Assembly (NCBI GenBank): GCA_016235445.1
Contig: JACRLB010000030.1
Location: forward strand, 1-64,000
Length of the DNA stretch: 64,000 bases
Reading direction: 5' to 3'
From: Chloroflexota bacterium
GTDB taxonomy: Bacteria > Chloroflexota > Anaerolineae > Anaerolineales > Villigracilaceae
The notes below the pieces were generated by a model that made no database searches, was not told the origin of the DNA, and saw only the letters and a list, made by a program, of their open reading frames with translations. Made by a program: the position numbers and the translations under genes. This document shows, piece by piece, positions 1 to 64,000 of this stretch. Positions within the stretch are counted from its first letter, which is position 1; the number at the start of each line of letters is the position of its first letter.

Positions 1-109
1 CAAGGCTGTGCGCGAGATAATTAACGTATAATCTCAATCACCCACGCGGGGAAACATTATGTCCGATACCAAACGCTCACTCAAAGTCTTCCTCTGCCAC
101 GCACATGCG
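1..109. repeat. 109-bp exact direct repeat, copy 1
   Basis: Bases 1-109 are identical to 2087-2195. The unit holds the tail of an upstream TIR-gene 5' fragment (about 1-16), a TATAAT box at 27-32, a leader, and the first 17 codons of a TIR gene starting at 59. Exact identity across 2 kb implies recent duplication or gene conversion. Confidence 0.9.
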
Positions 110-276
110 GATCGTGACCCCGTCCCACAAGGGGATGATATGCGCGGACTCTGCGCCCGCCTGACCAAAGATGGCGTGGACGCATGACTGGACAAAGCGA
201 AACTCCTCCTAGGGCAGGGTTTCGGCAGGCTCAACCTACCAGATTGGGAATTGGAAATCCGCAAGGCTGTGCGCGA
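59..276 (+). pseudogene. 5' fragment of TIR-domain gene (copy 1)
   Basis: From the ATG at 59 the reading frame begins like a TIR domain (KVFLCHAHAD, then an RLTKDGVDA motif) and matches the full TIR gene at 2145-3192. It is broken by a TGA where the intact copy has Trp (about 184-186) and by small insertions, one a repeat-like stretch near 209-232. Homology stops abruptly after the codons for IRKAVRE. Six bases later comes the TATAAT (282-287) that probably drives the next gene. It lacks the second half of the TIR fold and cannot be functional. It is one of several such 5' fragments in this island. Confidence 0.8.
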
Positions 277-306
277 GAGTGTATAATTTGACAGGAGACA
301 GTTGAG

Positions 307-543
307 ATGGCATCCTTTGAAATCATTAGCGACATCACAGACGTTGAAGTGATCGCCATCGGCAATTCCATTCGTGACTTGGAACGTCTTCGGGAACAAT
401 ACGGCGATGGACGCTGGCGTAAGATGAAAGGAATTGCTCTCATCCAACTTTCAAACGGACATGTCCGCAAAGCCGAAATTCACTGGTACGAAGCGCATGG
501 CATCGGACGAAAAGAGTTCAAGCGCAAAGGTTATTTGGAATAA
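307..543 (+). CDS. Conserved small protein of unknown function
   Basis: This 78-residue protein has no signal peptide or membrane segment. It is rich in charged residues and ends in a distinctive motif, HWYEAHGIGRKEFKRKGYLE, preceded by GRWRKMKGIA. I recall similar small proteins from filamentous bacteria and Chloroflexota but no established function. The start is supported by AGGAGA about 8 bases upstream and TATAAT at 282-287. The next gene starts 5 bases after its stop, so the two are probably cotranscribed. The position inside a TA-rich island suggests, but does not show, a TA or defence role. Confidence 0.75.
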   Translation: MASFEIISDITDVEVIAIGNSIRDLERLREQYGDGRWRKMKGIALIQLSNGHVRKAEIHWYEAHGIGRKEFKRKGYLE

Positions 544-548
544 AAAAT

Positions 549-797
549 ATGACAACCACAAAATCCACCCCTCGTTTCGCAATCTGCGTGGACAACAGCG
601 AGTATCCTGCTTCGCTGGAGTTGCACAAGATTTACCGCGTACTCCCTGATAAAGACGCGCAGACTGATGGCGACGTGCGTATCATTGACGAAAGCGGCGA
701 AGATTATCTTTTCCCTGCTGATTATTTCATTCCCGTCGAATTGCCGCAGACAGTCATCCGAGTATTGAACAAATCTTACGCACACGCTCATGCCTGA
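549..797 (+). CDS. Conserved small protein of unknown function
   Basis: This 82-residue protein is acidic, probably all-beta, and has no signal peptide. Its motifs include ICVDNSEYPASLELHKIYRV and DESGEDYLFPADYF. Related short proteins occur across bacteria without an assigned role, and the composition resembles an SH3-like barrel (inference only). It starts 5 bases after the preceding gene and is followed at once by a strong terminator (803-835), so 307-797 forms a compact two-gene unit. The last residues, around AHAHA, may be a recent extension. A toxin-antitoxin relationship with the upstream gene is possible but unproven. Confidence 0.75.
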   Translation: MTTTKSTPRFAICVDNSEYPASLELHKIYRVLPDKDAQTDGDVRIIDESGEDYLFPADYFIPVELPQTVIRVLNKSYAHAHA

Positions 798-802
798 AAA
801 AT

Positions 803-835
803 AAAACGACGCGCCATAATGGACGCGTCGTTTTT
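803..835 (+). terminator. Intrinsic terminator of the 307-797 unit
   Basis: AACGACGCG pairs with CGCGTCGTT around a short loop and is followed by a run of T. It lies a few bases after the stop of the second small gene. Confidence 0.85.
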
Positions 836-863
836 CATCCTTCATCCTTTCTAATTCGTCCTT
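834..863. repeat. Heptad repeat array (TTCATCC type)
   Basis: Direct TTCATCC units with near variants such as CTAATTC run up to the start codon of the next TIR fragment. It belongs to the 7-bp-periodic repeats that recur through the window. Confidence 0.7.
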
Positions 864-1059
864 ATGTCTTCCCGCCCCCTCAAAGTCTTCCTCTGCCATG
901 CCCACGCGGACCGTGACCCCGTGCGGACTCTCTACACCCGCCTGACCCAAGACGGCGTGGACACATTGCTCGACAAAGCCAAACTGCATGGTGAGCGAAG
1001 TCGAACCATCCTCCCAGGGCAGGATTGAGAATTGGAAATCCGCAAGGCTGTGCGCGAGA
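864..1059 (+). pseudogene. 5' fragment of TIR-domain gene (copy 2)
   Basis: From ATG 864 the frame reads PLKVFLCHAHADRD and aligns with the start of the full TIR gene. It loses three bases near DPVRTL. A palindromic repeat (GGTGAGCGAAGTCGAACC core, 988-1009) interrupts it, and it carries a TGA near 1026. Homology ends at the same point as copy 1, after the codons for IRKAVRE, and TATAAT (1063-1068) for the next gene follows four bases later. It shares the same internal palindrome with the copy at 1895, so those two share a recent ancestor. Confidence 0.8.
988..1009. repeat. REP-like palindrome inside TIR fragment
   Basis: A self-complementary element with core GGTGAGCGAAGTCGAACC. The identical element lies at 2032-2053 in another TIR fragment, and a relative (GAGCGTAGTCGAAAC) lies at 53606-53620. 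Confidence 0.75.
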
Positions 1060-1095
1060 GTGTATAATCTGCTGATAAGAGAAAGCAGGTAACTT

Positions 1096-1293
1096 ATGAC
1101 TACATTTACTATTACATTGCCCGATGAGAGAGTAAAGAAACTGCAAGAACTTGCGGAGCGTTTTCGCGTTGAGCCTGAAGAATTAGTGCGCGCTAGCCTT
1201 GAAGAGTTGTTGACCCGCCCGTTGGATGATTTTCAAAAAATTGTAGAACGAGTTTTGAGCAAAAACGCGGAATTATATAAACGGCTGGCGTAA
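1096..1293 (+). CDS. Ribbon-helix-helix antitoxin-like protein
   Basis: This 65-residue protein begins TTFTITLPDERVKKLQELAE, a typical N-terminal beta strand and first helix of a ribbon-helix-helix DNA-binding antitoxin. The C-terminal half is acidic and helical, as expected for a toxin-binding tail. Its stop is followed directly by the ATG of the Doc-family gene with no spacer, the usual antitoxin-toxin order with translational coupling. TATAAT at 1063-1068 and AGCAGG about 8 bases before the start provide expression signals. Such antitoxins usually autorepress their own promoter. Its toxin-neutralising role is inferred from the pairing. Confidence 0.8.
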   Translation: MTTFTITLPDERVKKLQELAERFRVEPEELVRASLEELLTRPLDDFQKIVERVLSKNAELYKRLA

Positions 1294-1680
1294 ATGCGGT
1301 ATTTGACGGTGGGAGAGGTATTGGAAATATATAGCCGCGTGATGAATCAATCGGGTGGTTCGGTGGGAATTCTTGACCTTGGCGCATTAGAGTCGGCGGT
1401 CGCCCAGCCGCGTATGACCTTTAATAGCGAAGAACTTTACCCAACAATTATTGAAAAAGCATCGGCTCTTGGGTTTTCCTTGATTCAAAATCATCCATTT
1501 ATTGACGGTAATAAACGAGCAGGTCACGCTGCAATGGAATCTTTTCTCATGTTCAACGATTATGAAATATCCGCCAGCGTGGATGAACAAGTGGAAATCA
1601 TCCTTGGTGTTGCTTCGGGAAAAGTTGATCGAGTCGCTTTTACAGAATGGCTAAAAAGTCATGTTTTTGATTTGTCCTAA
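1294..1680 (+). CDS. doc: Doc-family toxin (Fic fold)
   Basis: This 128-residue protein has the Fic/Doc active-site motif HPFIDGNKR at residues 67-75, including the catalytic His and the phosphate-binding GNK. The length matches the compact Doc family. The known prototype, Doc of phage P1, phosphorylates elongation factor Tu and halts translation; the same activity is inferred here. It directly abuts the RHH antitoxin upstream (TAA then ATG). It lies between two TIR-gene fragments and is followed by TTCATCC heptads. All core motif residues are present, so it looks intact. Confidence 0.88.
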   Translation: MRYLTVGEVLEIYSRVMNQSGGSVGILDLGALESAVAQPRMTFNSEELYPTIIEKASALGFSLIQNHPFIDGNKRAGHAAMESFLMFNDYEISASVDEQVEIILGVASGKVDRVAFTEWLKSHVFDLS

Positions 1681-1712
1681 AATTCATCCTTCATCCTTCC
1701 TAATTCATCCTT
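1681..1712. repeat. Heptad repeat array (TTCATCC type)
   Basis: TTCATCC units and variants (TTCCTAA) begin at the doc stop codon and end at the ATG of the next TIR fragment. The layout matches that at 834-863. Confidence 0.75.
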
Positions 1713-1829
1713 ATGTCTCTCCGCCCTCTCAAAGTATTCCTCTGCCACGCCCATGCGGACCGTGACCCCGTGCGCGGACTCTACTCCCGCCTGACCAAAG
1801 ACGGCGTGGATGCATGGCTCGACAAAGCC
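1713..1829 (+). pseudogene. 5' fragment of TIR-domain gene (copy 3, short)
   Basis: ATG 1713 opens about 39 codons that match the TIR gene without frameshift (PLKVFLCHAHADRDPVRG ... DAWLDKA). Homology then stops, earlier than in the other copies. TATAAT (1839-1844) follows, but no gene stands between it and the next fragment, only a short leader-like sequence. The frame of this copy is the cleanest of the fragments. Confidence 0.75.
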
Positions 1830-1894
1830 ATCAACTTGTATAATTGACACACTTCACGCAAGCTCAGAATCCGTTTTAAATCCGTGCATCCGTT

Positions 1895-2102
1895 ATGACA
1901 TCCGTTGACAACAAACGCCCTCTCAAAGTCTTCCTCTGCCACGCCCACGCGGACTGTGAACCCCGTGCGCGGACTCTACGCCCGCCTGACCCAAGACGGC
2001 GTGGACACATTGCTCGACAAAGCCAAACTGCATGGTGAGCGAAGTCGAACCATCCTCTCAGGGCAAGATTAGGAATTGGAAATCCGCAAGGCTGTGCGCG
2101 AG
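1895..2102 (+). pseudogene. 5' fragment of TIR-domain gene (copy 4)
   Basis: ATG 1895 starts a TIR-like frame (VDNKRPLKVFLCHAHAD) that shifts by one extra base near 1949, carries the same palindrome as copy 2 (2032-2053), and has an in-register stop near 2070. Homology ends after IRKAVRE codons. The segment from 2087 then repeats bases 1-109 exactly and contains the promoter-like TATAAT (2113-2118) of the downstream TIR gene. Confidence 0.8.
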
Positions 2103-2195
2103 ATAATTAACGTATAATCTCAATCACCCACGCGGGGAAACATTATGTCCGATACCAAACGCTCACTCAAAGTCTTCCTCTGCCACGCACATGCG
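2087..2195. repeat. 109-bp exact direct repeat, copy 2
   Basis: Identical to 1-109. It ends exactly where a 16-base unit (CTGCCACGCACATGCG) is followed by a near copy of itself (CTGCCACGCCCACGCG). That looks like a recombination joint inside codons for the CHAHA motif. Confidence 0.9.
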
Positions 2196-3192
2196 CTGCC
2201 ACGCCCACGCGGACGGTGACTCCGTGCGCGGACTTTACACCCGCCTGACCAAAGACGGTGTGGACGCATGGCTCGATAAAGCCAAACTCCTCCCAGGGCA
2301 GGATTGGGAATTGGAGATCCGCAAGGCTGTACGCGAAGCGGACGTGGTGGTGGTTTGCCTTTCAAAGCAATTCAACCAAGCAGGGTTTCGTCAAAAGGAA
2401 GTGCGTCTTGCTCTCGATACAGCAATGGAAAAACCCGAAGGCGAGATTTTCATTATCCCTGCACGCTTGGAAGAATGTGACAATCTCGAAAGTCTGAGAA
2501 AGTGGCATTGGGTAGATTTGTTTGAAGACGATGGCTATGAAATGCTCAAACGCGCTTTGAGGGCACGGGCGGATAAGATTGGGGGAGTGCGGCAAAAACA
2601 TAAAGAAATTCAAGTTGACCCCTTGCTCAAAAAAGAAGAAATTAATAAAAAGAAATATATTGAAAACTCTGTGATTGATAGCTGGGTGGATTATATGTAC
2701 ACAGAGGTAATTCAAAAATTTAAAGTTAACCAGATTCGATCTTCTGTTCTTATCCTAATAAAAAAACTTCGTCAATTAATGGGTATATCTCAACGTCAGG
2801 ACGCCCTAGATTTGATAAATAGAATTGAGAAAATTAAAAACAACCTTAGTCAGCATGAAATTACTGCTGAGGAGTCTTTTGTAATATCTATAGAGTGTGC
2901 AATAGCTGCATATAAGGTTTCCGAGTTTGATATGGCGAGAAAACTTTTGGTTGAAAGCGAGACATTTGCCACTAATTTTCTAAATAAAGGAATTTTATAT
3001 TGGTTACTTGGCTGCGTTTATTGGCTTGATATTTCTGAGGTAGATAACGCCTTGCTGTTTTGGGAACGAGGTCTGGATGCGTTTGAAAAAGTATCTCGAA
3101 GTACAAATATAAGTTCATCTGAGGCTCAGTGGTTTTCAGTATTAGTTGAAGTACTGTCAACGGCTATTGGCAAGGTCGTTGAAAATACATGA
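2191..3192 (+). CDS. TIR-domain effector, frameshifted near its start
   Basis: This 333-residue open frame has a TIR domain at residues 1-125 and an AT-rich, helical, possibly TPR-like C-terminal part. TIR motifs include WLDKAKLLPGQDWE, DVVVVCLSK and FRQKEVRLAL, whose Glu70 matches the catalytic Glu of NAD-cleaving TIR domains. The natural start should be ATG 2145, which has the promoter and encodes the missing first beta strand (SLKVFLCHAHA). A 16-base duplication at the 2195 joint puts that frame out of register, and it stops at 2217-2219. Translation would have to begin at the internal ATG 2191, without strand 1, so activity is doubtful. The family is known from anti-phage and immune signalling; that role here is inference. 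Confidence 0.75.
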   Translation: MRCHAHADGDSVRGLYTRLTKDGVDAWLDKAKLLPGQDWELEIRKAVREADVVVVCLSKQFNQAGFRQKEVRLALDTAMEKPEGEIFIIPARLEECDNLESLRKWHWVDLFEDDGYEMLKRALRARADKIGGVRQKHKEIQVDPLLKKEEINKKKYIENSVIDSWVDYMYTEVIQKFKVNQIRSSVLILIKKLRQLMGISQRQDALDLINRIEKIKNNLSQHEITAEESFVISIECAIAAYKVSEFDMARKLLVESETFATNFLNKGILYWLLGCVYWLDISEVDNALLFWERGLDAFEKVSRSTNISSSEAQWFSVLVEVLSTAIGKVVENT

Positions 3193-3266
3193 AAGTAAAT
3201 TTGTTGATGTAAATAAAAAAACTACTGATAAACGGGGATTTTCAATTTATCTTATATATCATCAGT

Positions 3267-3272
3267 TATAAT
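3267..3272 (+). promoter_or_regulatory. -10 box of the original glyQS promoter (now upstream of a truncated copy)
   Basis: TATAAT about 45 bases before the ATG of the glyQS 5' fragment at 3318. The cassette insertion appears to have separated it from the intact gene. Confidence 0.5.
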
Positions 3273-3281
3273 CCCCCACGC

Positions 3282-3317
3282 AATCCCAAATCGTAAATCC
3301 CAAATCGGAAATCGTAA
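3282..3317. repeat. Heptad repeat array (AATCCCA/AATCGTA)
   Basis: Five consecutive 7-base units (AATCCCA, AATCGTA, AATCCCA, AATCGGA, AATCGTA) end exactly at the start codon of the truncated glyQS copy. Confidence 0.8.
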
Positions 3318-3464
3318 ATGACGAAACCCTCCTCCTTTCAAGAAATCATCCTCAAACTCCAAGACTTCTGGGCATCGCACGGATGCCTGATCACACAGCC
3401 CTATTACACCCAGGTGGGCGCAGGTGGGGCGGTTCCGATAAATCAAAGCATCAGGCGGGTATAA
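3318..3464 (+). pseudogene. Duplicated 5' end of glyQS
   Basis: ATG 3318 opens a 48-codon frame. Its first 36 codons ([18 protein letters not shown] ... YYTQVGAG) closely match the N terminus of the intact glycyl-tRNA synthetase at 4306. Homology ends at 3424, and unrelated sequence supplies a stop at 3462-3464, overlapping a TATAAT box. The copies differ at several bases, mostly near the start, so this is not a fresh exact duplication. The intact gene lies about 0.9 kb downstream after a two-gene cassette. Confidence 0.88.
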
Positions 3465-3465
3465 T
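3460..3465 (+). promoter_or_regulatory. -10 box of the nucleotidyltransferase cassette
   Basis: TATAAT lies 23 bases before ATG 3489 and 36 bases after the end of the duplicated glyQS segment. With no clear terminator before glyS, it may also feed the synthetase gene. Confidence 0.5.
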
Positions 3466-3488
3466 AGCCAAACGGAATTGCACAGAAC

Positions 3489-3725
3489 ATGTTGAAAAAT
3501 ATTTCCCCAAATTGGGACGCCATCTACGCCGAAGAGACCCGTTTGTTGCGCGCCTTATCCCCGCAGGAAGGCGCGCGGCAATTCTTTGCGTTAATGGCGG
3601 AATTCCAACCATGGCTGCGGGAAAGCGAGTCGGTGTTTCGGAATGAACGCAATCAGGCGATGATTCAACTCCAGGCGCGGCTGGCAAGCCTGAACGTCAA
3701 TAAACGCCATGAACGATCTGATTGA
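3489..3725 (+). CDS. Small protein paired with nucleotidyltransferase (antitoxin-like position)
   Basis: This 78-residue, helical, charged protein shows no recognised domain (it starts MLKNISPNWDAIYAEETRLL). Its 3' end overlaps the following nucleotidyltransferase gene by 17 bases, a typical coupled arrangement in type II and type IV TA-like pairs. Size, order and overlap suggest an antitoxin or accessory factor. No DNA-binding motif is visible, so this is inference. It lies inside the cassette between the two glyQS 5' ends. Confidence 0.65.
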   Translation: MLKNISPNWDAIYAEETRLLRALSPQEGARQFFALMAEFQPWLRESESVFRNERNQAMIQLQARLASLNVNKRHERSD

Positions 3726-4263
3726 TTCCGTTGTTGCCTTCCAGGATTTCCTGAAAGAAGAAGGCATTCCTGTCACAGCCATCGGTGGGATTGCTGTCGC
3801 GATATGGGGAGAGCCGCGCCTCACGCGCGATATTGATATGAAGGTTTTGGTATCGCGTGAGAACCGCGGTCAATTGCTGGCGATTTTGGGCGCGTTCACG
3901 CCTCTTCAAGAAGACTCGGATGAATCGTTTCGCCGCCTCGGGCTGGCGTTTTTCCGGGATTCCAACGGCGTTCGTATTGATGTGATGCTGGCAGATACGA
4001 TTTTCGACGAGACCGCCATTGGGCGCGCCCGCGATATCGATTTCACTCCTGGAAAAAGTATCCGCGTGTGTACGGCTGAAGACCTGATTATTTACAAAAT
4101 GCTCTCCACGCGCGCCAAAGACCGGGGCGATGTTGAATCCGTCGTTCAAAAGCAGGGGGATGCTTTGGATGATACCTATATCGAGAATTGGCTCGCTCAG
4201 TTTGAAGAAGCATTGGCAGACAGCACGCTGATTCATGATTTTCGCAAAATACGAACGAGATAA
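3709..4263 (+). CDS. AbiEii-like nucleotidyltransferase
   Basis: This 184-residue protein has a polymerase-beta-type nucleotidyltransferase core: GGIAVAIWGEPRLTRDID with Gly-Gly at 26-27 and the metal-binding Asp pair at 41 and 43. A further acidic position lies in the RIDVML strand. This signature matches the AbiEii/DUF6036 group, known from type IV TA and phage-exclusion systems where toxins modify tRNA or other targets. It overlaps the small gene upstream by 17 bases. The catalytic motif is intact. Substrate and toxicity cannot be read from sequence. Confidence 0.8.
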   Translation: MNDLIDSVVAFQDFLKEEGIPVTAIGGIAVAIWGEPRLTRDIDMKVLVSRENRGQLLAILGAFTPLQEDSDESFRRLGLAFFRDSNGVRIDVMLADTIFDETAIGRARDIDFTPGKSIRVCTAEDLIIYKMLSTRAKDRGDVESVVQKQGDALDDTYIENWLAQFEEALADSTLIHDFRKIRTR

Positions 4264-4269
4264 GAACTA

Positions 4270-4305
4270 CGCAAACTAATAACTAATCACTGGTAACTGA
4301 AAACT
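4270..4305. repeat. Heptad repeat array before glyQS
   Basis: AACTAAT units followed by 7-base variants (CACTGGT, AACTGAA, AACTATG) run into the glyQS start codon and fill the whole spacer between the cassette and the gene. Confidence 0.7.
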
Positions 4306-7300
4306 ATGCCATCCTCCTTCCAATCCATCATCCTCAAACTCCAAGACTTCTGGGCATCGCACGGATGCCTGATCACACAGCCCTACTACACCCAGGTGGG
4401 CGCAGGGACGATGAACCCAGCCACCTTCCTGCGCGTGCTCGGACCCGAGCCGTGGAACGTTGCGTACGTCGAGCCGTCTGTCCGCCCCGATGACGGGCGT
4501 TACGGCGAGAACCCCAACCGCTTCCAACTGCACACTCAGTATCAGGTCATCCTTAAGCCCGACCCAGGCAACCCGCAGGAACTCTACCTCGAGTCGCTCA
4601 AAGCCCTCGGCATCGACCCGCGCCAGCATGACATCCGCTTCGTGGAGGATAACTGGGAACAGCCCGCCATCTCCGCGTGGGGTTTGGGTTGGGAGGTCTG
4701 GCTCGACGGGCAGGAGATCACGCAGTTCACCTACTTCCAGCAGATGGGCGGCGTGGCGCTCGACCCCGTCTCGGTCGAGATCACCTACGGGCTTGAACGC
4801 ATCCTCATCGCGCTCAACAATGCCAACGCCATCTGGAACGAGGAGTATGGCGCAGGCGTCACCTACGGCGAGATCCGCCGTCAGGAAGAGTTCGAACACT
4901 CCAAATATTATTTCGAGACCGCCGACGTCGAACGCGTCCGCGCCATGTACGACCTCTTCTCCGCCGAAGCCGACGCCTGTCTCGCGCAAGGTCTCATCGT
5001 CCCCGCGCACGACTACGTCCTCAAATGCTCGCACTGCTTCAATATTTTAGATACGCGCGGCGCGATCTCCGTTGCTGAAAGACAAGCGTTTTTTAGAAGA
5101 ATAAGAGAACTTGCAAAGGGCGTGGCAGTAAGTTATGGAGAGCAACGCAAGGGGCTTGAATATCCGCTTCTTAAAAAGGATGAAGGCGGAAGGATGAAGG
5201 ATGGAATAAAACCTTCAGCCCATTCATCCTTCATCACTCATCCTTCATCCTTTCTTTTAGAGATTGGTGTCGAAGAACTCCCAGCCTCTGATGTGGATTC
5301 CGCCTACGCGGCAGTTTCCACCCGTGTGCCGACTCTGCTTAAGGAATTGAATCTCACCCACGGCGACATTCGCTTCTTCACAACCCCGCGCAGGATCGTT
5401 GTTTCTATTGACTCTCTCTCCCCGAATCAGCCAGACCGCGAAGACCTCGTCAAAGGTCCGCCCGCTGACAAAGCCTTTGTAGGGCAAATTGCCAATTTGC
5501 CTGCCAATTTGTCCACTCCCATTGTCACGGGTCAAATTAGCAATTTGACCTACACGCCCGCCGCGCAAGGCTTTGCTAAAAAGAATGGCATCAAAGTCGA
5601 AGAACTTGAAGTCCGCGAACAGGATGGCGGCAAGTATGTCTTCGCTCTCGTCAAACAAAAGGGACGCCCAACTCCCGAAGTCTTAGCCGAAGCGTTGCCC
5701 AAACTTGTCGAAAGCATCAAGTTTGAAAAGTCCATGCGCTGGAATGATTCTGGCGTTTCATTTTCGCGCCCCATCCGCTGGTACGTGGCTCTGCTCGGTG
5801 ACATGGTCATCCCATTTGAATATGCGGGAGTGGTCTCTGGCAACATCACCCGCGGCCTGCGTCCCTACGACTCTCCCGAAATCACCATCCCCTCCGCCGA
5901 TAAATATTTCGACATCATCCGCGAAGCAGGCATCCTGCTCGACAAAGAAGAACGCAAAGCCTCCATCGTGGAGCAGGTCAACCAAGCCGCGGCTCTCATC
6001 GGCGGCGAAGCCATTATTGAAGATGGTTTATTGAACGAAGTCACCAACCTCATCGAAATGCCCACCGCCGTTATGGGTGGCTTTGACCCCGAATTTCTGC
6101 AACTGCCCAAAGATGTTTTGATCTCAGTGATGAAAAAGCATCAACGCTACTTTCCCGTTGCCAAAGCCAGCCAATTACCAATTACCAATTACCAATTACT
6201 CCCCCACTTCATCGCAATCCGCAACGGCGATGATTTACACATCGACACCGTCCGCGAGGGAAACGAACATGTCCTCGGCGCGCGTTTCGCCGATGCAAAT
6301 TTCTTCGTCCGCGAAGATGTCAAACTTAAACTAGAAGAATATCGTCCCAAACTCTCCACGCTGACCTTCCACACCAAACTCGGCTCCATGCTCGACAAAT
6401 CCGAGCGCATGTTGAAACTTGCCAACGAACTCGCACCCGCCTTCGGAATTACCAATCCCCAATTACCAATTACTCTCCGCGCCGTCCACCTCGCCAAAGC
6501 CGACCTCGTTACACAGATGGTGACAGAGATGACCTCCCTTCAAGGCATCATCGGCGGGGAATATGCCCTGCGTTCTGGCGAGTCTGCTGAAGTGGCGTTG
6601 GCAATTTCTGAACAATATCAAACCGTGCCGCAAAGCAAGATCGGCGTCGCGCTTGCACTCGCTGATCGAATCGATTCATTGGTCGGTCTCTTCGCCGCTG
6701 GGCTTGCTCCGACAGGCGCGAAAGACCCATTCGGTTTGCGTCGCGCCGCGATTGGCTTGGTCCAGCCGCTCATCGAACACGGCATGGATTTTGACCTCGC
6801 CCTCGTTGTCCAAAAGTCTGCAAAGACTCAGCCGCTTGAAGTCACTGCCGATGCACAGAAACAAATTCTCGAATTCATCGCAGGTCGTTTGAAAGTAGTT
6901 CTCGGTGACATGGGCTTCAAGCATGATGTCATCGAAGCCGTTCTTGCGGCGCAATCAACCAACCCTGCGGGAACTGTCCGCGCGGTGAAGCAACTGTCCG
7001 CTTGGGTGGGACGCGAAGATTGGTCATCCATCTTGGACAGCTTTGCGCGTTGTGTCCGCATTGTCCGCTCTGCAGGCGGCAACGCCCAGTCTTCAGTGAT
7101 CAGTGAACAGTTGTTTATGGAAGCGGAGGAAAAGAATCTTTATAAAACCTTCAACCTTCAACCTTCAACCTTCAACAGTGTTGATGAATTTCTAAATACC
7201 GTTGCCGCCCTCATCCCATCCATCACCGCCTTCTTCGACAAGGTGCTGGTCATGGCCGAGGATGCGAAAGTGAAAGAGAACAGGCTTGGCCTGTTGCAAA

Positions 7301-7356
7301 AGATAGCGGGCCTCGCGAACGGCATCGCAGACTTGAGCAAGCTGGAAGGCTTCTAA
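4306..7356 (+). CDS. glyQS: Fused glycyl-tRNA synthetase, alpha-beta
   Basis: This 1,016-residue protein charges tRNA-Gly in the cytoplasm. Residues 1-288 are the alpha (GlyQ) catalytic part, opening [17 protein letters not shown] and containing the [18 protein letters not shown] segment. From about residue 319 ([13 protein letters not shown]) it is the beta (GlyS) part with tRNA-binding domains. Most bacteria encode the subunits separately; fused forms are known in some lineages. The linker at 290-318 is encoded by inverted heptads (GGATGAA facing TTCATCC). Further repeat-derived insertions appear at about 392-417, 622-632, 714-723 and 949-957, all in frame. A duplicated 5' end of this gene lies at 3318, so its promoter was displaced by the cassette. 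Confidence 0.96.
5173..5257. repeat. Inverted heptad array encoding the GlyRS linker
   Basis: GGATGAA-type units in the first half face TTCATCC-type units in the second half, so the stretch can fold as a hairpin. It lies in frame between alpha and beta parts and has the look of an intergenic spacer turned into coding sequence. Confidence 0.8.
5480..5555. repeat. Palindromic insertion inside glyQS
   Basis: Two near-palindromes, one at 5483-5501 and GTCAAATTAGCAATTTGAC at 5531-5549, encode a segment ([10 protein letters not shown], then GQISNLTY) not expected in the beta subunit. The same palindrome recurs at 37994-38012. Confidence 0.75.
6172..6200. repeat. In-frame heptads (CAATTAC) in glyQS
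   Basis: Four CAATTAC units encode the run [10 protein letters not shown] in the beta part. A shorter related patch lies at 6446-6474 in the same gene. Confidence 0.75.
7150..7177. repeat. In-frame heptads (TTCAACC) in glyQS
   Basis: Four TTCAACC/TTCAACA units encode the segment around NLQPSTFN in the C-terminal part of the beta region, probably a surface loop. Confidence 0.75.
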
Positions 7357-7383
7357 ACGAACATAATTTTCCCTAAATTAATC

Positions 7384-7459
7384 CAGCCACGGATTCACCG
7401 ATTTGCACGGATAGCTTCAAAAATCTGTGTCAACTGGTGAAGTCCGTGGCTGTTTTTTT
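7384..7459 (+). terminator. Long hairpin terminator after glyQS
   Basis: CAGCCACGGA and TCACC pair with GGTGAA and TCCGTGGCTG across a loop of about 35 bases, followed by seven T. It lies 28 bases after the glyQS stop. Bases 7460-7670 hold a further TATAAT-like box and no recognisable gene. Confidence 0.8.
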
Positions 7460-7673
7460 ACTTGATTTAAAAACTCATCGTACGCGAGAAATTAATTTAC
7501 TCACAAAAGCCTAATTTCAAATTAATACAAATTAGGACTATTTTTGTATAATTTATTCAAGGATTCGTTGCGGGGAAGTTTTGCCTGTTGACAGTAGTGT
7601 TTTGCTTTGGGCTTTTATGAATAAATTAGGCGGCCCGTCTTAACAATGCTGATAGACCAAAAGGAGAATAACC

Positions 7674-7910
7674 ATGTCCAAGCGAGTTGTAATTGCCGTG
7701 TTGATCAGCCTGGTTGTGATCGCGGCGGCGTTCACCAGTGTTCAGGCATTGGGTGTCCTGCGAAATGCGGGGTCAGATAACGTTGCTTCCATGTCCGTTG
7801 ATAATCGGGCATTGGGAAAAGCCAACATGCACGGGCTGGATTCGTACTTCTTCGATGATGGCACGGACTCAGGCCATGAGTGTGGCAAAGACCCAACTGT
7901 GGATTACTAA
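7674..7910 (+). CDS. Small secreted peptide of unknown function
   Basis: This 78-residue protein has a clear N-terminal signal sequence: Lys/Arg, then a hydrophobic stretch (VVIAVLISLVVIAAAF) and a likely Ala-containing cleavage site near residue 25. The mature part is only about 50 residues, acidic, with one Cys and an FFDDGTDSG segment. A strong ribosome binding site (AAAGGAGAA) precedes the ATG. No family is recognised. It stands alone between two terminator-like regions, so it is probably monocistronic. Precursor peptide or small surface protein are both open. Confidence 0.65.
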   Translation: MSKRVVIAVLISLVVIAAAFTSVQALGVLRNAGSDNVASMSVDNRALGKANMHGLDSYFFDDGTDSGHECGKDPTVDY

Positions 7911-8172
7911 CCCACCATAGAGATTGTTTCTTAACTTTTTTTGGGACACGGACAACACGGATTAGACTGAAGTTTACGGAAAAACCGCCGCTCTTTTTCG
8001 TGTGTTCCGTCACAACGTGCCCGTAATCCATGTACAAAAAGAAAGCGATAAGCACTTAAGAAACACTCTCTTAAGCCCAGACGAATTTCCTGCTGAAAAA
8101 TTTAACGCCAAGCCGCCTGAACAAAGATGTAAGGTAATCATTGTCGCCCTTTCGTTTTGAAAGGGGAAGTCA
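7911..8172. other. Non-coding spacer with long imperfect inverted repeat
   Basis: GTTTCTTAA near 7925 faces TTAAGAAAC near 8053, and the intervening arms (ACACGGACAACACGGATTA against a CCGT...CGTGCCCGTAATCC arm) also partly pair. It could be a terminator or a decayed mobile repeat. No gene seen. Confidence 0.5.
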
Positions 8173-8178
8173 TATAAT
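8173..8178 (+). promoter_or_regulatory. -10 box with likely leaderless start
   Basis: TATAAT ends 6 bases before ATG 8185, so transcription would start at or beside the start codon. No Shine-Dalgarno fits this gap. Confidence 0.6.
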
Positions 8179-8184
8179 TCCAAT

Positions 8185-9246
8185 ATGGCAGAGCAGAACG
8201 GGAACGCCTTGCAACATGTGGAGCAACTCCTGCGTGAGGGCAAAAAGCAGGAGACGCTTCCTTTTCTGGCAGAGCATTTGCGGCAACAACCCAATTCGGC
8301 GCACGGCTGGTGGCTGCTTAGTTTTGCCCTCCCCGATGTGAAAAAAAAGATCGAATGCGTGGAGTGGGTTCTGCAAATTGACCCGAACTCAGCCCCTGCG
8401 CGCGCACGCCTCGAAAAGCTGAAAGGGAACGGGAATACTTCAGCTTTTGTTTCGCCTTTTGTGGAGGAGGCCGCGCCGCCAAGCCCTGCTCAACCTGCCA
8501 AACAAAAACAAAATGAACAGCCTGCCCCGCGCAGGAAAAAGAACAGCCGTATTTTTCAGTATGTTGCGCTGGGGGTGATGGGATGCCTGCTGGTGGGAGT
8601 TCTCGGCTTTGCCGCGGTGGTGATCGTGCAAAGCAGAGTCCCTGCCCAGCCGTTACAGCCTGTGTCTTTCACTGAAATTTCACTCCCTCCTACATGGACG
8701 CCAACCCCATCTGCCTCAGGCCTTGCCACTCAAACGCTTGTCTCGTTCGTTTCACTCCAGGCAACCCCCACTTTAACTGCAACGCCAACGAACGCTGTAC
8801 CCAGGTCTCAAATTGGCCCTGTTGTTGGGTCTTATGCCCCCGACTTCACCCTGCTCGATATCAATACAAATGAGATGACCAGCCTGAGCGATTACGAAGG
8901 CCAGGCAGTCATCGTCTATTTTTGGACGACCTGGTGCCCGTTCTGCGAAGCCCAAATGCCCACAGTGGAAATGCTGTATCAAAGATATAAAGATGAAGGG
9001 CTGGTCATCCTGGCGGTGGATGTGGGGGAGAGCGTGGCGTATGCGCTTGATTATCAGGCAGGTCATCCCATGTCCTACGCGATCCTGGATGATGCCGGGC
9101 GGGTGGCATCTTCGCAATATCTTGTGACGGCCTATCCCACATACTACTTTGTGGACCCCTCCGGCCTGATCTCTTATATTCAAATCGGCATTTTGGATTA
9201 TTGGGGGTTCGATGCAAAAGTGAAGACCATGCTCGGCCTGCCATAA
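8185..9246 (+). CDS. Membrane-anchored thioredoxin-like protein (TlpA/ResA type)
   Basis: This 353-residue protein has three parts. Residues 1-75 are helical and TPR-like (LLREGKKQETLPFLAEHL). A basic segment and one transmembrane helix follow near residues 120-145. After a Thr/Pro-rich linker comes a TlpA/AhpC-TSA type thioredoxin fold from about residue 212. The redox motif WCPFC has cysteines near 251 and 254. The thioredoxin part should lie outside the membrane and the N-terminal part in the cytoplasm. It probably reduces disulfides of exported proteins or serves cytochrome maturation (family knowledge); the exact partner is unknown. Confidence 0.85.
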   Translation: MAEQNGNALQHVEQLLREGKKQETLPFLAEHLRQQPNSAHGWWLLSFALPDVKKKIECVEWVLQIDPNSAPARARLEKLKGNGNTSAFVSPFVEEAAPPSPAQPAKQKQNEQPAPRRKKNSRIFQYVALGVMGCLLVGVLGFAAVVIVQSRVPAQPLQPVSFTEISLPPTWTPTPSASGLATQTLVSFVSLQATPTLTATPTNAVPRSQIGPVVGSYAPDFTLLDINTNEMTSLSDYEGQAVIVYFWTTWCPFCEAQMPTVEMLYQRYKDEGLVILAVDVGESVAYALDYQAGHPMSYAILDDAGRVASSQYLVTAYPTYYFVDPSGLISYIQIGILDYWGFDAKVKTMLGLP

Positions 9247-9296
9247 TCATATTGGTTCTTTACCGGGGGAAAGTTTGCCAATTTTGTAATTGCGTC

Positions 9297-9302
9297 TATA
9301 AT
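9297..9302 (+). promoter_or_regulatory. -10 box of the dnaG gene
   Basis: TATAAT ends 11 bases before ATG 9314 with no Shine-Dalgarno between, giving a very short or absent leader. Confidence 0.55.
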
Positions 9303-9313
9303 CCAAGCACCCT

Positions 9314-11233
9314 ATGTCTACATTAGATGAAATCAAATCCCGAATCGATATCGTCGACCTCGTCTCCGAGGCTGGCGTAAAACTGCGCCATGCGGGAAAG
9401 AACTACACGGGCTTTTGCCCCTTCCACGATAACAAGCATACGCCCGCCTTTGTGATCTGGCCCGAGTCAGGCACGTGGCGTTGCTTTGGTCAGTGCAACG
9501 AGGGCGGCGACATCTTCAAGTTCGTCATGAAGCGCGAGGGACTGGACTTCAAGGAAGCCATGCAAAAACTGGCCTTGCGCGCCGGCGTGGAAATAAAAGA
9601 ATACCAGCGCGAGACCCCACAGCAAAAGGAAGCCTACGAAAACCTCCGCAAATTGCTGGAAGATGCCGTCGTCTATTACCGCACCCAGCTTTTTGCGAAC
9701 AAGGATATTTTGACCTACCTCCGCGAAAAGCGCGGGCTGACAGACGCCTCCATCGAAACCTTTGGGCTGGGGTTTGCTCCGAGCGGCTACGACAACGCCT
9801 TGAAATATTTCACCCAACGCGGCTATTCGGGACAGGATTTAATTGATTGCGGGCTTCTCTCTGAACGCCAAGCTGACTCTGAGTCTCAATTCTCCAATCT
9901 CCAATCCCGCGTTTACGACAAATTCCGCAACCGCATCATGATTCCCATCCGCGATGAGAATGGGAAGATGGCAGGCTTCGGCGCAAGGATTGTGGACCCG
10001 AACGATATTCCGAAATTCCTAAATTCTCCCGAAACGCCGATCTTCTCCAAAGGTAGAATCCTCTACGGCTTGGACCGCGCCCGCAAACCCATCCGCGCCG
10101 CAGACCAGGCCGTGATCGTGGAAGGCTATCTCGATGTCATCGCCCTGCATCAGGCAGGCTACGAGAATGTTGTCTCGCCGATGGGCACAGCATTGACCGA
10201 AGACCAATTGCGCTTGCTCAAAAAATCTACGCGGCGGATTGTGCTGGCGCTCGACCCCGATGTGGCGGGTCAAAAAGCCGTACTGCGCGGGTTGGATGCC
10301 GCCCGTTCGGCGATGGATCGTGAAGGCGAATTCGGTTTCGATGCGCGCGGCTTATTAAAGAATGAAGCCCGCCTGCAAGCCGACTTGCGCGTTGCCACCA
10401 TGCCCGATGACCTCGACCCCGATGAGATCGTGGCGCGCGATAAAGAGGAATGGAAGAATCTCATCGAGAATGCCAAGCCCATCGTCACGCACGTGATGGA
10501 TTCGCTGGCGGCGGGGCAGGACCTGAACGACGCCAAGGTCAAGATTCAGATTGCCGCGCAGGTGCTTCCATTGATCGAAGACCTGCCCAATGCGCTGGAA
10601 CGAGACACGTACCGTCAGGCGCTCTCGAGAATGTTACGGGTGGATGAACGCTCCTTGATGGGCAGGCAGGTTCAGGGTCCGGTATTGAGGCGCAGGCCGC
10701 GGGAGGCCGCTCAAGGCCCACGGGAGGAAATGTCCACTGTGGCGGTCAACCCCAGGTTGAAAATCGAATCGTATTGCCTGGGTGTTTTATTCCGCAAGCC
10801 CGAGCTGTTATATCGTTTGGATAGAAAGTTGGAGGAGGCGGGCTTAAGCCCGCTGGCGGCGGAGGACTTCGAGTATACTGACCATCAGTTGTTGTTCGGC
10901 GTTTTGAGTTTGGCGGTACAGCAGGATGAAAAAGACCATCAAAATTTTCTGGTGAGCCATTTGCCCGAAGCGCTGGAAGGCCTTTCAAAGGAACTGCTCG
11001 CGCAAACCGAAAAAGCCGACACCCTGCAAGATAAACTGCTCGATGAATTGTTCTCGCGATTTTTAGACCTGCGCCGCGCACACGCCATGATCAATGTAAA
11101 TCAATTGCGCTTTTTGCAGGAGGATGAGCAACAGCAGGGCGGCGCAAATATAAAAACGTACCAGGAACAGGCCATTCAATTCACCCGCCTGCTGCATAGT
11201 TTGGATCAGGCAAAACGAAAGACAAGAAAATAG
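9314..11233 (+). CDS. dnaG: DNA primase
   Basis: This 639-residue primase makes RNA primers at the replication fork. The order is standard: N-terminal zinc-binding domain (residues 30-65), catalytic core with TOPRIM motifs near 265-350 (VIVEGYLDVIALHQ and LALDPDVAGQKA), and a C-terminal helicase-binding region. Zinc ligands appear as Cys35, His38, Cys57 and Cys61. The last pair has spacing CFGQC, one residue more than the usual CFGC. It precedes the primary sigma factor, part of the classical macromolecular synthesis gene order. The intergenic gap of 51 bases suggests cotranscription. Confidence 0.96.
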   Translation: MSTLDEIKSRIDIVDLVSEAGVKLRHAGKNYTGFCPFHDNKHTPAFVIWPESGTWRCFGQCNEGGDIFKFVMKREGLDFKEAMQKLALRAGVEIKEYQRETPQQKEAYENLRKLLEDAVVYYRTQLFANKDILTYLREKRGLTDASIETFGLGFAPSGYDNALKYFTQRGYSGQDLIDCGLLSERQADSESQFSNLQSRVYDKFRNRIMIPIRDENGKMAGFGARIVDPNDIPKFLNSPETPIFSKGRILYGLDRARKPIRAADQAVIVEGYLDVIALHQAGYENVVSPMGTALTEDQLRLLKKSTRRIVLALDPDVAGQKAVLRGLDAARSAMDREGEFGFDARGLLKNEARLQADLRVATMPDDLDPDEIVARDKEEWKNLIENAKPIVTHVMDSLAAGQDLNDAKVKIQIAAQVLPLIEDLPNALERDTYRQALSRMLRVDERSLMGRQVQGPVLRRRPREAAQGPREEMSTVAVNPRLKIESYCLGVLFRKPELLYRLDRKLEEAGLSPLAAEDFEYTDHQLLFGVLSLAVQQDEKDHQNFLVSHLPEALEGLSKELLAQTEKADTLQDKLLDELFSRFLDLRRAHAMINVNQLRFLQEDEQQQGGANIKTYQEQAIQFTRLLHSLDQAKRKTRK

Positions 11234-11284
11234 TTGAGCCGCTTTCTGGTTTGAAATTGATAACTTTTTTTGGGAAAGGAACCA

Positions 11285-12883
11285 ATGCCCGCGAAAAGCA
11301 AACCGAAGACCCCGCCGAATGTGAAAACGGAAAAAGCTGTTCGGAAAATAAAACCGCAGGAAGCGCCGCTCTCGGTGGAGTTGGTTTTGGAATCCCTGGT
11401 TGAAGAAAACAATCACTCGATTATGGAGGATGCCATCGAGCCTGATGAATCTTTACTTGCCCAGCAGGAGGAAGAACTCGACGACTCTCTGCCTGTGCAT
11501 TCGCATGAAGTTGTGGCTGAACTTTCGGAAGACCCTGTGCGCTTGTACCTGCGCGAGATCGGGCTTGTCAAACTTCTTGGCTCCGACAGCGAGTTTCGGC
11601 TTGCCACCATCATCGAAGCGGATCGCTTGATCGGCACGCTTCGCAAAATGAAACAGCGCAAAGGGGTTTCGCTTTCCGCCTCCATTTATCATTCGCTCAT
11701 CTCGGATATTCTCACCTCGTGGGATCGTCTCATCGAAGATGCCGAGCGCATCGAACATGAACTTCCAGACCTGGCCTTGCTGGTCGCTGAATCCCAGTCG
11801 CTTCACGCGGGCTGGGAATTTGATTCCCCCTCCTACCTGCGCGCTTATCTGGATAACGGCCATTGGGGCGTTGACCATCTTTGGGATAACCTCGCCCGAC
11901 ATGCCTACTCGGTCTTTCTCAGCCTCTACCTGCTTCCGTTTAAATATGCAGAGTGGCTGCTGACGCATGTCCGCGAACAGCGTGTCTTCCCGTTACAGCG
12001 CACCATGTACCGCAATCTCCCCTCCGAAGATGAACTGCTCGCCGAAATGGACTCGGTCCACTCCCGCGCTGTGGATGCGAACCAGGCGCTCATCCGCGCG
12101 AATTTGCGTTTGGTGGTGAGCGTTGCCAAGCGTTATCTTGGGCGCGGCATTTCATTTTTGGATTTGATTCAAGAAGGCAACATGGGGTTACTGCGCGCCA
12201 TCGGCAAGTTTGACCCGCGGCGTGGATTCAAATTCAGCACCTATGCCACCTGGTGGATTCGCCAGTCCATCAACCGTTCCATTGCCGAGCAGGCGCGCAC
12301 GATCCGCATCCCTGTGCATTTGTTCGAGTCCATCTCACGGATTTTGCGCGCACAGCGGCATCTCACGCAGGTGTTGGGACGTGAGCCAAATAATGAAGAG
12401 CTGGCGCTGGAAGTGGGCTATCTTTCCGCGGCGGATGTGCAGGCGGTTATGCGCGCCCACGCCGAGGAACAGCCGATCAGCCTGGATATTCAACAAAGGC
12501 TGGATATGGCTTCGCAGAAGATTCATCGCGTACTGCGCTCTGCCGAGGAACCCGTCTCGCTGGAAGGTCCCGTAGGCGATGAAGATTCAAGCACGCTGGG
12601 CGATTTCATCGAAGACGAAGACGCGCCCTCTCCAATGGATGCCGCCGCGCGTGAGATGCTGCGTGAGCAGGTACAGCACGCGCTTGCCTCGCTTTCGGAA
12701 CGCGAGCGCGAAGTGCTCGAATTACGCTTCGGCTTGAAAGATGGCAGGGAACACACCCTCGAAGAAGTGAGCCGCTATTTCGACGTCACCCGCGAGCGCA
12801 TCCGTCAGATCGAGGCCAAGGCATTGCGGAAACTACGTCACCCCGCGCGGAGCAGGGAGCTGAGGGATTATTTGGGAGATTGA
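11285..12883 (+). CDS. rpoD: Primary RNA polymerase sigma factor (sigma-70, RpoD/SigA)
   Basis: This 532-residue protein is a group 1 sigma factor. Residues 1-80 are a basic then acidic region-1.1-like segment. Region 1.2 is near [11 protein letters not shown]. Region 2 contains [16 protein letters not shown] and [14 protein letters not shown]. Region 3 follows. Region 4 ends with [16 protein letters not shown], the -35 binding helix. ATG 11285 is chosen over an upstream alternative because AAAGGA lies 6 bases before it. It follows dnaG. The ideal TATAAT boxes seen in this window fit its expected specificity. Confidence 0.95.
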
Positions 12884-12890
12884 AGATTTC

Positions 12891-12928
12891 AAGTGACAGT
12901 CACCTTTAAGGTGACTGTCACTTTTTTT
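12891..12928 (+). terminator. Intrinsic terminator after rpoD
   Basis: A perfect palindrome, AAGTGACAGTCACCTT facing its complement around TA, is followed by seven T. A related palindrome with the core AGTGACAGTCACT occurs at 31853-31881. Confidence 0.9.
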
Positions 12929-13022
12929 ATTTATACTGAATTCGATTACATTGAGCTCATCATGACAAATATCATCAATTTTGTGAAATGTGGCACTTTT
13001 TCTAGCCTGCCAAAATCTCTTG

Positions 13023-13031
13023 TGATATACT
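13023..13031 (+). promoter_or_regulatory. Extended -10 promoter of the nuo operon
   Basis: TG-A-TATACT forms an extended -10 element 44 bases before nuoA. No clear -35 is seen. The 12929-13022 stretch is AT-rich and holds no gene. Confidence 0.5.
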
Positions 13032-13074
13032 TTGCCGAACGTGCCAGATTTCACGCATCAATGAGGTGTTAAAC

Positions 13075-13421
13075 ATGTTGGTGGAATATATTGCCATCGC
13101 GGTCATGATCGCGGTAGCCACTTTGATCGCTTTTATTGCAATTGGGATGGGGGAGTTGTTCGGACCGAAGAAAAAATCAGCAGCAAAAGACATGCCGTAC
13201 GAATCAGGCATGAACCCATACGGCGAAGGGACGCGGCGCATGCCTGTCCGCTTCTATTTGATTGCCGTGTTGTTCATCCTTTTCGATATCGAAGTGGTGT
13301 TCTTTTTGCCATGGGCGATTGCCTTCCGCAAGCTGGGACTCTTTGGCCTGGCTGAAATGGTGGTCTTTATCGTCATCCTGCTTATCGGTTATGTGTATGC
13401 CTGGAAAAAAGGAGCGCTTGA

Positions 13422-13431
<10 letters not shown>
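13075..13431 (+). CDS. nuoA: NADH-quinone oxidoreductase subunit A
   Basis: This 118-residue membrane subunit of complex I has three transmembrane helices. It contains the NuoA loop motif [20 protein letters not shown] that links the membrane and peripheral arms. ATG 13075 is preferred over an upstream GTG because GAGGTG lies 5 bases before it. It opens the operon, and its end overlaps nuoB by 10 bases, indicating translational coupling. Confidence 0.95.
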
Positions 13432-13910
<479 letters not shown>

Positions 13911-13916
13911 ATAACG

Positions 13917-14017
13917 CTCCCTCACCCTAGCCCTCTACCCTACGGGCACGATGTCTCGAAGGGAGAGGGGACTCCCTTCCCCCGCAAAGCGGAGGGGAAG
14001 GGTTGGGGATGAGGGCG
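13917..14017. repeat. GC-rich inverted-repeat element, copy C (nuoB-nuoC spacer)
   Basis: Starts CCCTCACCCTAGCCCTCT and ends with a GGGGATGAGGG arm. It matches the reverse orientation of the elements at 29002 and 45965, with extra bases in the first arm. It begins 7 bases after the nuoB stop and fills nearly the whole spacer. Strong hairpins are expected in the operon transcript. Confidence 0.8.
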
Positions 14018-14027
14018 TGGAGTGACT

Positions 14028-14540
14028 ATGGATAAAAAACTCGAACCAATCGTAAAAGCAGTGCAGGCCAAATTTGGCGCAACTCTCGAAGAATTTCGCG
14101 ATGAAGTGCATCTGTTCGTGAAGCCCGAGCAGATCGTGGAGGCGTTGACTCTTTTGCGCGATGAACAAAATTTTGAATTACTCTCGGCGTTAACCGCGGT
14201 GGATTATTATCCTCAGGAGACGCCGCGTTTTCATGTCATCTACCAGCTTACGTCCATTGCGAAGAATCTGTCGGTGCAGGTCAGAGTCCCAGTAAACGGG
14301 AACAGCCCAAAGGTACAGACTGCGACGCGGGTTTTTGAATCCGCAAATTGGCGCGAGCGGGAACTGCTCGATATGTTCGGCATCGAGATCGAAGGTCATC
14401 CTGACCCGCGCCGCATTTTGATGCCCGAAGGGACGGAGGGGCACCCGCTCCGAAAAGATTTTCCGCTTGGCTATGAAGAACCGCAGTTCACTTTTAACTT
14501 CGATGAGATCGACCTGCGCAAGCCGTACGCAAAGGAATAA
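14028..14540 (+). CDS. nuoC: NADH-quinone oxidoreductase subunit C
   Basis: This 170-residue peripheral subunit has the 30-kDa signature (ANWRERELLDMFGIEIEGHP, then PLRKDFPLGYEEPQF). ATG 14028 has GGAG 5 bases upstream and is chosen over a GTG at 14022. It is not fused to NuoD, unlike in some enterobacteria. NuoD begins 2 bases after its stop, so the pair is tightly coupled. Confidence 0.95.
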   Translation: MDKKLEPIVKAVQAKFGATLEEFRDEVHLFVKPEQIVEALTLLRDEQNFELLSALTAVDYYPQETPRFHVIYQLTSIAKNLSVQVRVPVNGNSPKVQTATRVFESANWRERELLDMFGIEIEGHPDPRRILMPEGTEGHPLRKDFPLGYEEPQFTFNFDEIDLRKPYAKE

Positions 14541-14542
14541 TT

Positions 14543-15772
14543 ATGGCACAGCTTGAAGAAGTCAGTATTGAGCAATTCAAACACCTAGTTTCCGAGCGGG
14601 CGTTGACGGGCGAGACCATGCTGTTGAACATGGGGCCTCAGCATCCGTCTACGCATGGGGTGTTGCGTTTGCTGTTGGAGTTGGACGGCGAGATCGTTGT
14701 CAACTGCATTCCCGATATCGGTTATTTGCACACGGGCATCGAAAAGAACATGGAAGCCAAGACCTACCAAAAGGCCGAAGTGATGACCGACCGCCTCGAT
14801 TACATGAATACGATGGGCAATAACCTTGCGTATGTGATGGCGGTGGAGAAACTAGTGGATGTGGATGTGCCACCGCGCGCGCAGGCTTTGCGCGTGATTC
14901 TCGTCGAGTTACAGCGCATCGCTTCGCATCTCGTCTGGCTTGGCACGTCGGGGCTCGATCTTGGCGCGATGTCGATGTTCCTGTATTGTTTCCGCGAGCG
15001 CGAACAGATCCTCGATATTTTCGAACTGGTTTCAGGCCAGCGCATGATGACGACCTACATCCGCCCGGGCGGTGTGTGGCGCGATGTGCCTGTTGAGTTT
15101 GAAAAAGCAGTGCGCGATTTTCTCAAGACATTTCCGAAGCGGGTGGATGAATACGAAACCTTGTTGACGAAGAACCCGCTCTTTATTGACCGTATGGTTG
15201 CCATCGGCCACCTGAGCAAAGAGACGGCTCTTTCCTACGGGGTAACTGGTCCTACACTACGGGCATCGGGCGTCGATTGGGATTTGCGCAAGGCGCGTCC
15301 GTATTGCGGGTATGAGCAATATGATTTCAACGTGCCTGTCTTGCACGAAGGCGACACGTATGCGCGTTACCTTGTCCGCATTCAGGAATTTCGCGAATCA
15401 TTGAAGATCGTGGAGCAGGCAATGAATAGATTGCCGCTGGGGCCGGTGCGTTCTGAGAATCGCAAATTCGTTCCGCCGCCGCGTTCAGAGATCGGCGTGA
15501 GCATGGAGTCGCTCATCCATCACTTCAAGTTGTGGACGGAAGGCTTTCCTGCGCCGAAGGCATCCATTTACAGCGCCATCGAATCGCCGCGCGGTGAGCA
15601 GGGTGTTTTTCTGGAAGGGGACGGCGGGCCAAAGCCTTTGCGTGTTCACTTGCGCACTCCCTCTTTTGATAACCTTGCTGTGGTTCCCCAGATCGTAAAG
15701 GGGCATTTGGTGGCAGATCTGGTTGCCATCCTGGCTTCCATTGACATCGTCCTCGGAGATATTGACAGATGA
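14543..15772 (+). CDS. nuoD: NADH-quinone oxidoreductase subunit D
   Basis: This 409-residue 49-kDa subunit, related to the [NiFe]-hydrogenase large subunit, lines the quinone-binding site with NuoB. Family motifs are present: MGPQHPSTHGVLRLLLELDG at the N terminus, GYLHTGIEKNME, and DIVLGDIDR at the end. The length is normal. AAGGAA precedes the start. The gene ends 6 bases before another repeat element (15779). Confidence 0.97.
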   Translation: MAQLEEVSIEQFKHLVSERALTGETMLLNMGPQHPSTHGVLRLLLELDGEIVVNCIPDIGYLHTGIEKNMEAKTYQKAEVMTDRLDYMNTMGNNLAYVMAVEKLVDVDVPPRAQALRVILVELQRIASHLVWLGTSGLDLGAMSMFLYCFREREQILDIFELVSGQRMMTTYIRPGGVWRDVPVEFEKAVRDFLKTFPKRVDEYETLLTKNPLFIDRMVAIGHLSKETALSYGVTGPTLRASGVDWDLRKARPYCGYEQYDFNVPVLHEGDTYARYLVRIQEFRESLKIVEQAMNRLPLGPVRSENRKFVPPPRSEIGVSMESLIHHFKLWTEGFPAPKASIYSAIESPRGEQGVFLEGDGGPKPLRVHLRTPSFDNLAVVPQIVKGHLVADLVAILASIDIVLGDIDR

Positions 15773-15778
15773 GCCTTC

Positions 15779-15829
15779 CCTCACCCCAACCCCTCTCCCT
15801 CAGGGAAAGGGGCAGGGGGTGAGGGAAGA
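15779..15829. repeat. GC-rich inverted-repeat element, copy D (nuoD-nuoE spacer)
   Basis: A short version of the CCCTCACCC...GGGTGAGGG family, with a CCCTCTCCCT arm facing AGGGAAAGGGG. It starts 7 bases after the nuoD stop. Confidence 0.75.
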
Positions 15830-15841
15830 TAATGAGGTTTT

Positions 15842-16336
15842 ATGTTATTGAATAAGTACCCGAAGGAAGTAAAACAAATATTATCCAAGTATCCGCCGGA
15901 GCATAAACGCTCGGCGGTGATGCCGCTTTTGTACCTTGCCCAACGCGAGGAAGGTTTCATCACCAAATCTGCCATGCAGGATATCGCGCAGATGCTGGAG
16001 ATCACCGAAACTGAAGTCGCTTCCATCGTCGGTTTTTACTCGTTGTACCACGATGAAAAGGCTGGCAAATACCGAATGCAAGTCTGCACCGACCTGCCCT
16101 GTGCCTTGCGCGGCGCGGATGAATTTCTGAATAACCTGTGCGGTAATCTTGGCATCAAGGTCGGTGAAACCACGGCTGACGGCCTCGTCACTCTCGAAGG
16201 TGTGATGTGCCTGGCCGCCTGTGACAAAGCTCCCATGTTTCAAACGCAGGGACCTGACGGCATCGAATATCACGAGTTGATGACGGTGGATCGCACGATG
16301 GAATTGATCGAGGCGTTGAAGAAGGGTAATTCGTGA
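15842..16336 (+). CDS. nuoE: NADH-quinone oxidoreductase subunit E ([2Fe-2S])
   Basis: This 164-residue thioredoxin-like ferredoxin subunit of the NADH-dehydrogenase module holds cluster N1a. Ligands are in CTDLPC (Cys-x4-Cys) and CLAAC (Cys-x3-Cys). The last codons (KKGNS, stop) run into a heptad-like repeat that continues downstream, so the C terminus seems to be repeat-derived. A HEPN/MNT pair separates it from nuoF, which normally follows directly. Confidence 0.95.
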   Translation: MLLNKYPKEVKQILSKYPPEHKRSAVMPLLYLAQREEGFITKSAMQDIAQMLEITETEVASIVGFYSLYHDEKAGKYRMQVCTDLPCALRGADEFLNNLCGNLGIKVGETTADGLVTLEGVMCLAACDKAPMFQTQGPDGIEYHELMTVDRTMELIEALKKGNS

Positions 16337-16353
16337 TTGGTACTTCGTAAAAT
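16325..16353. repeat. Heptad repeat patch at nuoE end
   Basis: GTAATTC, GTGATTG, GTACTTC and GTAAAAT follow one another in 7-base register, beginning inside the last nuoE codons and ending just before the HEPN gene. Confidence 0.6.
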
Positions 16354-16370
16354 GCGAAGCGAAGATAGCA

Positions 16371-16706
16371 ATGATTGACGTGAAGAAATTGGTCTCCCAT
16401 TGGCGTAGCGGAGCATTATCCTCGTGGGACGATGCCATGTATTTGCTTGAAGGCAAACGTGTCATGTTGGGTATGTTCGCAATCCATCTTGCGTTGGAGA
16501 AAGCGATCAAGGCTCATGTCATAAAGCATACAGGAAATTTGCCGCCGAAAATTCATAATTTAATTCGATTGACGGAAGTGGCAAACCTGGATGTAAACGT
16601 TGAGCACAGAAAAGTACTTGCAGAGATCAACGATTTCAATATTGAAGGCCGCTACTCGGATGACTTGTTATCGCCTATTTCGCTAAAAGAGGCAAAGGTT
16701 ATGTAA
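16371..16706 (+). CDS. HEPN-domain protein, probably frameshifted
   Basis: This 111-residue open frame has a HEPN fold signature: an early basic helix (HWRSGALSSWDDAMYLLEGK), a central helix ALEKAIKAHVIKHTG, and NIEGRYSDD near the end. HEPN proteins pair with MNT nucleotidyltransferases as TA modules; many are RNases. The frame ends early at 16704-16706. One extra base before 16701 would continue it as YVNRAKGTLEWLINLL with a stop at 16748-16750, the expected C-terminal helix, overlapping the MNT start by 22 bases. The gene therefore appears to have lost one base, by true mutation or assembly error. Confidence 0.78.
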   Translation: MIDVKKLVSHWRSGALSSWDDAMYLLEGKRVMLGMFAIHLALEKAIKAHVIKHTGNLPPKIHNLIRLTEVANLDVNVEHRKVLAEINDFNIEGRYSDDLLSPISLKEAKVM

Positions 16707-16728
16707 ACCGCGCAAAAGGAACGCTTGA

Positions 16729-17058
16729 ATGGTTAATAAATCTGTTGTAAAAATTGTCAGAAAATATTTGCACGCTGTATCTGATCAGGGTATTCCTGTG
16801 AAGATTGGCGTGGTATTCGGCTCTTCCGCAACAGGGAAAATGGGCAAATGGAGCGATATAGACCTGCTTGTCATCTCTTCCCGTTTTGATAGAAAACGCA
16901 AACGGAAGGATATTGATCTTTTATGGCACATTGCCGCCGATGTGGACAGCCGCATTGAGCCTATTGCAGTTGGCGAAAAACAATATAAAGAAAATAATAG
17001 CAGTTGGATACTTGAAGTTGCCCGCCGTGAAGGGCAAATTATTCCCCTGGCAGAATAA
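16729..17058 (+). CDS. MNT-domain nucleotidyltransferase (HEPN partner)
   Basis: This 109-residue minimal nucleotidyltransferase has GSSATGKMGKWSDIDLLV, which carries the Gly-Ser motif and the Asp-x-Asp metal pair. In studied HEPN/MNT modules the MNT partner neutralises the HEPN toxin, in some cases by adenylylating it. It follows the HEPN frame and ends 7 bases before nuoF. The module is thus embedded in the complex I operon and probably transcribed with it. Its coding sequence is more AT-rich than the nuo genes, suggesting transfer. Confidence 0.82.
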   Translation: MVNKSVVKIVRKYLHAVSDQGIPVKIGVVFGSSATGKMGKWSDIDLLVISSRFDRKRKRKDIDLLWHIAADVDSRIEPIAVGEKQYKENNSSWILEVARREGQIIPLAE

Positions 17059-17065
17059 GAGACCT

Positions 17066-18313
17066 ATGACACACATCCTTTTACGTCATCGTGATATTCC
17101 AAACATCAACAGGCTTGATGTCTATAAAAAGAACGGCGGTTTTGCCGCCTTCAAAAAAGCTGTGACCAAAATGCAGCCTGCCGAAGTAACCGACATTGTC
17201 AAAGCCTCCAACCTGCGTGGGCGCGGCGGCGCGGGTTTTCCCACTGGCATGAAGTGGTCCTTCATCGATAACAAGAACTGGCCGCATTACGTGGTTGCCA
17301 ATGCGGATGAATCCGAGCCTGGCACCTTCAAAGACCGCGAGATCATGGAAGGTAATCCCTTCCAATTTTTGGAGGGACTTGCGCTCGGCAGTTATGCCGT
17401 TGGCGCGAATGTGGCTTACATTTACCTGCGCGGCGAGTTCTGGCAGGTGGCCGCCTTCCTCGATGAAAAGATCGCGGAAATGGAAAAGGCTGGCTATCTT
17501 GGCGAAAACCTTTTCGGCACAGAATACTCGCTGAAGATTTATACCCATCTCGGCGCGGGCGCGTACATCTGCGGCGAAGAGACAGCCTTGCTCGAATCCA
17601 TCGAAGGCAAACGCGGACAGCCGCGTGTGCGTCCGCCTTTCCCGCCTTCGTATGGACTGTACGGCAAGCCGACCATCATCAACAACGTGGAGACTTTTAC
17701 TAATGTGCCGATGATCCTCGCCAACGGCGCGGACTGGTACAAGTCTATGGGCACGCTGGATAGCGCGGGCGTGAAGGTCTTTTCGCTTTCGGGCCGCGTG
17801 CGCAAGCCCGGTAATTATGAATTGCCATTCGGAACGACCTTCCGTCAGTTGATCTATGAACATGCGGGCGGCGTGCAGGAAGGGCGGCCTGTCAAAGCGA
17901 TCATGCCTGCGGGCGCATCCTCCTCTTTGGTGGTTGTGGATGATAAGGTACTGGACACCCCGATGGATTACGCATCCGTCCGCACGCTTGGCGCGGACCT
18001 GGGGTCTGCTTCCGTGATCGTGCTGGATGACACCGTGGATATTGACTGGGTCATCAACAAGACCATTAAATTTTTCAAGCATGAATCCTGCGGCAAATGC
18101 ACACCCTGCCGCGAGGGTAATTATTGGATGAAACATCTCACCAGCCGCATTCATTCGGGCAACGGTTCAAAGGATGATGTGGATTTGCTTTTGAATGTTG
18201 CCAGGCAGATGCAGGGCAAGTGTTTGTGCGCGCTGGGTGAATTTTCCACGATGGCAGTGGTGACCGGTATCGAAAGATTCCCGCAGGATTTCAAGAAGGC
18301 TGTAAAAGAGTAA
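17066..18313 (+). CDS. nuoF: NADH-quinone oxidoreductase subunit F (NADH/FMN site)
   Basis: This 415-residue subunit oxidises NADH with FMN and holds cluster N3. Motifs: GRGGAGFPTGMKWSF for FMN/NADH binding, YICGEETALLESIEG, and SCGKCTPCREG with a later Cys for the 4Fe-4S cluster. The frame can be read further upstream, but ATG 17066 gives the canonical N terminus and follows AAGAGA. It lies 7 bases downstream of the inserted MNT gene. Confidence 0.96.
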   Translation: MTHILLRHRDIPNINRLDVYKKNGGFAAFKKAVTKMQPAEVTDIVKASNLRGRGGAGFPTGMKWSFIDNKNWPHYVVANADESEPGTFKDREIMEGNPFQFLEGLALGSYAVGANVAYIYLRGEFWQVAAFLDEKIAEMEKAGYLGENLFGTEYSLKIYTHLGAGAYICGEETALLESIEGKRGQPRVRPPFPPSYGLYGKPTIINNVETFTNVPMILANGADWYKSMGTLDSAGVKVFSLSGRVRKPGNYELPFGTTFRQLIYEHAGGVQEGRPVKAIMPAGASSSLVVVDDKVLDTPMDYASVRTLGADLGSASVIVLDDTVDIDWVINKTIKFFKHESCGKCTPCREGNYWMKHLTSRIHSGNGSKDDVDLLLNVARQMQGKCLCALGEFSTMAVVTGIERFPQDFKKAVKE

Positions 18314-18315
18314 TT

Positions 18316-18352
18316 TGTAATTGGTAATTTACAAATTACCAATTACTCCCGG
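18316..18352. repeat. Inverted heptads, nuoF-nuoG spacer
   Basis: TAATTGG/TAATTTA units face AAATTAC/CAATTAC units, so the RNA can fold. It lies between the nuoF stop and the nuoG ribosome binding site. Confidence 0.75.
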
Positions 18353-18358
18353 AGAGAT

Positions 18359-20857
18359 ATGTCAAAACAGGTAACACTATCAATTAATGGAATAAGTGTA
18401 ACGGTTCCCGATGGCACCCTGGTAGCCGATGCGGCAAAGATGGCGGGCATTGATATCCCCGTCTTTTGCCACCATCCCAAACTTGAGCCTGTCGGCATGT
18501 GCCGTATGTGCCTCGTCGAAATCGGCCGCCCCATGCTGGATAGAGCCAGCGGCCAGGTGGTGATGGAGAACGGCCAGCCCAAGATTCAGTTCATGCCCAA
18601 ACTTGAAACCGCCTGCACCAACCGCGTTTCGGAAGGCATGGTCGTGATGACCGTTTCGGACAAGGCGAAGGATGGACAGAAGGGCACGGTTGAATTTTTG
18701 CTCACCTCGCATCCGCTGGATTGCCCGGTCTGTGATAAGGGTGGCGAATGCCCATTGCAAAACCTGACCATGCAATTCGGTCCGGGAAAGAGCCGCTTCA
18801 TCTATGACGAGAAACTGCACTTCGAGAAGCAAGTCCCGCTGGGCGAGTTGATCTGGCTCGACCGCGAACGCTGTATCCAATGTGCGCGCTGTATTCGTTT
18901 TCAGGATGAGGTTGCGGGCGAGGCAGTGCTCGGCTTCGATGAGCGTGGACGCAATACCCAGATCGTTTCTTTATCTAACCCCGGGTTTGATTCTGTTTTC
19001 TCAGGCAATACCACCGACATCTGCCCCGTGGGCGCGCTGACTACTGCGGACTTCCGCTTTGGCGCGCGTCCGTGGGAGTTGAAGGCGCAGGCGTCCATTT
19101 GTACGCAATGCCCGGTGGGATGCAACACCACGCTCAACACCCGCCGTGAAGCGAAGGCTGGCGGCGATGTTGTGGTGAAGCGCGTCATGCCGCGCCAGAA
19201 CGAAGAAGTGAATGAGATCTGGCTGTGCGACAAGGGACGCTTTGCCCATCACTACACCGAAAGCAAGAAGAGACTCGCCAGGCCGATGATCCGCAAGGAA
19301 GAAAAACTTGCGCGCGCCTCGTGGGATGCCGCGACAAAACTGGCGGCTGAGAATTTCGTTGCCAACAAAAAAGATTTTGTGGTGCTGGCTTCGGGCCGCC
19401 TGGCAAACGAAGACTTGTTCAACCTTAAGTCGCTGGCAGATCATGCGGATGGCACGGCCATTTTGTACTCTGACATGGGCGGCGGTGACCTGACCCAGTT
19501 GGTGGGTGTGGGCGCGGGCACGAACATCGGCAAGATGGGCGCGGGGGATGCGATCCTCGTGGTGGCGTCTGACTTATATGAAGAAGCTCCCATCTGGTGG
19601 CTGAGAGTGAAGCAGGCCGCTGACCGTGGCGCGACCCTGATCGTGGCGAACCCGCGTGAGACCAAGCTGGATAAGTTTGCGAAGTTCACCATCCGCTATG
19701 CGTATGGCGATGAAGTGAAGACGATCAACGATTTCAGCAGGAAGAGCAAGATCGCGGATGAATTTGCGAAGGCTAAGAATGCGATTGTGTTCTTCGGCAG
19801 TGAGGGACTGGGCTTGAACGGCTCGTCCACACTGGCTTCTGCCTGCGCCACTCTCTTGAAAGAGACGGATCATGTTGGCAGGCCAAACAACGGTCTGGTT
19901 GGCGTCTGGCAGAGGGCGAATGAGCAGGGCGCATGGGAAGTTGGTTTCCGTCCCGTGCCTGATTTGGAGAAGGCTCTTAAAGGAAAAGCGGTGTACATTG
20001 TGGGCGCGGACCCAGTGGGGGACGACCCGAATTTGGCGAAGGCTTTGAAGGGCGCGAAGTTTATCGCGGTGCAGGATGTTCTTGAAACCGCCACCACTGA
20101 AATTGCGGATGTGGTTTTCCCTGCCCAGGTTTATACCGAACGCGAAGGCACGTATATTTCCGGTGAACGCCGGGTTCAGCGTTTCTACCCAGCCGTTCCG
20201 CCATCGGGGGATGCGAAGCCTGATTTTGCGATCACCTCACAGGTTGCCAAACAGATGGGCGTTATTTTGGAAGGTTCGTCTGCTTCGGTGGTGTTCGATA
20301 TTCTGGCAAACTCCATCGAAGGCATGGCGGATTTAAGTTATGCAAATCTCGCTGAGGTGCATGGTCAATGGCCGATTGTGGGGCGCGGTGACTTGTACTA
20401 TGGCGGTACGACGTATGAGAACACGCAGGGGCTGGGTGTACAACTCGTCCCGATGGCTCAGGCTGGGGGAACGGTACGCATTCCAAAGGTCAGGAAGGAA
20501 GCGGCTCTTCGTCCCAAAGATAAGGAACTGATCGCTGTGCCCGTCACCAAATTGTATGATCGAGGTGTGACGATTAATCCCGCGCAGTTGTTGAACGAAC
20601 GTGTGGGTGAAGCGACGGTGGCTTTGCACCCGGCCACCGCAAAGAAGATGGGGCTGGAAACTGGCGCGCGAGTTAAGGTAAGTTTTGACGGCGTGAATGG
20701 CGAAGCCCTGTTAAAGATGGATGATACGATTTCAATGGGTGTGGTGTTGGTGCCGCGCAGTATGGGCATGGCCATCCGTGAACCTGTGACGGCGCGCATC
20801 CTCCCGAAAGAGCGTCGGGACGGTGTGATACAAGGCGTGTCAGGGAAGGTGAAATAA
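18359..20857 (+). CDS. nuoG: NADH-quinone oxidoreductase subunit G
   Basis: This 832-residue subunit carries electrons from NuoF to NuoI. The N-terminal [2Fe-2S] domain has CHHPKLEPVGMCRMC. The next domain has HPLDCPVCDKGGECPLQN, giving the His/Cys-ligated cluster. Then come CIQCARCIRF and a further cluster region near CTQCPVGC. The remaining ~550 residues are the molybdopterin-oxidoreductase-like domain without a required cofactor. GGAGAG precedes the start. Its stop is one base before nuoH. Confidence 0.96.
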   Translation: MSKQVTLSINGISVTVPDGTLVADAAKMAGIDIPVFCHHPKLEPVGMCRMCLVEIGRPMLDRASGQVVMENGQPKIQFMPKLETACTNRVSEGMVVMTVSDKAKDGQKGTVEFLLTSHPLDCPVCDKGGECPLQNLTMQFGPGKSRFIYDEKLHFEKQVPLGELIWLDRERCIQCARCIRFQDEVAGEAVLGFDERGRNTQIVSLSNPGFDSVFSGNTTDICPVGALTTADFRFGARPWELKAQASICTQCPVGCNTTLNTRREAKAGGDVVVKRVMPRQNEEVNEIWLCDKGRFAHHYTESKKRLARPMIRKEEKLARASWDAATKLAAENFVANKKDFVVLASGRLANEDLFNLKSLADHADGTAILYSDMGGGDLTQLVGVGAGTNIGKMGAGDAILVVASDLYEEAPIWWLRVKQAADRGATLIVANPRETKLDKFAKFTIRYAYGDEVKTINDFSRKSKIADEFAKAKNAIVFFGSEGLGLNGSSTLASACATLLKETDHVGRPNNGLVGVWQRANEQGAWEVGFRPVPDLEKALKGKAVYIVGADPVGDDPNLAKALKGAKFIAVQDVLETATTEIADVVFPAQVYTEREGTYISGERRVQRFYPAVPPSGDAKPDFAITSQVAKQMGVILEGSSASVVFDILANSIEGMADLSYANLAEVHGQWPIVGRGDLYYGGTTYENTQGLGVQLVPMAQAGGTVRIPKVRKEAALRPKDKELIAVPVTKLYDRGVTINPAQLLNERVGEATVALHPATAKKMGLETGARVKVSFDGVNGEALLKMDDTISMGVVLVPRSMGMAIREPVTARILPKERRDGVIQGVSGKVK

Positions 20858-20858
20858 T

Positions 20859-21974
20859 ATGGATTGGACGATCTGGCTTGAATGGGTTTTAAAAGGGTTT
20901 ATCCTGTGCATGATTCTGCTGACAGGTTTTGCATACCTGACCTGGTACGAGCGCCGCGCGCTGGCGCGCATTCAGATTCGCGTGGGGCCGAATCGCGCAG
21001 GGCCGCAGGGACTGCTTCAGCCGATTGCGGATGCGGTGAAGTTGATCTTCAAGGAAGAACTTACGCCTGCGCGGGTTTATAAAGTTGTGTTCATCCTTGC
21101 GCCGGTGTTGACCGTTGTGCCTTCGCTTGTGCTGGCGGCGGTGATTCCGCTGGGTACTTCCTTTCATTTGTTTGGCCGCGAGGTCAACCTGTTTGTTGCG
21201 GATGTGAATGTGGGCGTGCTGTATATCATGTCCATCGCTTCGATTGCGGTGTACGGTATTGTGCTGGCGGGCTGGTCGAGCAATAACAAATATGCCATGC
21301 TGGGCGGCATTCGTTCTTCGGCGCAGATGATCTCGTATGAGCTTACGCTTGGGCTTTCGTTTGTGACGGCCATCATCATGGGCAATTCGATGAACCTGAT
21401 CGATATTGTGAACGGGCAAAGAAGCCTGTGGTTTGTGGTGATTCAGCCTGTGGGCGCGTTGATCTTTTGGATCGCCACCCTCGCCGAAGTGAACCGTGCG
21501 CCCTTCGATATGCCGGATGCCGAGCAGGAATTGACCGCAGGCTTTCACGCGGAATATTCAGGCATGAAGTTTGCACTGTTTTTCATGGCCGAATACCAGA
21601 AGATGATCGTGATCTGCATGATTATGGCCACCCTGTTCTTTGGCGGCTACCTCGGCCCAGGCGTGGACAAGTTCCCCCTGCTTGGCCCTGTTTATTTGTT
21701 TGCCAAGGTGATCGTTCTGCTCTTTTTGATGATCTGGGTGCGCGCCACCTGGCCGCGTATTCGCTATGACCGTTTGATGTCTTTTGGCTGGAAGATCCTT
21801 CTGCCGCTCGCGCTGGCTGTGGCTTTTATCACTGCCACTGGAATTTTGCTGGCAGACCTGTACGAAAATCAGTTGTTCGTATGGAGCATTCCTGTTCTTT
21901 CGATCATCAGTTTACTGGTTGCTGTTGCCTTTATTTACCGCGACTTGAGGAGAAAATCTCATGGGCGTTTTTGA
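20859..21974 (+). CDS. nuoH: NADH-quinone oxidoreductase subunit H
   Basis: This 371-residue membrane subunit has about eight helices and forms the heel of the membrane arm and the quinone tunnel. Conserved segments are visible: [36 protein letters not shown] and [20 protein letters not shown]. It starts one base after nuoG and overlaps nuoI by 14 bases, indicating strong coupling. Confidence 0.96.
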
Positions 21975-22482
21975 TCCCATTCTTGAACTCTCGAAAGGCC
22001 TGGGCGAAACGCTTCGTTCCTTTCTTTTCGAGAAGACCGTCACCTATCAATATCCCGAAGAGAAGCGCCCCGTCCGTCCACGCTTCCGTGGGCGGCATGT
22101 CTTGAAGCGTTACGAAAACGGCCTCGAAAAGTGCATTGGATGTTCGCTCTGCGCCGCCGCCTGCCCTGCGGATGCGATCTTCGTGGAGGCTTCTGAAAAT
22201 ACGGATGAAAAACGCTTCTCTCCCGGCGAGCGGTATGCTTCCACCTACGAGATCAATATGCTCCGCTGTATCTATTGCGGCTTCTGCGAAGATGCCTGTC
22301 CCACTGAGGCCATTGTGCTGGGCGACAATTACGAGCTTTCGTTCACAGACCGCAGGCAGGCCATCTACCCCAAAGAGATGCTCCTCGAACCCGTCCCCAC
22401 AGTGGATATGACCACTCCGCGCAAAGTGGAAGCGGGCGTGTTCAAACGCTCGGTGCCGGAGATGCAGGATGCAACAGATTAG
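21961..22482 (+). CDS. nuoI: NADH-quinone oxidoreductase subunit I (2x[4Fe-4S])
   Basis: This 173-residue peripheral subunit holds clusters N6a and N6b through two ferredoxin motifs, [16 protein letters not shown] and [16 protein letters not shown]. The N-terminal part should lie on the membrane surface. It overlaps nuoH by 14 bases. The C terminus, about 40 residues past the second motif, looks variable. Confidence 0.96.
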
Positions 22483-22483
22483 G

Positions 22484-22546
22484 AATTAGGCATTAGAAAT
22501 TAGGCGCAATTTCCTAATTCCTAATTTTCCAATTCCTAATTTTCCA
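22484..22546. repeat. Heptad-type inverted repeats, nuoI-nuoJ spacer
   Basis: GGAATTA, GGCATTA and GAAATTA units face CCTAATT-type units further right, forming a foldable spacer. Confidence 0.7.
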
Positions 22547-22555
22547 AAGGTGCCT

Positions 22556-23083
22556 ATGAATTCTGACTTGATTGTTTTTATCGTCCTCGCCATTGTCTCC
22601 ATTGCAACCGCAATGGGCATGGTGTTCAGCCGCAATGCGGTGTATTCGGCATTGTTCCTCGTGCTGAATTTCGTCACGGTGGCGGTGTTCTATCTTTTGC
22701 TCGGCGCGCCGTTCATTGCCATGTCGCAGATCACCGTGTATGGAGGCGCGATCATGGTGCTTTTCCTGTTCGTGATTATGCTCCTCGGCGCGGAAAGTCT
22801 GGCCCCGTCGAAGGCATTGCCCTGGCAGAGACCCCTGGCTTTCACGCTCGCGCTCGTGCTGGTGGTGGAGTCGGTCTATTTGATCGTCTCCCGCGCCCAG
22901 CCGAACCTGGGCATCACCGCGCCCGACGCCTCGCTCAACACCATGGATAGCCTGCGCCAAATGGCCATGGAATTATTCAGCAAATATCTCCTGCCCTTCG
23001 AGGTCACATCCATTTTGCTGTTGGTTGCGATGGTCGGCGCGATTGTGCTGACAAAACAGGAAAAAAACGGGAGGGAATCATGA
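22556..23083 (+). CDS. nuoJ: NADH-quinone oxidoreductase subunit J
   Basis: This 175-residue membrane subunit has five predicted helices and the NuoJ motif [23 protein letters not shown] 22556 has AAAGG 5 bases upstream and is preferred over GTG 22550. Its stop overlaps the nuoK start by four bases (ATGA). Confidence 0.94.
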
Positions 23084-23388
23084 ACACCGTACCTGTTGAT
23101 TATTACGTTATCCTCTCCGCCGTTTTATTTACGATCGGGGCCATGGGCGTGCTCATCCGCCGCAACCCGTTGATCATTTTCATGTCCATCGAGTTGATGT
23201 TGAATGCGGCCAATCTCGTTTTTGTGGCTTATGCCAGCGTCTTCCAATCTTTCAGCGGACAGATATTCGTGTTCTTCGTCATCGCCGTGGCCGCCGCGGA
23301 GGTGGCCGTGGGTCTCGCGTTGATCGTGCAGATATTCAAAGCCAAGAAGAACATCAATGTTGACGAGTTGAATTCCTTGAAGGGATAA
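23080..23388 (+). CDS. nuoK: NADH-quinone oxidoreductase subunit K
   Basis: This 102-residue, three-helix membrane subunit has the conserved Glu in [13 protein letters not shown] and another in [13 protein letters not shown], both needed for proton transfer in the family. It overlaps nuoJ by 4 bases. The length is typical. Confidence 0.95.
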
Positions 23389-23391
23389 AAG

Positions 23392-23434
23392 TAAAACGTA
23401 ATTGGTAATTCGTAATTACCAATTACTAATTACG
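23392..23434. repeat. Inverted heptads, nuoK-nuoL spacer
   Basis: GTAATTGGTAATT and its exact reverse complement AATTACCAATTAC are separated by three bases, followed by TAATTAC. This is a perfect 13-bp stem in a 7-base register. Confidence 0.85.
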
Positions 23435-23442
23435 GAGAACTT

Positions 23443-25614
23443 ATGCACTTAAGCGAATCAATCAGTTCAGGTTTTTTCTTCCTCGCCCCGTGGCTGGTCT
23501 TTGCGCCCGTCACTGGCTTGCTGATCAATTTGATCTTTAGCAAGTCGTTCAAATTCAGCGAGAACATGGTCGGCGCGGTTGCGAGCCTTGCTTCGGGCGC
23601 GGCGTTCATCGTCTCGGCGCTGTTGGCGTATTCGGTTTCGCTCAATCACGGCGAAGCGGTCAGCGTCCCGTTCGCGCAATGGATTCACATCGGGACCCTC
23701 CAACTCGATTGGACCTTCCGCGTGGATTCACTCTCGACCACGATGATGCTCGTCGTCTCGGGCGTCGGGACTCTCATCCACATCTACGCGATTGGATACA
23801 TGCACGAGGATGTCCGCTTCAAGCACGAAGAGGGACGCTTCACCCGCTTCTTCCTCTTCTTGAACCTGTTCATTGCAGCGATGATGATTCTCGTCTCTGG
23901 CGACTCGTACATGATGCTCTTCGTCGGCTGGGAAGGCGTGGGGCTTTGCTCCTTCCTCCTCATCGGCTTCTGGTTCGAGATGGACACGCTCGCCCGTCCC
24001 TCGTGGGCCAACTCCAACGCCGCGAAGAAAGCCTTCATCACCAACCGCGTCGGCGACTTCGGTTTCCTCATCGCGGGCTTCCTGATGTTCTGGTATTTGG
24101 GAAACAGTTTTCAATTCGATAAAGTATTTGAAGCCGCGAAGACTGCGCCCCCCGAAATAATTGTCGCAATCACCTTATTCATGCTGATCGGCGTTGCGGG
24201 TAAATCCGCACAGATTCCGCTTTACATCTGGCTTCCAGATGCGATGGCTGGCCCGACGCCAGTCTCAGCCCTCATCCATGCCGCCACGATGGTGACGGCG
24301 GGTGTGTATCTCGTTACCCGTTCCGCTCCGCTGTACACGCTTGTTCCGCAGGCGCAATACATCGTGGCGATGGTCGGCGCAGGGACGGCGCTCTTCGCCG
24401 CGACGATTGCCGTCGGTCAATACGATATCAAGAAAGTTCTGGCTTACTCCACCATTTCCCAACTTGGCTTCATGGTTGCCGCCGTTGGCATGGGCGCGTA
24501 CGTGGCTGGGATGTTCCACCTGATTACACACGCCTTCTTCAAGGCCTTGCTCTTCCTTTCTGCTGGTTCGGTCATTCTTGGTTTGGAACGCGGGCATCAT
24601 GCACATGCTCATCATGCTGCTCATGATGACAACGGAAAAAAGAAGAAAGAAGGAAAGAAGAAAGAAGAACATGGTAACCACGATGACCACGGTGGTGTTG
24701 AGCATGGCGAAACATTTGACCCTGGCGATATGCGCAACATGGGTGGGATGCGCAAGACCATGCCTGTCACATTCTGGCTGTATATGATTGGCACGCTGGC
24801 TCTCGCTGGCATTTTCCCATTCGCGGGTTTCTGGTCGAAAGATGAAATTCTGCTCGATGCAAGCCTGCACTTCTCCAGCGTCTACTGGCAGTTGACCATT
24901 GCCGCATTCTTCACGGCCTTCTACATGGGGCGCCAGATTTGGATGGTCTTCTTCGGCGAGGCGCGCACCGATGCCGCGAAGCACGCGCAGGAAAGCCCAA
25001 AGGTGATGACCCTGCCCCTCGTCGTGCTGGCAGTTCTCAGCGTAGTCGGAGGCGCGTTAAATCTTCCCTTTGAAGGTTTCCACAATCTGACCCATTGGCT
25101 CAGTCACACACTTGGCGAAGTCGAAGGCCTTCCGCTTAATGTACCAGTCGCTGGCATATCCACAGGTTTAGCTTTGCTCGCCATTTTGATTTCGTGGTTC
25201 ATTTATGGACGCAACCCATTGAAAGTGAATCAACCTGACCCGCTCAAGAAGCCGCTGGGTTTCATTTTCACGGGCATGGAAAACAAATGGTTCGTGGATG
25301 AAGGATATTTTGCCGTCATCATCAACCCGTTCAAGAAGATATCTGCCTTTCTTGCGGATGTGATCGACTGGCGCTTCTGGCATGACTTTGTGCATGATAC
25401 GGTTATTCTGGGAACGTACAACTGGCTGAGTGAGATCGCGCTGAACGAATATGCCGATCAAAAAGGCATCGATGCATTCGCCAACTGGCTCGGCGATGCA
25501 ACACAATCTGTTTCAGCGACATTGCGCAAATTGCAAAATGGATTTGTGCGTTCGTACGCGCTCTCGGTTTTATTAGGCGTGGTTTTGATTTTAGGATATC
25601 TCATCTTTAAGTAG
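23443..25614 (+). CDS. nuoL: NADH-quinone oxidoreductase subunit L
   Basis: This 723-residue antiporter-like proton-pumping subunit has the core signatures WEGVGLCSFLLIGFW, KSAQIPLYIWLPDAMAGPTP and ALIHAATMVTAGVYL, with Lys and Glu residues of the proton path present. A His/Lys/Glu-rich insertion near residues 385-425 (GHHAHAHHAAHDD, then a KKKKEGKKKEE run) lies in a loop and is unusual for the family; it could bind metal. The long C-terminal helix region is present. Confidence 0.95.
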   Translation: MHLSESISSGFFFLAPWLVFAPVTGLLINLIFSKSFKFSENMVGAVASLASGAAFIVSALLAYSVSLNHGEAVSVPFAQWIHIGTLQLDWTFRVDSLSTTMMLVVSGVGTLIHIYAIGYMHEDVRFKHEEGRFTRFFLFLNLFIAAMMILVSGDSYMMLFVGWEGVGLCSFLLIGFWFEMDTLARPSWANSNAAKKAFITNRVGDFGFLIAGFLMFWYLGNSFQFDKVFEAAKTAPPEIIVAITLFMLIGVAGKSAQIPLYIWLPDAMAGPTPVSALIHAATMVTAGVYLVTRSAPLYTLVPQAQYIVAMVGAGTALFAATIAVGQYDIKKVLAYSTISQLGFMVAAVGMGAYVAGMFHLITHAFFKALLFLSAGSVILGLERGHHAHAHHAAHDDNGKKKKEGKKKEEHGNHDDHGGVEHGETFDPGDMRNMGGMRKTMPVTFWLYMIGTLALAGIFPFAGFWSKDEILLDASLHFSSVYWQLTIAAFFTAFYMGRQIWMVFFGEARTDAAKHAQESPKVMTLPLVVLAVLSVVGGALNLPFEGFHNLTHWLSHTLGEVEGLPLNVPVAGISTGLALLAILISWFIYGRNPLKVNQPDPLKKPLGFIFTGMENKWFVDEGYFAVIINPFKKISAFLADVIDWRFWHDFVHDTVILGTYNWLSEIALNEYADQKGIDAFANWLGDATQSVSATLRKLQNGFVRSYALSVLLGVVLILGYLIFK

Positions 25615-25617
25615 TTG

Positions 25618-25672
25618 CACGTTGAAGGTTCAAGGTTCGTAACTTGTAACCTGTAACTTGTAACCTGCAACG
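25618..25672. repeat. Heptad array, nuoL-nuoM spacer
   Basis: TTGAAGG, TTCAAGG, TTCGTAA, CTTGTAA, CCTGTAA, CTTGTAA and CCTGCAA follow in strict 7-base register and fill most of the spacer. Confidence 0.8.
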
Positions 25673-25694
25673 ATCTTGCATTCGAGGATAGAAC

Positions 25695-27206
25695 ATGGAA
25701 TTTCTTTTGCAACCTCTTACTCTCCTGACCTTCTTCCCGCTCGTGGGAGCGCTCGTGATTCTCTTTATGAATTCCGAGATGAAGACCGCCATCCGCTGGG
25801 TCGCGCTGGTCACCTCGCTGATCACCTTTGGCATTTCGTTGTGGACGCTTTCGATGTTCAACGCATCGAACCCCGACCTGCAACTGGAAGCCAAATACCC
25901 GTGGATCGCCGTGGCTGGCTGGAACATCTACTACTATCTCGCCGTGGATGGTTTGAGCATCCTGCTTGTTTTGCTCACCGCCTTCCTCACGCCGATCTCC
26001 CTGCTCTCCACATGGACTGCCGTCGAAGACCGCGTGAAGGACTTCATGATCTTCTTCCTGCTTTTGGAAGTGGGCATGATGGGCGTCTTCCTCGCGCAGG
26101 ACCTCTTCCTGTTCTACATCTTCTGGGAATTCACACTCGTTCCGATGTACTTCCTCATCGGCATCTGGGGTGGACCTCGCCGCATGTACGCCGCGGTCAA
26201 GTTCTTCCTTTACACGATGGCGGGTTCCATCTTGATGCTGGTCGCCATCTTGTTCCTCGGCATCCAAACCGACACCTTCAACATCCCGACCATGCTTGTG
26301 CGCCTGCCTGATTTGTACGCCACAACCATCATCCCGCAGACTCAGATGCTTCTCTTCATTGCATTCGCCGCCGCCTTCGCCATCAAAGTTCCCATGTGGC
26401 CTCTCCATTCGTGGCTGCCCGATGCCCACGTGGAAGCGCCCACCGCTGGTTCTGTCATCCTTGCTGGCGTTTTGCTAAAGATGGGAACTTACGGTTTCCT
26501 GCGTTTCAATATTCAGCTTTTCCCTGACGCCACCGTAGCCGCCGCCCCGTGGATCGCGCTCCTCGCGACCATCGGCATTATTTACGGCGCGGCAGTTTCC
26601 TATGCCCAGACGGATGTGAAGAAGCTGGTTGCGTATTCCTCCGTCAGTCACCTCGGCTTCGTGATGCTTGGCTTGTTCGCGCTCAATCCTCAGGGCGTGG
26701 CAGGCGCCATTTTGCAAATGATCAACCACGGGTTAAGCACGGGCGCGTTGTTCCTCCTCGTCGGCATGATCTACGAACAGACTCACACCCGCGAGATCAA
26801 AGTCTATGGCGGGCTGTGGAAGATCACCCCGATCTTCGGCGCCGTCATGCTGATTGCATCCCTCTCTTCGATGGGTTTGCCCGGTCTCAACGGCTTCGTG
26901 GGTGAGTTCACCATTTTGCTTGGCGCGTTCGGCTCGAAGGCCATTGGCAATCCGTGGTACGCGGGCATTTCCGCCATCGGCGTCATCATGGCGGCGGTCT
27001 ACATTCTGTACATGTTCCAAAAAATGTTCCTCGGCCCCGCGGGCGAGATCACGCAACACCACGAACTCAAAGACCTCAACTGGCGCGAGATCATCACCGC
27101 CGTACCACTGATCGTTTTCATGTTCTGGATCGGCCTCTACCCCGCGCCGTTCTTCAACATCCTTGCACCTGCGGTTGAGAAACTTTTATCCGCTTTGCCG
27201 CTATAA
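25695..27206 (+). CDS. nuoM: NADH-quinone oxidoreductase subunit M
   Basis: This 503-residue antiporter-like proton-pumping subunit has about 14 helices. It contains FYIFWEFTLVPMYFLIGIWG, VPMWPLHSWLPDAHVEAPT and the ILAGVLLKMGTYGFLR helix. The essential Glu in the early helix and Lys in the central helix are present. GAGGAT precedes the start. Length and order are normal. Confidence 0.96.
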   Translation: MEFLLQPLTLLTFFPLVGALVILFMNSEMKTAIRWVALVTSLITFGISLWTLSMFNASNPDLQLEAKYPWIAVAGWNIYYYLAVDGLSILLVLLTAFLTPISLLSTWTAVEDRVKDFMIFFLLLEVGMMGVFLAQDLFLFYIFWEFTLVPMYFLIGIWGGPRRMYAAVKFFLYTMAGSILMLVAILFLGIQTDTFNIPTMLVRLPDLYATTIIPQTQMLLFIAFAAAFAIKVPMWPLHSWLPDAHVEAPTAGSVILAGVLLKMGTYGFLRFNIQLFPDATVAAAPWIALLATIGIIYGAAVSYAQTDVKKLVAYSSVSHLGFVMLGLFALNPQGVAGAILQMINHGLSTGALFLLVGMIYEQTHTREIKVYGGLWKITPIFGAVMLIASLSSMGLPGLNGFVGEFTILLGAFGSKAIGNPWYAGISAIGVIMAAVYILYMFQKMFLGPAGEITQHHELKDLNWREIITAVPLIVFMFWIGLYPAPFFNILAPAVEKLLSALPL

Positions 27207-27208
27207 AT

Positions 27209-27270
27209 ACAAATTACCAATTACTAATTACTGATTACCAATACTGGTAACTGGTAATTTGTAACTGGTG
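27209..27270. repeat. Inverted heptads, nuoM-nuoN spacer
   Basis: CAATTAC and TAATTAC units on the left face TAACTGG, TAATTTG and TGATTGG units on the right. The array runs into the nuoN ribosome binding site. Confidence 0.75.
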
Positions 27271-27282
27271 ATTGGAGCGTTC

Positions 27283-28749
27283 ATGACGCAACCTCAATTT
27301 ACAGACTTCTACACAATTCTCCCGTTCACCATCCTCGTCGTATGGGCATGTCTGCTTTTGCTGGCAGACCTGTTCATCCCGAAAGACCGCAAAGGCATTA
27401 CCGCTTTTCTCGCCGCCTTCGGCCTGGCGGGGACAATGGGCTACGCCATCACCCAGGTCGGCTTATCGAGCATGGGTTTTAGCGGCATGGTTTTCCTGGA
27501 CGGCTTCTCCACCTACGCCAACATTCTCCTGCTCATCAGCGGCCTGCTCGGTATCGCCGTCGCGTACGGCTACAACCAACGCATGGGCATCGAACGCGGC
27601 GAATACTACACCCTTCTGCTCTTCAGCGTCAGCGGCATGATGCTCATGGCGCAAGCCGCCGACCTCATCATCGTCTTCCTCGCGCTCGAACTGCTGTCCA
27701 TCCCGCTCTATGTTCTCGCCGCATTTACCCGTAAACTCGAATCGGAAGAAGCGGGCGTCAAATACTTTTTACTCGGCGCATTCGCTACTGGATTTGTCGT
27801 CTACGGCACCGCTCTCGTCTATGGCGCGACGGGAACCACATCCCTGACAGGCATCTTCCTCTCCGCCTCAAATGGGACCTCCGGCCTGCTCCTGACCATT
27901 GGGGCCGCCCTCCTCCTTGTCGGATTCGGCTTCAAGGTTGCCGCCGTTCCCTTCCACATGTGGACCCCGGACGTGTATCAGGGCGCACCCACCTCGGTGA
28001 CAGCGTTCATGTCCTCGGGCGCGAAGATCGCGGGCTTCGTCGCCTTACTGCGCGTGTTTGCCACAGCCTTCCCTTCCATCTCCGCAGATATGACCGACAT
28101 TCTCTGGGCCATGTCCGCCATCACGATGATCGTCGGTAACTTCATCGCCATTTCACAGACCAACATCAAACGCTTGCTGGCGTACTCGTCCATTGCGCAC
28201 GCGGGATACATCCTCATGGCCTTTGTGCCGTACGGCAACAAAGAAGTCATGTCGATTTCAATTGCGGCTGGCTTGTTCTACCTGCTAACCTACGTGCTGA
28301 CGAATTTCGGCGCATGGGCGGTTGTCATTTCCCTTGAAAAAGCTGAAGGCAACCCTTCGACAGGCTCAGGGCAGCGTGGACTCGAACTCAGCGATTACTC
28401 CGGCCTTGCCAGGAAATATCCCGCCCTCGCCGCCGCCATGGCCGTCTTCATGCTTTCGTTCATCGGCTTTCCGCCCACCCTCGGCATGGTTGGCAAATTC
28501 TACCTTTTCCGCGCCGTCATCGCAGGCGGATTCAACGGGCTGGCTATCATTGGCGTTGTCACGTCGCTTGTCTCTGCATATTACTACCTGCGAGTTGTCG
28601 TCAATATGTATTTCCGTGAGGGTGATCCCACAATCGAGCGCGAGCCTGGGCTGGCCTTTACCACCATGGTCACAGCCGTTGCCACGGTGGCGCTGAGTTT
28701 TGTCCCACAATGGTTGTTCCTGCTGGCAAGCACTGCGTTGTTGAAATAA
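27283..28749 (+). CDS. nuoN: NADH-quinone oxidoreductase subunit N
   Basis: This 488-residue third antiporter-like subunit closes the operon. Motifs: LALELLSIPLYVLAAF, GFGFKVAAVPFHMWTPDVYQ and NIKRLLAYSSIAHAGY. ATG 27283 has GGAG 7 bases upstream. At about residues 356-364 the segment NPSTGSGQR is encoded by a palindromic repeat (28353-28371), an in-frame insertion in a loop before SDYSGLARKYP. No clear terminator follows; the tRNA promoter begins 5 bases later. Confidence 0.96.
   Translation: MTQPQFTDFYTILPFTILVVWACLLLLADLFIPKDRKGITAFLAAFGLAGTMGYAITQVGLSSMGFSGMVFLDGFSTYANILLLISGLLGIAVAYGYNQRMGIERGEYYTLLLFSVSGMMLMAQAADLIIVFLALELLSIPLYVLAAFTRKLESEEAGVKYFLLGAFATGFVVYGTALVYGATGTTSLTGIFLSASNGTSGLLLTIGAALLLVGFGFKVAAVPFHMWTPDVYQGAPTSVTAFMSSGAKIAGFVALLRVFATAFPSISADMTDILWAMSAITMIVGNFIAISQTNIKRLLAYSSIAHAGYILMAFVPYGNKEVMSISIAAGLFYLLTYVLTNFGAWAVVISLEKAEGNPSTGSGQRGLELSDYSGLARKYPALAAAMAVFMLSFIGFPPTLGMVGKFYLFRAVIAGGFNGLAIIGVVTSLVSAYYYLRVVVNMYFREGDPTIEREPGLAFTTMVTAVATVALSFVPQWLFLLASTALLK
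28353..28371. repeat. REP-like palindrome inside nuoN
   Basis: CCCTTCGACAGGCTCAGGG is a partial palindrome of a type spread through many bacterial genomes. Here it sits in frame in a coding region. Confidence 0.8.
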
Positions 28750-28753
28750 TTTA

Positions 28754-28781
28754 TTGACACTCTTTTTCTTTGCGGTATAAT
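28754..28781 (+). promoter_or_regulatory. Promoter of tRNA-Lys
   Basis: TTGACA at 28754-28759, 16-base spacer, TATAAT at 28776-28781. This is the best sigma-70 consensus promoter in the window, 22 bases before the tRNA. Confidence 0.85.
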
Positions 28782-28803
28782 ACCGTCCGCAAGTTAAAAG
28801 AAT

Positions 28804-28878
28804 GGCCCCGTAGCTCAATGGCAGAGCAGTTGCCTCTTAAGCAATTTGTTGAGGGTTCGAGCCCCCCCGGGGTCACCA
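28804..28878 (+). tRNA. tRNA-Lys(CUU)
   Basis: The 75-base cloverleaf has acceptor stem GGCCCCG paired with CGGGGTC, D arm GCTC...GAGC, and anticodon stem GTTGC/GCAAT around loop CTCTTAA, giving anticodon CUU for the Lys codon AAG. The T arm has loop TTCGAGC and one A-C mismatch in its stem. The 3' CCA is encoded. It has its own promoter and terminator. Confidence 0.92.
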
Positions 28879-28894
28879 AAATCTCGACCTGGAT

Positions 28895-28929
28895 AAACAA
28901 AAATCCCCACTACGGGGGTTTTTGTTTTA
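28895..28929 (+). terminator. Terminator after tRNA-Lys
   Basis: AAACAAAAA and CCCC face GGGG and TTTTTGTTT around ACTAC, a near-perfect inverted repeat ending in a T-rich run. The A-rich 5' arm could let it act in both directions. Confidence 0.88.
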
Positions 28930-29001
28930 TAGGCCTTTTGAATATCCTCAAAAGATTTTTCCTTTGTGTCCTTTTGTGACTTTCGATGTTAAAAAAATTA
29001 T

Positions 29002-29112
29002 TTATTCACCTTACGCAGTTTCTCTCCCTCATCCCCCGCCCTTCCCCCGAAGGGGAAGGGAGTCCCCTCTCCCTTCGGGAGAGGGTAGGGTGAGGGCGCG
29101 TAAGGTGAGTTA
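29002..29112. mobile_element. MITE-like GC-rich element, copy A
   Basis: This 111-bp element has end repeats CACCTTACGC and GCGTAAGGTG, with an interior of CCTTCCCCCGAAGGGGAAGG and CTCTCCCTTCGGGAGAG hairpins. It is nearly identical to 45965-46076. Its right end, GTGAGTTA, supplies the stop codon of the DUF554 gene on the other strand. It has no open frame, so it would need a transposase from elsewhere. Confidence 0.75.
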
Positions 29113-29814
29113 TTTAAACAAACCCAACACCCACACGATCAGCGGAGCCACCGCCAGCGCAGGCAGGAAATTCCCCACGCGGATCTTCTTGATCTCCAGC
29201 AGGTTGCTGACGGCCAGCCCCACCAAAATCACCCCGCCTGTTGCCGTCATTTCGTTCATCATCGCCTCAGTGACAATGGCGCTTAACTGCCCAGCCAGCA
29301 GGCTGATTCCACCCTGATAGATGAGGATAATCACCGAGGAGAACATCACCCCAATCCCCAGCGTGGATGCGAACGCAATGGACGCGAATCCATCCAGTGT
29401 GGATTTTACAGCCAGCAGGTTGTAATCGCCTGTCAAGCCGTCTTGAATCGAGCCGAGGATTGCCATGGGGCCAATACAAAAAAGCAGGGACGAAACCATA
29501 AATCCACGCACGAAGCGGGAGCTTGCGCCTGTCTCTGCATCTTGCGAGAAACGTTTTTCGAGAGTCTCGCCGAGAGATTGCAGCCAGTCTTCGATGCCGA
29601 TCCATTCCCCAAGCAATGCGCCGATGATCAACGCCCCCAGCACAATCAGCGGATTTCCACTTTTGAGAAACATTTGCAAACCCATCGCCGCAGTGAAAAG
29701 CCCCATGCCCGCAATAACGGTGCTCTTGAACCGTTCGGGGATGCGTGAACCAAAAAACAAACCAATCGTCCCGCCGATCAATATGGTAGCGACATTAATA
29801 AAAGTGCCTGTCAT
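29110..29814 (-). CDS. DUF554 membrane protein
   Basis: This 234-residue protein of the DUF554 (YdfK/YqgA) family has about seven transmembrane helices. It begins TGTFINVATILIGGTIGLFF, and the GALLGEWIGIEDWLQSLG segment is typical. The function of the family is unknown. The stop codon lies in the end of an inverted-repeat element. No neighbour suggests a pathway. Confidence 0.88.
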   Translation of the reverse strand: MTGTFINVATILIGGTIGLFFGSRIPERFKSTVIAGMGLFTAAMGLQMFLKSGNPLIVLGALIIGALLGEWIGIEDWLQSLGETLEKRFSQDAETGASSRFVRGFMVSSLLFCIGPMAILGSIQDGLTGDYNLLAVKSTLDGFASIAFASTLGIGVMFSSVIILIYQGGISLLAGQLSAIVTEAMMNEMTATGGVILVGLAVSNLLEIKKIRVGNFLPALAVAPLIVWVLGLFK

Positions 29815-29993
29815 GTTTATCCTTTATGTCACACTTGCACTTGCGTGCTGGTGCAAGTGTTGTGAGGCGGCGCTTTTCCGCCGACACCTGCGCCGCGCGC
29901 CAATGCGGTGAGCATCTCCGTTTTATACAAAGTATTGGCTCATGTGTAAGGAGTGTGCAGGCTGAATGCTCGGACTTTCAAAGAGCAAAAAAC

Positions 29994-30071
29994 TTAACGC
30001 GAATTTTCCGAATGAGGCGAATGACGCGAATTTTTTCGCGTCATTCGCCCAATTTGCGTAATTCGCGTTAA
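29994..30071. repeat. Long two-stem palindrome
   Basis: Outer arms TTAACGCGAATT and AATTCGCGTTAA enclose inner arms GGCGAATGACGCGAA and TTCGCGTCATTCGCC. It may terminate the cobalamin adenosyltransferase gene, which ends at 30118 on the minus strand. A relative with TTAACGC...GCGTTAA ends lies at 39187-39255. Bases 29815-29993 hold a smaller hairpin (CACTTGCAC/GTGCAAGTG) and no gene. Confidence 0.85.
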
Positions 30072-30117
30072 AAGGTTTTGATCTATTGTCCAGAGTCTAC
30101 ACATCAGTCAAGTGTAT

Positions 30118-30660
30118 TTACGGCTTTGCCAGCGAAGTCTTCCTCCCTGCATTTTGATTCTCCAAAATTTCAAGCACAAAACATAAAGAAGATAGCCTGT
30201 TCAAATAACGCTGTAAATCCGGGTTGGATACTTCCTCTTCATCGAAGAGACTCACCACACGCCGTTCCGCGCGGCGGATTATGGCACGCGCCATCGAGAG
30301 CGCCGCGCCGCCCAGCGTATCGCCAGGCAGGATGAATTCCTTCGGCATCTCGATCAGCGTGCTGATCTCATCGGTCTGCTGTTCCAACCATTCAACACGT
30401 GAGGAGTCAATGAAATGAAAACGCGCAGCGTTTTCCGGGGTGGCCGCCACTTCCGCCATCAGCTTGTATAAATCTCGTTGGGTTTCGAGCAGGATGGGGG
30501 GAGTCGGATGCGCGGTGCATTGTGCGCGGGCAAGTCCCAACGCGGCAGAGGCTTCATCCAGCGCGCCAATCGCCTCCATGCGGGCATGATATTTTGGGAC
30601 GCGGCCCTCGCCGAGCAAACCTGTCGTGCCGTCGTCGCCTTTTGCAGTGTAAAAAGTCAT
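30118..30660 (-). CDS. Cob(I)alamin adenosyltransferase, PduO type
   Basis: This 180-residue enzyme transfers the adenosyl group of ATP to reduced cobalamin, forming coenzyme B12. The N-terminal ATP motif TAKGDDGTTGLLGEGRVPK and the C-terminal ARAIIRRAERRV helix are PduO-family signatures. ATG 30660 gives the canonical start; an extension of 20 residues is possible but lacks conservation. It is divergent from the Het-C-like gene with a 46-base shared promoter region. Confidence 0.92.
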   Translation of the reverse strand: MTFYTAKGDDGTTGLLGEGRVPKYHARMEAIGALDEASAALGLARAQCTAHPTPPILLETQRDLYKLMAEVAATPENAARFHFIDSSRVEWLEQQTDEISTLIEMPKEFILPGDTLGGAALSMARAIIRRAERRVVSLFDEEEVSNPDLQRYLNRLSSLCFVLEILENQNAGRKTSLAKP

Positions 30661-30694
30661 GTGCGCATTATAACCACTTAACTCAGGCCTCGCG

Positions 30695-30700
30695 TATAAT
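30695..30700 (+). promoter_or_regulatory. -10 box with likely leaderless start
   Basis: TATAAT ends 6 bases before ATG 30707. Confidence 0.6.
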
Positions 30701-30706
30701 TTAAAA

Positions 30707-31339
30707 ATGCTTGTACCCATTCACGAAGAAATAACCCGCGAAGCGCTCAGCCCGCACTTCAGCCCGCGCGCGCTCGAGATCATCATCGCCGCCAACCTCA
30801 AACAGGATACGTGGCGTGGGCAGATCGGCCATGACGAATTTCACTACGACAACAACGCCATCGACAAAAGCAACCGCTACATCAACGAACAGCGCGGCTA
30901 TGTTCTTGCCACGCTGATGACTCGCGGCATCCTTTCGGCGTGGATCGCATTTGGGAGATTGATCCACACCACGCAGGATTTCTACGCCCATACGAATTAC
31001 ATCTCGATGTGGTTAAGCCAACACGAAGACACGCCTCCGCCTCCGCCTGAAATTGATCCTGTTCAAAAGGACATTCTCCACAGCCCGGGCCTTCGCTCCG
31101 GGAAAATCTACCTCCCAATGGACGCGTTGTACTTCGTGCCGTTTCTGCGTGAATTTTCGCTAACACTTTTACCGCGCGACTCACACGGGCACATGAACCT
31201 CGATTCGCCTCAGCAAGGCCCAAACTTCGCCTACGCCCGCGCCGCCGCCGTCAAACGCACGCAATATGAATTCGAGCTTTTGCAAAAATTACTCATCCCT
31301 GAAATGTTCTCGCGTTTTGTGGATAAACAGACGTCATGA
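30707..31339 (+). CDS. Het-C-like protein (putative metal-dependent hydrolase)
   Basis: This 210-residue protein resembles the N-terminal part of the Het-C family: HEEIT near the start, GHDEFHYDNN, and the signature GRLIHTTQDFYAHTNY. His and Asp residues at these places recall the zinc ligands of phospholipase C/P1 nuclease folds. No signal peptide is seen, although relatives are often secreted. Het-C is known from fungal incompatibility and has bacterial homologues of unclear role. The activity is inferred. Confidence 0.72.
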   Translation: MLVPIHEEITREALSPHFSPRALEIIIAANLKQDTWRGQIGHDEFHYDNNAIDKSNRYINEQRGYVLATLMTRGILSAWIAFGRLIHTTQDFYAHTNYISMWLSQHEDTPPPPPEIDPVQKDILHSPGLRSGKIYLPMDALYFVPFLREFSLTLLPRDSHGHMNLDSPQQGPNFAYARAAAVKRTQYEFELLQKLLIPEMFSRFVDKQTS

Positions 31340-31370
31340 AATCTCGGAGTTCAACTCCGAGATTTCATGA
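31334..31370. repeat. Perfect palindrome at the Het-C-like stop codon
   Basis: ATGAAATCTCGGAGTT faces AACTCCGAGATTTCAT around a single C. It includes the stop codon. There is no T run, so it is more likely an mRNA-end stabiliser or REP element than an intrinsic terminator. Confidence 0.8.
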
Positions 31371-31387
31371 CACTCCTCCAAGAAAGG

Positions 31388-31393
31388 TATAAT
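31388..31393 (+). promoter_or_regulatory. -10 box with likely leaderless start
   Basis: TATAAT ends 7 bases before ATG 31401. Confidence 0.6.
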
Positions 31394-31400
31394 CAAAATC

Positions 31401-31847
31401 ATGGATACAAAAACTCAACTTAACGAATCAGTAAAAGACGCCATGAAAAGTGGCGACGAAATCCGCAAGCGCACCCTGCGTATGGTGCTGGCCGCCATCA
31501 AACAGGTGGAAGTGGACAAGCAGGCCCCGATGGAAGAACTTGCCATCACAGGGTTGATCCAAAAAGAGATCAAGAACCGCCGCGAAGCCATCGAAGAGGC
31601 GAAGAAGGCCAACCGCCTCGACCTGATTGACGATAATGAAGTCGAGATCAAAGTCCTGGAGGTCTTCCTGCCCAAAGCCATGCCCGCAGAAGAATTACGC
31701 GCCCTTGTCCAGGCCGCCATCGCAGAGACGGGCGCCTCCGCGCCGTCGGACATGGGCAAGGTGATGAAGATCGTCATGCCCAAAGTGGCCGGGCGCGCCC
31801 CCAACGATCTGATCAGTTCAACCGTCAAAGAATTGCTCATCAAGTAA
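31401..31847 (+). CDS. yqeY: YqeY/GatB-like tRNA amidotransferase-associated protein
   Basis: This 148-residue protein is the stand-alone YqeY form of the GatB C-terminal helical domain. Motifs: RKRTLRMVLAAIKQVEVDKQ, IQKEIKNRREAIEEAKKANR and PSDMGKVMKIVMPKVAGRA. In amidotransferases the related domain contacts tRNA; the free protein has no firmly known role. It leads a cluster with the HD phosphodiesterase, ybeY and dgkA, an order also seen in other bacteria. Confidence 0.92.
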   Translation: MDTKTQLNESVKDAMKSGDEIRKRTLRMVLAAIKQVEVDKQAPMEELAITGLIQKEIKNRREAIEEAKKANRLDLIDDNEVEIKVLEVFLPKAMPAEELRALVQAAIAETGASAPSDMGKVMKIVMPKVAGRAPNDLISSTVKELLIK

Positions 31848-31852
31848 AACGT

Positions 31853-31881
31853 ATTCATAAAGTGACAGTCACTTTATGAAT
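31853..31881. repeat. Perfect palindrome between yqeY and pgpH
   Basis: ATTCATAAAGTGAC and GTCACTTTATGAAT flank a single A. The core resembles the rpoD terminator stem (12891-12928). Confidence 0.85.
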
Positions 31882-31888
31882 AACCTTT

Positions 31889-33994
31889 ATGTCAGCGCGT
31901 AATCCCGTTTCAACCCGCATTCGAGTTCTTCAAATCGGACTGATCGTGGCGGTCAGCCTGCTCTCTTTCGCCACGTTGACATTGCCCATCAGCCTGCGTT
32001 CCACCACCCAATCGTTGACCGTGGGCGATGTGGCGCAAATCACCCTGCAAGCCCCGCGAGACATCGAATACGTCAGCGACATTCGCACCGAAGAATCGCG
32101 CAAGGCCGCCGAAAGCGCGGTGCAACCCGTCTACAGCCAGCCAGACCCCGCCATTGCCCGCCAGCAGATCGAACGACTGCGCACGGCCATGCAATACATC
32201 ACATCCGTGCGCGCCAACCCCGGCTTCACAGTGGATGAAAGAAAATCCAATCTCGTTGCCCTGAGCGATGTGCGTCTTCAGCTTACAACCATTGACTATG
32301 TTCTTGGCATCTCCGATTCCCGCTGGGACATTGTGCAGGCAGAAGCTGTGCGCGTTTTGGAACTATCCATGCGCCGCGCAATTTATGAAGATAAAGTTGA
32401 ATCCACTCAGGCAGGCATCTCCTCCTCCGTCAGCCTCACCCTGAACGAACAGCAATCCGCGCTCGTTACAGAACTGGTGGCCGCCTTCATCGTCCCAAAC
32501 AGTTTTTTCAGCGAAGAGCTTACCACCGCCGCCCAACAGACTGCGCGTGATTCCATCAAGCCAATCGTGCAAACCTACAAAACGGGGGAGACCATCGTCC
32601 CCGCAGGTGAAATCATCATCCCCGCAGACGTGGAAGCCTTCCAACAACTTGGCATGATCCACCCCGGCCAGCGCTGGGAGGATATGCTGGGCGCCGCCGC
32701 CATCATCCTGCTTTCCGCGGCCCTGGTTCCGCTTTACTTTTTCCGCCGAAAACGCTCGGCGGTTATGAACGAGCCGCGCAGTATTCTCGTAATCGCAGTC
32801 ATCTTCGTTGTCTTTCTGATCAGCGCGCGCCTGTTCACAGACCGCACGCTTGCGCCGTATGGCTATCCTTTGCAGGCCGCAGGTTTATTGCTCACCACCT
32901 TGTTCGGGCTGGAAGTGGGGCTTGTCATAACCATACCGCTTTGCCTGCTGGCCGCCTACGGACTTTCCAACACCTTTGACCTTGCCCCATATTATTTAAT
33001 TACCTCGTTGATCGGCCTGCTTGCGCTGGGCCCTGCCCGCCGCTTTTGGGGTTTTCTTCGGGCAGGCATTGCCATTACCCTTTCAGGGGCCGCCGTTCTC
33101 ATTGCCTACCGCCTGCCGTTTTTCCCGCCCGATTGGCTGGGCATCGTTCAATTTTTGGGAATCGTCGCCTTTTCAGGATTCGCCGCCGCAAGCATTACGC
33201 TTCTGCTTCAATATCTTTTTGCGCAATTGCTTGGCCTCACCACCGCCCTGCAACTGCTCGATATCTCCCGTCCTGATTCTCCGCTGTTGCAGTTTTTTCT
33301 TCGCAGCGCCCCCGGCACCTACCAGCACAGCTTGCAGGTCGCCAACCTTGCCGAACAAGCCGCCGAAAAAATCGGCGCCGACCCCTTGCTCACCCGCGTC
33401 GGCGCGCAATTCCACGATATCGGCAAAGCGCTCAACCCCACCTTCTTCATCGAGAATCAGATTCCCGGCAGTGTCAACACCCATCAGGATGACAACCCCG
33501 AAGAAGTCGCCGCCACCATCATCCGCCACGTCACCGACGGCATTCAGCTTGCAAAAAAGCACCGCCTCCCGCGCCGCCTGCACGACTTCATCCTCGAACA
33601 TCACGGCACGCTCATCACCCGCTATCAATACAACCAGGCCATGGAAGCGGTTAATAACGATGTGACCAAAGTGGACATCGAAAAATTCCGCTACCCCGGC
33701 CCGCGCCCCGCTTCACGTGAATCTGCTTTGCTCATGCTGGCAGATGCCACCGAAGCCCGCGCCCGCGCCGAACGCCCCGCCAACGATGACGGCCTGCGCA
33801 AGTTGGTGCAAGATGTTATCGACACCGTGCAAAAATTCAACCAGCTCGACGACACCCTGCTCACCCTGCGCGACCTCAACCTCATCACCGAATCCTTCGT
33901 CACCACCCTGCGCGGAACCTATCATCCGCGCATTCAATATCCCAACGCCAAAGTGCCAGACCAGGATTCGACTATCACCTCCCTGAGAACATAA
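31889..33994 (+). CDS. pgpH: 7TM-HD phosphodiesterase (PgpH/YqfF type)
   Basis: This 701-residue protein has an N-terminal helix, an extracellular 7TMR-HDED sensor domain (residues ~40-265), seven transmembrane helices (~265-470), and a cytoplasmic HD domain with QFHDIGKALNP (~506-516), then IIRHV and ILEHHG. PgpH enzymes hydrolyse c-di-AMP, so the likely role is control of that second messenger in response to an outside signal. The metal ligands are present. It is followed 2 bases later by ybeY, a common pairing. Confidence 0.93.
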   Translation: MSARNPVSTRIRVLQIGLIVAVSLLSFATLTLPISLRSTTQSLTVGDVAQITLQAPRDIEYVSDIRTEESRKAAESAVQPVYSQPDPAIARQQIERLRTAMQYITSVRANPGFTVDERKSNLVALSDVRLQLTTIDYVLGISDSRWDIVQAEAVRVLELSMRRAIYEDKVESTQAGISSSVSLTLNEQQSALVTELVAAFIVPNSFFSEELTTAAQQTARDSIKPIVQTYKTGETIVPAGEIIIPADVEAFQQLGMIHPGQRWEDMLGAAAIILLSAALVPLYFFRRKRSAVMNEPRSILVIAVIFVVFLISARLFTDRTLAPYGYPLQAAGLLLTTLFGLEVGLVITIPLCLLAAYGLSNTFDLAPYYLITSLIGLLALGPARRFWGFLRAGIAITLSGAAVLIAYRLPFFPPDWLGIVQFLGIVAFSGFAAASITLLLQYLFAQLLGLTTALQLLDISRPDSPLLQFFLRSAPGTYQHSLQVANLAEQAAEKIGADPLLTRVGAQFHDIGKALNPTFFIENQIPGSVNTHQDDNPEEVAATIIRHVTDGIQLAKKHRLPRRLHDFILEHHGTLITRYQYNQAMEAVNNDVTKVDIEKFRYPGPRPASRESALLMLADATEARARAERPANDDGLRKLVQDVIDTVQKFNQLDDTLLTLRDLNLITESFVTTLRGTYHPRIQYPNAKVPDQDSTITSLRT

Positions 33995-33996
33995 AA

Positions 33997-34446
33997 ATGA
34001 TTCACATCGATAACCAACAGGATTTTTTAGAATCAGCCCTGCTCGAACGAGCCGCCCGCCTCACTCTGGACCTTCAGCCTGATCTTTCCAACGCAGACAT
34101 TACCCTCGTCCTGACAGACGACCAGCAACTGCACGAACTCAATCGCGACTACCTCGGTGTGGATGCTCCCACCGACGTGCTCTCCTTCCCCGCCTCTGAA
34201 ACAGACCCTGAAACTGGCGCAACCTATCTGGGAGATATCCTCATCTCGATCCCTCGCGCGGCACAGCAGGCGCAGGCGGCCGGGCACCCGCTGGAAGCCG
34301 AAGTGCAACTGCTTGTCGTCCACGGCGTTTTGCATTTGCTTGGGCACGACCATGCCGAGGCGGAGGAAAAAGCCCGCATGTGGAATGAGCAGGCAAAAGT
34401 TTTGGAAAGACTCGGACTCGGTCACATAAAAATTCAAGATTCATAA
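33997..34446 (+). CDS. ybeY: Endoribonuclease YbeY
   Basis: This 149-residue metal-dependent RNase acts in 16S rRNA maturation and ribosome quality control. The zinc motif HGVLHLLGHDH gives His109, His113 and His119. Upstream, TDVLSFP and YLGDILIS are family motifs. It lies 2 bases after pgpH and its stop overlaps the dgkA start by one base (TAATG). Confidence 0.95.
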   Translation: MIHIDNQQDFLESALLERAARLTLDLQPDLSNADITLVLTDDQQLHELNRDYLGVDAPTDVLSFPASETDPETGATYLGDILISIPRAAQQAQAAGHPLEAEVQLLVVHGVLHLLGHDHAEAEEKARMWNEQAKVLERLGLGHIKIQDS

Positions 34447-34835
34447 TGAAGTCATTTTTTATATCCCGCATCGAATCGTTTCGTCACGCCTTTCACGGAT
34501 GGGCTTACGTTCTGCGCACCCAGCGCAACGCATGGATTCACAGCGCCATTGCCGCGGCAGTTTTCCTCGTCGGCCTTTGGCTGAAAATCCCGCCGCGTGA
34601 TTGGGCTGTGATCATCCTCACCGCCGCGCTGGTGTTCACCGCCGAATTCATCAACACCTCCATCGAAGTAACCGTTGACCTCGCCAGCCCGAAGACGCAC
34701 CCGCTCGCCAAGATCGGCAAGGATGTTGGCGCCGCCGCAGTTCTCGTCTCAGCCCTCGCCGCCATCTTCATCGGCCTCCTCCTCCTCGGCCCCCCTCTCT
34801 GGCAAAAAATAACCATGTTAATCACCATCAACTAA
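34446..34835 (+). CDS. dgkA: Diacylglycerol/undecaprenol kinase family protein
   Basis: This 129-residue membrane protein has three helices and the DgkA motif VFTAEFINTSIEVTVDL. Gram-positive-type members phosphorylate undecaprenol for cell-wall lipid recycling; the substrate here is uncertain. It overlaps ybeY by one base. A heptad-rich spacer follows (34839-34893). Confidence 0.9.
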   Translation: MKSFFISRIESFRHAFHGWAYVLRTQRNAWIHSAIAAAVFLVGLWLKIPPRDWAVIILTAALVFTAEFINTSIEVTVDLASPKTHPLAKIGKDVGAAAVLVSALAAIFIGLLLLGPPLWQKITMLITIN

Positions 34836-34838
34836 TCT

Positions 34839-34893
34839 TCAATTACCAATTACTTATTACTCGTCACTCATTACTCGTATTTCAAAACAGGAG
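34839..34893. repeat. Heptad array, dgkA-nfo spacer
   Basis: CAATTAC, CAATTAC, TTATTAC, TCGTCAC, TCATTAC and TCGTATT follow in 7-base steps up to the ribosome binding site of the next gene. Confidence 0.75.
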
Positions 34894-34899
34894 TCCCTC

Positions 34900-35751
34900 A
34901 TGTCTTTATCTTTCAAATTCGGCACAGTTGGTTCACCCACAGGCACACCCAAAAAACCAGGCGGCTCAGCAGGCGGGATCGAGTTCAGCAAATCCATTGG
35001 CTTGGATGCGCTCGAGCTTGGCTGGGTGCAATCGGTGCGCGTGACCGAGGCGACCTGCGCGCTCATCAAAGCGGCAGGTGAGGCCCAGTCAGTTTCATTG
35101 AGCGTACATGCGCCGTACTTTATCAACCTGAATGCCACCGCTGAAGAATGGCCCAAGTCTCGCAAGCGTTTAATGGATGCGGCGCATTACGGCTTTCTCG
35201 CGGGCGCAACGGACATTATCTTTCACCCCGGTTCCTATTTTGGCAATGACCCCGCCGACGTGTTGAAAGTTGCCATCCCGCGCTTGAAAGGCTGTGTGGA
35301 TGAGTTAAAGAAAAATGGCGACCAAGTCACCATCCGCCCGGAGACGATGGGCAAATCTGCCATGCTCGGCTCCATCGAAGATGCCCTCGCCATGAGCGCC
35401 GCCATGGACATGGTTCAACCCTGCATTGACTTTGCCCACATGCACGCCCGTCCCGGTGACGGCTCGATGAACACCTATGTAGAATGGTCCAAACTTTTGG
35501 AAAAATATAAAAAGGCATTGGGCGCAAAGTCATTGAAGAATTTGCACATCCATCTCTCAGGTATCGAATATGGTGAGAAGGGTGAAAAGAAGCACCTCAC
35601 CCTCGCCGATGCAGACCTGGATTTGAAAGCCCTCTTCAAAGCCCTGCATGACTTCGGCTGTGCAGGCCGCATCCTCTGCGAAAGCCCCATCATGGAAGAG
35701 GATGCCTTGAATATGAAGAAGGCGTGGATGAAGGTCAGTGGGGAGAAGTAG
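34900..35751 (+). CDS. Endonuclease IV-like AP endonuclease
   Basis: This 283-residue TIM-barrel protein is of the AP2Ec/endonuclease IV type. Metal-site segments are in order: VHAPYFINL, IIFHPGSYFG, IRPETMG, IDFAHMHARPGD, LHIHLSGIEYG and LCESP. Endonuclease IV repairs abasic sites in DNA. It is more like archaeal-type members than Nfo of E. coli in its short C terminus. CAGGAG precedes the start. Confidence 0.88.
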   Translation: MSLSFKFGTVGSPTGTPKKPGGSAGGIEFSKSIGLDALELGWVQSVRVTEATCALIKAAGEAQSVSLSVHAPYFINLNATAEEWPKSRKRLMDAAHYGFLAGATDIIFHPGSYFGNDPADVLKVAIPRLKGCVDELKKNGDQVTIRPETMGKSAMLGSIEDALAMSAAMDMVQPCIDFAHMHARPGDGSMNTYVEWSKLLEKYKKALGAKSLKNLHIHLSGIEYGEKGEKKHLTLADADLDLKALFKALHDFGCAGRILCESPIMEEDALNMKKAWMKVSGEK

Positions 35752-35881
35752 CAATTCTGGAGTCGGGCAGTTCGCGCCTTGTGGGCGCTGTCCGCAACTT
35801 CCAGCAGTATATCCTTTCGGGCACACGAGCTGATGGAGTCCAGAATCGTGATCTATCGATACCGATAAAAGCGAGGCATAC
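35752..35881. other. Spacer with dispersed inverted repeat
   Basis: ATTCTGGA just after the stop faces TCCAGAAT about 80 bases on, with small hairpins between. It resembles a decayed repeat or terminator. No gene. Confidence 0.45.
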
Positions 35882-36685
35882 ATGAAAAAACTTTTGATCT
35901 CTTCAATTATATTCTCGGTTTTTATTCTCACATCCTGCCTGTCTCCATTAGGGGGCGCTCCTGTGCAGACCGTGACCATCGAGGCAAGCGTAACGCCCAG
36001 CCTAACTCCCACCACCCTCCCCACTGAAACCCCGACCCAAACTCCCATCCCAACCTATTCAGAAGACCAGCTTTCTGCCATGTCAGATGAGGAAAGACTC
36101 TCACATGCCCCAGATGAAATTGGCGAATTCACCAAAAGCAATGTCAGTGAAAACAAAAACAATATCATTGTCTACCGCGATGCAGACGGGACAGCCCAAA
36201 TGACCTTTGACCTTACTACTGCCAAAGAACTCACCCTCCCCGAGGCAGGGATTGTTGAGATTCCACTTACAACAGGCGAGTATTTCGAAGTTTTGGGATT
36301 CTCAAAATATGCGACAAATGAATTTGGTAACACTGTAAATATAAGTGGCCAAGAAGCAATCAATCATGCTGCGATTACAGGCAATGCAACGGGTACAACT
36401 ATGGATATGGATAAAAACCCAAACATGAAAATTTTTTACGAAAAATATAAATATAACATTCCTGGCTGGACTACATATCGAGGTGGAGGTAAGTCGGTCT
36501 ATTATGACAAGGAAGGTAAAAGGTTTGCATTTAGTATTTACATAAATAGCTACAAAGATTCGGCCATAATTACGTTTATGGATAAAAATAATAATTTCCA
36601 TATTTATTACGTTGATGAAGATCCAAGAAATCTAAGTACAATGATAGGACGTAAAGATATAATTGCACCGGATCCTATACAATAA
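35882..36685 (+). CDS. Lipoprotein of unknown function
   Basis: This 267-residue protein has a lipoprotein signal (FSVFILTSC, Cys19) and a Thr/Pro linker to about residue 58. The remainder is AT-rich in codons with no recognised domain; it is beta-rich and carries a YYDKEGKRFAFSIYI segment. It should be anchored at the outer face of the membrane. The second half is markedly more AT-rich than the surrounding genes, suggesting transfer. It opens a three-gene AT-rich patch. Confidence 0.75.
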   Translation: MKKLLISSIIFSVFILTSCLSPLGGAPVQTVTIEASVTPSLTPTTLPTETPTQTPIPTYSEDQLSAMSDEERLSHAPDEIGEFTKSNVSENKNNIIVYRDADGTAQMTFDLTTAKELTLPEAGIVEIPLTTGEYFEVLGFSKYATNEFGNTVNISGQEAINHAAITGNATGTTMDMDKNPNMKIFYEKYKYNIPGWTTYRGGGKSVYYDKEGKRFAFSIYINSYKDSAIITFMDKNNNFHIYYVDEDPRNLSTMIGRKDIIAPDPIQ

Positions 36686-36728
36686 TTAAGCATTGAATTA
36701 TTACTTGAATTATCCTAAGATTTATGTA

Positions 36729-37187
36729 ATGAATAAATGGTGGATATGGGTAGTATTAACATTAGTAGGCATAGTAATTGGTCTTTATATTGCTTGGATA
36801 ATTCCACGATCAAAATTTGCAATTTTAAATTTGATTACTTCAAAAAACAAACCTGCTGAGGGTTTGCCTAGTGAATTAGATCAGAATTTTGATCCTTCTG
36901 AGAATGAACCTCGCTTTATAGTCGTCGGGTTAGGAAACAGTGAAAACTCATTGCAACTTGAATATGTCTTCCCTCCAAGCCTTGCTGGTCAAAAAATAGA
37001 AAGCACACTCATTTGTGAGAAAGGAATAAGAGCACGAGAACAGGGGCAATCTAAATTGAATGAAGTCAGCTTGTCTGATGCAATTTCAAAAATAAGACCT
37101 GAGAATATGCCGATATTAATGATTGGACTATGTGAAGATATAACTTGCCAAAATATCATAGGGAGATGTGATTTGTTGTTAGATTAA
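36729..37187 (+). CDS. Small single-pass membrane protein, unknown
   Basis: This 152-residue protein has one N-terminal transmembrane helix (WWIWVVLTLVGIVIGLYIAW) and a soluble outer domain with Cys residues. The start at ATG 36729 keeps the helix near the N terminus. No family recognised. It is AT-rich like its neighbours and ends 4 bases before the next gene, so the two are probably cotranscribed. Confidence 0.65.
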   Translation: MNKWWIWVVLTLVGIVIGLYIAWIIPRSKFAILNLITSKNKPAEGLPSELDQNFDPSENEPRFIVVGLGNSENSLQLEYVFPPSLAGQKIESTLICEKGIRAREQGQSKLNEVSLSDAISKIRPENMPILMIGLCEDITCQNIIGRCDLLLD

Positions 37188-37191
37188 ATAA

Positions 37192-38133
37192 ATGAAAATA
37201 AACGGTTGGACAAAAATATCAATTACGGCGTTTGTTTTTATACTTAGCCTTTTTGTTACAAATAATATACAAGCGGCATGTACATATACACCTTCTCCGC
37301 CAATTGGTCCTGATGATAATCCACCAAGTGAGCGGTGTAATAGTGTTGGTAGTGGATCTACGGGTATAACTGTATACGCTTGTTCAACAAATTATTTAGA
37401 GTATCCAGGGGTGAGGGCTTGTTATTGGCATGCCTTTAGTTGTGATTCTGCTTGTGGGGCGCCTGGGGGGCCTAGTGGGGGTGGGAATCCTGAATATCCC
37501 ACTTGTACAGCTGGACAGGTTTTGACTCCATATAGCCCAATGGGGACATTAAACAATAACCAATGTACTTTTGTTGATACTTGTTATAAATATTTCCCAA
37601 GTCTTTTTGCAATGACTGGCTGTGGCGGCATTGCTGCCAAAGGACGTTGTGATGTAAGTTATATGTGTTGCATCCCAGGGCAGGAAGTTTCATGCACAGG
37701 CACAGCAATCACCAGACAATCATACGGATGTTTGGCAGGCGAGGTCAAATTATCCGCATGGACAACCAGCGCCGTTGTAGATGGTGTGACGATCTTTACT
37801 CCTTATGTCAGTTGCAAGAGGGGATGCAGTTGTGTAACGCCGTGCGTACCATCCCAGCCCTCCATCCCAGCTTTGACAACCCCCGTAAATGGGGCGACAG
37901 TTGCAAGTACTACAGTAACTCTGGATTGGAACCCTGTAAGTTCATGGGGAACAGCATGTACCACGCCAGCAAATGAATACAGGGTTCGTGTGGGTCAAAT
38001 TGCCAATTTGACCTACGTTTATGGAGGCATCGCGGCAATTCCAAAGAAACTCCATGTCCCAAGGGGTGTCATCGCTCGTAAAATTAATATCATCCCTTCG
38101 GGATTTGGAATTCTTTCACGCAATTTTCTATAA
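37192..38133 (+). CDS. Secreted Cys-rich protein, 3'-truncated by repeats
   Basis: This 313-residue open frame has a signal peptide (cleavage near IQAACTY), a Cys-rich body of about 200 residues with many CxxC-like pairs, and the start of a fibronectin-III-like repeat (PALTTPVNGATVASTTVTLD). At NEYRVRV the frame runs into a palindromic repeat (37994-38012) and then repeat-derived codons to the stop. The Fn3-like domain is cut short, so the gene is probably a truncated form of a longer surface protein. Confidence 0.7.
   Translation: MKINGWTKISITAFVFILSLFVTNNIQAACTYTPSPPIGPDDNPPSERCNSVGSGSTGITVYACSTNYLEYPGVRACYWHAFSCDSACGAPGGPSGGGNPEYPTCTAGQVLTPYSPMGTLNNNQCTFVDTCYKYFPSLFAMTGCGGIAAKGRCDVSYMCCIPGQEVSCTGTAITRQSYGCLAGEVKLSAWTTSAVVDGVTIFTPYVSCKRGCSCVTPCVPSQPSIPALTTPVNGATVASTTVTLDWNPVSSWGTACTTPANEYRVRVGQIANLTYVYGGIAAIPKKLHVPRGVIARKINIIPSGFGILSRNFL
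37994..38012. repeat. Palindrome GTCAAATTGCCAATTTGAC
   Basis: A near-perfect 19-base palindrome at the point where the Cys-rich gene loses homology to an Fn3-like domain. It is the same family as in glyQS (5531-5549). It is followed by ATCCCTTCGGGAT hairpins (near 38091 and 38141) and a half element GCGTAAGGTGAGTTA. Confidence 0.8.
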
Positions 38134-38178
38134 TCCTGCCATCCCTTCGGGATTGAACCGCGTAAGGTGAGTTAAACA

Positions 38179-38234
38179 AAAAAGAGACGCATCTCCCGCC
38201 GAGTTTTTCGTCTCTGGGTTCAGCGTCTCTTTTT
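38179..38234. terminator. Bidirectional terminator between convergent genes
   Basis: AAAAAGAGACGC faces GCGTCTCTTTTT, with an extra CGTCTC inside allowing an alternative fold. It serves the plus-strand gene ending at 38133 and the minus-strand gene ending at 38252. Confidence 0.8.
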
Positions 38235-38251
38235 AAGTTTGTCGAAAAAAA

Positions 38252-38908
38252 TCAGGAAATATATTCTCTCAAACTATGTTCCACGGCATACGCCGCCGCT
38301 TCGGCGCGGTTGTTCACGCTCAGCTTGGAGAGGATGCTCGAAACATAATTGCGGACCGTGCCTTCGCCGAGGAACAGGCTCTTGGCGATCTCGCGGTTGG
38401 TCTTGCCTTCTGAAACCAGCAACAGCACATGCTTTTCCTGCTGACTCAAATGAGCGAAAGCCGAAGCCTCCTCTTCCTTGACCGCGCGGCGCACTTCCTG
38501 AAATACGCGCTGGGTCACGGCGGGGTCGAGCAATGCTTCTCCGCGCCCAACCGATTCAATCGCCTTCACCAAATCCTCACTGCCGATCTGCTTGAGGATG
38601 TAGCCCGAAGCTCCTGCGCGAATCGCGGAGAACAGCATTTCATCCTCGGCATACGAGGTGAGCATGATGACTTTGGTATTTGGGAATTGAGCCACGATCT
38701 GCTCACAGGCTTCGATCCCCGATGTGCCAGGCAGGCGAATATCCATCACAATAACATCAGGTTTTAAGGAAGCGGTCTGCTCCAGCGCCTCGCGTGCCGA
38801 GCCTGCCTCCCCAACCACATCGAACTGTGGGTGACGATCCAGCAGGGACTTCAACCCAAGCCGTACCACCTCATGATCATCTACCAGAATAATTCGTTGC
38901 TTTTTCAT
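38252..38908 (-). CDS. LuxR/NarL-family response regulator
   Basis: This 218-residue protein has a receiver domain (residues 1-120) with phospho-acceptor Asp56 in VIVMDIRLP, and a C-terminal LuxR-type HTH near 150-210 ([21 protein letters not shown]). It should bind DNA when phosphorylated. No histidine kinase lies next to it, so it is an orphan within this window. Confidence 0.93.
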
Positions 38909-39303
38909 GCGCCTATTTTACCTCATGAATATCATGACAATGTCAAATTTCAAAATCTTTACCACGAAGTCCACAAAGGGGCACAAAGGAGAGCAAAAGG
39001 CTAAAAACGAGGGTTCCCTTCGTGTTACTCACCTGCACTGCAACACACCTGCCCTGGCGGGCGGTGCCAGGGAACGCAGTGCGGCGCAAGTGTCGTGCCC
39101 TTTGTGGTTTTGTACTTTGGTTTCAGACTTAATCTGACATTGTCGAATGTATACTGGGCGCGGCCATGAATTGCGGTTTTCCTTTTTAACGCAAAGTCAC
39201 AAAGTCGCAAAGATTCAAGGGCTTTTCCTTCGCGCCTTTGCGACCTGGCGTTAAGAATTTCATTCGACAAAAGCGCAATTTGTTCCCGTGTTCAGTATAG
39301 TTG
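38909..39303. other. Repeat-filled non-coding region
   Basis: Contains CACGAAG...CTTCGTG inverted arms (38962-39024), short CACAAAG-type repeats, and a palindrome with TTAACGC...GCGTTAA ends (39187-39255), of the same type as 29994-30071. No convincing gene. Confidence 0.6.
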
Positions 39304-39771
39304 CTAGTTTTGTGCATTTTTCAACGTGAGCAAATGCTCCTCGATGTGTGCCAGGTTGCGTTCCACCCAGAGTTGCAAGGTCAACTCGCCGCCCAGGGTT
39401 TCATGCCTGCTTGTGCGAGACCACGCCTCACGCGGCATGGATTCCAACGCCTTGCCCCAGCCATCCACGCCTGCCGAAAACTCAGCCAAAATATTCGCAA
39501 GCGGTTCATCTTTGTTGTAGTTGGCCGCCATCCAGGTATCCGCATCGAAACTTTTGAACTCGGGGTTTTCCTCCTTCAACGTGCGGCGGATGCGCTCTCC
39601 GTACACCATTTTATCCACGTCCCGCGTGTGCCACGCAATCTGATGCGCCGTCCATTCGCCTTCCACTTTGGTAAACGGGTCAGCGAAAGACTCGCAAGCC
39701 GCGCTAAATTCCTGCGCCGCCTCCGCCACTCTCGCGATCAACTTTTCACGATACTCCAGCAATTCCTTCAT
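39304..39771 (-). CDS. DinB-superfamily protein
   Basis: This 155-residue four-helix-bundle protein has a DinB-like His pattern: WTAHQIAWHTRDVDKMVYGE in helix 2 and NLAHIEEHLLTL at the end. Members are metal-binding and include thiol-dependent S-transferases, but most have no known role. It overlaps the SDR gene upstream by 4 bases, so the two probably act together or are at least coexpressed. Confidence 0.82.
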   Translation of the reverse strand: MKELLEYREKLIARVAEAAQEFSAACESFADPFTKVEGEWTAHQIAWHTRDVDKMVYGERIRRTLKEENPEFKSFDADTWMAANYNKDEPLANILAEFSAGVDGWGKALESMPREAWSRTSRHETLGGELTLQLWVERNLAHIEEHLLTLKNAQN

Positions 39772-40370
39772 GTTGCCTCCAGTAAATCAAATATGATTTT
39801 CACCACATCCGCAGAATTTTCCACCGCAAACACCCGCACGCCATTTGGATTTAATTCATGGTCCGCCTGAATGGATAACTCTGCCAGCCCCGCCTTGCTT
39901 GCGAAATAAGCCCCCGCCTCTTTGACTCCGCCTTCACCTGCTCCTGTGACGAGATTCAGAATCACCCCTCCGCCTTTTTCCCGCATCACCCTGCCCACAG
40001 ACTGCATCATCAAAAACGCGCCCGTCAAATTCACATCCAACGCACGATGCCAGTCCCACTCATCCATCTTCAGCAGGGACACATGAGGCTCCACCGCCGC
40101 GTGGTTGACGAGAATGTCAATCGCGCCGAAACCATCCTCCACATTATTGACCACCGCCTGCGCCCCCACTTTTTTGGCAATGTCTTCAACGTAGGCTTTT
40201 GCTTTTCCGCCGCGTGCAATAATTCCATTCACCACCTCTTCCACGTTGATCGGGGAAATGTCATTCGCGGCCACGATTGCGCCATGCTCCGCGAACGCCT
40301 CTGCAAGTTTGCGTCCCGCCCCCTTCCCTGCGCCAGTAATCAAAACAACTTTATTTTTTAATGTATCCAC
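39768..40370 (-). CDS. Short-chain dehydrogenase/reductase
   Basis: This 200-residue Rossmann-fold oxidoreductase has the dinucleotide motif TGAGKGAG near residue 13, NHAAVE in place of the usual NAG, and active-site YFASK. The catalytic Ser position reads LVTGAGEG, so Thr may replace Ser. It is about 50 residues shorter than typical at the C terminus, losing much of the substrate-binding part. GTG is the likely start. Substrate unknown. Confidence 0.85.
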   Translation of the reverse strand: MDTLKNKVVLITGAGKGAGRKLAEAFAEHGAIVAANDISPINVEEVVNGIIARGGKAKAYVEDIAKKVGAQAVVNNVEDGFGAIDILVNHAAVEPHVSLLKMDEWDWHRALDVNLTGAFLMMQSVGRVMREKGGGVILNLVTGAGEGGVKEAGAYFASKAGLAELSIQADHELNPNGVRVFAVENSADVVKIIFDLLEAT

Positions 40371-40398
40371 TGCTATTCCTCAACCTGCAACCTGAAAC

Positions 40399-41094
40399 TC
40401 ACTCACACACCGGAATCGTATCCGGGTTCACATTCGCATTCAAGGGTAATCCAAAATAGAGGGATGGGTCGTAGGTGTTTTCAATATCCAGCTCATTCTT
40501 GAACTTCCCGAAGCCATCATCTTCCACAACCGAAATATGTAAATGAACGCCGACGGGGTTGCCTGAGTCACCGGAGTAATTTCCCTGATAGCCAAGCAGG
40601 GTACCGGCTTCCACGAATACCTCACTCGTGCCTGCTGGGAATTCTGTCGAGATGAAGGAATTCCCCTGCGCGTCTGCCATGTGGGTGTAGTACACCCAGA
40701 TCTGGCGGGAGGGTTCCAGCGGGTCTTCCGGCAGGCGGATGATGATGGTGGAAATCCAATCTGCCTGGCGGGTGAGGTAACCGGGGTAGGCGGCAATGAT
40801 GGGGGTTACGCCGGCCTCCGTCCCTGAGAAAATGTCCAATCCGGCGTGGCGGTGACCGGGGCGGAAGGAATCGTCCCAAATAAACCCGATCAAGCCGTCG
40901 GTGGGGAAAATGAATGGGGCGTCGCCGCACTTCGTCGCGGCAGTCATCATCAACTCCGGCCTTGAAGAGGGGTCGCGGATCCAGTCCATCACTTGCGCAC
41001 TGCGGGCGGAACTTCGTCCAAAGGTGAAGTACAAGGTTATCCCTGCAACGGCAATCGCCACAGGGATTAGGAAGAGAAATTTGGTTTTTGACAT
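40399..41094 (-). CDS. M23-family peptidase, membrane anchored
   Basis: This 231-residue protein has an N-terminal transmembrane segment (FLFLIPVAIAVAGITLYF) and an LytM/M23 domain with the zinc motifs HAGLDIFSG (His-x3-Asp) and GVHLHISV (His-x-His). M23 enzymes cut peptidoglycan cross-links, or act as inactive activators. All ligands are present, so it is probably active. ATG 41094 is favoured because it places the hydrophobic helix at the N terminus. Confidence 0.87.
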   Translation of the reverse strand: MSKTKFLFLIPVAIAVAGITLYFTFGRSSARSAQVMDWIRDPSSRPELMMTAATKCGDAPFIFPTDGLIGFIWDDSFRPGHRHAGLDIFSGTEAGVTPIIAAYPGYLTRQADWISTIIIRLPEDPLEPSRQIWVYYTHMADAQGNSFISTEFPAGTSEVFVEAGTLLGYQGNYSGDSGNPVGVHLHISVVEDDGFGKFKNELDIENTYDPSLYFGLPLNANVNPDTIPVCE

Positions 41095-41321
41095 GAGGCA
41101 ATTATAAAGGGTTTGGCGTTTTCGGAAATTGGTGGTGATTACCACATCTTTTGCGCTCACCAATTTCATGAAAAAAACAAAATCTCAGCCGCGAATTGGT
41201 TTTAAAAATTTGTGTGAATTAGCCACATCGTTCCCGCAGGGTAATTTCGCGGCAAAATGCTCTGGCTTAGAGGCCTGAAATAACGGATACAAACTTGTGG
41301 GTAATCACCAAAAACTCCATC

Positions 41322-41350
41322 TTGCATTAATGACATAAATTTGTAATAAT
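41322..41350 (+). promoter_or_regulatory. Promoter upstream of riboswitch
   Basis: TTGCAT at 41322-41327 and TAATAAT at 41344-41350 with a 16-base spacer, just before the aptamer. Bases 41095-41321 hold no gene. Confidence 0.5.
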
Positions 41351-41357
41351 AGAAAGC

Positions 41358-41437
41358 GCATCCAAAAAGGCAAACCCATCGTGAGGTGGGGACGCAAAGT
41401 CATGGGTCTGTACCAACTACAGACCGCCAGGCTGCTG
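41358..41437 (+). ncRNA. Cyclic di-GMP-I (GEMM) riboswitch aptamer
   Basis: The aptamer has the conserved GGCAAACC, a P2 hairpin ACCCATCGTGAGGTGGG with a GNRA loop (GTGA), the GGACGCAAAGTC joint, and a P3 hairpin (GGTCTGTA...TACAGACC) followed by GCCAGGCTGC. These match the GEMM-I consensus in order and spacing. A terminator-like hairpin directly follows, so control is probably at transcription elongation of the subtilase gene. Confidence 0.9.
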
Positions 41438-41470
41438 AAGGCAATTATTTTCCTTTGGCAGTTTTTGTTT
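41431..41470 (+). terminator. Riboswitch expression-platform terminator
   Basis: CTGCTGAAGG faces CCTTTGGCAG around an AT-rich loop and is followed by TTTTTGTTT. Its 5' arm overlaps the 3' edge of the aptamer, so ligand binding should affect whether it forms. A strong AAGGAGGTGATG sequence follows (41471-41482). Confidence 0.75.
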
Positions 41471-41560
41471 AAGGAGGTGATGTGTATCGAGTGAGTTGAA
41501 TTCTTCTACAAGGACTACTGAATATAAAAAAAACCAAAACTGTAGCGAGGAGAATTTTCT

Positions 41561-44101
41561 ATGAAAGCACGTTGGATTAATGCAATCTTGATTGTTGTGA
41601 TGCTTGCTGTGGGAATCGTACCTGCGGTTTCTGCTGATTCAGGCGGCCCGCTTACTCCTGTTTCTCCGCTGGTTTCCGCTGAAACCGGGGAAATGACGGA
41701 TGAAACGCCAAACCTGTGGTTTGTGGAGTTGTCTGGCATGCCAGAATCAGAGGGAAACACCTCAGCATCGGTGGAACTCGAACATAAAAAATTCCGTGAT
41801 GAAGCGAAAAAAGAAAAGATCGAATATAAAGAAGAGCATAGCTTTGGCAGTTTGTGGAACGGCTTTTCTGTTTCGGCTACCACTGCGGAGCTTGGAAAAC
41901 TGAGCCGACTCCCTGGGGTTGTAGCGATTTATCCGGTTATGGTCGTCTCTGTACCTGAAACATATTCTTCCTCCCTTGACCCTGAGCTGTTTACTGCTTT
42001 AGCCATGACTGGCGCAGATGTTGCCCAGTCTGAGTTGGGTTATACAGGCAAAGGCATCAAAGTGGCGGTGATGGATACTGGTATTGATTACGATCATCCT
42101 GATCTCGGCGGTTGTTTTGGCCCGGGCTGTCGTGTTGCCATGGGTTGGGACTTTGTCGGTGATGCCTATAATGCCGATGATACTTCGGCCAGTTACAACC
42201 CCATCCCATCCCCCGATCCTTTCCCGGATGACTGCAATGGCCATGGCACGCATGTGGCTGGCATCATTGGAGCAAGCGGCGCTGTGACAGGCGTTGCCCC
42301 TGAAGTGACTTTTGGCGCATACCGCGTCTTTGGTTGTGAAGGCTCCACCACTGATGATGTTATGCTGGCCGCCATGGAGCGCGCCTATGCGGATAAAATG
42401 CAAGTGCTCAATATGAGCATTGGCTCTGCTTTTGAATGGCCCCAGTCTCCAACCGCTGTAGCCGCTTCCCGCCTGGTGAAGAAGGGTATGGTTGTGGTAG
42501 CCTCCATTGGTAATAGCGGCGCAAACGGCTTGTATTCTGCCGGCGCTCCGGGCCTTGGCGAAAACGTGATTGGTGTGGCTTCTTTCGACAACACCCACAA
42601 CGTAGCTCCTGTGTTTGAGGCAAATGGCAGGGACATTGGCTATTTCCCCATGACTTTCTCAGGCCCCATACCCACTTCCGGCTCACAAGAAGTTGTATAC
42701 GTTGGACGCGCCTGCACTGCTGACCTTCCGCTGTTGGCTAACCCAGCCGGCAAGGTAGCCTTGATTGTGCGCGGTGCATGTACCTTCGGCCAAAAAGCCA
42801 CCAACGCGATCAATGCCGGCGCCAGCGCTGTCATCATTTACAACAGTTCCCCGGGCCTCTTCAGCGGCACACTGGGCGCGCCGATCGGCAATGGCAGTGT
42901 TCCAGTTATCAGCATTTCAGGGACGGATGGCTTGTTCTTGCGAGCGCAGGCAGCCCCAGCCTTCATGACCTGGACTGACAGGCTCGCATCCTTCCCCAAC
43001 CCCACTGGCGGTTTGATCTCTTCCTTCAGTTCCTACGGGCTTTCCCCTGATCTGGCACTCAAGCCTGATATTGGAGCGCCCGGTGGCAACATTTATTCAA
43101 CCTTCCCGCTTGAAGAAGGCGGTTATGCCACTTTGAGCGGCACCTCCATGTCTTCCCCGCATGTGGCTGGCGCTGTGGCGCTATTGCTACAATCTGCGCC
43201 GAAAACCAAGGCGAAAGATGTGCGTTCCATTCTGCAAAGCACTGCCCAGCCTGCCGATTGGTGGGGCTTCCCCGGAGCCGGTTATTTGGATAGCGTAAAT
43301 CGCCAGGGCGCCGGGATGCTTAAGATAGATAGCGCCATTCTCGCATCGGCCACAATCAAGCCTGGGAAACTATCCCTGGGCGAAAGCCAGAATGGCCCGG
43401 TGACTGTGGAATTGGAAATCAAGAATAACAGCGAAACAGCCGTTACATATGACTTGTCCTATGAAAACGGCCTTACCACCAGCGGCGTGATCACACCAGA
43501 CTTCTGGGATTCTTATGCGACTGTTGCTTTCAGCGAAGCAAGTGTGACGCTCAACAGCGATGAGGAAGCGGAAATTTACGCAACGATCACCGCGCCTGTT
43601 GAACCGCTTCAAGGTCAATATGGCGGATGGATCGTCTTCACCCCGCGTGATGGTGGAATCGTGTACCGCGTGCCGTTTGCCGGCTTTGTCGGCGATTACC
43701 AATCCATTGAGGTGTTGGCGAATCCCTTTGGCCTTCCCTGGTTGACAGACCAGTTCCTCAATGATGCCACCGTCTTTACGCTTGCGGGCGACGATTTGCC
43801 GTACTTCATCGTCCACCTGGATCACCAGTCCCGCTTGTTCAAGATGGAAGCTTTCAAAGCCTCCAATGGTAAATCGATAGGTTCGATCGTGAAGCTGGAT
43901 TACATGATCCGCAACAGCACAACCACCGGCTTCTTCGCATTTCCATGGGATGGCACGACCACCAAAGGCAAGAAGGAATTCGTTGCCCCCAATGGTGATT
44001 ATTACGTTACGATCTCCGTGCTCAAGGCATTGGGTAAATCCAATAATCCCGCAGATTGGGAAACCTGGACTTCTCCAGTATTTACCCTCGCGCGGCCGTA
44101 A
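41561..44101 (+). CDS. Secreted subtilisin-like serine protease with PA domain
   Basis: This 846-residue protein has a signal peptide (cleaved near VSADSG), an inhibitor_I9-like propeptide (~45-135), and an S8 catalytic domain with Asp172 (VMDTGIDYDHP), His228 (GHGTHVAG) and Ser529 (GTSMSSPHVAG). A PA domain is inserted at ~345-475, and C-terminal beta-sandwich domains follow. The triad is complete. It should be exported and self-processed. GAGGAG precedes the start. The upstream c-di-GMP-I riboswitch ties its expression to the motile/sessile signal. Confidence 0.94.
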   Translation: MKARWINAILIVVMLAVGIVPAVSADSGGPLTPVSPLVSAETGEMTDETPNLWFVELSGMPESEGNTSASVELEHKKFRDEAKKEKIEYKEEHSFGSLWNGFSVSATTAELGKLSRLPGVVAIYPVMVVSVPETYSSSLDPELFTALAMTGADVAQSELGYTGKGIKVAVMDTGIDYDHPDLGGCFGPGCRVAMGWDFVGDAYNADDTSASYNPIPSPDPFPDDCNGHGTHVAGIIGASGAVTGVAPEVTFGAYRVFGCEGSTTDDVMLAAMERAYADKMQVLNMSIGSAFEWPQSPTAVAASRLVKKGMVVVASIGNSGANGLYSAGAPGLGENVIGVASFDNTHNVAPVFEANGRDIGYFPMTFSGPIPTSGSQEVVYVGRACTADLPLLANPAGKVALIVRGACTFGQKATNAINAGASAVIIYNSSPGLFSGTLGAPIGNGSVPVISISGTDGLFLRAQAAPAFMTWTDRLASFPNPTGGLISSFSSYGLSPDLALKPDIGAPGGNIYSTFPLEEGGYATLSGTSMSSPHVAGAVALLLQSAPKTKAKDVRSILQSTAQPADWWGFPGAGYLDSVNRQGAGMLKIDSAILASATIKPGKLSLGESQNGPVTVELEIKNNSETAVTYDLSYENGLTTSGVITPDFWDSYATVAFSEASVTLNSDEEAEIYATITAPVEPLQGQYGGWIVFTPRDGGIVYRVPFAGFVGDYQSIEVLANPFGLPWLTDQFLNDATVFTLAGDDLPYFIVHLDHQSRLFKMEAFKASNGKSIGSIVKLDYMIRNSTTTGFFAFPWDGTTTKGKKEFVAPNGDYYVTISVLKALGKSNNPADWETWTSPVFTLARP

Positions 44102-44114
44102 CCGTTCATAGTTG

Positions 44115-44161
44115 TAAAAAAGTTCAGGCTGACAGGTTTTCCTGCCAGCCTGAACTTTTTT
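44115..44161. terminator. Terminator after the subtilase
   Basis: AAAAAAGTTCAGGCTG and CAGCCTGAACTTTTTT form a long stem with a short internal mismatch; it can work on both strands. The minus-strand lipoprotein gene converges on it. Confidence 0.9.
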
Positions 44162-44197
44162 AAACACTGTAATTGCCGGGCGTGATGAGGGTTCTTT

Positions 44198-44686
44198 TTA
44201 GGGAGTGGGGGACATAAAATACTCACCCCCGGAACGTAAAGCGCATAATACAACGGTTTCTTTATCGTCCGTGTGGTAGGGATATGGCTTTCCATTCGCT
44301 TCAAGGATCAGCTTGTAGCCGGGGGTAATTACCTGAGTGTACATACCCCCTGCTTGCGGACATCCCAGGCTTCCATCCGGCCAGGTTACGGCTTCTATCG
44401 AGGAGAGGCGAATCTGATCTGCATTGATTTGGAGCTTTTCTGCCAAATGACTCATTGCAATTTGAATCACTTGTTGGGCGTTCGGGTCGGGAGTTGTAGT
44501 TGAATCAGGCATGTTTACACCAGTATTGTCACGTTCAAGATCAGGGGGTGGGGTTTGGGGGATTATTTCTCTCGGCACAGCAGGTTGTGTGGATGCGGCC
44601 AGGGTTACAACTGAAACGGAATTCCCCCGGCAACCGGCTATTAGGAAGAGTCCGATTGCAGCGAGTGAGCGTAAAAAAAATTTCAT
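44198..44686 (-). CDS. Lipoprotein with conserved SLGCPQ domain
   Basis: This 162-residue protein has a lipoprotein signal (LFLIAGC, Cys near 19), a Pro/Thr-rich spacer and a C-terminal domain with SLGCPQAGGMYTQVITPGYK and a YPYHTDD end. I recall this domain from Chloroflexota and cyanobacterial surface proteins without known function. ATG 44686 has AGGAG 10 bases upstream. It is divergently oriented from the gene at 44913. Confidence 0.78.
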   Translation of the reverse strand: MKFFLRSLAAIGLFLIAGCRGNSVSVVTLAASTQPAVPREIIPQTPPPDLERDNTGVNMPDSTTTPDPNAQQVIQIAMSHLAEKLQINADQIRLSSIEAVTWPDGSLGCPQAGGMYTQVITPGYKLILEANGKPYPYHTDDKETVVLCALRSGGEYFMSPTP

Positions 44687-44771
44687 GGGTTTATACTCCT
44701 TTTGATTGTAATCCATAGACGTATGCAGGGATGAAAAAGTTCGCGGCTCAGCAGTTTATAAATCAGCGGTG

Positions 44772-44833
44772 AAAAAAGGCCGCAGGAAACTGAAACAGGT
44801 AACAGGTCAGGCATGAAGCGCGGCCTGTTTTTT
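44772..44833. terminator. Terminator-like hairpin in divergent spacer
   Basis: AAAAAAGGCCGC pairs with GCGGCCT followed by seven T, enclosing about 35 bases. It lies between two divergent genes with none between, so it may end a short antisense or leader RNA. Confidence 0.55.
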
Positions 44834-44912
44834 TGTCAATGGGAAAAATCAGGCCGTGTAGAATGCCCGCGATGGGTATAATTCAGTCATTCTTATTTTT
44901 GGAGAAAAACCT

Positions 44913-45929
44913 GTGCGTGTTAAATCCATCATCCTCGTTGCGTTGACCCTTGCTCTATTAAGCGCCTGTGGCGGGACCCCCACTGAAATAGCGGCTCCCA
45001 CGGTTGTGCCAACGCATACGCCTTTGCCTGCCGCAACCATGATCCCCACGCCGTCCACGCCGCTGACGATTCTCGTCTTGCCCGCTGACATGGAAAAGGA
45101 TTCGTCCGATCTGTATCAAAAAACCGTTTACGACCTTGCCCAACAATCTGGTTTCCGCTTTCAGGTGCGCAACACGCTCACTGCCATCGAACTTACGGAC
45201 CCAACCTTGAAAGTGGTCATTGTTCTGCCCCCAGACCCGGGCGTTGCGGCGTATGTTTCTGCCGCGCCGGGTGTGCAATTTCTGGCCGTCAATATTCCCA
45301 ACCTGACACCAGGCGGAAATTTGAGCGTGCTCGCGCCCGATACCCAGGTGGATCTGCCAGCCTTCCTCGCGGGTTATACCGCCGCCATGCTCACCGAGGA
45401 ATATCATATCGGCATGTTGTACCCGCAAGGCAATGGAGATGCCCAACGCGCCGCGGCCGCCTTCAACAACGGCATGAGATATTACTGCGGCTTGTGCAAC
45501 AGAATATTTTTTACAACCACCGATTACCCCACTTTTCTCGATATTCCCGCAGACGAAGACCCATCCAAGTTTGGCGGCTATGCCAATCTCCTCATCAACG
45601 ACCGCGACGTGGACGCCATGTACATTTACCCATCCCTCGCAAGCGACGACCTGCTTTCCTATGTTGGCACACAAGGCGTCTTGCTGTTTGGAACATCCAC
45701 GCCAGAGCCGCGCCCCGGCGGCTGGGTGATGACGATCAGCCCCGATACGATCAAGGCGATACAAATAGCCTGGCCTGCATTAATTGCAGGGCAGGGCGGA
45801 ATCAACGTTCAATCCCCGCTCGGGCTTGCAGACGTAGACCCAGGCCTGCTCCCCGCTGGGAAACTTGCCCTCGTCCAGGAAACGCTGGATAAGCTGGTTG
45901 CAGGCAAGATACTCACACAGAATCCATAA
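44913..45929 (+). CDS. BMP-like substrate-binding lipoprotein
   Basis: This 338-residue protein has a lipoprotein signal (LALLSAC, Cys19), a Thr/Pro linker, and a periplasmic-binding-protein-like fold. Segments such as VQFLAVNIPN, AFLAGYTAAMLTEEYHIGML and the later GGWVMTISPD resemble the basic membrane protein (nucleoside-binding) family, but conservation is weak. No transporter genes lie nearby, so it may be a stand-alone sensor or binding protein. GTG start with GGAG 8 bases before and TATAAT at 44876-44881. Confidence 0.72.
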   Translation: MRVKSIILVALTLALLSACGGTPTEIAAPTVVPTHTPLPAATMIPTPSTPLTILVLPADMEKDSSDLYQKTVYDLAQQSGFRFQVRNTLTAIELTDPTLKVVIVLPPDPGVAAYVSAAPGVQFLAVNIPNLTPGGNLSVLAPDTQVDLPAFLAGYTAAMLTEEYHIGMLYPQGNGDAQRAAAAFNNGMRYYCGLCNRIFFTTTDYPTFLDIPADEDPSKFGGYANLLINDRDVDAMYIYPSLASDDLLSYVGTQGVLLFGTSTPEPRPGGWVMTISPDTIKAIQIAWPALIAGQGGINVQSPLGLADVDPGLLPAGKLALVQETLDKLVAGKILTQNP

Positions 45930-45931
45930 AT

Positions 45932-45961
45932 AAAAAGACGGGCTTCAAGCCCGTCTTTTTT
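45932..45961 (+). terminator. Terminator after 44913 gene
   Basis: AAAAAGACGGGCTT and AAGCCCGTCTTTTT form a perfect stem around a single C. Confidence 0.9.
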
Positions 45962-45964
45962 ATT

Positions 45965-46076
45965 TAACTCACTTTACGCAGTTTCTCTCCCTCATCCCCA
46001 ACCCTTCCCCCGACGGGGAAGGGAGTCCCCTCTCCCTTCGGGAGAGAGCTAGGGTGAGGGAGCGTACGGTGAGTTA
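45965..46076. mobile_element. MITE-like GC-rich element, copy B
   Basis: This 112-bp element is nearly identical to 29002-29112, with ends TAACTCACTTTACGC and GCGTACGGTGAGTTA. As at copy A, its right end supplies the stop codon (TTA, read on the minus strand) of the adjacent gene. Confidence 0.78.
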
Positions 46077-46514
46077 CAAAACATACACTTGCGAAGATTG
46101 CCCGCTCGGTGCGATCCACTCCTGCCGCACCAGCCACGCCATAGACTTGACCAGCAACGCCAGCGGGCTGATGGGGGTGGAGAGAAACTCATCCACACCG
46201 GCATAAAGGTACTCGAAGATTTCCGCCTCGTCTCTTTTTGGGGCCAACAGCAACAGGGTTCCGCCAGTCGTGGAACGAAGCTCACGGCAAAGACCAATTC
46301 GCTCGGACGGAGTCAGGTCAAGGTCAAGGATGATGAGCGCGGGGGAAAGCAGGCGCGCCGTTTGCAAGGCATCCTCCGCGCCAGCCTCACAGACCACGTG
46401 ATAATTCTTCTGCTCAAAAAGAGTCTCCCACACCATAACCATTTCAGCATCCTGAGAAACGATCAGGACGGTTTGCATATCATCAATGTTCGGATCGGAT
46501 TTCCAGGCAACCAT
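46074..46514 (-). CDS. Stand-alone receiver-domain protein
   Basis: This 146-residue protein has a CheY-like receiver fold: VLIVSQDAEMVMVWETLF, then ALIILDLDLTPSER with the likely phospho-Asp, and LLLLAPKR. The first acidic pair of canonical receivers reads SQD, and the conserved Lys region reads STPIS, so it is probably degenerate or phospho-independent. No output domain is present. The start at 46514 has AGGAAG 6 bases upstream. The last codons and stop come from the repeat element. Confidence 0.75.
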   Translation of the reverse strand: MVAWKSDPNIDDMQTVLIVSQDAEMVMVWETLFEQKNYHVVCEAGAEDALQTARLLSPALIILDLDLTPSERIGLCRELRSTTGGTLLLLAPKRDEAEIFEYLYAGVDEFLSTPISPLALLVKSMAWLVRQEWIAPSGQSSQVYVL

Positions 46515-46682
46515 CTTGTTCTTCCTTTCTGTGTATTTAACTATTGAGTGGCTGGAAATGCAAAGAAAGGGAGTGACCCTCTGGTACTATGAAAAAAATT
46601 CCTTGACGCGGTTTCGAGTCGCATGATAGACTCACCCTGCTTGAACAAAGCAAATCTCAAGAAAGGAGGCGCGTGCTCAACG

Positions 46683-46763
46683 ATGATGAACAAGTTTTTC
46701 AGCACATTTTTTCTCACCAGCAAAGCTGGTATTGATTCTCGCAGTGCGCCCTCCCTCCGTTAG
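46683..46763 (+). CDS. Possible 26-residue small peptide
   Basis: ATG 46683 opens MMNKFFSTFFLTSKAGIDSR and ends at TAG 46763. AAGGAGG lies 13 bases upstream, rather far; an overlapping frame from GTG 46673 is closer but gives an unlikely peptide. A weak promoter (TTGACG at 46603) and a strong terminator (46784-46821) frame a transcript of about 190 bases, which could also be a non-coding RNA. Evidence is weak. Confidence 0.3.
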   Translation: MMNKFFSTFFLTSKAGIDSRSAPSLR

Positions 46764-46783
46764 ACCCTGCTAATTATCGTCTT

Positions 46784-46821
46784 ACGGCCACGGCGTCACT
46801 GCGACCCGTGGCCGTTTTTTA
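46784..46821 (+). terminator. Intrinsic terminator of orphan transcript
   Basis: ACGGCCACGG and CCGTGGCCGT with a T run. A second partial copy (TGTGGCCGTTTTTTT) follows near 46855. Confidence 0.85.
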
Positions 46822-46871
46822 TTCACCTGCATGGCGGCCCTGGGTTAAAGACCTGTGGCCGTTTTTTTTTC

Positions 46872-47099
46872 AGGACTTACGCAAAACCTTGAAAGAGACC
46901 ATTACTCTCCACGAATGTGTGCAAGCAAAGGTTGTCCGGGGAGGTAGATTGTTCGCTGGGCTGTGAAAACCCCTCACCCTGCCCTCTACCCTTACGGGCA
47001 CACGTCCCTCAGGGAGAGGGGGGAGTCGACACGGCGAAAAGTCTTCATACTTGGGGTGAGGGAAAAGGGGAATGCTGAAAAGAGTTCTGCGTAAGTTCT
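46872..47099. mobile_element. Inverted-repeat element with nested CCCTCACCC repeat
   Basis: The ends AGGACTTACGCA and TGCGTAAGTTCT are near-perfect inverted repeats 228 bases apart. The interior contains a CCCTCACCC...GGGTGAGGG unit (46974-47064) of the GC-rich family. No coding frame, so at most a non-autonomous element. The GNAT gene starts 22 bases after it. Confidence 0.65.
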
Positions 47100-47121
47100 A
47101 TTTTGAAGAACAGAGGAAATC

Positions 47122-48153
47122 ATGAAAACAACGCTTGAAACAAAAACCGAATTGCCAAAAGGATTTACAGCCCGCGGCGCAAACCTGAACGACGTTGAAC
47201 CTGCGATGAAATTATTCAACATCTGGTCGCAAGCGGTCATTCAGCAGAATGAACTCACCGACGCGAACGCGCTCCGCAATGAATGGGTCTCGCCAGGCTT
47301 TGACCCCGCACAGGATATCTGCATGGTCTTTTCGCCTGAGGGAATGCTGGTTGGCTATATCGAAGCGTGGACAACCACCAAGCCGCCCGTCCACCCGTGG
47401 ATGTGGGGACGAGTCCACCCCGAGTTTGGCGGGCTGGGAATTGGCACATGGCTGTTGCAATGGGCCGAGCAACGCGCCAGCAGGGTGTTGGATGATTTAC
47501 CAGCCGACCTTCGCTTTGCTCCCCGCACGGGCATTCACCGCTCTGCCGTAGAATCTAAAAAGCTGTTTGAGGATATGGGCTTCGGACAAATTCGCAGTTC
47601 GTACGAAATGCGCATCAATCTGGACGAAGCGCCTCCCGCCCCGCTCTGGGCTGATGGCATCACCCTCAAAATTGCCGACCCTGAAAAAGATGTAGTAGCC
47701 GTTTATAAAGCGGACAAAGAAGCTTTCCGCGACCATTTTGGGTATGTTGAAGAACCTTTTGAGGAAGGCTTTGCACGCTTCAAGCACTTCCTGCTTGGGG
47801 AAGGTTCCGACCCAAACCTGTGGTTCCTAGCCATGGATGGCGGCGAAATTGCGGGCATCTCCCTCTGCCGCCCAAATTCCTACGATGACCCAGACCTTGG
47901 GTGGGTGAACATTCTGGGAGTCCGCCGTCCATGGCGCAAGCGTGGGGTTGGGTTGGCGCTCCTTCAACACAGCTTTGGCGAATTCTACAAACGCGGCAAG
48001 CGCAAGGTTGGCCTGGGTGTAGACGCGGAAAACCTGACAGGCGCATTGCGGCTGTACGAGAAGGCAGGTATGCACGTCCACCTGGCTTTCGACCTGTTTG
48101 AAAAGACGATTCGCTCAGGACGTGAAATCAGTGTAGAATCTCTCTCAGAATAG
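47122..48153 (+). CDS. Tandem GNAT acetyltransferase
   Basis: This 343-residue protein contains two GNAT domains. The first (~15-165) has a degenerate coenzyme A loop near GGLGIGTWLLQWAEQRA. The second (~175-335) has the full signature RRPWRKRGVGLALLQHSF followed by LYEKAGM. Tandem GNAT proteins of this shape acetylate small molecules or mycothiol precursors in other phyla; the substrate here is unknown. GAGGAA precedes the ATG. Confidence 0.86.
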   Translation: MKTTLETKTELPKGFTARGANLNDVEPAMKLFNIWSQAVIQQNELTDANALRNEWVSPGFDPAQDICMVFSPEGMLVGYIEAWTTTKPPVHPWMWGRVHPEFGGLGIGTWLLQWAEQRASRVLDDLPADLRFAPRTGIHRSAVESKKLFEDMGFGQIRSSYEMRINLDEAPPAPLWADGITLKIADPEKDVVAVYKADKEAFRDHFGYVEEPFEEGFARFKHFLLGEGSDPNLWFLAMDGGEIAGISLCRPNSYDDPDLGWVNILGVRRPWRKRGVGLALLQHSFGEFYKRGKRKVGLGVDAENLTGALRLYEKAGMHVHLAFDLFEKTIRSGREISVESLSE

Positions 48154-48183
48154 ATAAACGGTTTCTGTACCAAGGAGAGATTT

Positions 48184-48630
48184 ATGAACCTGCGCTGTAT
48201 CTACTGCCAGACCCCATTCACCCTCAGCCGCGTTGAAATGCTGGGTGCGATTGTCCACATGAACGAAAGACACCAGAACCATTACGATGCGCATTGTCCG
48301 CGCTGTCGCCGGGCCAATTCCATCTCACGTCAGAGAATGGAACTGTTCTTCCCAAATTGGCGTGAGGCCGCCAAACAGCAGGCTTCTGCGCCAGCCGTAC
48401 CGGTCTCCCCTGCCGCTCCGCCGCCCACGCCCGCCACGGCCATGTTAAAGACGGAGCCGCTTTCCAAAGCAAAGAGGGCAGAGGCAGGCAAAGCCACGGC
48501 AAAGCCAACAGCCAAAAAGCCGCCTGCAAAGAAAACGGTTGCCGCTGTGGCCAAGAAACCAGCCGCGAAGAAGACCTCTTCCGAAAAAACAGCGGTAAAG
48601 AAGGCCCCCGCCAAAGGGAAGAATACGTAA
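48184..48630 (+). CDS. Zinc-ribbon protein with histone-like Lys/Ala tail
   Basis: This 148-residue protein starts with a zinc ribbon (CIYCQTPF at residues 5-12 and CPRCRRAN near 38). After a Pro/Ala linker it ends in a Lys/Ala-Pro tail with repeated AKKPAAKK-type units, like histone H1 or bacterial H1-like tails. The tail should bind nucleic acid non-specifically. It could be a nucleoid or RNA-associated protein (inference). AAGGAGA precedes the start. Confidence 0.75.
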   Translation: MNLRCIYCQTPFTLSRVEMLGAIVHMNERHQNHYDAHCPRCRRANSISRQRMELFFPNWREAAKQQASAPAVPVSPAAPPPTPATAMLKTEPLSKAKRAEAGKATAKPTAKKPPAKKTVAAVAKKPAAKKTSSEKTAVKKAPAKGKNT

Positions 48631-48711
48631 CGGGTACGCAGGTTGTTTTGAATTTATGCAAAGCCGAGAAGACCAACATCTTTAAGGCTTTGTACTTTTA
48701 AAGGATGGTCG

Positions 48712-49317
48712 ATGAGCATTCGCGCGGTTTTTTTTGATTTTGGCGGCGTCATCCAGCGCACGGAATACCAGGCTCCGCGCCAGCATTTGGCAGAACGGTT
48801 TGGCATGGACTATGACGATATTGACAAACTGGTCTTTGCAAGCGAGTCTGCGCGGCGCGCCTCTGTGGGGGAGATCACCGAAGATGTGCATTGGTCGAAT
48901 GTGCTGACGCGGGTCAAACGTCCCGCGGTTGAAATGCAAATCGTCAAGGATGAATTTTTTGGCGGTGATGTGGTTGACCATGGCCTGGTCGAATTCATCC
49001 GTTCTTTGCGCGGGAAGTTCCACACGGGGCTTATCTCGAATGCGTGGAGCGGGATGCGCGCCCACCTTGAAAGGGAAAGGCTGATCGAGCTTTTTGATAC
49101 GGTGGTCATTTCGGCAGAGGTAGGAGTGATGAAGCCTGAAGCGGGGATTTATTCCATTGCGTTGGATCAGGCCGGGGTTAAGGGGGAGGCGGCGGTGTTC
49201 GTGGATGATGTGCAGGTTAACATCGAAGCCTGTCAACAGCTTGGCATGAAGGGCGTTTTGTTTCATAATCCGCAAAAAGCAGTGGATGAATTGAAGCAAT
49301 TGTTGAAGATCAAGTGA
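48712..49317 (+). CDS. HAD-superfamily phosphatase
   Basis: This 201-residue HAD-IA hydrolase has motif 1 FFDFGGVI with Asp9 as nucleophile, motif 2 TGLISNAWSG, Lys in VGVMKPEAGIY, and motif 4 VFVDDVQVN. The cap is a small helical type. It probably dephosphorylates a small metabolite, similar to YihX-like sugar phosphatases. AAAGGA precedes ATG 48712. It is separated from the next unit by a strong promoter. Confidence 0.9.
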   Translation: MSIRAVFFDFGGVIQRTEYQAPRQHLAERFGMDYDDIDKLVFASESARRASVGEITEDVHWSNVLTRVKRPAVEMQIVKDEFFGGDVVDHGLVEFIRSLRGKFHTGLISNAWSGMRAHLERERLIELFDTVVISAEVGVMKPEAGIYSIALDQAGVKGEAAVFVDDVQVNIEACQQLGMKGVLFHNPQKAVDELKQLLKIK

Positions 49318-49365
49318 ATCCATGTGGGTTGTCTTATTCCCATACAAGAGTGCAAAGAGTCTTAA

Positions 49366-49395
49366 TTGACGCATTGTGACCTTTGCATGTATAAT
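49366..49395 (+). promoter_or_regulatory. Promoter of the DUF4388-GTPase cluster
   Basis: TTGACG at 49366-49371, 18-base spacer, TATAAT at 49390-49395. It precedes the DUF4388 gene by 37 bases. Confidence 0.75.
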
Positions 49396-49432
49396 TTTCC
49401 AACCTATCCCTTTTAGGGTAAATAGAGGACAC

Positions 49433-50239
49433 ATGGCCCTGCGTGGAAATTTACGCGATTTTACAATTACTCAACTGCTCAACCTGATCAACCTTGCCAG
49501 CAAGACTGGTACGTTGGTTGTGGATGGGACGTCGGAACAGGCCTTTATTTCATTTCGTGAGGGGAAGCTGGCGTACGCCCGCGTTGGCAGGGAAGATGGC
49601 GGCCTGGCGTCTGTCCTTCACAAGGCGAATAAGATCAACGCCAACCAGTATCGCGCGATTGCAGACCGTGCGGGGCAGATGACCGATAAAGAGTTGGGAC
49701 TGCTTCTGATTAATGCCGGGTATGTGACGCAGGAGGATATCCTGCTGAATTTGCAGGGCTATTTCACTGATGTGGTGCGCAGGTTGTTTACGTGGGTGGA
49801 AGGTATTTTCCGTTTTGAGAATGAGATGCTTCCGCCGGATGACCGCATCAATGTAAAGCTCGATCTTGAAAATATCATCATCGAAGGCTCGCGCCAGTTG
49901 CGTGAGCTGGAGCAGTTGAAGGATGAAATTCCGAGTTTGGATATGGCGCTCAAGTTTACCGATCGTCCGCTGACCAATGTGAATTTGAGTGTGGATGAAT
50001 GGAAAGTTGTAAAGTTTGTCGATCCGAAGAATACGATGCGTCAGATCGCGGGTACGAATAAGTTGACTGAAATTGAAGTCCGTAGAATTGTGTACGGTCT
50101 TTTGCAGGCTGGTTTGGTGGAATTGGTTCGCCCCGCAGGCGTGCCGACCCCGCCGAACCCGAAGATGTTCCCAACGCCGGACAAGGAAGAACAGAAATCA
50201 TTGATCAACAAACTGATCGGCCGCATTCGCACGATGTAA
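49433..50239 (+). CDS. DUF4388 (PATAN) domain protein
   Basis: This 268-residue protein has an N-terminal DUF4388/PATAN domain (MALRGNLRDFTITQLLNLIN, then GTLVVDG) and a C-terminal winged-helix-like part (MRQIAGTNKLTEIEVRRIVY). PATAN domains act as signalling adaptors, often with receivers or small GTPases. ATG 49433 has AGAGGA just upstream and is preferred over an in-frame ATG 57 bases earlier, because it starts at the domain. The GTPase gene follows after 28 bases. Confidence 0.87.
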   Translation: MALRGNLRDFTITQLLNLINLASKTGTLVVDGTSEQAFISFREGKLAYARVGREDGGLASVLHKANKINANQYRAIADRAGQMTDKELGLLLINAGYVTQEDILLNLQGYFTDVVRRLFTWVEGIFRFENEMLPPDDRINVKLDLENIIIEGSRQLRELEQLKDEIPSLDMALKFTDRPLTNVNLSVDEWKVVKFVDPKNTMRQIAGTNKLTEIEVRRIVYGLLQAGLVELVRPAGVPTPPNPKMFPTPDKEEQKSLINKLIGRIRTM

Positions 50240-50267
50240 TGCAAATCAGGTCAGAAGGATAAGAACT

Positions 50268-50807
50268 ATGCAAACGGTCAAAATGGTAGTGACGGGTCCA
50301 TTCAGCGCTGGCAAGACTCAATTCATTCAGTCTGTCAGTGAAATTGATGTTGTCGCCACGGAACGCAGAATCTCCTCCGATGAAGAACGCTCTGTAAAAT
50401 CGGCCACCACAGTGGCGATGGACTTTGGCCGCATCACGGTGGATGAGGATTTGGTGCTGTATCTGTTCGGGACGCCCGGTCAGAAACGTTTCGATTTCAT
50501 GTGGGAGATCCTCTCTGAGGGTATGCTGGGCTTTATTGTGATGGTGGACAGCACCCGCCCTGAGACCTTCCGCGAAGCGCGTTCGATCCTTGAGACCTTC
50601 CGCGCCTATGCCCCCACTCCTTTTGTGGTGGCCGCGAACAAACAGGATATGGAAGATTCCTGGGAACTTGAAGATGTGCGTCACGCATTACGGCTCGATA
50701 AACATACGAAGCTTCTACCCTGTGTTGCAACGGAGCGCGATACTGTAAAAACGGTATTGCTCGAGTTGCTGTATAGCATCCTAAACGAAATGGAATCCGG
50801 GAAGTAG
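50268..50807 (+). CDS. Small Ras-like GTPase (MglA-related)
   Basis: This 179-residue G protein has a P-loop GPFSAGKT (10-17), a switch I Thr region SATTVAMDFGR, a G3-like FGTPGQKRF and G4 NKQD. It lacks the standard DxxG Asp, reading GTPGQ, as in MglA-type and other bacterial small GTPases. Such proteins work with roadblock or PATAN partners in polarity and signalling. The DUF4388 gene upstream is the likely partner. AAGGAT precedes the start. Confidence 0.9.
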   Translation: MQTVKMVVTGPFSAGKTQFIQSVSEIDVVATERRISSDEERSVKSATTVAMDFGRITVDEDLVLYLFGTPGQKRFDFMWEILSEGMLGFIVMVDSTRPETFREARSILETFRAYAPTPFVVAANKQDMEDSWELEDVRHALRLDKHTKLLPCVATERDTVKTVLLELLYSILNEMESGK

Positions 50808-50826
50808 GGGCGGATAATCTTTTGCT

Positions 50827-51624
50827 GTGTCATCAATTACGACTGATCAAGGAATTGTTCATTATGAGGTTTACGGGCGGGGACGCCCTGTAATCCTTTT
50901 GCACGGATGGCTTGGTTCCTGGGGGTTATGGCAGGAGACCATGGCGTATCTGGGCGCGTTTTACCGCACCTATGCGTTGGATTTTTGGGGTTTTGGCGAA
51001 TCCGGTAAAAAGCGCGAGACTTATGCAGTCTCGGATTTTGTCAGCCTGGTAAATCAATTTATGGAGCAGTTGGGTATTGTCCATGCGCCGCTGGTTGGGC
51101 ACAGTATGGGGGGCACGGTCAGCCTTTCGGTTGCCATTAAATACCCGGAACGCGTCAGCAAAGTGGTGGTGGTGGGTTCGCCGATGGTAGGCTCATCGCT
51201 TGCGCCGCTGTTGAAGCTGGCAGGGAACCGCCCAATCGCTTTTATGTTGTTCAATATGATGGGTGTGTTCCGAACAGGGATGCGAATGTACTCTCCCATT
51301 ATCTGCAAGGACCCGCGTTTCCCGGCGATGATGGACCGCGATCTTTCGCGCACCACCGTTGAATCTTTCCTGCGCTCCATCGCTTCGCTTCGCCGCACTG
51401 ACCTGACACCCATGCTCCCGCAGATCAAGGTCCCCGCTATGGGCATCTACGGTGACAAGGATGTTATTGTCCATCCCCTGCAATGGCAGCCCATGCAAAA
51501 GGGGATTCCGCACTCGGTCATCGAGCGCTTTCCCGTTGCAGGTCACTTCCCCATGCTGGAAGAACCAACCATTTTCAGCCAGAAATTAAAAAACTTCCTC
51601 GACCAAGATTTTTCAATTTCATGA
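50827..51624 (+). CDS. Alpha/beta hydrolase with Ser nucleophile
   Basis: This 265-residue alpha/beta hydrolase has oxyanion motif LLHGWLGSWG, nucleophile elbow GHSMGG (Ser93), acid in YGDKDVI and His in AGHFPMLEEP near the end. It is a paralogue of the hydrolase at 63488: the first 100 residues align without gaps, but that protein has Asp at the nucleophile place. The substrate may be an ester or thioester lipid given the neighbours (inference). GTG start. It overlaps the next gene by 4 bases. Confidence 0.9.
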   Translation: MSSITTDQGIVHYEVYGRGRPVILLHGWLGSWGLWQETMAYLGAFYRTYALDFWGFGESGKKRETYAVSDFVSLVNQFMEQLGIVHAPLVGHSMGGTVSLSVAIKYPERVSKVVVVGSPMVGSSLAPLLKLAGNRPIAFMLFNMMGVFRTGMRMYSPIICKDPRFPAMMDRDLSRTTVESFLRSIASLRRTDLTPMLPQIKVPAMGIYGDKDVIVHPLQWQPMQKGIPHSVIERFPVAGHFPMLEEPTIFSQKLKNFLDQDFSIS

Positions 51625-52244
51625 GCAGTGAACCCCTCTTTTATCCCCAGAAAATGGGGAGAATTATTTTCCAGGGTATGGAGGAGGTGATCGGCAGGAG
51701 CGGGGTGGATTCGATCCTGCACCTTGCCTCACTCGATGCGCTGATTCTAGAGCGTCCGCCGGCGCGTGTGGACAAGACTTTCCCGTTTGAAACAGTGAGT
51801 ATCCTGCAACGTACCCTGGAGCAGGCTTTCGGTCCACGCGGGGGGCGCGGATTGGCCTTGCGCGCGGGACGGGCATCCTTCAAGTATGGCCTCAAAGAAT
51901 ATGGTTCCATGCTTGGCCTGACCGAAATGGCCTTCCGTTTATTGCCGCTCTCCACAAAACTGCACACTGGCGCAAAGGCGTTTGCCGACCTCTTCAACCG
52001 TTACACCGATCAACGGGTGCGGGTGGAGGAAAAAGAAAATAAGATATTCTGGCATATCGAGCGCTGTCCGCTTTGCTGGGAGAGGCAGGCGGAAGAGCCG
52101 GTCTGCCATTTGGCGGTGGGGCTGTTGCAGGAAGCCCTGTATTGGCTGAGCGGGGGCAAGGTTTTTGACGTGGAAGAGACTGCCTGCATCGCCCGCGGAG
52201 ACCAAACCTGTACTATCACGATAGATACAATTCCACTTTCGTAG
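51621..52244 (+). CDS. V4R-domain protein
   Basis: This 207-residue protein ends with a V4R (4-vinyl reductase) domain: RCPLCWE, VCHLAVGLLQEALYWL and a closing CIARGDQTC. Five Cys (149, 152, 162, 189, 197) could hold a metal. V4R domains bind small hydrophobic ligands and often sense them. It overlaps the hydrolase by 4 bases (ATGA), so the hydrolase product or substrate could be its ligand (inference). No DNA-binding domain. Confidence 0.8.
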   Translation: MSSEPLFYPQKMGRIIFQGMEEVIGRSGVDSILHLASLDALILERPPARVDKTFPFETVSILQRTLEQAFGPRGGRGLALRAGRASFKYGLKEYGSMLGLTEMAFRLLPLSTKLHTGAKAFADLFNRYTDQRVRVEEKENKIFWHIERCPLCWERQAEEPVCHLAVGLLQEALYWLSGGKVFDVEETACIARGDQTCTITIDTIPLS

Positions 52245-52305
52245 CGGGGCAGGTTTAATAACAGTTTTGTTTTGTAAACGGCGTGTCTTAACCCATACTT
52301 TGATT

Positions 52306-52311
52306 TATAAT
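52306..52311 (+). promoter_or_regulatory. -10 box with likely leaderless start
   Basis: TATAAT ends 8 bases before ATG 52320. Confidence 0.6.
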
Positions 52312-52319
52312 CCCTAATT

Positions 52320-53597
52320 ATGCTCAAGATCATTCTCCACGCGCACAATCAGATCATGCCTTTTTGCGAATCTGCGCGTGAACTGCGGATTCAAAATACG
52401 CCGCTTTGGCTGCACCAGCGTAATTTGCTTGCGCCATATGTGACCCGTGAGATGGAATTGAAGCAGGGGGAACGCCTGCAACCCGTCCGTGAACCGACCA
52501 TTGTCTATCGCGACAACCTGTTTTTCGACCAGGCCTACATTAATACATTCATGGAACAGGCAGTGAAACGCAACCGCCCTGTTCGGGCGGCTTTTCGCGC
52601 CGATGACCCTGCCTTTCGGGAACATGCTCTGCCGCTTTCCACATCCTACACGCCTGCGGGGAGTTTATACCTTGCAGACTTGTGGTATTACCCAAACGGT
52701 CCCATGGCGGGCGTCGAACCCCTGGTGATCGACATGCAAGCCCGGGAGATCGGCTACTATCACGTGCCAACCTACATGGGCGACCAGAGCGGCGACCTTG
52801 TTTTTCAAGTTCCCCTGCGCGCCATGATGGCAATCGATTCATGGGTGCATGTTTTTATTGCCGACATGGTGTTCGGTCAGTTTGCGCGCGGCGCGCGTTT
52901 TGAAAAGAAGGCCAACGAAGAACTTTCCTTCAAGCTCAAGATTATTGGCAAAGCCATTTATGAGGGACGCCAGGTATTGGAGTGTTCCGAAGCCGTAAAG
53001 GTCGGCAGGAATTGTGTGATCGACCCAAGCGCGGTCATCAAAGGACCTGCGATCATTGGGGATAATGTCACCATTAACGCGGGGGCTGTGATCGACAACA
53101 GCATTATTGGAAACAATGTCAATGTTGGGCAGGGCGCGCAGGTGATGCTTTCAGTAGTGGGGGATGGCGCCTTCCTGCCTTTCCGCGCCTCATTATTCAT
53201 GACGACCATGATGGAAAACAGCATGTTGGCTCAAAACACCTGCCTGCAAATGTGCGTGATCGGAAGAAATACCTTTATCGGCGCAGGTTCTACGTGGACG
53301 GATTACAACCTGATTCCCACTCCCATCCGTGCGCGGGATGGGAACGGCAAGTTGAGCATTTCCAACCGCCCGGTCATCGGCGGCTGTGTCGGGCATAATT
53401 GCCGCATTGGTTCGGGGATGATCATTTACCCTGCGCGCACCATCGAGTCGGATGTGGTGCTGGCCGCTTCTGCCGAACGCCGCCTGATAGACCGCGATAT
53501 TACTTTTGACCAAAGCGACCATCACCATTTACGGCTGGCACACTTGCACCAAACTCCATACCACAGACATTTGAAAGCCGAGGTGGAGTCGTGGTAA
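52320..53597 (+). CDS. Left-handed beta-helix (GlmU-like) protein
   Basis: This 425-residue protein has an N-terminal part of unknown fold (1-220) and a left-handed parallel beta-helix (~225-395) built from hexapeptide turns such as VKVGRNCVIDPSAVIKGPAI and IGDNVTINAGAVI. Such helices occur in sugar-nucleotide and acyl transferases. The N-terminal part lacks the nucleotidyltransferase G-rich loop, so the enzyme class is unclear. The C terminus is His-rich. A REP-like sequence separates it from the reductase-like gene 24 bases on. Confidence 0.82.
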   Translation: MLKIILHAHNQIMPFCESARELRIQNTPLWLHQRNLLAPYVTREMELKQGERLQPVREPTIVYRDNLFFDQAYINTFMEQAVKRNRPVRAAFRADDPAFREHALPLSTSYTPAGSLYLADLWYYPNGPMAGVEPLVIDMQAREIGYYHVPTYMGDQSGDLVFQVPLRAMMAIDSWVHVFIADMVFGQFARGARFEKKANEELSFKLKIIGKAIYEGRQVLECSEAVKVGRNCVIDPSAVIKGPAIIGDNVTINAGAVIDNSIIGNNVNVGQGAQVMLSVVGDGAFLPFRASLFMTTMMENSMLAQNTCLQMCVIGRNTFIGAGSTWTDYNLIPTPIRARDGNGKLSISNRPVIGGCVGHNCRIGSGMIIYPARTIESDVVLAASAERRLIDRDITFDQSDHHHLRLAHLHQTPYHRHLKAEVESW

Positions 53598-53605
53598 AAG
53601 GTTAT

Positions 53606-53620
53606 CGAGCGTAGTCGAAA
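53606..53620. repeat. REP-like sequence in the reductase gene leader
   Basis: GAGCGTAGTCGAAAC, related to the palindromes at 988 and 2032, sits directly before ATG 53622 and replaces a normal ribosome binding site. Confidence 0.5.
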
Positions 53621-53621
53621 C

Positions 53622-54728
53622 ATGGATAGCTTCGCCTTCATCATTCACCCCATCGATCCCAAGCGCGATGTCAGCCGCAAGTTTCCGTTTTTAGGCAAGG
53701 TACTTTCAGAACGACAGATCGATTTTTTCTCCACCTTCTTTCCCCCCGTTTATATTTCGGAGATCGAAGGGATTACATCTCAATCTACTGGCAAGACCAT
53801 CAAAGGCTGGTTCATTGCCTGCCCGTACACCCCGCGCCGCATGATGCAGTTGCCTGAGCGCACGGTCTATCGTAAAATTATCCAAACAGGCCGCGCGGCT
53901 GAAAAACTCGGCGCGAACATTCTTGGCCTCGGCGCTTTCACTTCGGTGGTCGGCGATGCGGGCGTGACGATTGCAAACGCGCTGGAAATTCCCGTTACCA
54001 CAGGTGACTCTTTCACAGTAGCAATGGCGGTGCAAGCCATACGGGATGCGGCCAAAGTGATGGATATAAAAATGGAAGATGCGACGGTGGCCGTCGTGGG
54101 CGCCACAGGAGCGATCGGACGCGTCTGCTCCGCGCTGTTGGCTGGGGAGGCCGCCCGGACATTGCTCGTGGCCCGGGATGAGAAAAAACTAGAAGTTCTT
54201 CGAGACAGGCTTCAGATTAAAGCGCGAAGCGAGCTTGTCATCAGCACGAAGATGGATGTTTTAAAGGATGCTCAATTGATTTTAACGGTAACAAGTTCCA
54301 TTCATGATGTCATCCGCCCCGAACATTTACAGCCGGGCAGTGTGGTGTGCGATGTGGCGCGCCCCCGTGATGTTTCTGCAATGGTGGCGGCAGTGAGAGA
54401 TGATATATTAGTGATTGACGGCGGCATGGTGGATGTGCCAGGCCCCGTGGATTTCCATTTTAACTTTGGTTTTCCTGAGGGCAAAGCCTATGCCTGCATG
54501 GCCGAGACGATTGCCCTGGCGTTGGAAGGCCGCTTTGAAGATTACACAGTCGGCAGGGAAATTACGCTGGAACGCGTACAGGAAATTACCGCGATCTCGG
54601 AGAAACACGGGTTTCGCATGAGTGGTTTCCGCTCGTTCGAGCGCGAAGTGACCGAAGAACAAATTGAAGCCGTTAGACATAACGCCCGCACAGGGAAACG
54701 ACGCGCTTACGGAGTACCGCATAAATAA
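53622..54728 (+). CDS. Acyl-ACP-reductase-like enzyme
   Basis: This 368-residue protein resembles the long-chain fatty acyl-ACP reductase (AAR) of cyanobacteria. Matching segments: EKLGANILGLGAFTSVVG, TTGDSFTVAMAVQAIRDA, the Rossmann motif VAVVGATGAIGRVC (157-170), and AYACMAETIALALEGRFEDY, whose Cys292 aligns with the thioester-forming Cys of AAR. A C-terminal EISEKHGF-type end also fits. AAR makes fatty aldehydes from acyl-ACP; in cyanobacteria a deformylating oxygenase follows, but none is here. The aldehyde's fate, and whether the substrate is acyl-ACP, are inference. Confidence 0.78.
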   Translation: MDSFAFIIHPIDPKRDVSRKFPFLGKVLSERQIDFFSTFFPPVYISEIEGITSQSTGKTIKGWFIACPYTPRRMMQLPERTVYRKIIQTGRAAEKLGANILGLGAFTSVVGDAGVTIANALEIPVTTGDSFTVAMAVQAIRDAAKVMDIKMEDATVAVVGATGAIGRVCSALLAGEAARTLLVARDEKKLEVLRDRLQIKARSELVISTKMDVLKDAQLILTVTSSIHDVIRPEHLQPGSVVCDVARPRDVSAMVAAVRDDILVIDGGMVDVPGPVDFHFNFGFPEGKAYACMAETIALALEGRFEDYTVGREITLERVQEITAISEKHGFRMSGFRSFEREVTEEQIEAVRHNARTGKRRAYGVPHK

Positions 54729-54771
54729 TGAAGCGCTTAGTAATTAATGCAACCAGCGGTAGGAGGCTCAT

Positions 54772-55677
54772 ATGAGTAATGCTCGCCTTTTGGTAGTGGA
54801 AGACGATATCGATATCGCCAACATGTTGAAGATCTATTTTACGGGTCTTCAGTATGATGTGGATGTTGCGAATCGCGGAAAGGATGCCCTGGACAAGACC
54901 AAGCAGGTCCTGCCGCATTTGATCGTGCTGGATATCATGCTGCCCGATATTGACGGGTATGAGGTCTGCCGCACCTTGCGCACCAGCACACGTACCAGCC
55001 ATATCCCGGTCATCTTCCTGACGCAAAAAGATGAACGCAGTGACAAATTGCAGGGTCTTGAACTGGGCGCGGACGATTACATCACCAAGCCTTTCGATAT
55101 CGAAGAATTGAAACTGCGGGTCCAGGGCGCCATCCGCCGTTCGGAACGCGAAAGCCTCACCGACCCGCGCTCTGGTTTGCCCGCAGGGCGTTTGATCGAA
55201 GAGCAGTTACGCCGCATCATCCGTGAGGAGAAATGGGCGCTGTTGGATGTGCGCATCAATAACTTTGAGGCCTTCAAGGATGTGTATGGCTTTGTGGCTG
55301 GCGACGATGTGATGCGTTTTGCCGCGATGCTGATCGGCGAGGTGGTGGACGAGTTGGGCACAACCAGCGATTTTATCGGTCATGCGGGAGGCGACAACTT
55401 CATCATCATTACCACCCATGAGGCCGCTTCAAACATTCGCCAGAAATTGAAGGATCGTTTTGCGGCTGAAGTGCAAAGCCACTATAACTTTATCGACCGC
55501 CAGCAGGGTTTCATCCAGGCGCCCAAAGCGGAAGGCGGCGTGGAAAAAGTGGGTTTTATGAACTTCTCAGCGGGAATGGTTTCGCCGAGCCTGCATTCGT
55601 TTGCCGATATTCGTGAGATCACTGAACTTGCGGCTGAAGCTCGAAGACAGGACGCGGCGGCCGCCTCCACCGCGTAA
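54772..55677 (+). CDS. Receiver plus degenerate GGDEF protein
   Basis: This 301-residue protein has a receiver domain (1-122) with phospho-acceptor Asp54 (LIVLDIMLPD) and a GGDEF-like domain (~135-290) with HAGGDNF in place of GGDEF. The catalytic Glu is Asn, so it likely does not make c-di-GMP; it may bind GTP or act as a protein-interaction unit. TAGGAGG precedes the ATG. It lies between the reductase-like gene and the giant kinase, its probable partner. Confidence 0.9.
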   Translation: MSNARLLVVEDDIDIANMLKIYFTGLQYDVDVANRGKDALDKTKQVLPHLIVLDIMLPDIDGYEVCRTLRTSTRTSHIPVIFLTQKDERSDKLQGLELGADDYITKPFDIEELKLRVQGAIRRSERESLTDPRSGLPAGRLIEEQLRRIIREEKWALLDVRINNFEAFKDVYGFVAGDDVMRFAAMLIGEVVDELGTTSDFIGHAGGDNFIIITTHEAASNIRQKLKDRFAAEVQSHYNFIDRQQGFIQAPKAEGGVEKVGFMNFSAGMVSPSLHSFADIREITELAAEARRQDAAAASTA

Positions 55678-55692
55678 AGGTAAGATTTTTCC

Positions 55693-58600
55693 ATGCCTTC
55701 CGGGTTGGGAGTTAGCCTGTTTCTTGCTGGGCTGGTGGTAGTTGCGCTGGTCTGGGCGGTTTTACGTTTTTTGCCGCGCTTCCAATCGGACCCCCACACT
55801 GTCGGAAATTCCTTTATATTCCCCAAAACATCAAAATCAAACGAAGCCATCATCATCCTCCAACCTGGAGGGCGGGTGGAATTTATTAACGATCTGGCGC
55901 GTTCCTATTTTGAACTGCGCGAGAACGAGCCGTATGATCTCGAAAACCTTGCGCGGCGGGTACGCCCCTCCGATGATTTTCTGGATCTGTGCGCCGCTCC
56001 CGGCCATAAACGTGTTTCCATCGGCGGAAAGCTGGTGGAAATTGCTTCTTACGAGATACCGGGCGTTTACCCAATGATGTTGATCTCTTTGCGCGGCAGG
56101 GAACTCCCTGCGATGGATCAGAACAACGGCGCAACGGAAGAGGTCTTGCAGGTGGCGTCAGAATTCAGCCAGGGAATCGCGGCCAGCCTCAATCTTGAAT
56201 CGACGGCTCGATCCATCCTGGATAATGTCGGCCGCCTGATACCTTCGGAAGTTCTTGAGCTTAAATTGTGGAATGAGGAACGCCAGGCCCTGATTCCATA
56301 TCGTTTCCAACAACCCAGTTCAGCCCGCGTGGTAACTGCTTCACTTTCCAAGTTTGGAAGCCTGACAGACTACCTCGTCGCGCGCCGCGCGCCGATTCTG
56401 CTTGCCGATACGCGCGCGCCATCCGAGTTCATCAAAAGCAATGAACTGCTTTTGATTCGTTCTTATTTGGGCATCCCCCTCATTGCGGGCGGCGAGCTGG
56501 TTGGAACGTTGGAAGCAGGCCAGACCAGCGGCGGAGTGTTCGGCCAGCACGACCTCGACCTTTTATCCCTGATCTCCGGCCAGGCAGGGGTGGCGATCCG
56601 CAATGCCAAATTGTACGAAGAGGAACAAAAACGCGGCTCGGAACTCGCCGGCCTTGCAAACCTCAATCAAGCGCTGGGTTCTGCGCGTGATTTGGAGAAT
56701 GTTTTTTCAAGGCTTGTCGAGAGCGTTGCGCCGTTGTTCCCCGCTGAAATCATTGGGTTCTTGCTCTACGATGAAGAGAAACGCACCCTTGAAGGCAAAC
56801 TGCCCTTCCATGGACTGCCCGCCCATTTTGTTCATATCTACCGCGCTGTGGTGCCCGTGGATAGCCCTGCCGAAAAAATCATCGCAAGCCAGAAACCCAT
56901 CATTACCCAAAGCACCATTGGTGACGAGAATTGGCGCGCCCTCGGCCTTGCGGATGTAGCCATCGCGGCAAGTCTGCGAGATAACGCACTCGTCCCGCTT
57001 CTTTCTTCGGGACGGATGCTCGGCTACTTTCAAGTTGGTCATCACACCCGCGGCGGGTCCGCTTTTACAACAGAAGAACTTCGATTAATGAACATTGTGG
57101 CAAACCAGGCCGCCGCCATCATCGAGAACGTGCTTCTCGTTCAGCAGGCGCGCACCCGCGCACAACGCGCAGACGCCTTGCGCCGCATTGCCAGCCTTTC
57201 CGGCTCCTCCGCCACGCTGGATGAAACCCTTAAATACTCCGTTCAGGAACTGGCGAATCTCCTCCAGGCAGACGCAGGCGCGATCTTCCTCATGGATGAA
57301 ACGCGCGGCGCATTACGCCTGAGCCGCGAATCCATGTTTGGCGTATCGGAGGATATCAGCAGTTCTTTTATTCAAATATTTATAGATGACCCCAATTACC
57401 GATACACAGTTTCAGGCAGTCAAAAGGCATTTATATCTGGCCACCTGGGCACAGACCGAAGAATCCTGCCGGCCTATCGCCCGCTGGCAACTGCGTTAAT
57501 GATGGAATCAGTCATTGTCGTCCCGCTGGTTGTGCGTGAACGCAGTATCGGCGAACTCATGTTGGGCAGTAGGAAAGTTGATTACTTTAACTCCTATGAC
57601 CTCCAGATCGTCTCCACCGCAGCCGGCCAGCTTGCAACAGCAATCGAATCTGCCAGCCTGCTTGCTCAAACAGACGTCTCGCTCCGCAGGCGGGTAGACC
57701 AGCTTTCTGCGCTCGCACGCATCAGCCGCGAACTGGGCGCCTCGCTGGATGTTAAACACCTGCTCGAGATTGTGCATGATGAAGGCCTGCGGACTGTGCA
57801 GGCACATTGTTCAACTGTCATCCTCTTCGAACAAGGCGGCAATGAACGCCCCGACCCCCGGCCGCAATATTTTTTCGGCTGTGAAAACCTGCGAGATTTG
57901 AACAACATCGAGCGGACGGTCTTGAAAACCGGCGAGCCGCATATTGTCGCTGATTTTTCCCAGGAGAAAACAGCAGAACCCCACGAGGGAGCGCGCTCGG
58001 CAATTACTGTGCCAATCACCTATCAGGCAAACACGATCGGCTTAATCAACCTTCATGCCGTTTCGACAGACTTTTTCACCCCGCAAGTAACCGAGTTGGC
58101 GCAAACCCTGGCCGCGCAGGCGGGCATTGCCTTGAGCAATGCCCAGCGCTATCAGGCCGAAAAACAACGCAGTGAATTGATGCGCCGCCGCGCCGATACC
58201 CTCGTCCGCCTTACGGATGTGAGTTACAGCCTCGGGCACGACCAGCCCCTGGACCAGGCCCTGCAGATCGTTGCGCGCGGTATTCGCGATTCAACACCTT
58301 TCCGTGTGGTGTTGATGAGCATTCTTGAACTTGAAACCGGGCTGATGCGCCGCCTGACTGCGGTGGGTATTCCACAGGAAACGTTGAATGAATTGCTGTC
58401 TCGAAAACAGCCGCTTTCCAGCCTTCTGCAAATCATGAGGCCGGAGTTCAAGATTAGCCGTTCCTACTTCATCCCTGTGGATCAGGCTCCCGTCATTCCG
58501 TCTGATTTGCACATGGTTACGTTGGATGTTTCTGCATCTGTGGATGCAGGCGGTAATACCTGGCGCGCCGATGACATATTGCTTATCCCGCTTGAAAATG

Positions 58601-61600
58601 CCGAAGGGCAGGTTGTAGGACTCGTCAGCCTGGACGATCCCTCCAATGGACTGCGCCCAGACAAGGCGACGATTGAAGCGGTGGAGGTTTTTTCGGCCCA
58701 GGCCGCATTATTAATCAGCAATACCATTCGCCAGAGCGAACTGCGGGCGCGGATAGAATCGCTTTCTTCCGGGCTCCAACGCCAGCAGAAATTACTCGAT
58801 ATTACACAGAACGACCTGCCTGTTCTGCTTCACAAAGACCTCGAGCAAACCATCTCCCTGCACAATTTGGACCGCCGCGCCCAGCGTGTGCGCGCCGGGC
58901 TGGCCATCACCGAATCCGTCAGCCGCCAGTTGGATACCTCCTCGGCCTTGTCTGCGCTGGGGCGCGAGACATTGACCCAGCTTGGCATGTCTGTTGCGCT
59001 GGTGGCTGAAAATACCCCGGATGGCCCCCGTCTTTTGCATGTGCTGGGAAGTTTCCCCCGCTCCACAAATGTCGAAGCATTATTCGGCCAGCGCAATCCC
59101 TTGCGCGCCAGTTTACAAAGCGGGAAGCCGATCCTCATTTCCAATTTGGATGAAGATGACGAATGGCGCGATGCGTCTCTCTTAACCTCATTGCGGGCCA
59201 AGGGCGTCATCTGCCTGCCGGTGCTGGTCGAAAACAAGCCTGTCGCGGCAATGCTTGCGGTCAGCCCGGAACCCATGCCAGATTTCACAGAGGAAGATCA
59301 CCAGGTCTATTTGCAGATTTCCCAGCAGACCTCCCTGATCCTGCAAAATATTTCCCTGCTGACTCAGACCCGCAGAAGACTGGATGAGGTGAATCTACTG
59401 CTCGATTTCAGCCGCCAACTGTCGGCTATGGATCCGGAGGCGATCATCAAATCCCTGCTGGATAGCTCGCGAAGAGTCCTTCCACATGCTCATGCAGGCA
59501 TGGTGCTGATCTGGAATCCGAAAACCGAAATTCTGATACCGCGGGCCGCCTCAGGGTACGCAGATAACAACAGCATGATGGAAATTAATTATCGGGCAGG
59601 CGAAGCCCTGCCCGGCCATACATTCATGAACAAAAGCTCTCGCCGCGTGGACGAGATCAACTTTGCGCGTGATTACAATTTGAGCGCCGAAAACCTGGCC
59701 TTGTACCGCCAGGCCACCGGCGGACGTTTGCCCGTTTCAAGTTTGCTGGTGCCCATCGTTTCTTCCGATCAAAACCTGGGCCTGCTCGTGCTGGATAACT
59801 TCAACACAAGCTCTGCCTTCCGCCCCGAAGATGAAGCCCTTTTGTTTTCACTCGCCCAGCAGATTGCCCTCTCGCTGGATAACCTGCGGCTTGTGCAAAC
59901 CACCCAGGAACGCGCCGGGCAATTGCAAGCCCTGAACGATGCCGCCGCTTCCCTAACCTCCAGCCTGAGCAGTGACCAGTTGGTCAATTCCCTGCTCGAT
60001 CAGTTAAGCTCCATCCTTCCCTATGACACCGCCGCCCTCTGGCTTCGCGATAAAGACCGCCTTACCATTGCCTCGGCGCGCGGTTTTTCAGATGCCGAAC
60101 AACGCCTCGGCCTGACGGTTTCGGTTTCAGACAGCGCGCTCTTCAAAGAAATGGCGCAAACCGGCCAGCCGATCCTCATCAAGGATGTGCGCGAAGATTC
60201 GCGCTTCCTGCCTGTGGAAGCCCCGCGCCTTTCCTGGCTGGGCATCCCGTTGATATCAAAAGGCGAGTTGGTCGGCGCGCTCGCCGTGGAAAAATGGCAG
60301 GCAAACTTCTACACCCGCGAACAAATGCAGGTTGGGCTTACCTTTGCCAGCCAGTCTGCGGTTTCATTGGATAACGCCCGCCTCTACGAAGACAGCGTCA
60401 GCCGCGCCACAGAACTGGATCAGCGCTCACAGCGTCTTTCCACTTTGAACCGCTTCACAACCGCCCTGACCGGATTGCTGGATGCAGAGCACATCCTGAA
60501 TTTAACTGCGGATGAATTGCTCAAAGGCCTGGGCGTGCGCCGCGTCTCTGTCGTGACCTTTGAGCGGGGTCAGGCATACTGGAAGATTACCGCCCCCCGC
60601 ACACGCATCAAACTTCCAAAATCCCTGCCAGATGCGCCCATCTTCAGCCGCTTGCGCGAATCGCTGGGCATCTTCAACACCGATGACGCCCGCAGTGAAC
60701 CAGACCTGGCCGACCTGGCCGAAATGCTGGGCGAAAATACAACCGCCCTGCTTGTCCTGCCCCTTGCAAGCGAAGGAATCCTCACCGCCTTAATCTTTGC
60801 CCAAATGACGGGCGAATCGCGTTTTGGGGTCAATGAACTTGAAGTGGCCCGCACCATCACCAACCAGGCTACCATCGCGTTGGAAAATGCCCGTTTGTAT
60901 CAATCCTCTGTCCGTACGGCGGAGCGTTTTTCCATCCTCAATGAATCAAGCGCCCTCATCAGCGCCAGCCTCGACCCCGAAGAGGTGTACGTCTCGGTGC
61001 ATAAAGCGGCGGAACGCCTCATCCCATTGGACTCATTTGTGATCACTCTCTATGATGAAGCGACGAACGAAGTGGACCCTGTCTACTTGTTTGATCTTGG
61101 AAAAAGAGTGATGAGTGGGCGGGTTCCCTTTGGAAAAGGCATGAGCAGTGAAGTGATAAAGAGTGGAAAACCCCTCCTGATTTCCAACAGCGTGCAGGCA
61201 GGCCACCTGGGTACGATACAGGCTGGCGAAGGCGATGGAACGGAGTCCATCGTGGCCGTTCCCATGATCGTTGGAAACAAGACGCGCGGTATGCTTTCGG
61301 CCCAAAGCTATCAATCGGGCATCTATACCGCAGAGGATATGCAGATCCTCGGCACGCTCGCAAACCAGGCCATCATCGCCATCCAAAACGGACGCCTGTT
61401 CGAAGAAACCCAAAATCTTGCATCCAATCTCGAACTGCGCGTTGTGGAACGCACCGCCCAGCTACAGCATGAACAACAGAATACAGAAACCCTCCTGCGC
61501 ATTCTTACAGAAGTATCCTCCAGCCTCGACCTGGACCGCGCCCTCAACCGTACATTGTCATTGCTAAACGATGCCATCGGCGCGGAACAAGGTACCATTT

Positions 61601-63096
61601 TGCTTGTACATGCCGAAGACAACCTCCTTCATTATCGCGCCGGGTATGGATACCTTTCAGACCGCACTGCTCCCGGAAGCCGCGGCTTTACCTTGAAAAT
61701 TGGCGAAGGCCTGGCTGGCTGGGTTGTACAGCATCGCGAAGCGGTGCTGGTCAATGACTTGCACGAGGACCCGCGCTGGGTGCGGAGTACCGCCGCCGGG
61801 CAGGATCACCGCAGCGCCATCACCGTGCCCATGCTGGTAGGTGAGGATGTCATCGGCGTGATGATGGTTTTCCAGCGCGCGCCAAACTTCTTCAGTTCTG
61901 AAATGCTCATTCTGGTGAAAGCCATTGCAGGCCAGGTGGCTGTGGCAATTAATAATGCCCACCTGTATGAACTCATCCGCGATCAGGCCGAACGCCTCGG
62001 TGTGATGCTGCGCAAAGAGCAGGAGGATGCCAGCCGTTCCCAGGCCATCCTCGAAGCCGTGGCAGATGGCGTGCTCGTCACAGGCTCGGACAACCGCATC
62101 ACCTTCGTCAACTCGTCCACCGAGCGCATTCTTGGCGTGAACGATACCCGCCTGCTGGGCAATTCGCTGGATAAGGTGGGTGGTTTGTACGGTAAGGCCG
62201 CCACTGGCTGGGCTGAAACCATTCGGCATTGGTCTGAAGACCCATCCTCGTATGAGACGGGAGATTCCTACGCAGAACAGGTGGAATTGGAGAACGAGCG
62301 CATTGCCCTCGTCCACCTTGCGCCTGTGATTTTGCAAAACGATTTCCTCGGCACAGTCTCCATCATCCGCGATATTACACATGAAGTGGAAGTGGACCGC
62401 TTGAAGTCGGAATTTGTGGCCACCGTCAGCCATGAACTGCGCACCCCGATGACAGCCATCAAAGGATACGTGGATATTCTAACGATGGGCGCCGCAGGCG
62501 CATTGAACGAAAACCAGGTGCATTTCCTCGAGGTGGTACGAAATAACATCGAAAGGTTGAATACCCTCGTCAGTGATTTGCTGGATATTTCCCGCATCGA
62601 AGCGGGACGCATCACGCTCAACCCGCAATCTGTGGACTTGCACAGCATTGCCGAAGATGTGGTCGCTGAAGTTTTACACCGCTCTCAAAGGGAAAGCAAA
62701 CCCATGGCGCTCTCCCTCGATGCTCCAAAGACCCTGCCGCTCGTCATTGGCGATGGCGACCGCGTGCGGCAGATACTGGGCAACCTTGTGAACAACGCTT
62801 TTAATTACACGCCCCAGAATGGAACCATCCGCGTAAACCTCCACCACGAGAATGGAGAAGTGCAGGTGGATATTCATGATAACGGCGTCGGCATTGCGCC
62901 CGAAGACCAGGCCCGCGTATTCGAGCGCTTCTTCCGCGGGGAGAATCCGCTTGTGCTTGCAACGCCCGGAACAGGCCTCGGCCTGCCAATCGTCCGTCAA
63001 CTGGTGGAGATGCACAAGGGGCGTATTTGGATGACCAGCACGGGCGTGCCGGGTGATGGCAGTACCTTCTCCTTCACCCTGCCCATCCGTAAATAA
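55693..63096 (+). CDS. Giant 11-GAF sensor histidine kinase
   Basis: This 2,467-residue protein has an N-terminal transmembrane helix (~5-25), a PAS-like segment (~55-135), then eleven GAF domains starting near residues 144, 314, 489, 664, 829, 1057, 1224, 1404, 1575, 1739 and 1925. A PAS domain lies near 2116. The HisKA H-box has VSHELRTPMTAIKGYV with His2247. The HATPase has NLVNNAFNYTP, DNGVGIAPED and GTGLGLPIV. All kinase motifs are intact. GAFs bind small ligands such as cyclic nucleotides or bilins, but no specific ligand motif is clear. The receiver 10 bases downstream is its likely target. Confidence 0.93.
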   Translation: MPSGLGVSLFLAGLVVVALVWAVLRFLPRFQSDPHTVGNSFIFPKTSKSNEAIIILQPGGRVEFINDLARSYFELRENEPYDLENLARRVRPSDDFLDLCAAPGHKRVSIGGKLVEIASYEIPGVYPMMLISLRGRELPAMDQNNGATEEVLQVASEFSQGIAASLNLESTARSILDNVGRLIPSEVLELKLWNEERQALIPYRFQQPSSARVVTASLSKFGSLTDYLVARRAPILLADTRAPSEFIKSNELLLIRSYLGIPLIAGGELVGTLEAGQTSGGVFGQHDLDLLSLISGQAGVAIRNAKLYEEEQKRGSELAGLANLNQALGSARDLENVFSRLVESVAPLFPAEIIGFLLYDEEKRTLEGKLPFHGLPAHFVHIYRAVVPVDSPAEKIIASQKPIITQSTIGDENWRALGLADVAIAASLRDNALVPLLSSGRMLGYFQVGHHTRGGSAFTTEELRLMNIVANQAAAIIENVLLVQQARTRAQRADALRRIASLSGSSATLDETLKYSVQELANLLQADAGAIFLMDETRGALRLSRESMFGVSEDISSSFIQIFIDDPNYRYTVSGSQKAFISGHLGTDRRILPAYRPLATALMMESVIVVPLVVRERSIGELMLGSRKVDYFNSYDLQIVSTAAGQLATAIESASLLAQTDVSLRRRVDQLSALARISRELGASLDVKHLLEIVHDEGLRTVQAHCSTVILFEQGGNERPDPRPQYFFGCENLRDLNNIERTVLKTGEPHIVADFSQEKTAEPHEGARSAITVPITYQANTIGLINLHAVSTDFFTPQVTELAQTLAAQAGIALSNAQRYQAEKQRSELMRRRADTLVRLTDVSYSLGHDQPLDQALQIVARGIRDSTPFRVVLMSILELETGLMRRLTAVGIPQETLNELLSRKQPLSSLLQIMRPEFKISRSYFIPVDQAPVIPSDLHMVTLDVSASVDAGGNTWRADDILLIPLENAEGQVVGLVSLDDPSNGLRPDKATIEAVEVFSAQAALLISNTIRQSELRARIESLSSGLQRQQKLLDITQNDLPVLLHKDLEQTISLHNLDRRAQRVRAGLAITESVSRQLDTSSALSALGRETLTQLGMSVALVAENTPDGPRLLHVLGSFPRSTNVEALFGQRNPLRASLQSGKPILISNLDEDDEWRDASLLTSLRAKGVICLPVLVENKPVAAMLAVSPEPMPDFTEEDHQVYLQISQQTSLILQNISLLTQTRRRLDEVNLLLDFSRQLSAMDPEAIIKSLLDSSRRVLPHAHAGMVLIWNPKTEILIPRAASGYADNNSMMEINYRAGEALPGHTFMNKSSRRVDEINFARDYNLSAENLALYRQATGGRLPVSSLLVPIVSSDQNLGLLVLDNFNTSSAFRPEDEALLFSLAQQIALSLDNLRLVQTTQERAGQLQALNDAAASLTSSLSSDQLVNSLLDQLSSILPYDTAALWLRDKDRLTIASARGFSDAEQRLGLTVSVSDSALFKEMAQTGQPILIKDVREDSRFLPVEAPRLSWLGIPLISKGELVGALAVEKWQANFYTREQMQVGLTFASQSAVSLDNARLYEDSVSRATELDQRSQRLSTLNRFTTALTGLLDAEHILNLTADELLKGLGVRRVSVVTFERGQAYWKITAPRTRIKLPKSLPDAPIFSRLRESLGIFNTDDARSEPDLADLAEMLGENTTALLVLPLASEGILTALIFAQMTGESRFGVNELEVARTITNQATIALENARLYQSSVRTAERFSILNESSALISASLDPEEVYVSVHKAAERLIPLDSFVITLYDEATNEVDPVYLFDLGKRVMSGRVPFGKGMSSEVIKSGKPLLISNSVQAGHLGTIQAGEGDGTESIVAVPMIVGNKTRGMLSAQSYQSGIYTAEDMQILGTLANQAIIAIQNGRLFEETQNLASNLELRVVERTAQLQHEQQNTETLLRILTEVSSSLDLDRALNRTLSLLNDAIGAEQGTILLVHAEDNLLHYRAGYGYLSDRTAPGSRGFTLKIGEGLAGWVVQHREAVLVNDLHEDPRWVRSTAAGQDHRSAITVPMLVGEDVIGVMMVFQRAPNFFSSEMLILVKAIAGQVAVAINNAHLYELIRDQAERLGVMLRKEQEDASRSQAILEAVADGVLVTGSDNRITFVNSSTERILGVNDTRLLGNSLDKVGGLYGKAATGWAETIRHWSEDPSSYETGDSYAEQVELENERIALVHLAPVILQNDFLGTVSIIRDITHEVEVDRLKSEFVATVSHELRTPMTAIKGYVDILTMGAAGALNENQVHFLEVVRNNIERLNTLVSDLLDISRIEAGRITLNPQSVDLHSIAEDVVAEVLHRSQRESKPMALSLDAPKTLPLVIGDGDRVRQILGNLVNNAFNYTPQNGTIRVNLHHENGEVQVDIHDNGVGIAPEDQARVFERFFRGENPLVLATPGTGLGLPIVRQLVEMHKGRIWMTSTGVPGDGSTFSFTLPIRK

Positions 63097-63106
63097 TGGA
63101 GTAGGA

Positions 63107-63481
63107 ATGGCGAGAATTTTGATAGCAGAAGACGAACCCGATATCCGCGAACTTGTGGCCTTCACCCTGCGCTTTGCAGGCCATGAAGTCATTGCCACCT
63201 CCAATGGGGAGGAGGCATTAAACCAGGCATTCGAGGTCATCCCGGACATCATCCTCATGGATGTGCGTATGCCGCGCATGACCGGTTACGACGCCTGCCG
63301 CGCCATGAAAGCCGACCCCACCCTCAAGGATATCCCCGTTGTTTTTCTCTCGGCAAAGGGACAAGATTCCGAAATTCAAACCGGGTTGGATGCCGGCGCC
63401 GAAGAATACCTGCTCAAACCCTTCGCCCCCGACCAACTCACCGAACGTGTAAAAGCCATTCTGGGAAAATTTGGAAAATAA
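63107..63481 (+). CDS. Single-domain response regulator
   Basis: This 124-residue CheY-like receiver has the acidic pair in IAEDEPD, phospho-acceptor Asp52 in IILMDVRMP, and Lys in YLLKPFAPD. It is intact, with no output domain. ATG 63107 has GGAGTAGGA just before and is chosen over an in-frame ATG inside the kinase gene. It is the probable phosphorylation partner of the giant kinase. Confidence 0.93.
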   Translation: MARILIAEDEPDIRELVAFTLRFAGHEVIATSNGEEALNQAFEVIPDIILMDVRMPRMTGYDACRAMKADPTLKDIPVVFLSAKGQDSEIQTGLDAGAEEYLLKPFAPDQLTERVKAILGKFGK

Positions 63482-63487
63482 GCCTGC

Positions 63488-64000
63488 ATGAGCGCAATCA
63501 TTCTCGACGGTTCGATGGTGCATTACGAGGCTCTGGGACGAGGCCGCCCCGTTGTCTTCCTGCACGGCTGGGCCGGCTCATGGCGCTATTGGATCAACTC
63601 CATGCAGGTCGCGTCCACATCCTTCCGCGCCTACGCCGTAGACCTCTTCGGCTTCGGCGATACAAGCCGCGACCCCCTGCGCTACACCCTCGAAAAGCAG
63701 GCCGACCTCATCAATCGCTTTCTCGAAGAAATGGGCATCGGCAAAGTTGCCCTCGTCGGCCATGACCTTGGCGCGTTGGTTGCGCTTGCATTCATCAAGC
63801 AACAGCCAAAGAGCGTGGATCGGGTCATGGCAATCAACTGTCCGCTTGAGTATGATGCGCTTAATTCCCGAATGCGGACGGCCCCCGCGACGGAACTTGT
63901 CGAATGGTTGACATCCCGCACGCCCGAAGCGCTCGCCGCCCTTTCAGACGCCTCAAAGGTCGACCCGCAAGCTGTTTCTGTTTCGATGACCGGGCTCCAA
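63488..64000 (+). CDS. Alpha/beta hydrolase with Asp nucleophile (cut by window end)
   Basis: The first 171 residues are visible, open to the window edge. Oxyanion motif FLHGWAGSWRYW and nucleophile elbow VGHDLGALVAL give Asp93, the type found in epoxide hydrolases and haloalkane dehalogenases. It is a clear paralogue of the protein at 50827, which has Ser93 (HGWLGSWGLW, GHSMGG). It follows the receiver after 6 bases. The C-terminal catalytic residues are not visible. Confidence 0.85.
   Translation, partial: MSAIILDGSMVHYEALGRGRPVVFLHGWAGSWRYWINSMQVASTSFRAYAVDLFGFGDTSRDPLRYTLEKQADLINRFLEEMGIGKVALVGHDLGALVALAFIKQQPKSVDRVMAINCPLEYDALNSRMRTAPATELVEWLTSRTPEALAALSDASKVDPQAVSVSMTGLQ

Follow-up and report, generated by a model that had tools for sequence, protein, structure and literature searches.

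Ras-like GTPases of the MglA family operate with roadblock proteins (MglB) in Myxococcus and Thermus, and receivers act on this MglA/MglB switch. In the G3 motif of Myxococcus MglA, a Thr replaces the Asp. In the conservons of actinobacteria (CvnA-D), CvnC is a DUF742 protein. The parts of PMC4316618 that concern these systems describe the conservon kinase, GTPase, roadblock and accessory protein as one system, and PATAN (DUF4388) proteins as encoded beside some MglA genes. Eukaryotes and Asgard archaea have the TRAPP set, made up of TRAPPC3, longin/roadblock proteins and Rab. A proposal of 2008 put V4R-Bet3 homology in print, deriving the TRAPP subunit Bet3 from V4R, and in the passages that treat it left the prokaryotic role and any service in membrane traffic open (PMC2253512).

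The locus that we analysed lies at the end of the window, a stretch of 64,000 nucleotides from the Chloroflexota contig JACRLB010000030.1, and consists of ten codirectional genes (49433-64000, + strand) separated by 6-75 bp, apart from one pair that overlaps by 4 bases. The gene positions are as originally predicted, and the last gene terminates within the 457 bases of contig that follow the window. The best of 15 promoter-like matches in the scanned region precedes the first gene. The features are:

49366..49395, +, promoter-like site (TTGACG, 18 bases, TATAAT), 11/12 sigma-70-like, a consensus match only
49433..50239, +, DUF4388 (PATAN) protein, 268 aa (Pfam DUF4388, 87.4 bits)
50268..50807, +, MglA-superfamily (Ras-like) small GTPase, 179 aa (Pfam ATP_bind_1, Ras, Arf)
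50827..51624, +, alpha/beta hydrolase ABH1 (Pfam Abhydrolase_1, 109 bits)
51621..52244, +, V4R protein, 207 aa (Pfam V4R, 46 bits, cut-off 31)
52320..53597, +, LbH protein with hexapeptide beta-helix (Pfam Hexapep, 55.6 bits)
53622..54728, +, thioester (acyl-ACP) reductase-like Rossmann protein, 368 aa, nearest to the PigE N-domain and AAR
54495..54497, +, codon of the predicted catalytic Cys292 of the reductase, aligned with AAR Cys294
54772..55677, +, RR-GGDEF, a response regulator with degenerate GGDEF (Response_reg 98 bits, GGDEF 41.5 bits)
55693..63096, +, multi-GAF, PAS, histidine kinase, 2467 aa (10 GAF stretches, HisKA 75 bits, HATPase_c 100.6 bits)
63110..63481, +, single-domain receiver (Response_reg 101 bits)
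63488..64000, running past the window end, +, second alpha/beta hydrolase ABH2, 262 aa when whole (Pfam Abhydrolase_1, 77.5 bits for the portion inside the window)

These genes form a conserved codirectional unit, and the refuting outcome named at first, a lack of synteny in relatives, did not occur: all 51 relatives with at least 20 kb of locus sequence, every one of them found via the reductase, keep the order, and 42 of the 51 have all ten genes. V4R is absent from the cluster in 6/51 loci, and in 3 more it is gone together with its neighbours.

The GTPase has the size and motifs of the MglA family (179 aa, for a Ras-like G domain of ~150-240 aa with P-loop and NKxD). Its P-loop (GPFSAGKT), LFGTPGQ and NKQD motifs are nearly or fully invariant among 99 aligned rows which, as in the other conservation counts, omit odd lengths and low identity (limits: reductase 40%, GTPase 55%, ABH2 35%) and include some genomes twice. 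Solved MglA chains were among the PDB matches (E 1.8e-5), and it is the only match in its own genome at E 0.001. The G3 motif is GTPGQ, with Gly at the Asp place in 99/99 rows, unlike the Thr-type Myxococcus MglA (PMC3000849, in the part on this motif), and we therefore dropped the identification as a canonical Myxococcus-type MglA. The locus also departs from MglA/MglB in that the roadblock gene is usually unlinked and V4R is a regular partner. Roadblock genes of this genome lie on contigs C41 and C24 and the GTPase on C18, and none lies within four genes of the GTPase, the distance called coupled in the relevant section of PMC4316618.

A conservon holds the CvnA kinase, roadblock, CvnC and GTPase in one operon, whereas the operon here has no roadblock and no DUF742 match. 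It also differs from conservons in the 10 GAF domains of its kinase, in the presence of V4R and in its receivers, of which conservons have none in the account of PMC4316618. The C-terminus of the DUF4388 protein, considered as a relative of conservon DUF742, gave no such Pfam match (HTH_9 alone appeared, weakly, at E 0.14), and this candidate was rejected.

In genome searches confined to the phylum, the 120 class genomes (G000-G119) included 55 with the GTPase, 55 with a roadblock (MglB-like) protein and 57 with V4R; 22 contigs whose roadblock matches were weaker or partial entered the presence counts but not the adjacency counts. The GTPase and roadblock shared 54 genomes, the GTPase and V4R 54, and roadblock and V4R 53 (Fisher p 1.2e-26 or less, values that ignore relatedness); V4R occurred without the GTPase in three genomes (G035, G067, G114) and the GTPase without V4R in one (G074). 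Same-strand V4R-GTPase pairs within 1500 bp were found in 40 genomes and same-strand V4R-roadblock pairs within 400 bp in 26, compared with GTPase-roadblock pairs within 400 bp in 5 of the 55 GTPase genomes. In 15 GTPase loci fetched from the 17 such genomes without LbH, DUF4388 adjoins in 15/15, V4R lies downstream in 13/15 and a roadblock is present in 3/15. The steadiest core of the cluster is DUF4388 (PATAN), the MglA-superfamily GTPase and V4R, with the roadblock encoded elsewhere in the genome. Locus B of the same genome (C41) carries roadblock, a second V4R and a receiver-GGDEF in one row, a trio that recurs in 20/28 V4R loci outside the cluster.

DUF4388-GTPase and LbH-RR-kinase are found at separate places in families f71, f81, f107 and f110 and are joined in Anaerolineae, a pattern that classically suggests a functional link; in family f70 (L178), V4R lies in the same cluster as the GTPase. 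It might be supposed that V4R is a ligand sensor only, serving the kinase/receiver circuit, and that it lies next to the GTPase and roadblock because they share an operon, not because they make contact. Known bacterial V4R domains do bind aromatic ligands, as the MopR and PoxR structures show, and in the four separated families V4R, present in 7/14 loci, accompanies LbH, RR and kinase and not the GTPase. However, V4R lies no more than 900 bp from the GTPase in 12 of the 17 LbH-less GTPase genomes, and in 11 of the 12 stretches the RR-GGDEF, receiver and kinase queries matched nothing. Furthermore, 22/23 roadblock-linked V4R rows fall into one branch (support 98), together with 10 rows of other context, in a tree from a quick search (LG+G4, SH-aLRT only) in which long branches meet, implying that the V4R-roadblock pairing is old. 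We consider a sensor-only V4R unlikely.

Three folds of the TRAPP set are matched here (V4R/TRAPPC3, roadblock, Ras-like GTPase), although in a bacterial cluster, with a sequence-level match to V4R only and with a V4R that is not known to have exchange activity. The predicted V4R model (mean pLDDT 94.8) shares its fold with TRAPPC3/Bet3, H-NOX and PoxR in Foldseek and VIA-align matches. It aligned to the Thorarchaeal TRAPPC3 7yh3 with Z 14.6 (149 aligned, rmsd 2.7) and to mouse Bet3 1wc9 with Z 13.3 in VIA-align, where mostly helical models can attain such values by common arrangement, and H-NOX structures (Z up to 14.7) and guanylate cyclase match it as well as 7yh3 does. Since the V4R sequence profile found no match up to E 0.1 among PDB sequences, the evidence for the shared fold comes from the model. 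H-NOX proteins have a conserved His as heme ligand; no invariant or near-invariant His is present in 26 aligned V4R proteins, and Cys-rich columns of the aligned proteins suggest a putative Zn site. The model has no C-terminal tail of the Bet3 kind, which according to a passage in PMC11016934 reaches the Rab nucleotide pocket. Structures solved for proteins with the V4R fold show palmitate or phenols as ligands, judging from PDB titles among the matches and from the part of PMC10933270 on ligands. A tentative possibility is that the Anaerolineae carry a counterpart of TRAPP-Rab, its members genetically linked throughout the class, where V4R and roadblock would control the Ras-like GTPase and V4R would be a lipid-gated regulator or tether.

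The original prediction had the cluster built round an AAR-like reductase with its catalytic Cys kept. The enzyme itself looks catalytically competent from its residues: Cys292, which matches Cys294 of the structurally solved AAR in the alignment, and the Rossmann glycines Gly160 and Gly163 are found in 142/142 aligned rows, and the equivalent of the catalytic Cys in PigE is Cys296 (PMC8341465, in the part on the active site). NCBIfam placed PigE first (229.7 bits, cut-off 850, positions 2-360 of an 837-position model) and AcACP_reductase TIGR04058 second (132.2 bits, cut-off 449.7). The reductase shares the fold, catalytic Cys and NADPH motif with both but scores under both curated cut-offs and has no fused C-terminal aminotransferase. 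A deformylating oxygenase had been said to be missing, and in line with this we found 0 matches to PF11266 across the genome, the control having rung in 2/14 genomes, one of them Synechococcus elongatus. Some relatives of the reductase elsewhere have long frames, with ~310 extra N-terminal residues that gave no Pfam match (4/4 scanned), and share almost no neighbouring gene.

The central place of the reductase was not borne out by the comparison of 111 loci. The 85 reductase-bearing rows comprise 71 found through the reductase (L031-L110), which have it by construction, 13 others and the window. Many of the 26 reductase-less loci were chosen for that absence, so that 26/111 is not a frequency, and V4R absence at some of the 111 loci may be due to contig ends. 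Fourteen of the 26 are outside the class, and no GTPase was found at them; the 12 from Anaerolineae still have the GTPase, LbH and RR-GGDEF, 9 of them with V4R. L131, from a sister family, has nine of the ten genes, with 197 bp between LbH and RR-GGDEF and the reductase absent. On a tree of 65 of the 111 rows (quick search, LG+G4, SH-aLRT only), the reductase requires at least 10 changes. A cluster-type reductase, defined by at least 47% identity (a partial 44% match in G049 was dropped, while the LbH of G058 was kept at 27%), occurs in 35/120 class genomes, all 35 of which also have the GTPase, roadblock and V4R. It is missing from 20/55 GTPase-bearing genomes (19 if the G049 match counts) and present in 34/39 LbH genomes, the latter an unselected figure. 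The reductase is a frequent but dispensable extra of the cluster; of the original prediction as a whole, the conserved unit and a reductase intact by sequence remain, and the reductase as centre does not.

These counts also bear on the mechanism first proposed, in which V4R and GAF domains detect a fatty aldehyde produced by the reductase and pass the signal on to the GTPase. The intact reductase, the palmitate or phenol ligands of V4R-fold proteins, the 35/35 co-occurrence and the 34/39 LbH genomes are all consistent with it. However, the 12 Anaerolineae loci keep the GTPase, LbH and RR-GGDEF without the enzyme, 9 of them with V4R, and because 20/55 GTPase-bearing genomes have no cluster-type reductase, an aldehyde signal to V4R/GAF, which may operate where the reductase exists, cannot be the general design. 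Nor did V4R presence follow reductase presence on the tree (no trend; 9 independent pairs, median p = 1), although the power is low because V4R differs in only ~4/9 pairs, too few for p 0.05. The strong divergence of V4R in L131 and L132, two loci without the reductase, seemed at first to favor a link, but ordinary V4R is kept in the reductase-less L133, L134, L135, L142, L148, L149 and L179. We rejected a general role of V4R as sensor of the reductase product, and the aldehyde relay as a whole appears quite improbable.

Another reading is that the reductase, LbH as a transferase and ABH1 make up a pathway for modifying lipids or the envelope, and that the kinase, receivers and GTPase do no more than regulate or position it. 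The Ser-Asp-His triad of ABH1 is intact in 95/95 rows, like the reductase Cys in 142/142; LbH is well conserved (mean column identity 80%, 28 sequences) and tied to the reductase (34 genomes with both); and PigE-type reductases pass aldehydes to a partner enzyme, as stated in part of PMC8341465. On the other hand, none of the ten genes encodes an aminotransferase, an oxygenase or another enzyme that would clearly consume an aldehyde, and the nucleophile of ABH2 is not conserved in the family, being lost in most rows (G 43, D 22, N 7, A 4 of 79). The N-terminal 220 aa of LbH had no Pfam match, and Foldseek with the weak LbH model (mean pLDDT 56.4) returned mostly nucleotidyltransferases (best E 1.5e-3, none at 0.001 or better), so this part may be an inactive nucleotidyltransferase-like domain, inactive as judged by eye. 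Loci without LbH retain the switch and lose the enzymes. We hold a modification pathway to be the least probable of the readings weighed here.

The receiver Asp of RR-GGDEF is kept in 142/142 rows and the phospho-acceptor Asp of the single-domain receiver in 82/82. The RR-GGDEF column that we take to be the first metal-binding Asp of GGDEF is occupied by Arg, Gly, His or Lys in 139/142 rows, so the intact metal site of an active diguanylate cyclase is lacking there and the description of this GGDEF as degenerate was correct. The kinase is indeed a multi-GAF protein, while the 11 GAF domains first counted become 10 stretches passed by Pfam.

We therefore favor, with a probability of roughly 0.53, the reading that the cluster is an MglA/MglB-type GTPase switch with V4R as a regular partner, wired to the multi-GAF kinase, the reductase, LbH and hydrolases being accessory. 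The switch is supported by the conserved order, the near-perfect co-occurrence of GTPase, roadblock and V4R, their repeated adjacency and the V4R fold. V4R and roadblock would act on one and the same GTPase, and V4R, probably upon binding a hydrophobic ligand, would set its nucleotide state or location. A signal from the multi-GAF kinase would reach the switch through the two receivers, with the degenerate GGDEF perhaps serving as a protein contact, and DUF4388 would carry the output, which might be surface motility or cell polarity, though the output is a guess. The reductase, LbH and hydrolases would be additions to it; in many lineages, though not in every one, they may produce, modify or detect a ligand derived from lipids.

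Filamentous members of the Chloroflexota are abundant in activated sludge (PMC10746286, in its introductory part), and our results point to a conserved signalling system of the Anaerolineae, of which we found no description in the open-licence literature. In the sections of PMC10933270 on the TRAPP parts, this 2024 Asgard study found all three (GTPase, roadblock/longin, TRAPPC3), and in the MK-D1 isolate small GTPase genes lie generally outside the operons of roadblock, longin and TRAPPC3, making the partners hard to match. The bacterial gene order here records a V4R-roadblock-GTPase pairing, and the candidate complex consists of three small proteins. If the TRAPP-Rab counterpart is real, it would mean that the line leading from V4R to Bet3 already served a GTPase before eukaryotes arose, which is what Podar et al. 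2008 left open.

The 4.13-Mb draft genome to which the window belongs (as contig C18) carries a codirectional run of ten genes, with a good promoter-like site directly upstream of the first gene.

Window, from 49433, codirectional: DUF4388 (PATAN), small GTPase, alpha/beta hydrolase ABH1, V4R, hexapeptide beta-helix protein (LbH), reductase, receiver with degenerate GGDEF (RRG), multi-GAF kinase (2467 aa), receiver, alpha/beta hydrolase ABH2 (63488-64000 in the window, terminating within the contig's 457-base tail past it)

Gene order was surveyed in relatives located via the reductase (80, of which the 51 with at least 20 kb of sequence were used). The nearest named one is an Anaerolineales bin whose reductase is 95% identical to that of the window (L031). 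The window's family is probably Ca. Villigracilaceae, because the reductase of a bin bearing this name (L055) shows 88% identity. Counting the genes found, the order was identical in all 51; the full ten genes were present in 42, V4R alone was missing in six, and the block DUF4388-GTPase-ABH1-V4R was missing in three. The order holds in 18 loci beyond the window's family, with identities of 43-64% for DUF4388 (17 loci) and 71-79% for the GTPase. The ten genes thus form a conserved unit, as the original prediction had supposed.

The prediction had placed a reductase resembling acyl-ACP reductase (AAR) at the centre of this unit. The enzyme itself looks catalytically competent from its sequence: NCBIfam places it nearest the reductase domain of PigE, followed by AAR; Cys292 lines up with Cys294 of AAR; and the catalytic Cys, correctly called conserved at the outset, is present together with the Rossmann glycines in 142/142 aligned rows. 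The available part of a PigE study gives PigE Cys296 and AAR Cys294 as equivalent residues and reports that PigE reduces thioesters (PMC8341465). Chloroflexota relatives of the reductase outside the cluster carried about 310 extra N-terminal residues without a Pfam match in all four scanned.

L115, 9102-11288, minus strand: reductase relative with N-terminal extension
L151, 9285-11357, minus strand: the same
L152, 9032-11083, plus strand: the same
L154, 8004-10286, plus strand: the same

We compared 111 rows, 110 from other loci and one from the window, each with LbH and RRG close together on the same strand. The reductase stood between them in 85 and was absent from 26. These numbers are not frequencies, since 71 of the 85 came from reductase searches and many of the 26 were chosen because they lack the gene. 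Twelve of the reductase-less rows are from Anaerolineae, and these keep LbH and RRG (17-566 bp apart) with the GTPase in all 12 and V4R in nine. The remaining 14 belong to families outside the class; there the spacing is -25 to 42 bp and no GTPase was found at any of the loci. On a 65-row tree built from LbH, RRG and GTPase, presence of the reductase must have changed at least 10 times, and V4R presence showed no trend with the reductase in a comparison of little power (nine independent pairs, median p = 1). The cluster is therefore not built round the reductase, which is a frequent accessory. In an unselected set of 120 Anaerolineae genomes, a cluster-type reductase (at least 47% identity) occurred in 34 of the 39 LbH genomes and in 35 of the 55 GTPase genomes; because reductase and LbH occur together in 34 genomes, the reductase is a companion of LbH more than of V4R. 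The two also lie on separate contigs in some genomes (L144 and L143 in G055, L146 and L145 in G146), so the reductase can probably exist apart from the cluster too.

Several cluster proteins look like former enzymes. The GGDEF metal site of RRG is lost in 139/142 rows, bearing out the degeneracy predicted for it, and at the nucleophile place of ABH2 there is Gly in 43/79 rows and Asp in the window copy, so that ABH2 is probably a hydrolase fold turned non-catalytic receptor or scaffold. ABH1 retains its catalytic triad (95/95 rows). LbH, whose structure model is poor, may combine a nucleotidyltransferase-like domain with a beta-helix. Such losses of enzyme sites would be easier to reconcile with an assembly for signalling than with a pathway.

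A second locus in the same genome brings in a roadblock (MglB-like) protein, with a HAMP-domain protein upstream.

Contig C41, 174761-175775 (L191, 6758-7775, minus strand): adjacent roadblock, V4R and receiver-degenerate-GGDEF genes

When the 120 genomes were searched with the GTPase, this roadblock protein and V4R, they were present in 55, 55 and 57 genomes, and the pairs coincided almost completely: GTPase and roadblock in 54, GTPase and V4R in 54, roadblock and V4R in 53. The exceptions involving the GTPase are one genome with it and no roadblock (G108), one with a weak roadblock match and no GTPase (G109), one with the GTPase and no V4R (G074), and three with V4R and no GTPase (G035, G067, G114). 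LbH occurred in 39 genomes, 38 of them with the GTPase, and the GTPase was present in all 35 with the reductase; both are near-subsets of the GTPase genomes. Counting same-strand genes, 40 genomes have V4R no more than 1500 bp from the GTPase; a distance of at most 400 bp separates V4R from roadblock in 26 genomes and the GTPase from roadblock in five.

Proteins with the V4R fold are binders of hydrophobic ligands and, as TRAPP subunits, assist in acting on a Rab GTPase; either role may apply to the V4R proteins here. In Foldseek and VIA-align comparisons the V4R model (mean pLDDT 94.8) matched human guanylate cyclase and H-NOX with Z up to 14.7, Thorarchaeal TRAPPC3 with 14.6 and mouse Bet3 with 13.3. 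Mostly helical models can reach scores of this size through a common arrangement; the Pfam V4R profile match supports the family assignment independently. No conserved His for heme was seen in 26 aligned V4R sequences, in which Cys162, Cys189 and Cys197 never vary and Cys149 and Cys152 are almost invariant. These columns would suit a putative metal site like the four-Cys site described, in the part of the source available, for TRAPPC3 and PoxR (PMC10933270).

Among 28 V4R loci outside the ten-gene cluster, 20 had the roadblock-V4R-RRG trio, four V4R and RRG only, and four V4R alone. On the V4R tree, a single branch with a support of 98 holds 22 of the 23 rows linked to roadblock, along with 10 rows of other context, and lies apart from the cluster's V4R; the pairings are therefore old. 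At the loci fetched from 15 of the 17 GTPase genomes without LbH, DUF4388 adjoined the GTPase in 15/15, V4R followed downstream in 13/15 and a roadblock gene was present in 3/15; G005 and G100 have the order DUF4388-GTPase-roadblock-V4R. In four families outside the class (f71, f81, f107, f110), the nearest GTPase relative adjoined DUF4388 in 9/9 fetched loci, with no V4R or roadblock match beside it in any; V4R, found in 7/14, was then located beside LbH, RRG and the kinase. Farther relatives of the GTPase outside the class vary: two lack a DUF4388 match, one has a weak one, and at L255 (G352:C24) a roadblock-like gene and one weakly resembling DUF4388 directly precede the GTPase relative, a further GTPase-roadblock link. 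The roadblock gene adjoins the GTPase in f62 (L250), and f70 (L178) has DUF4388, GTPase, V4R and LbH in a single cluster. The DUF4388-GTPase and LbH-RRG-kinase blocks are joined in Anaerolineae, a hint that the two act together.

Elsewhere in the window, a riboswitch that precedes a subtilase by about 120 bp suggests a protease under c-di-GMP control. A low-G+C stretch, possibly foreign, holds ORFs resembling, by eye, small lipoproteins and Cys-rich secreted proteins.

Window 41360-41440, plus strand: c-di-GMP-I-GGC riboswitch (68 bits)
Window 41561-44101, plus strand: subtilase with PA domain
Window 35882-38133, plus strand: low-G+C stretch (G+C 0.40 in 36001-38000)

Beyond gene order and fold, we infer a mechanism in which kinase signals would pass to the receivers, the receivers, V4R and roadblock would determine which state the GTPase is in or where it is placed, and DUF4388 would convey the output. 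In the parts of the sources available, PATAN proteins are noted near MglA or MglB genes (PMC4316618), V4R-Bet3 homology is argued with the prokaryotic role left open (PMC2253512), and DUF4388, Srp102 (GTPase), MhpC and glmU are tabulated by name as neighbours of Anaerolinea thermolimosa NirS (PMC8756737). No publication on a bacterial V4R-roadblock-GTPase set was found in the portions of the literature searched. The original observation of the cluster stands and its emphasis shifts from the reductase to the new point, the bond of V4R, roadblock and Ras-like GTPase in bacteria.
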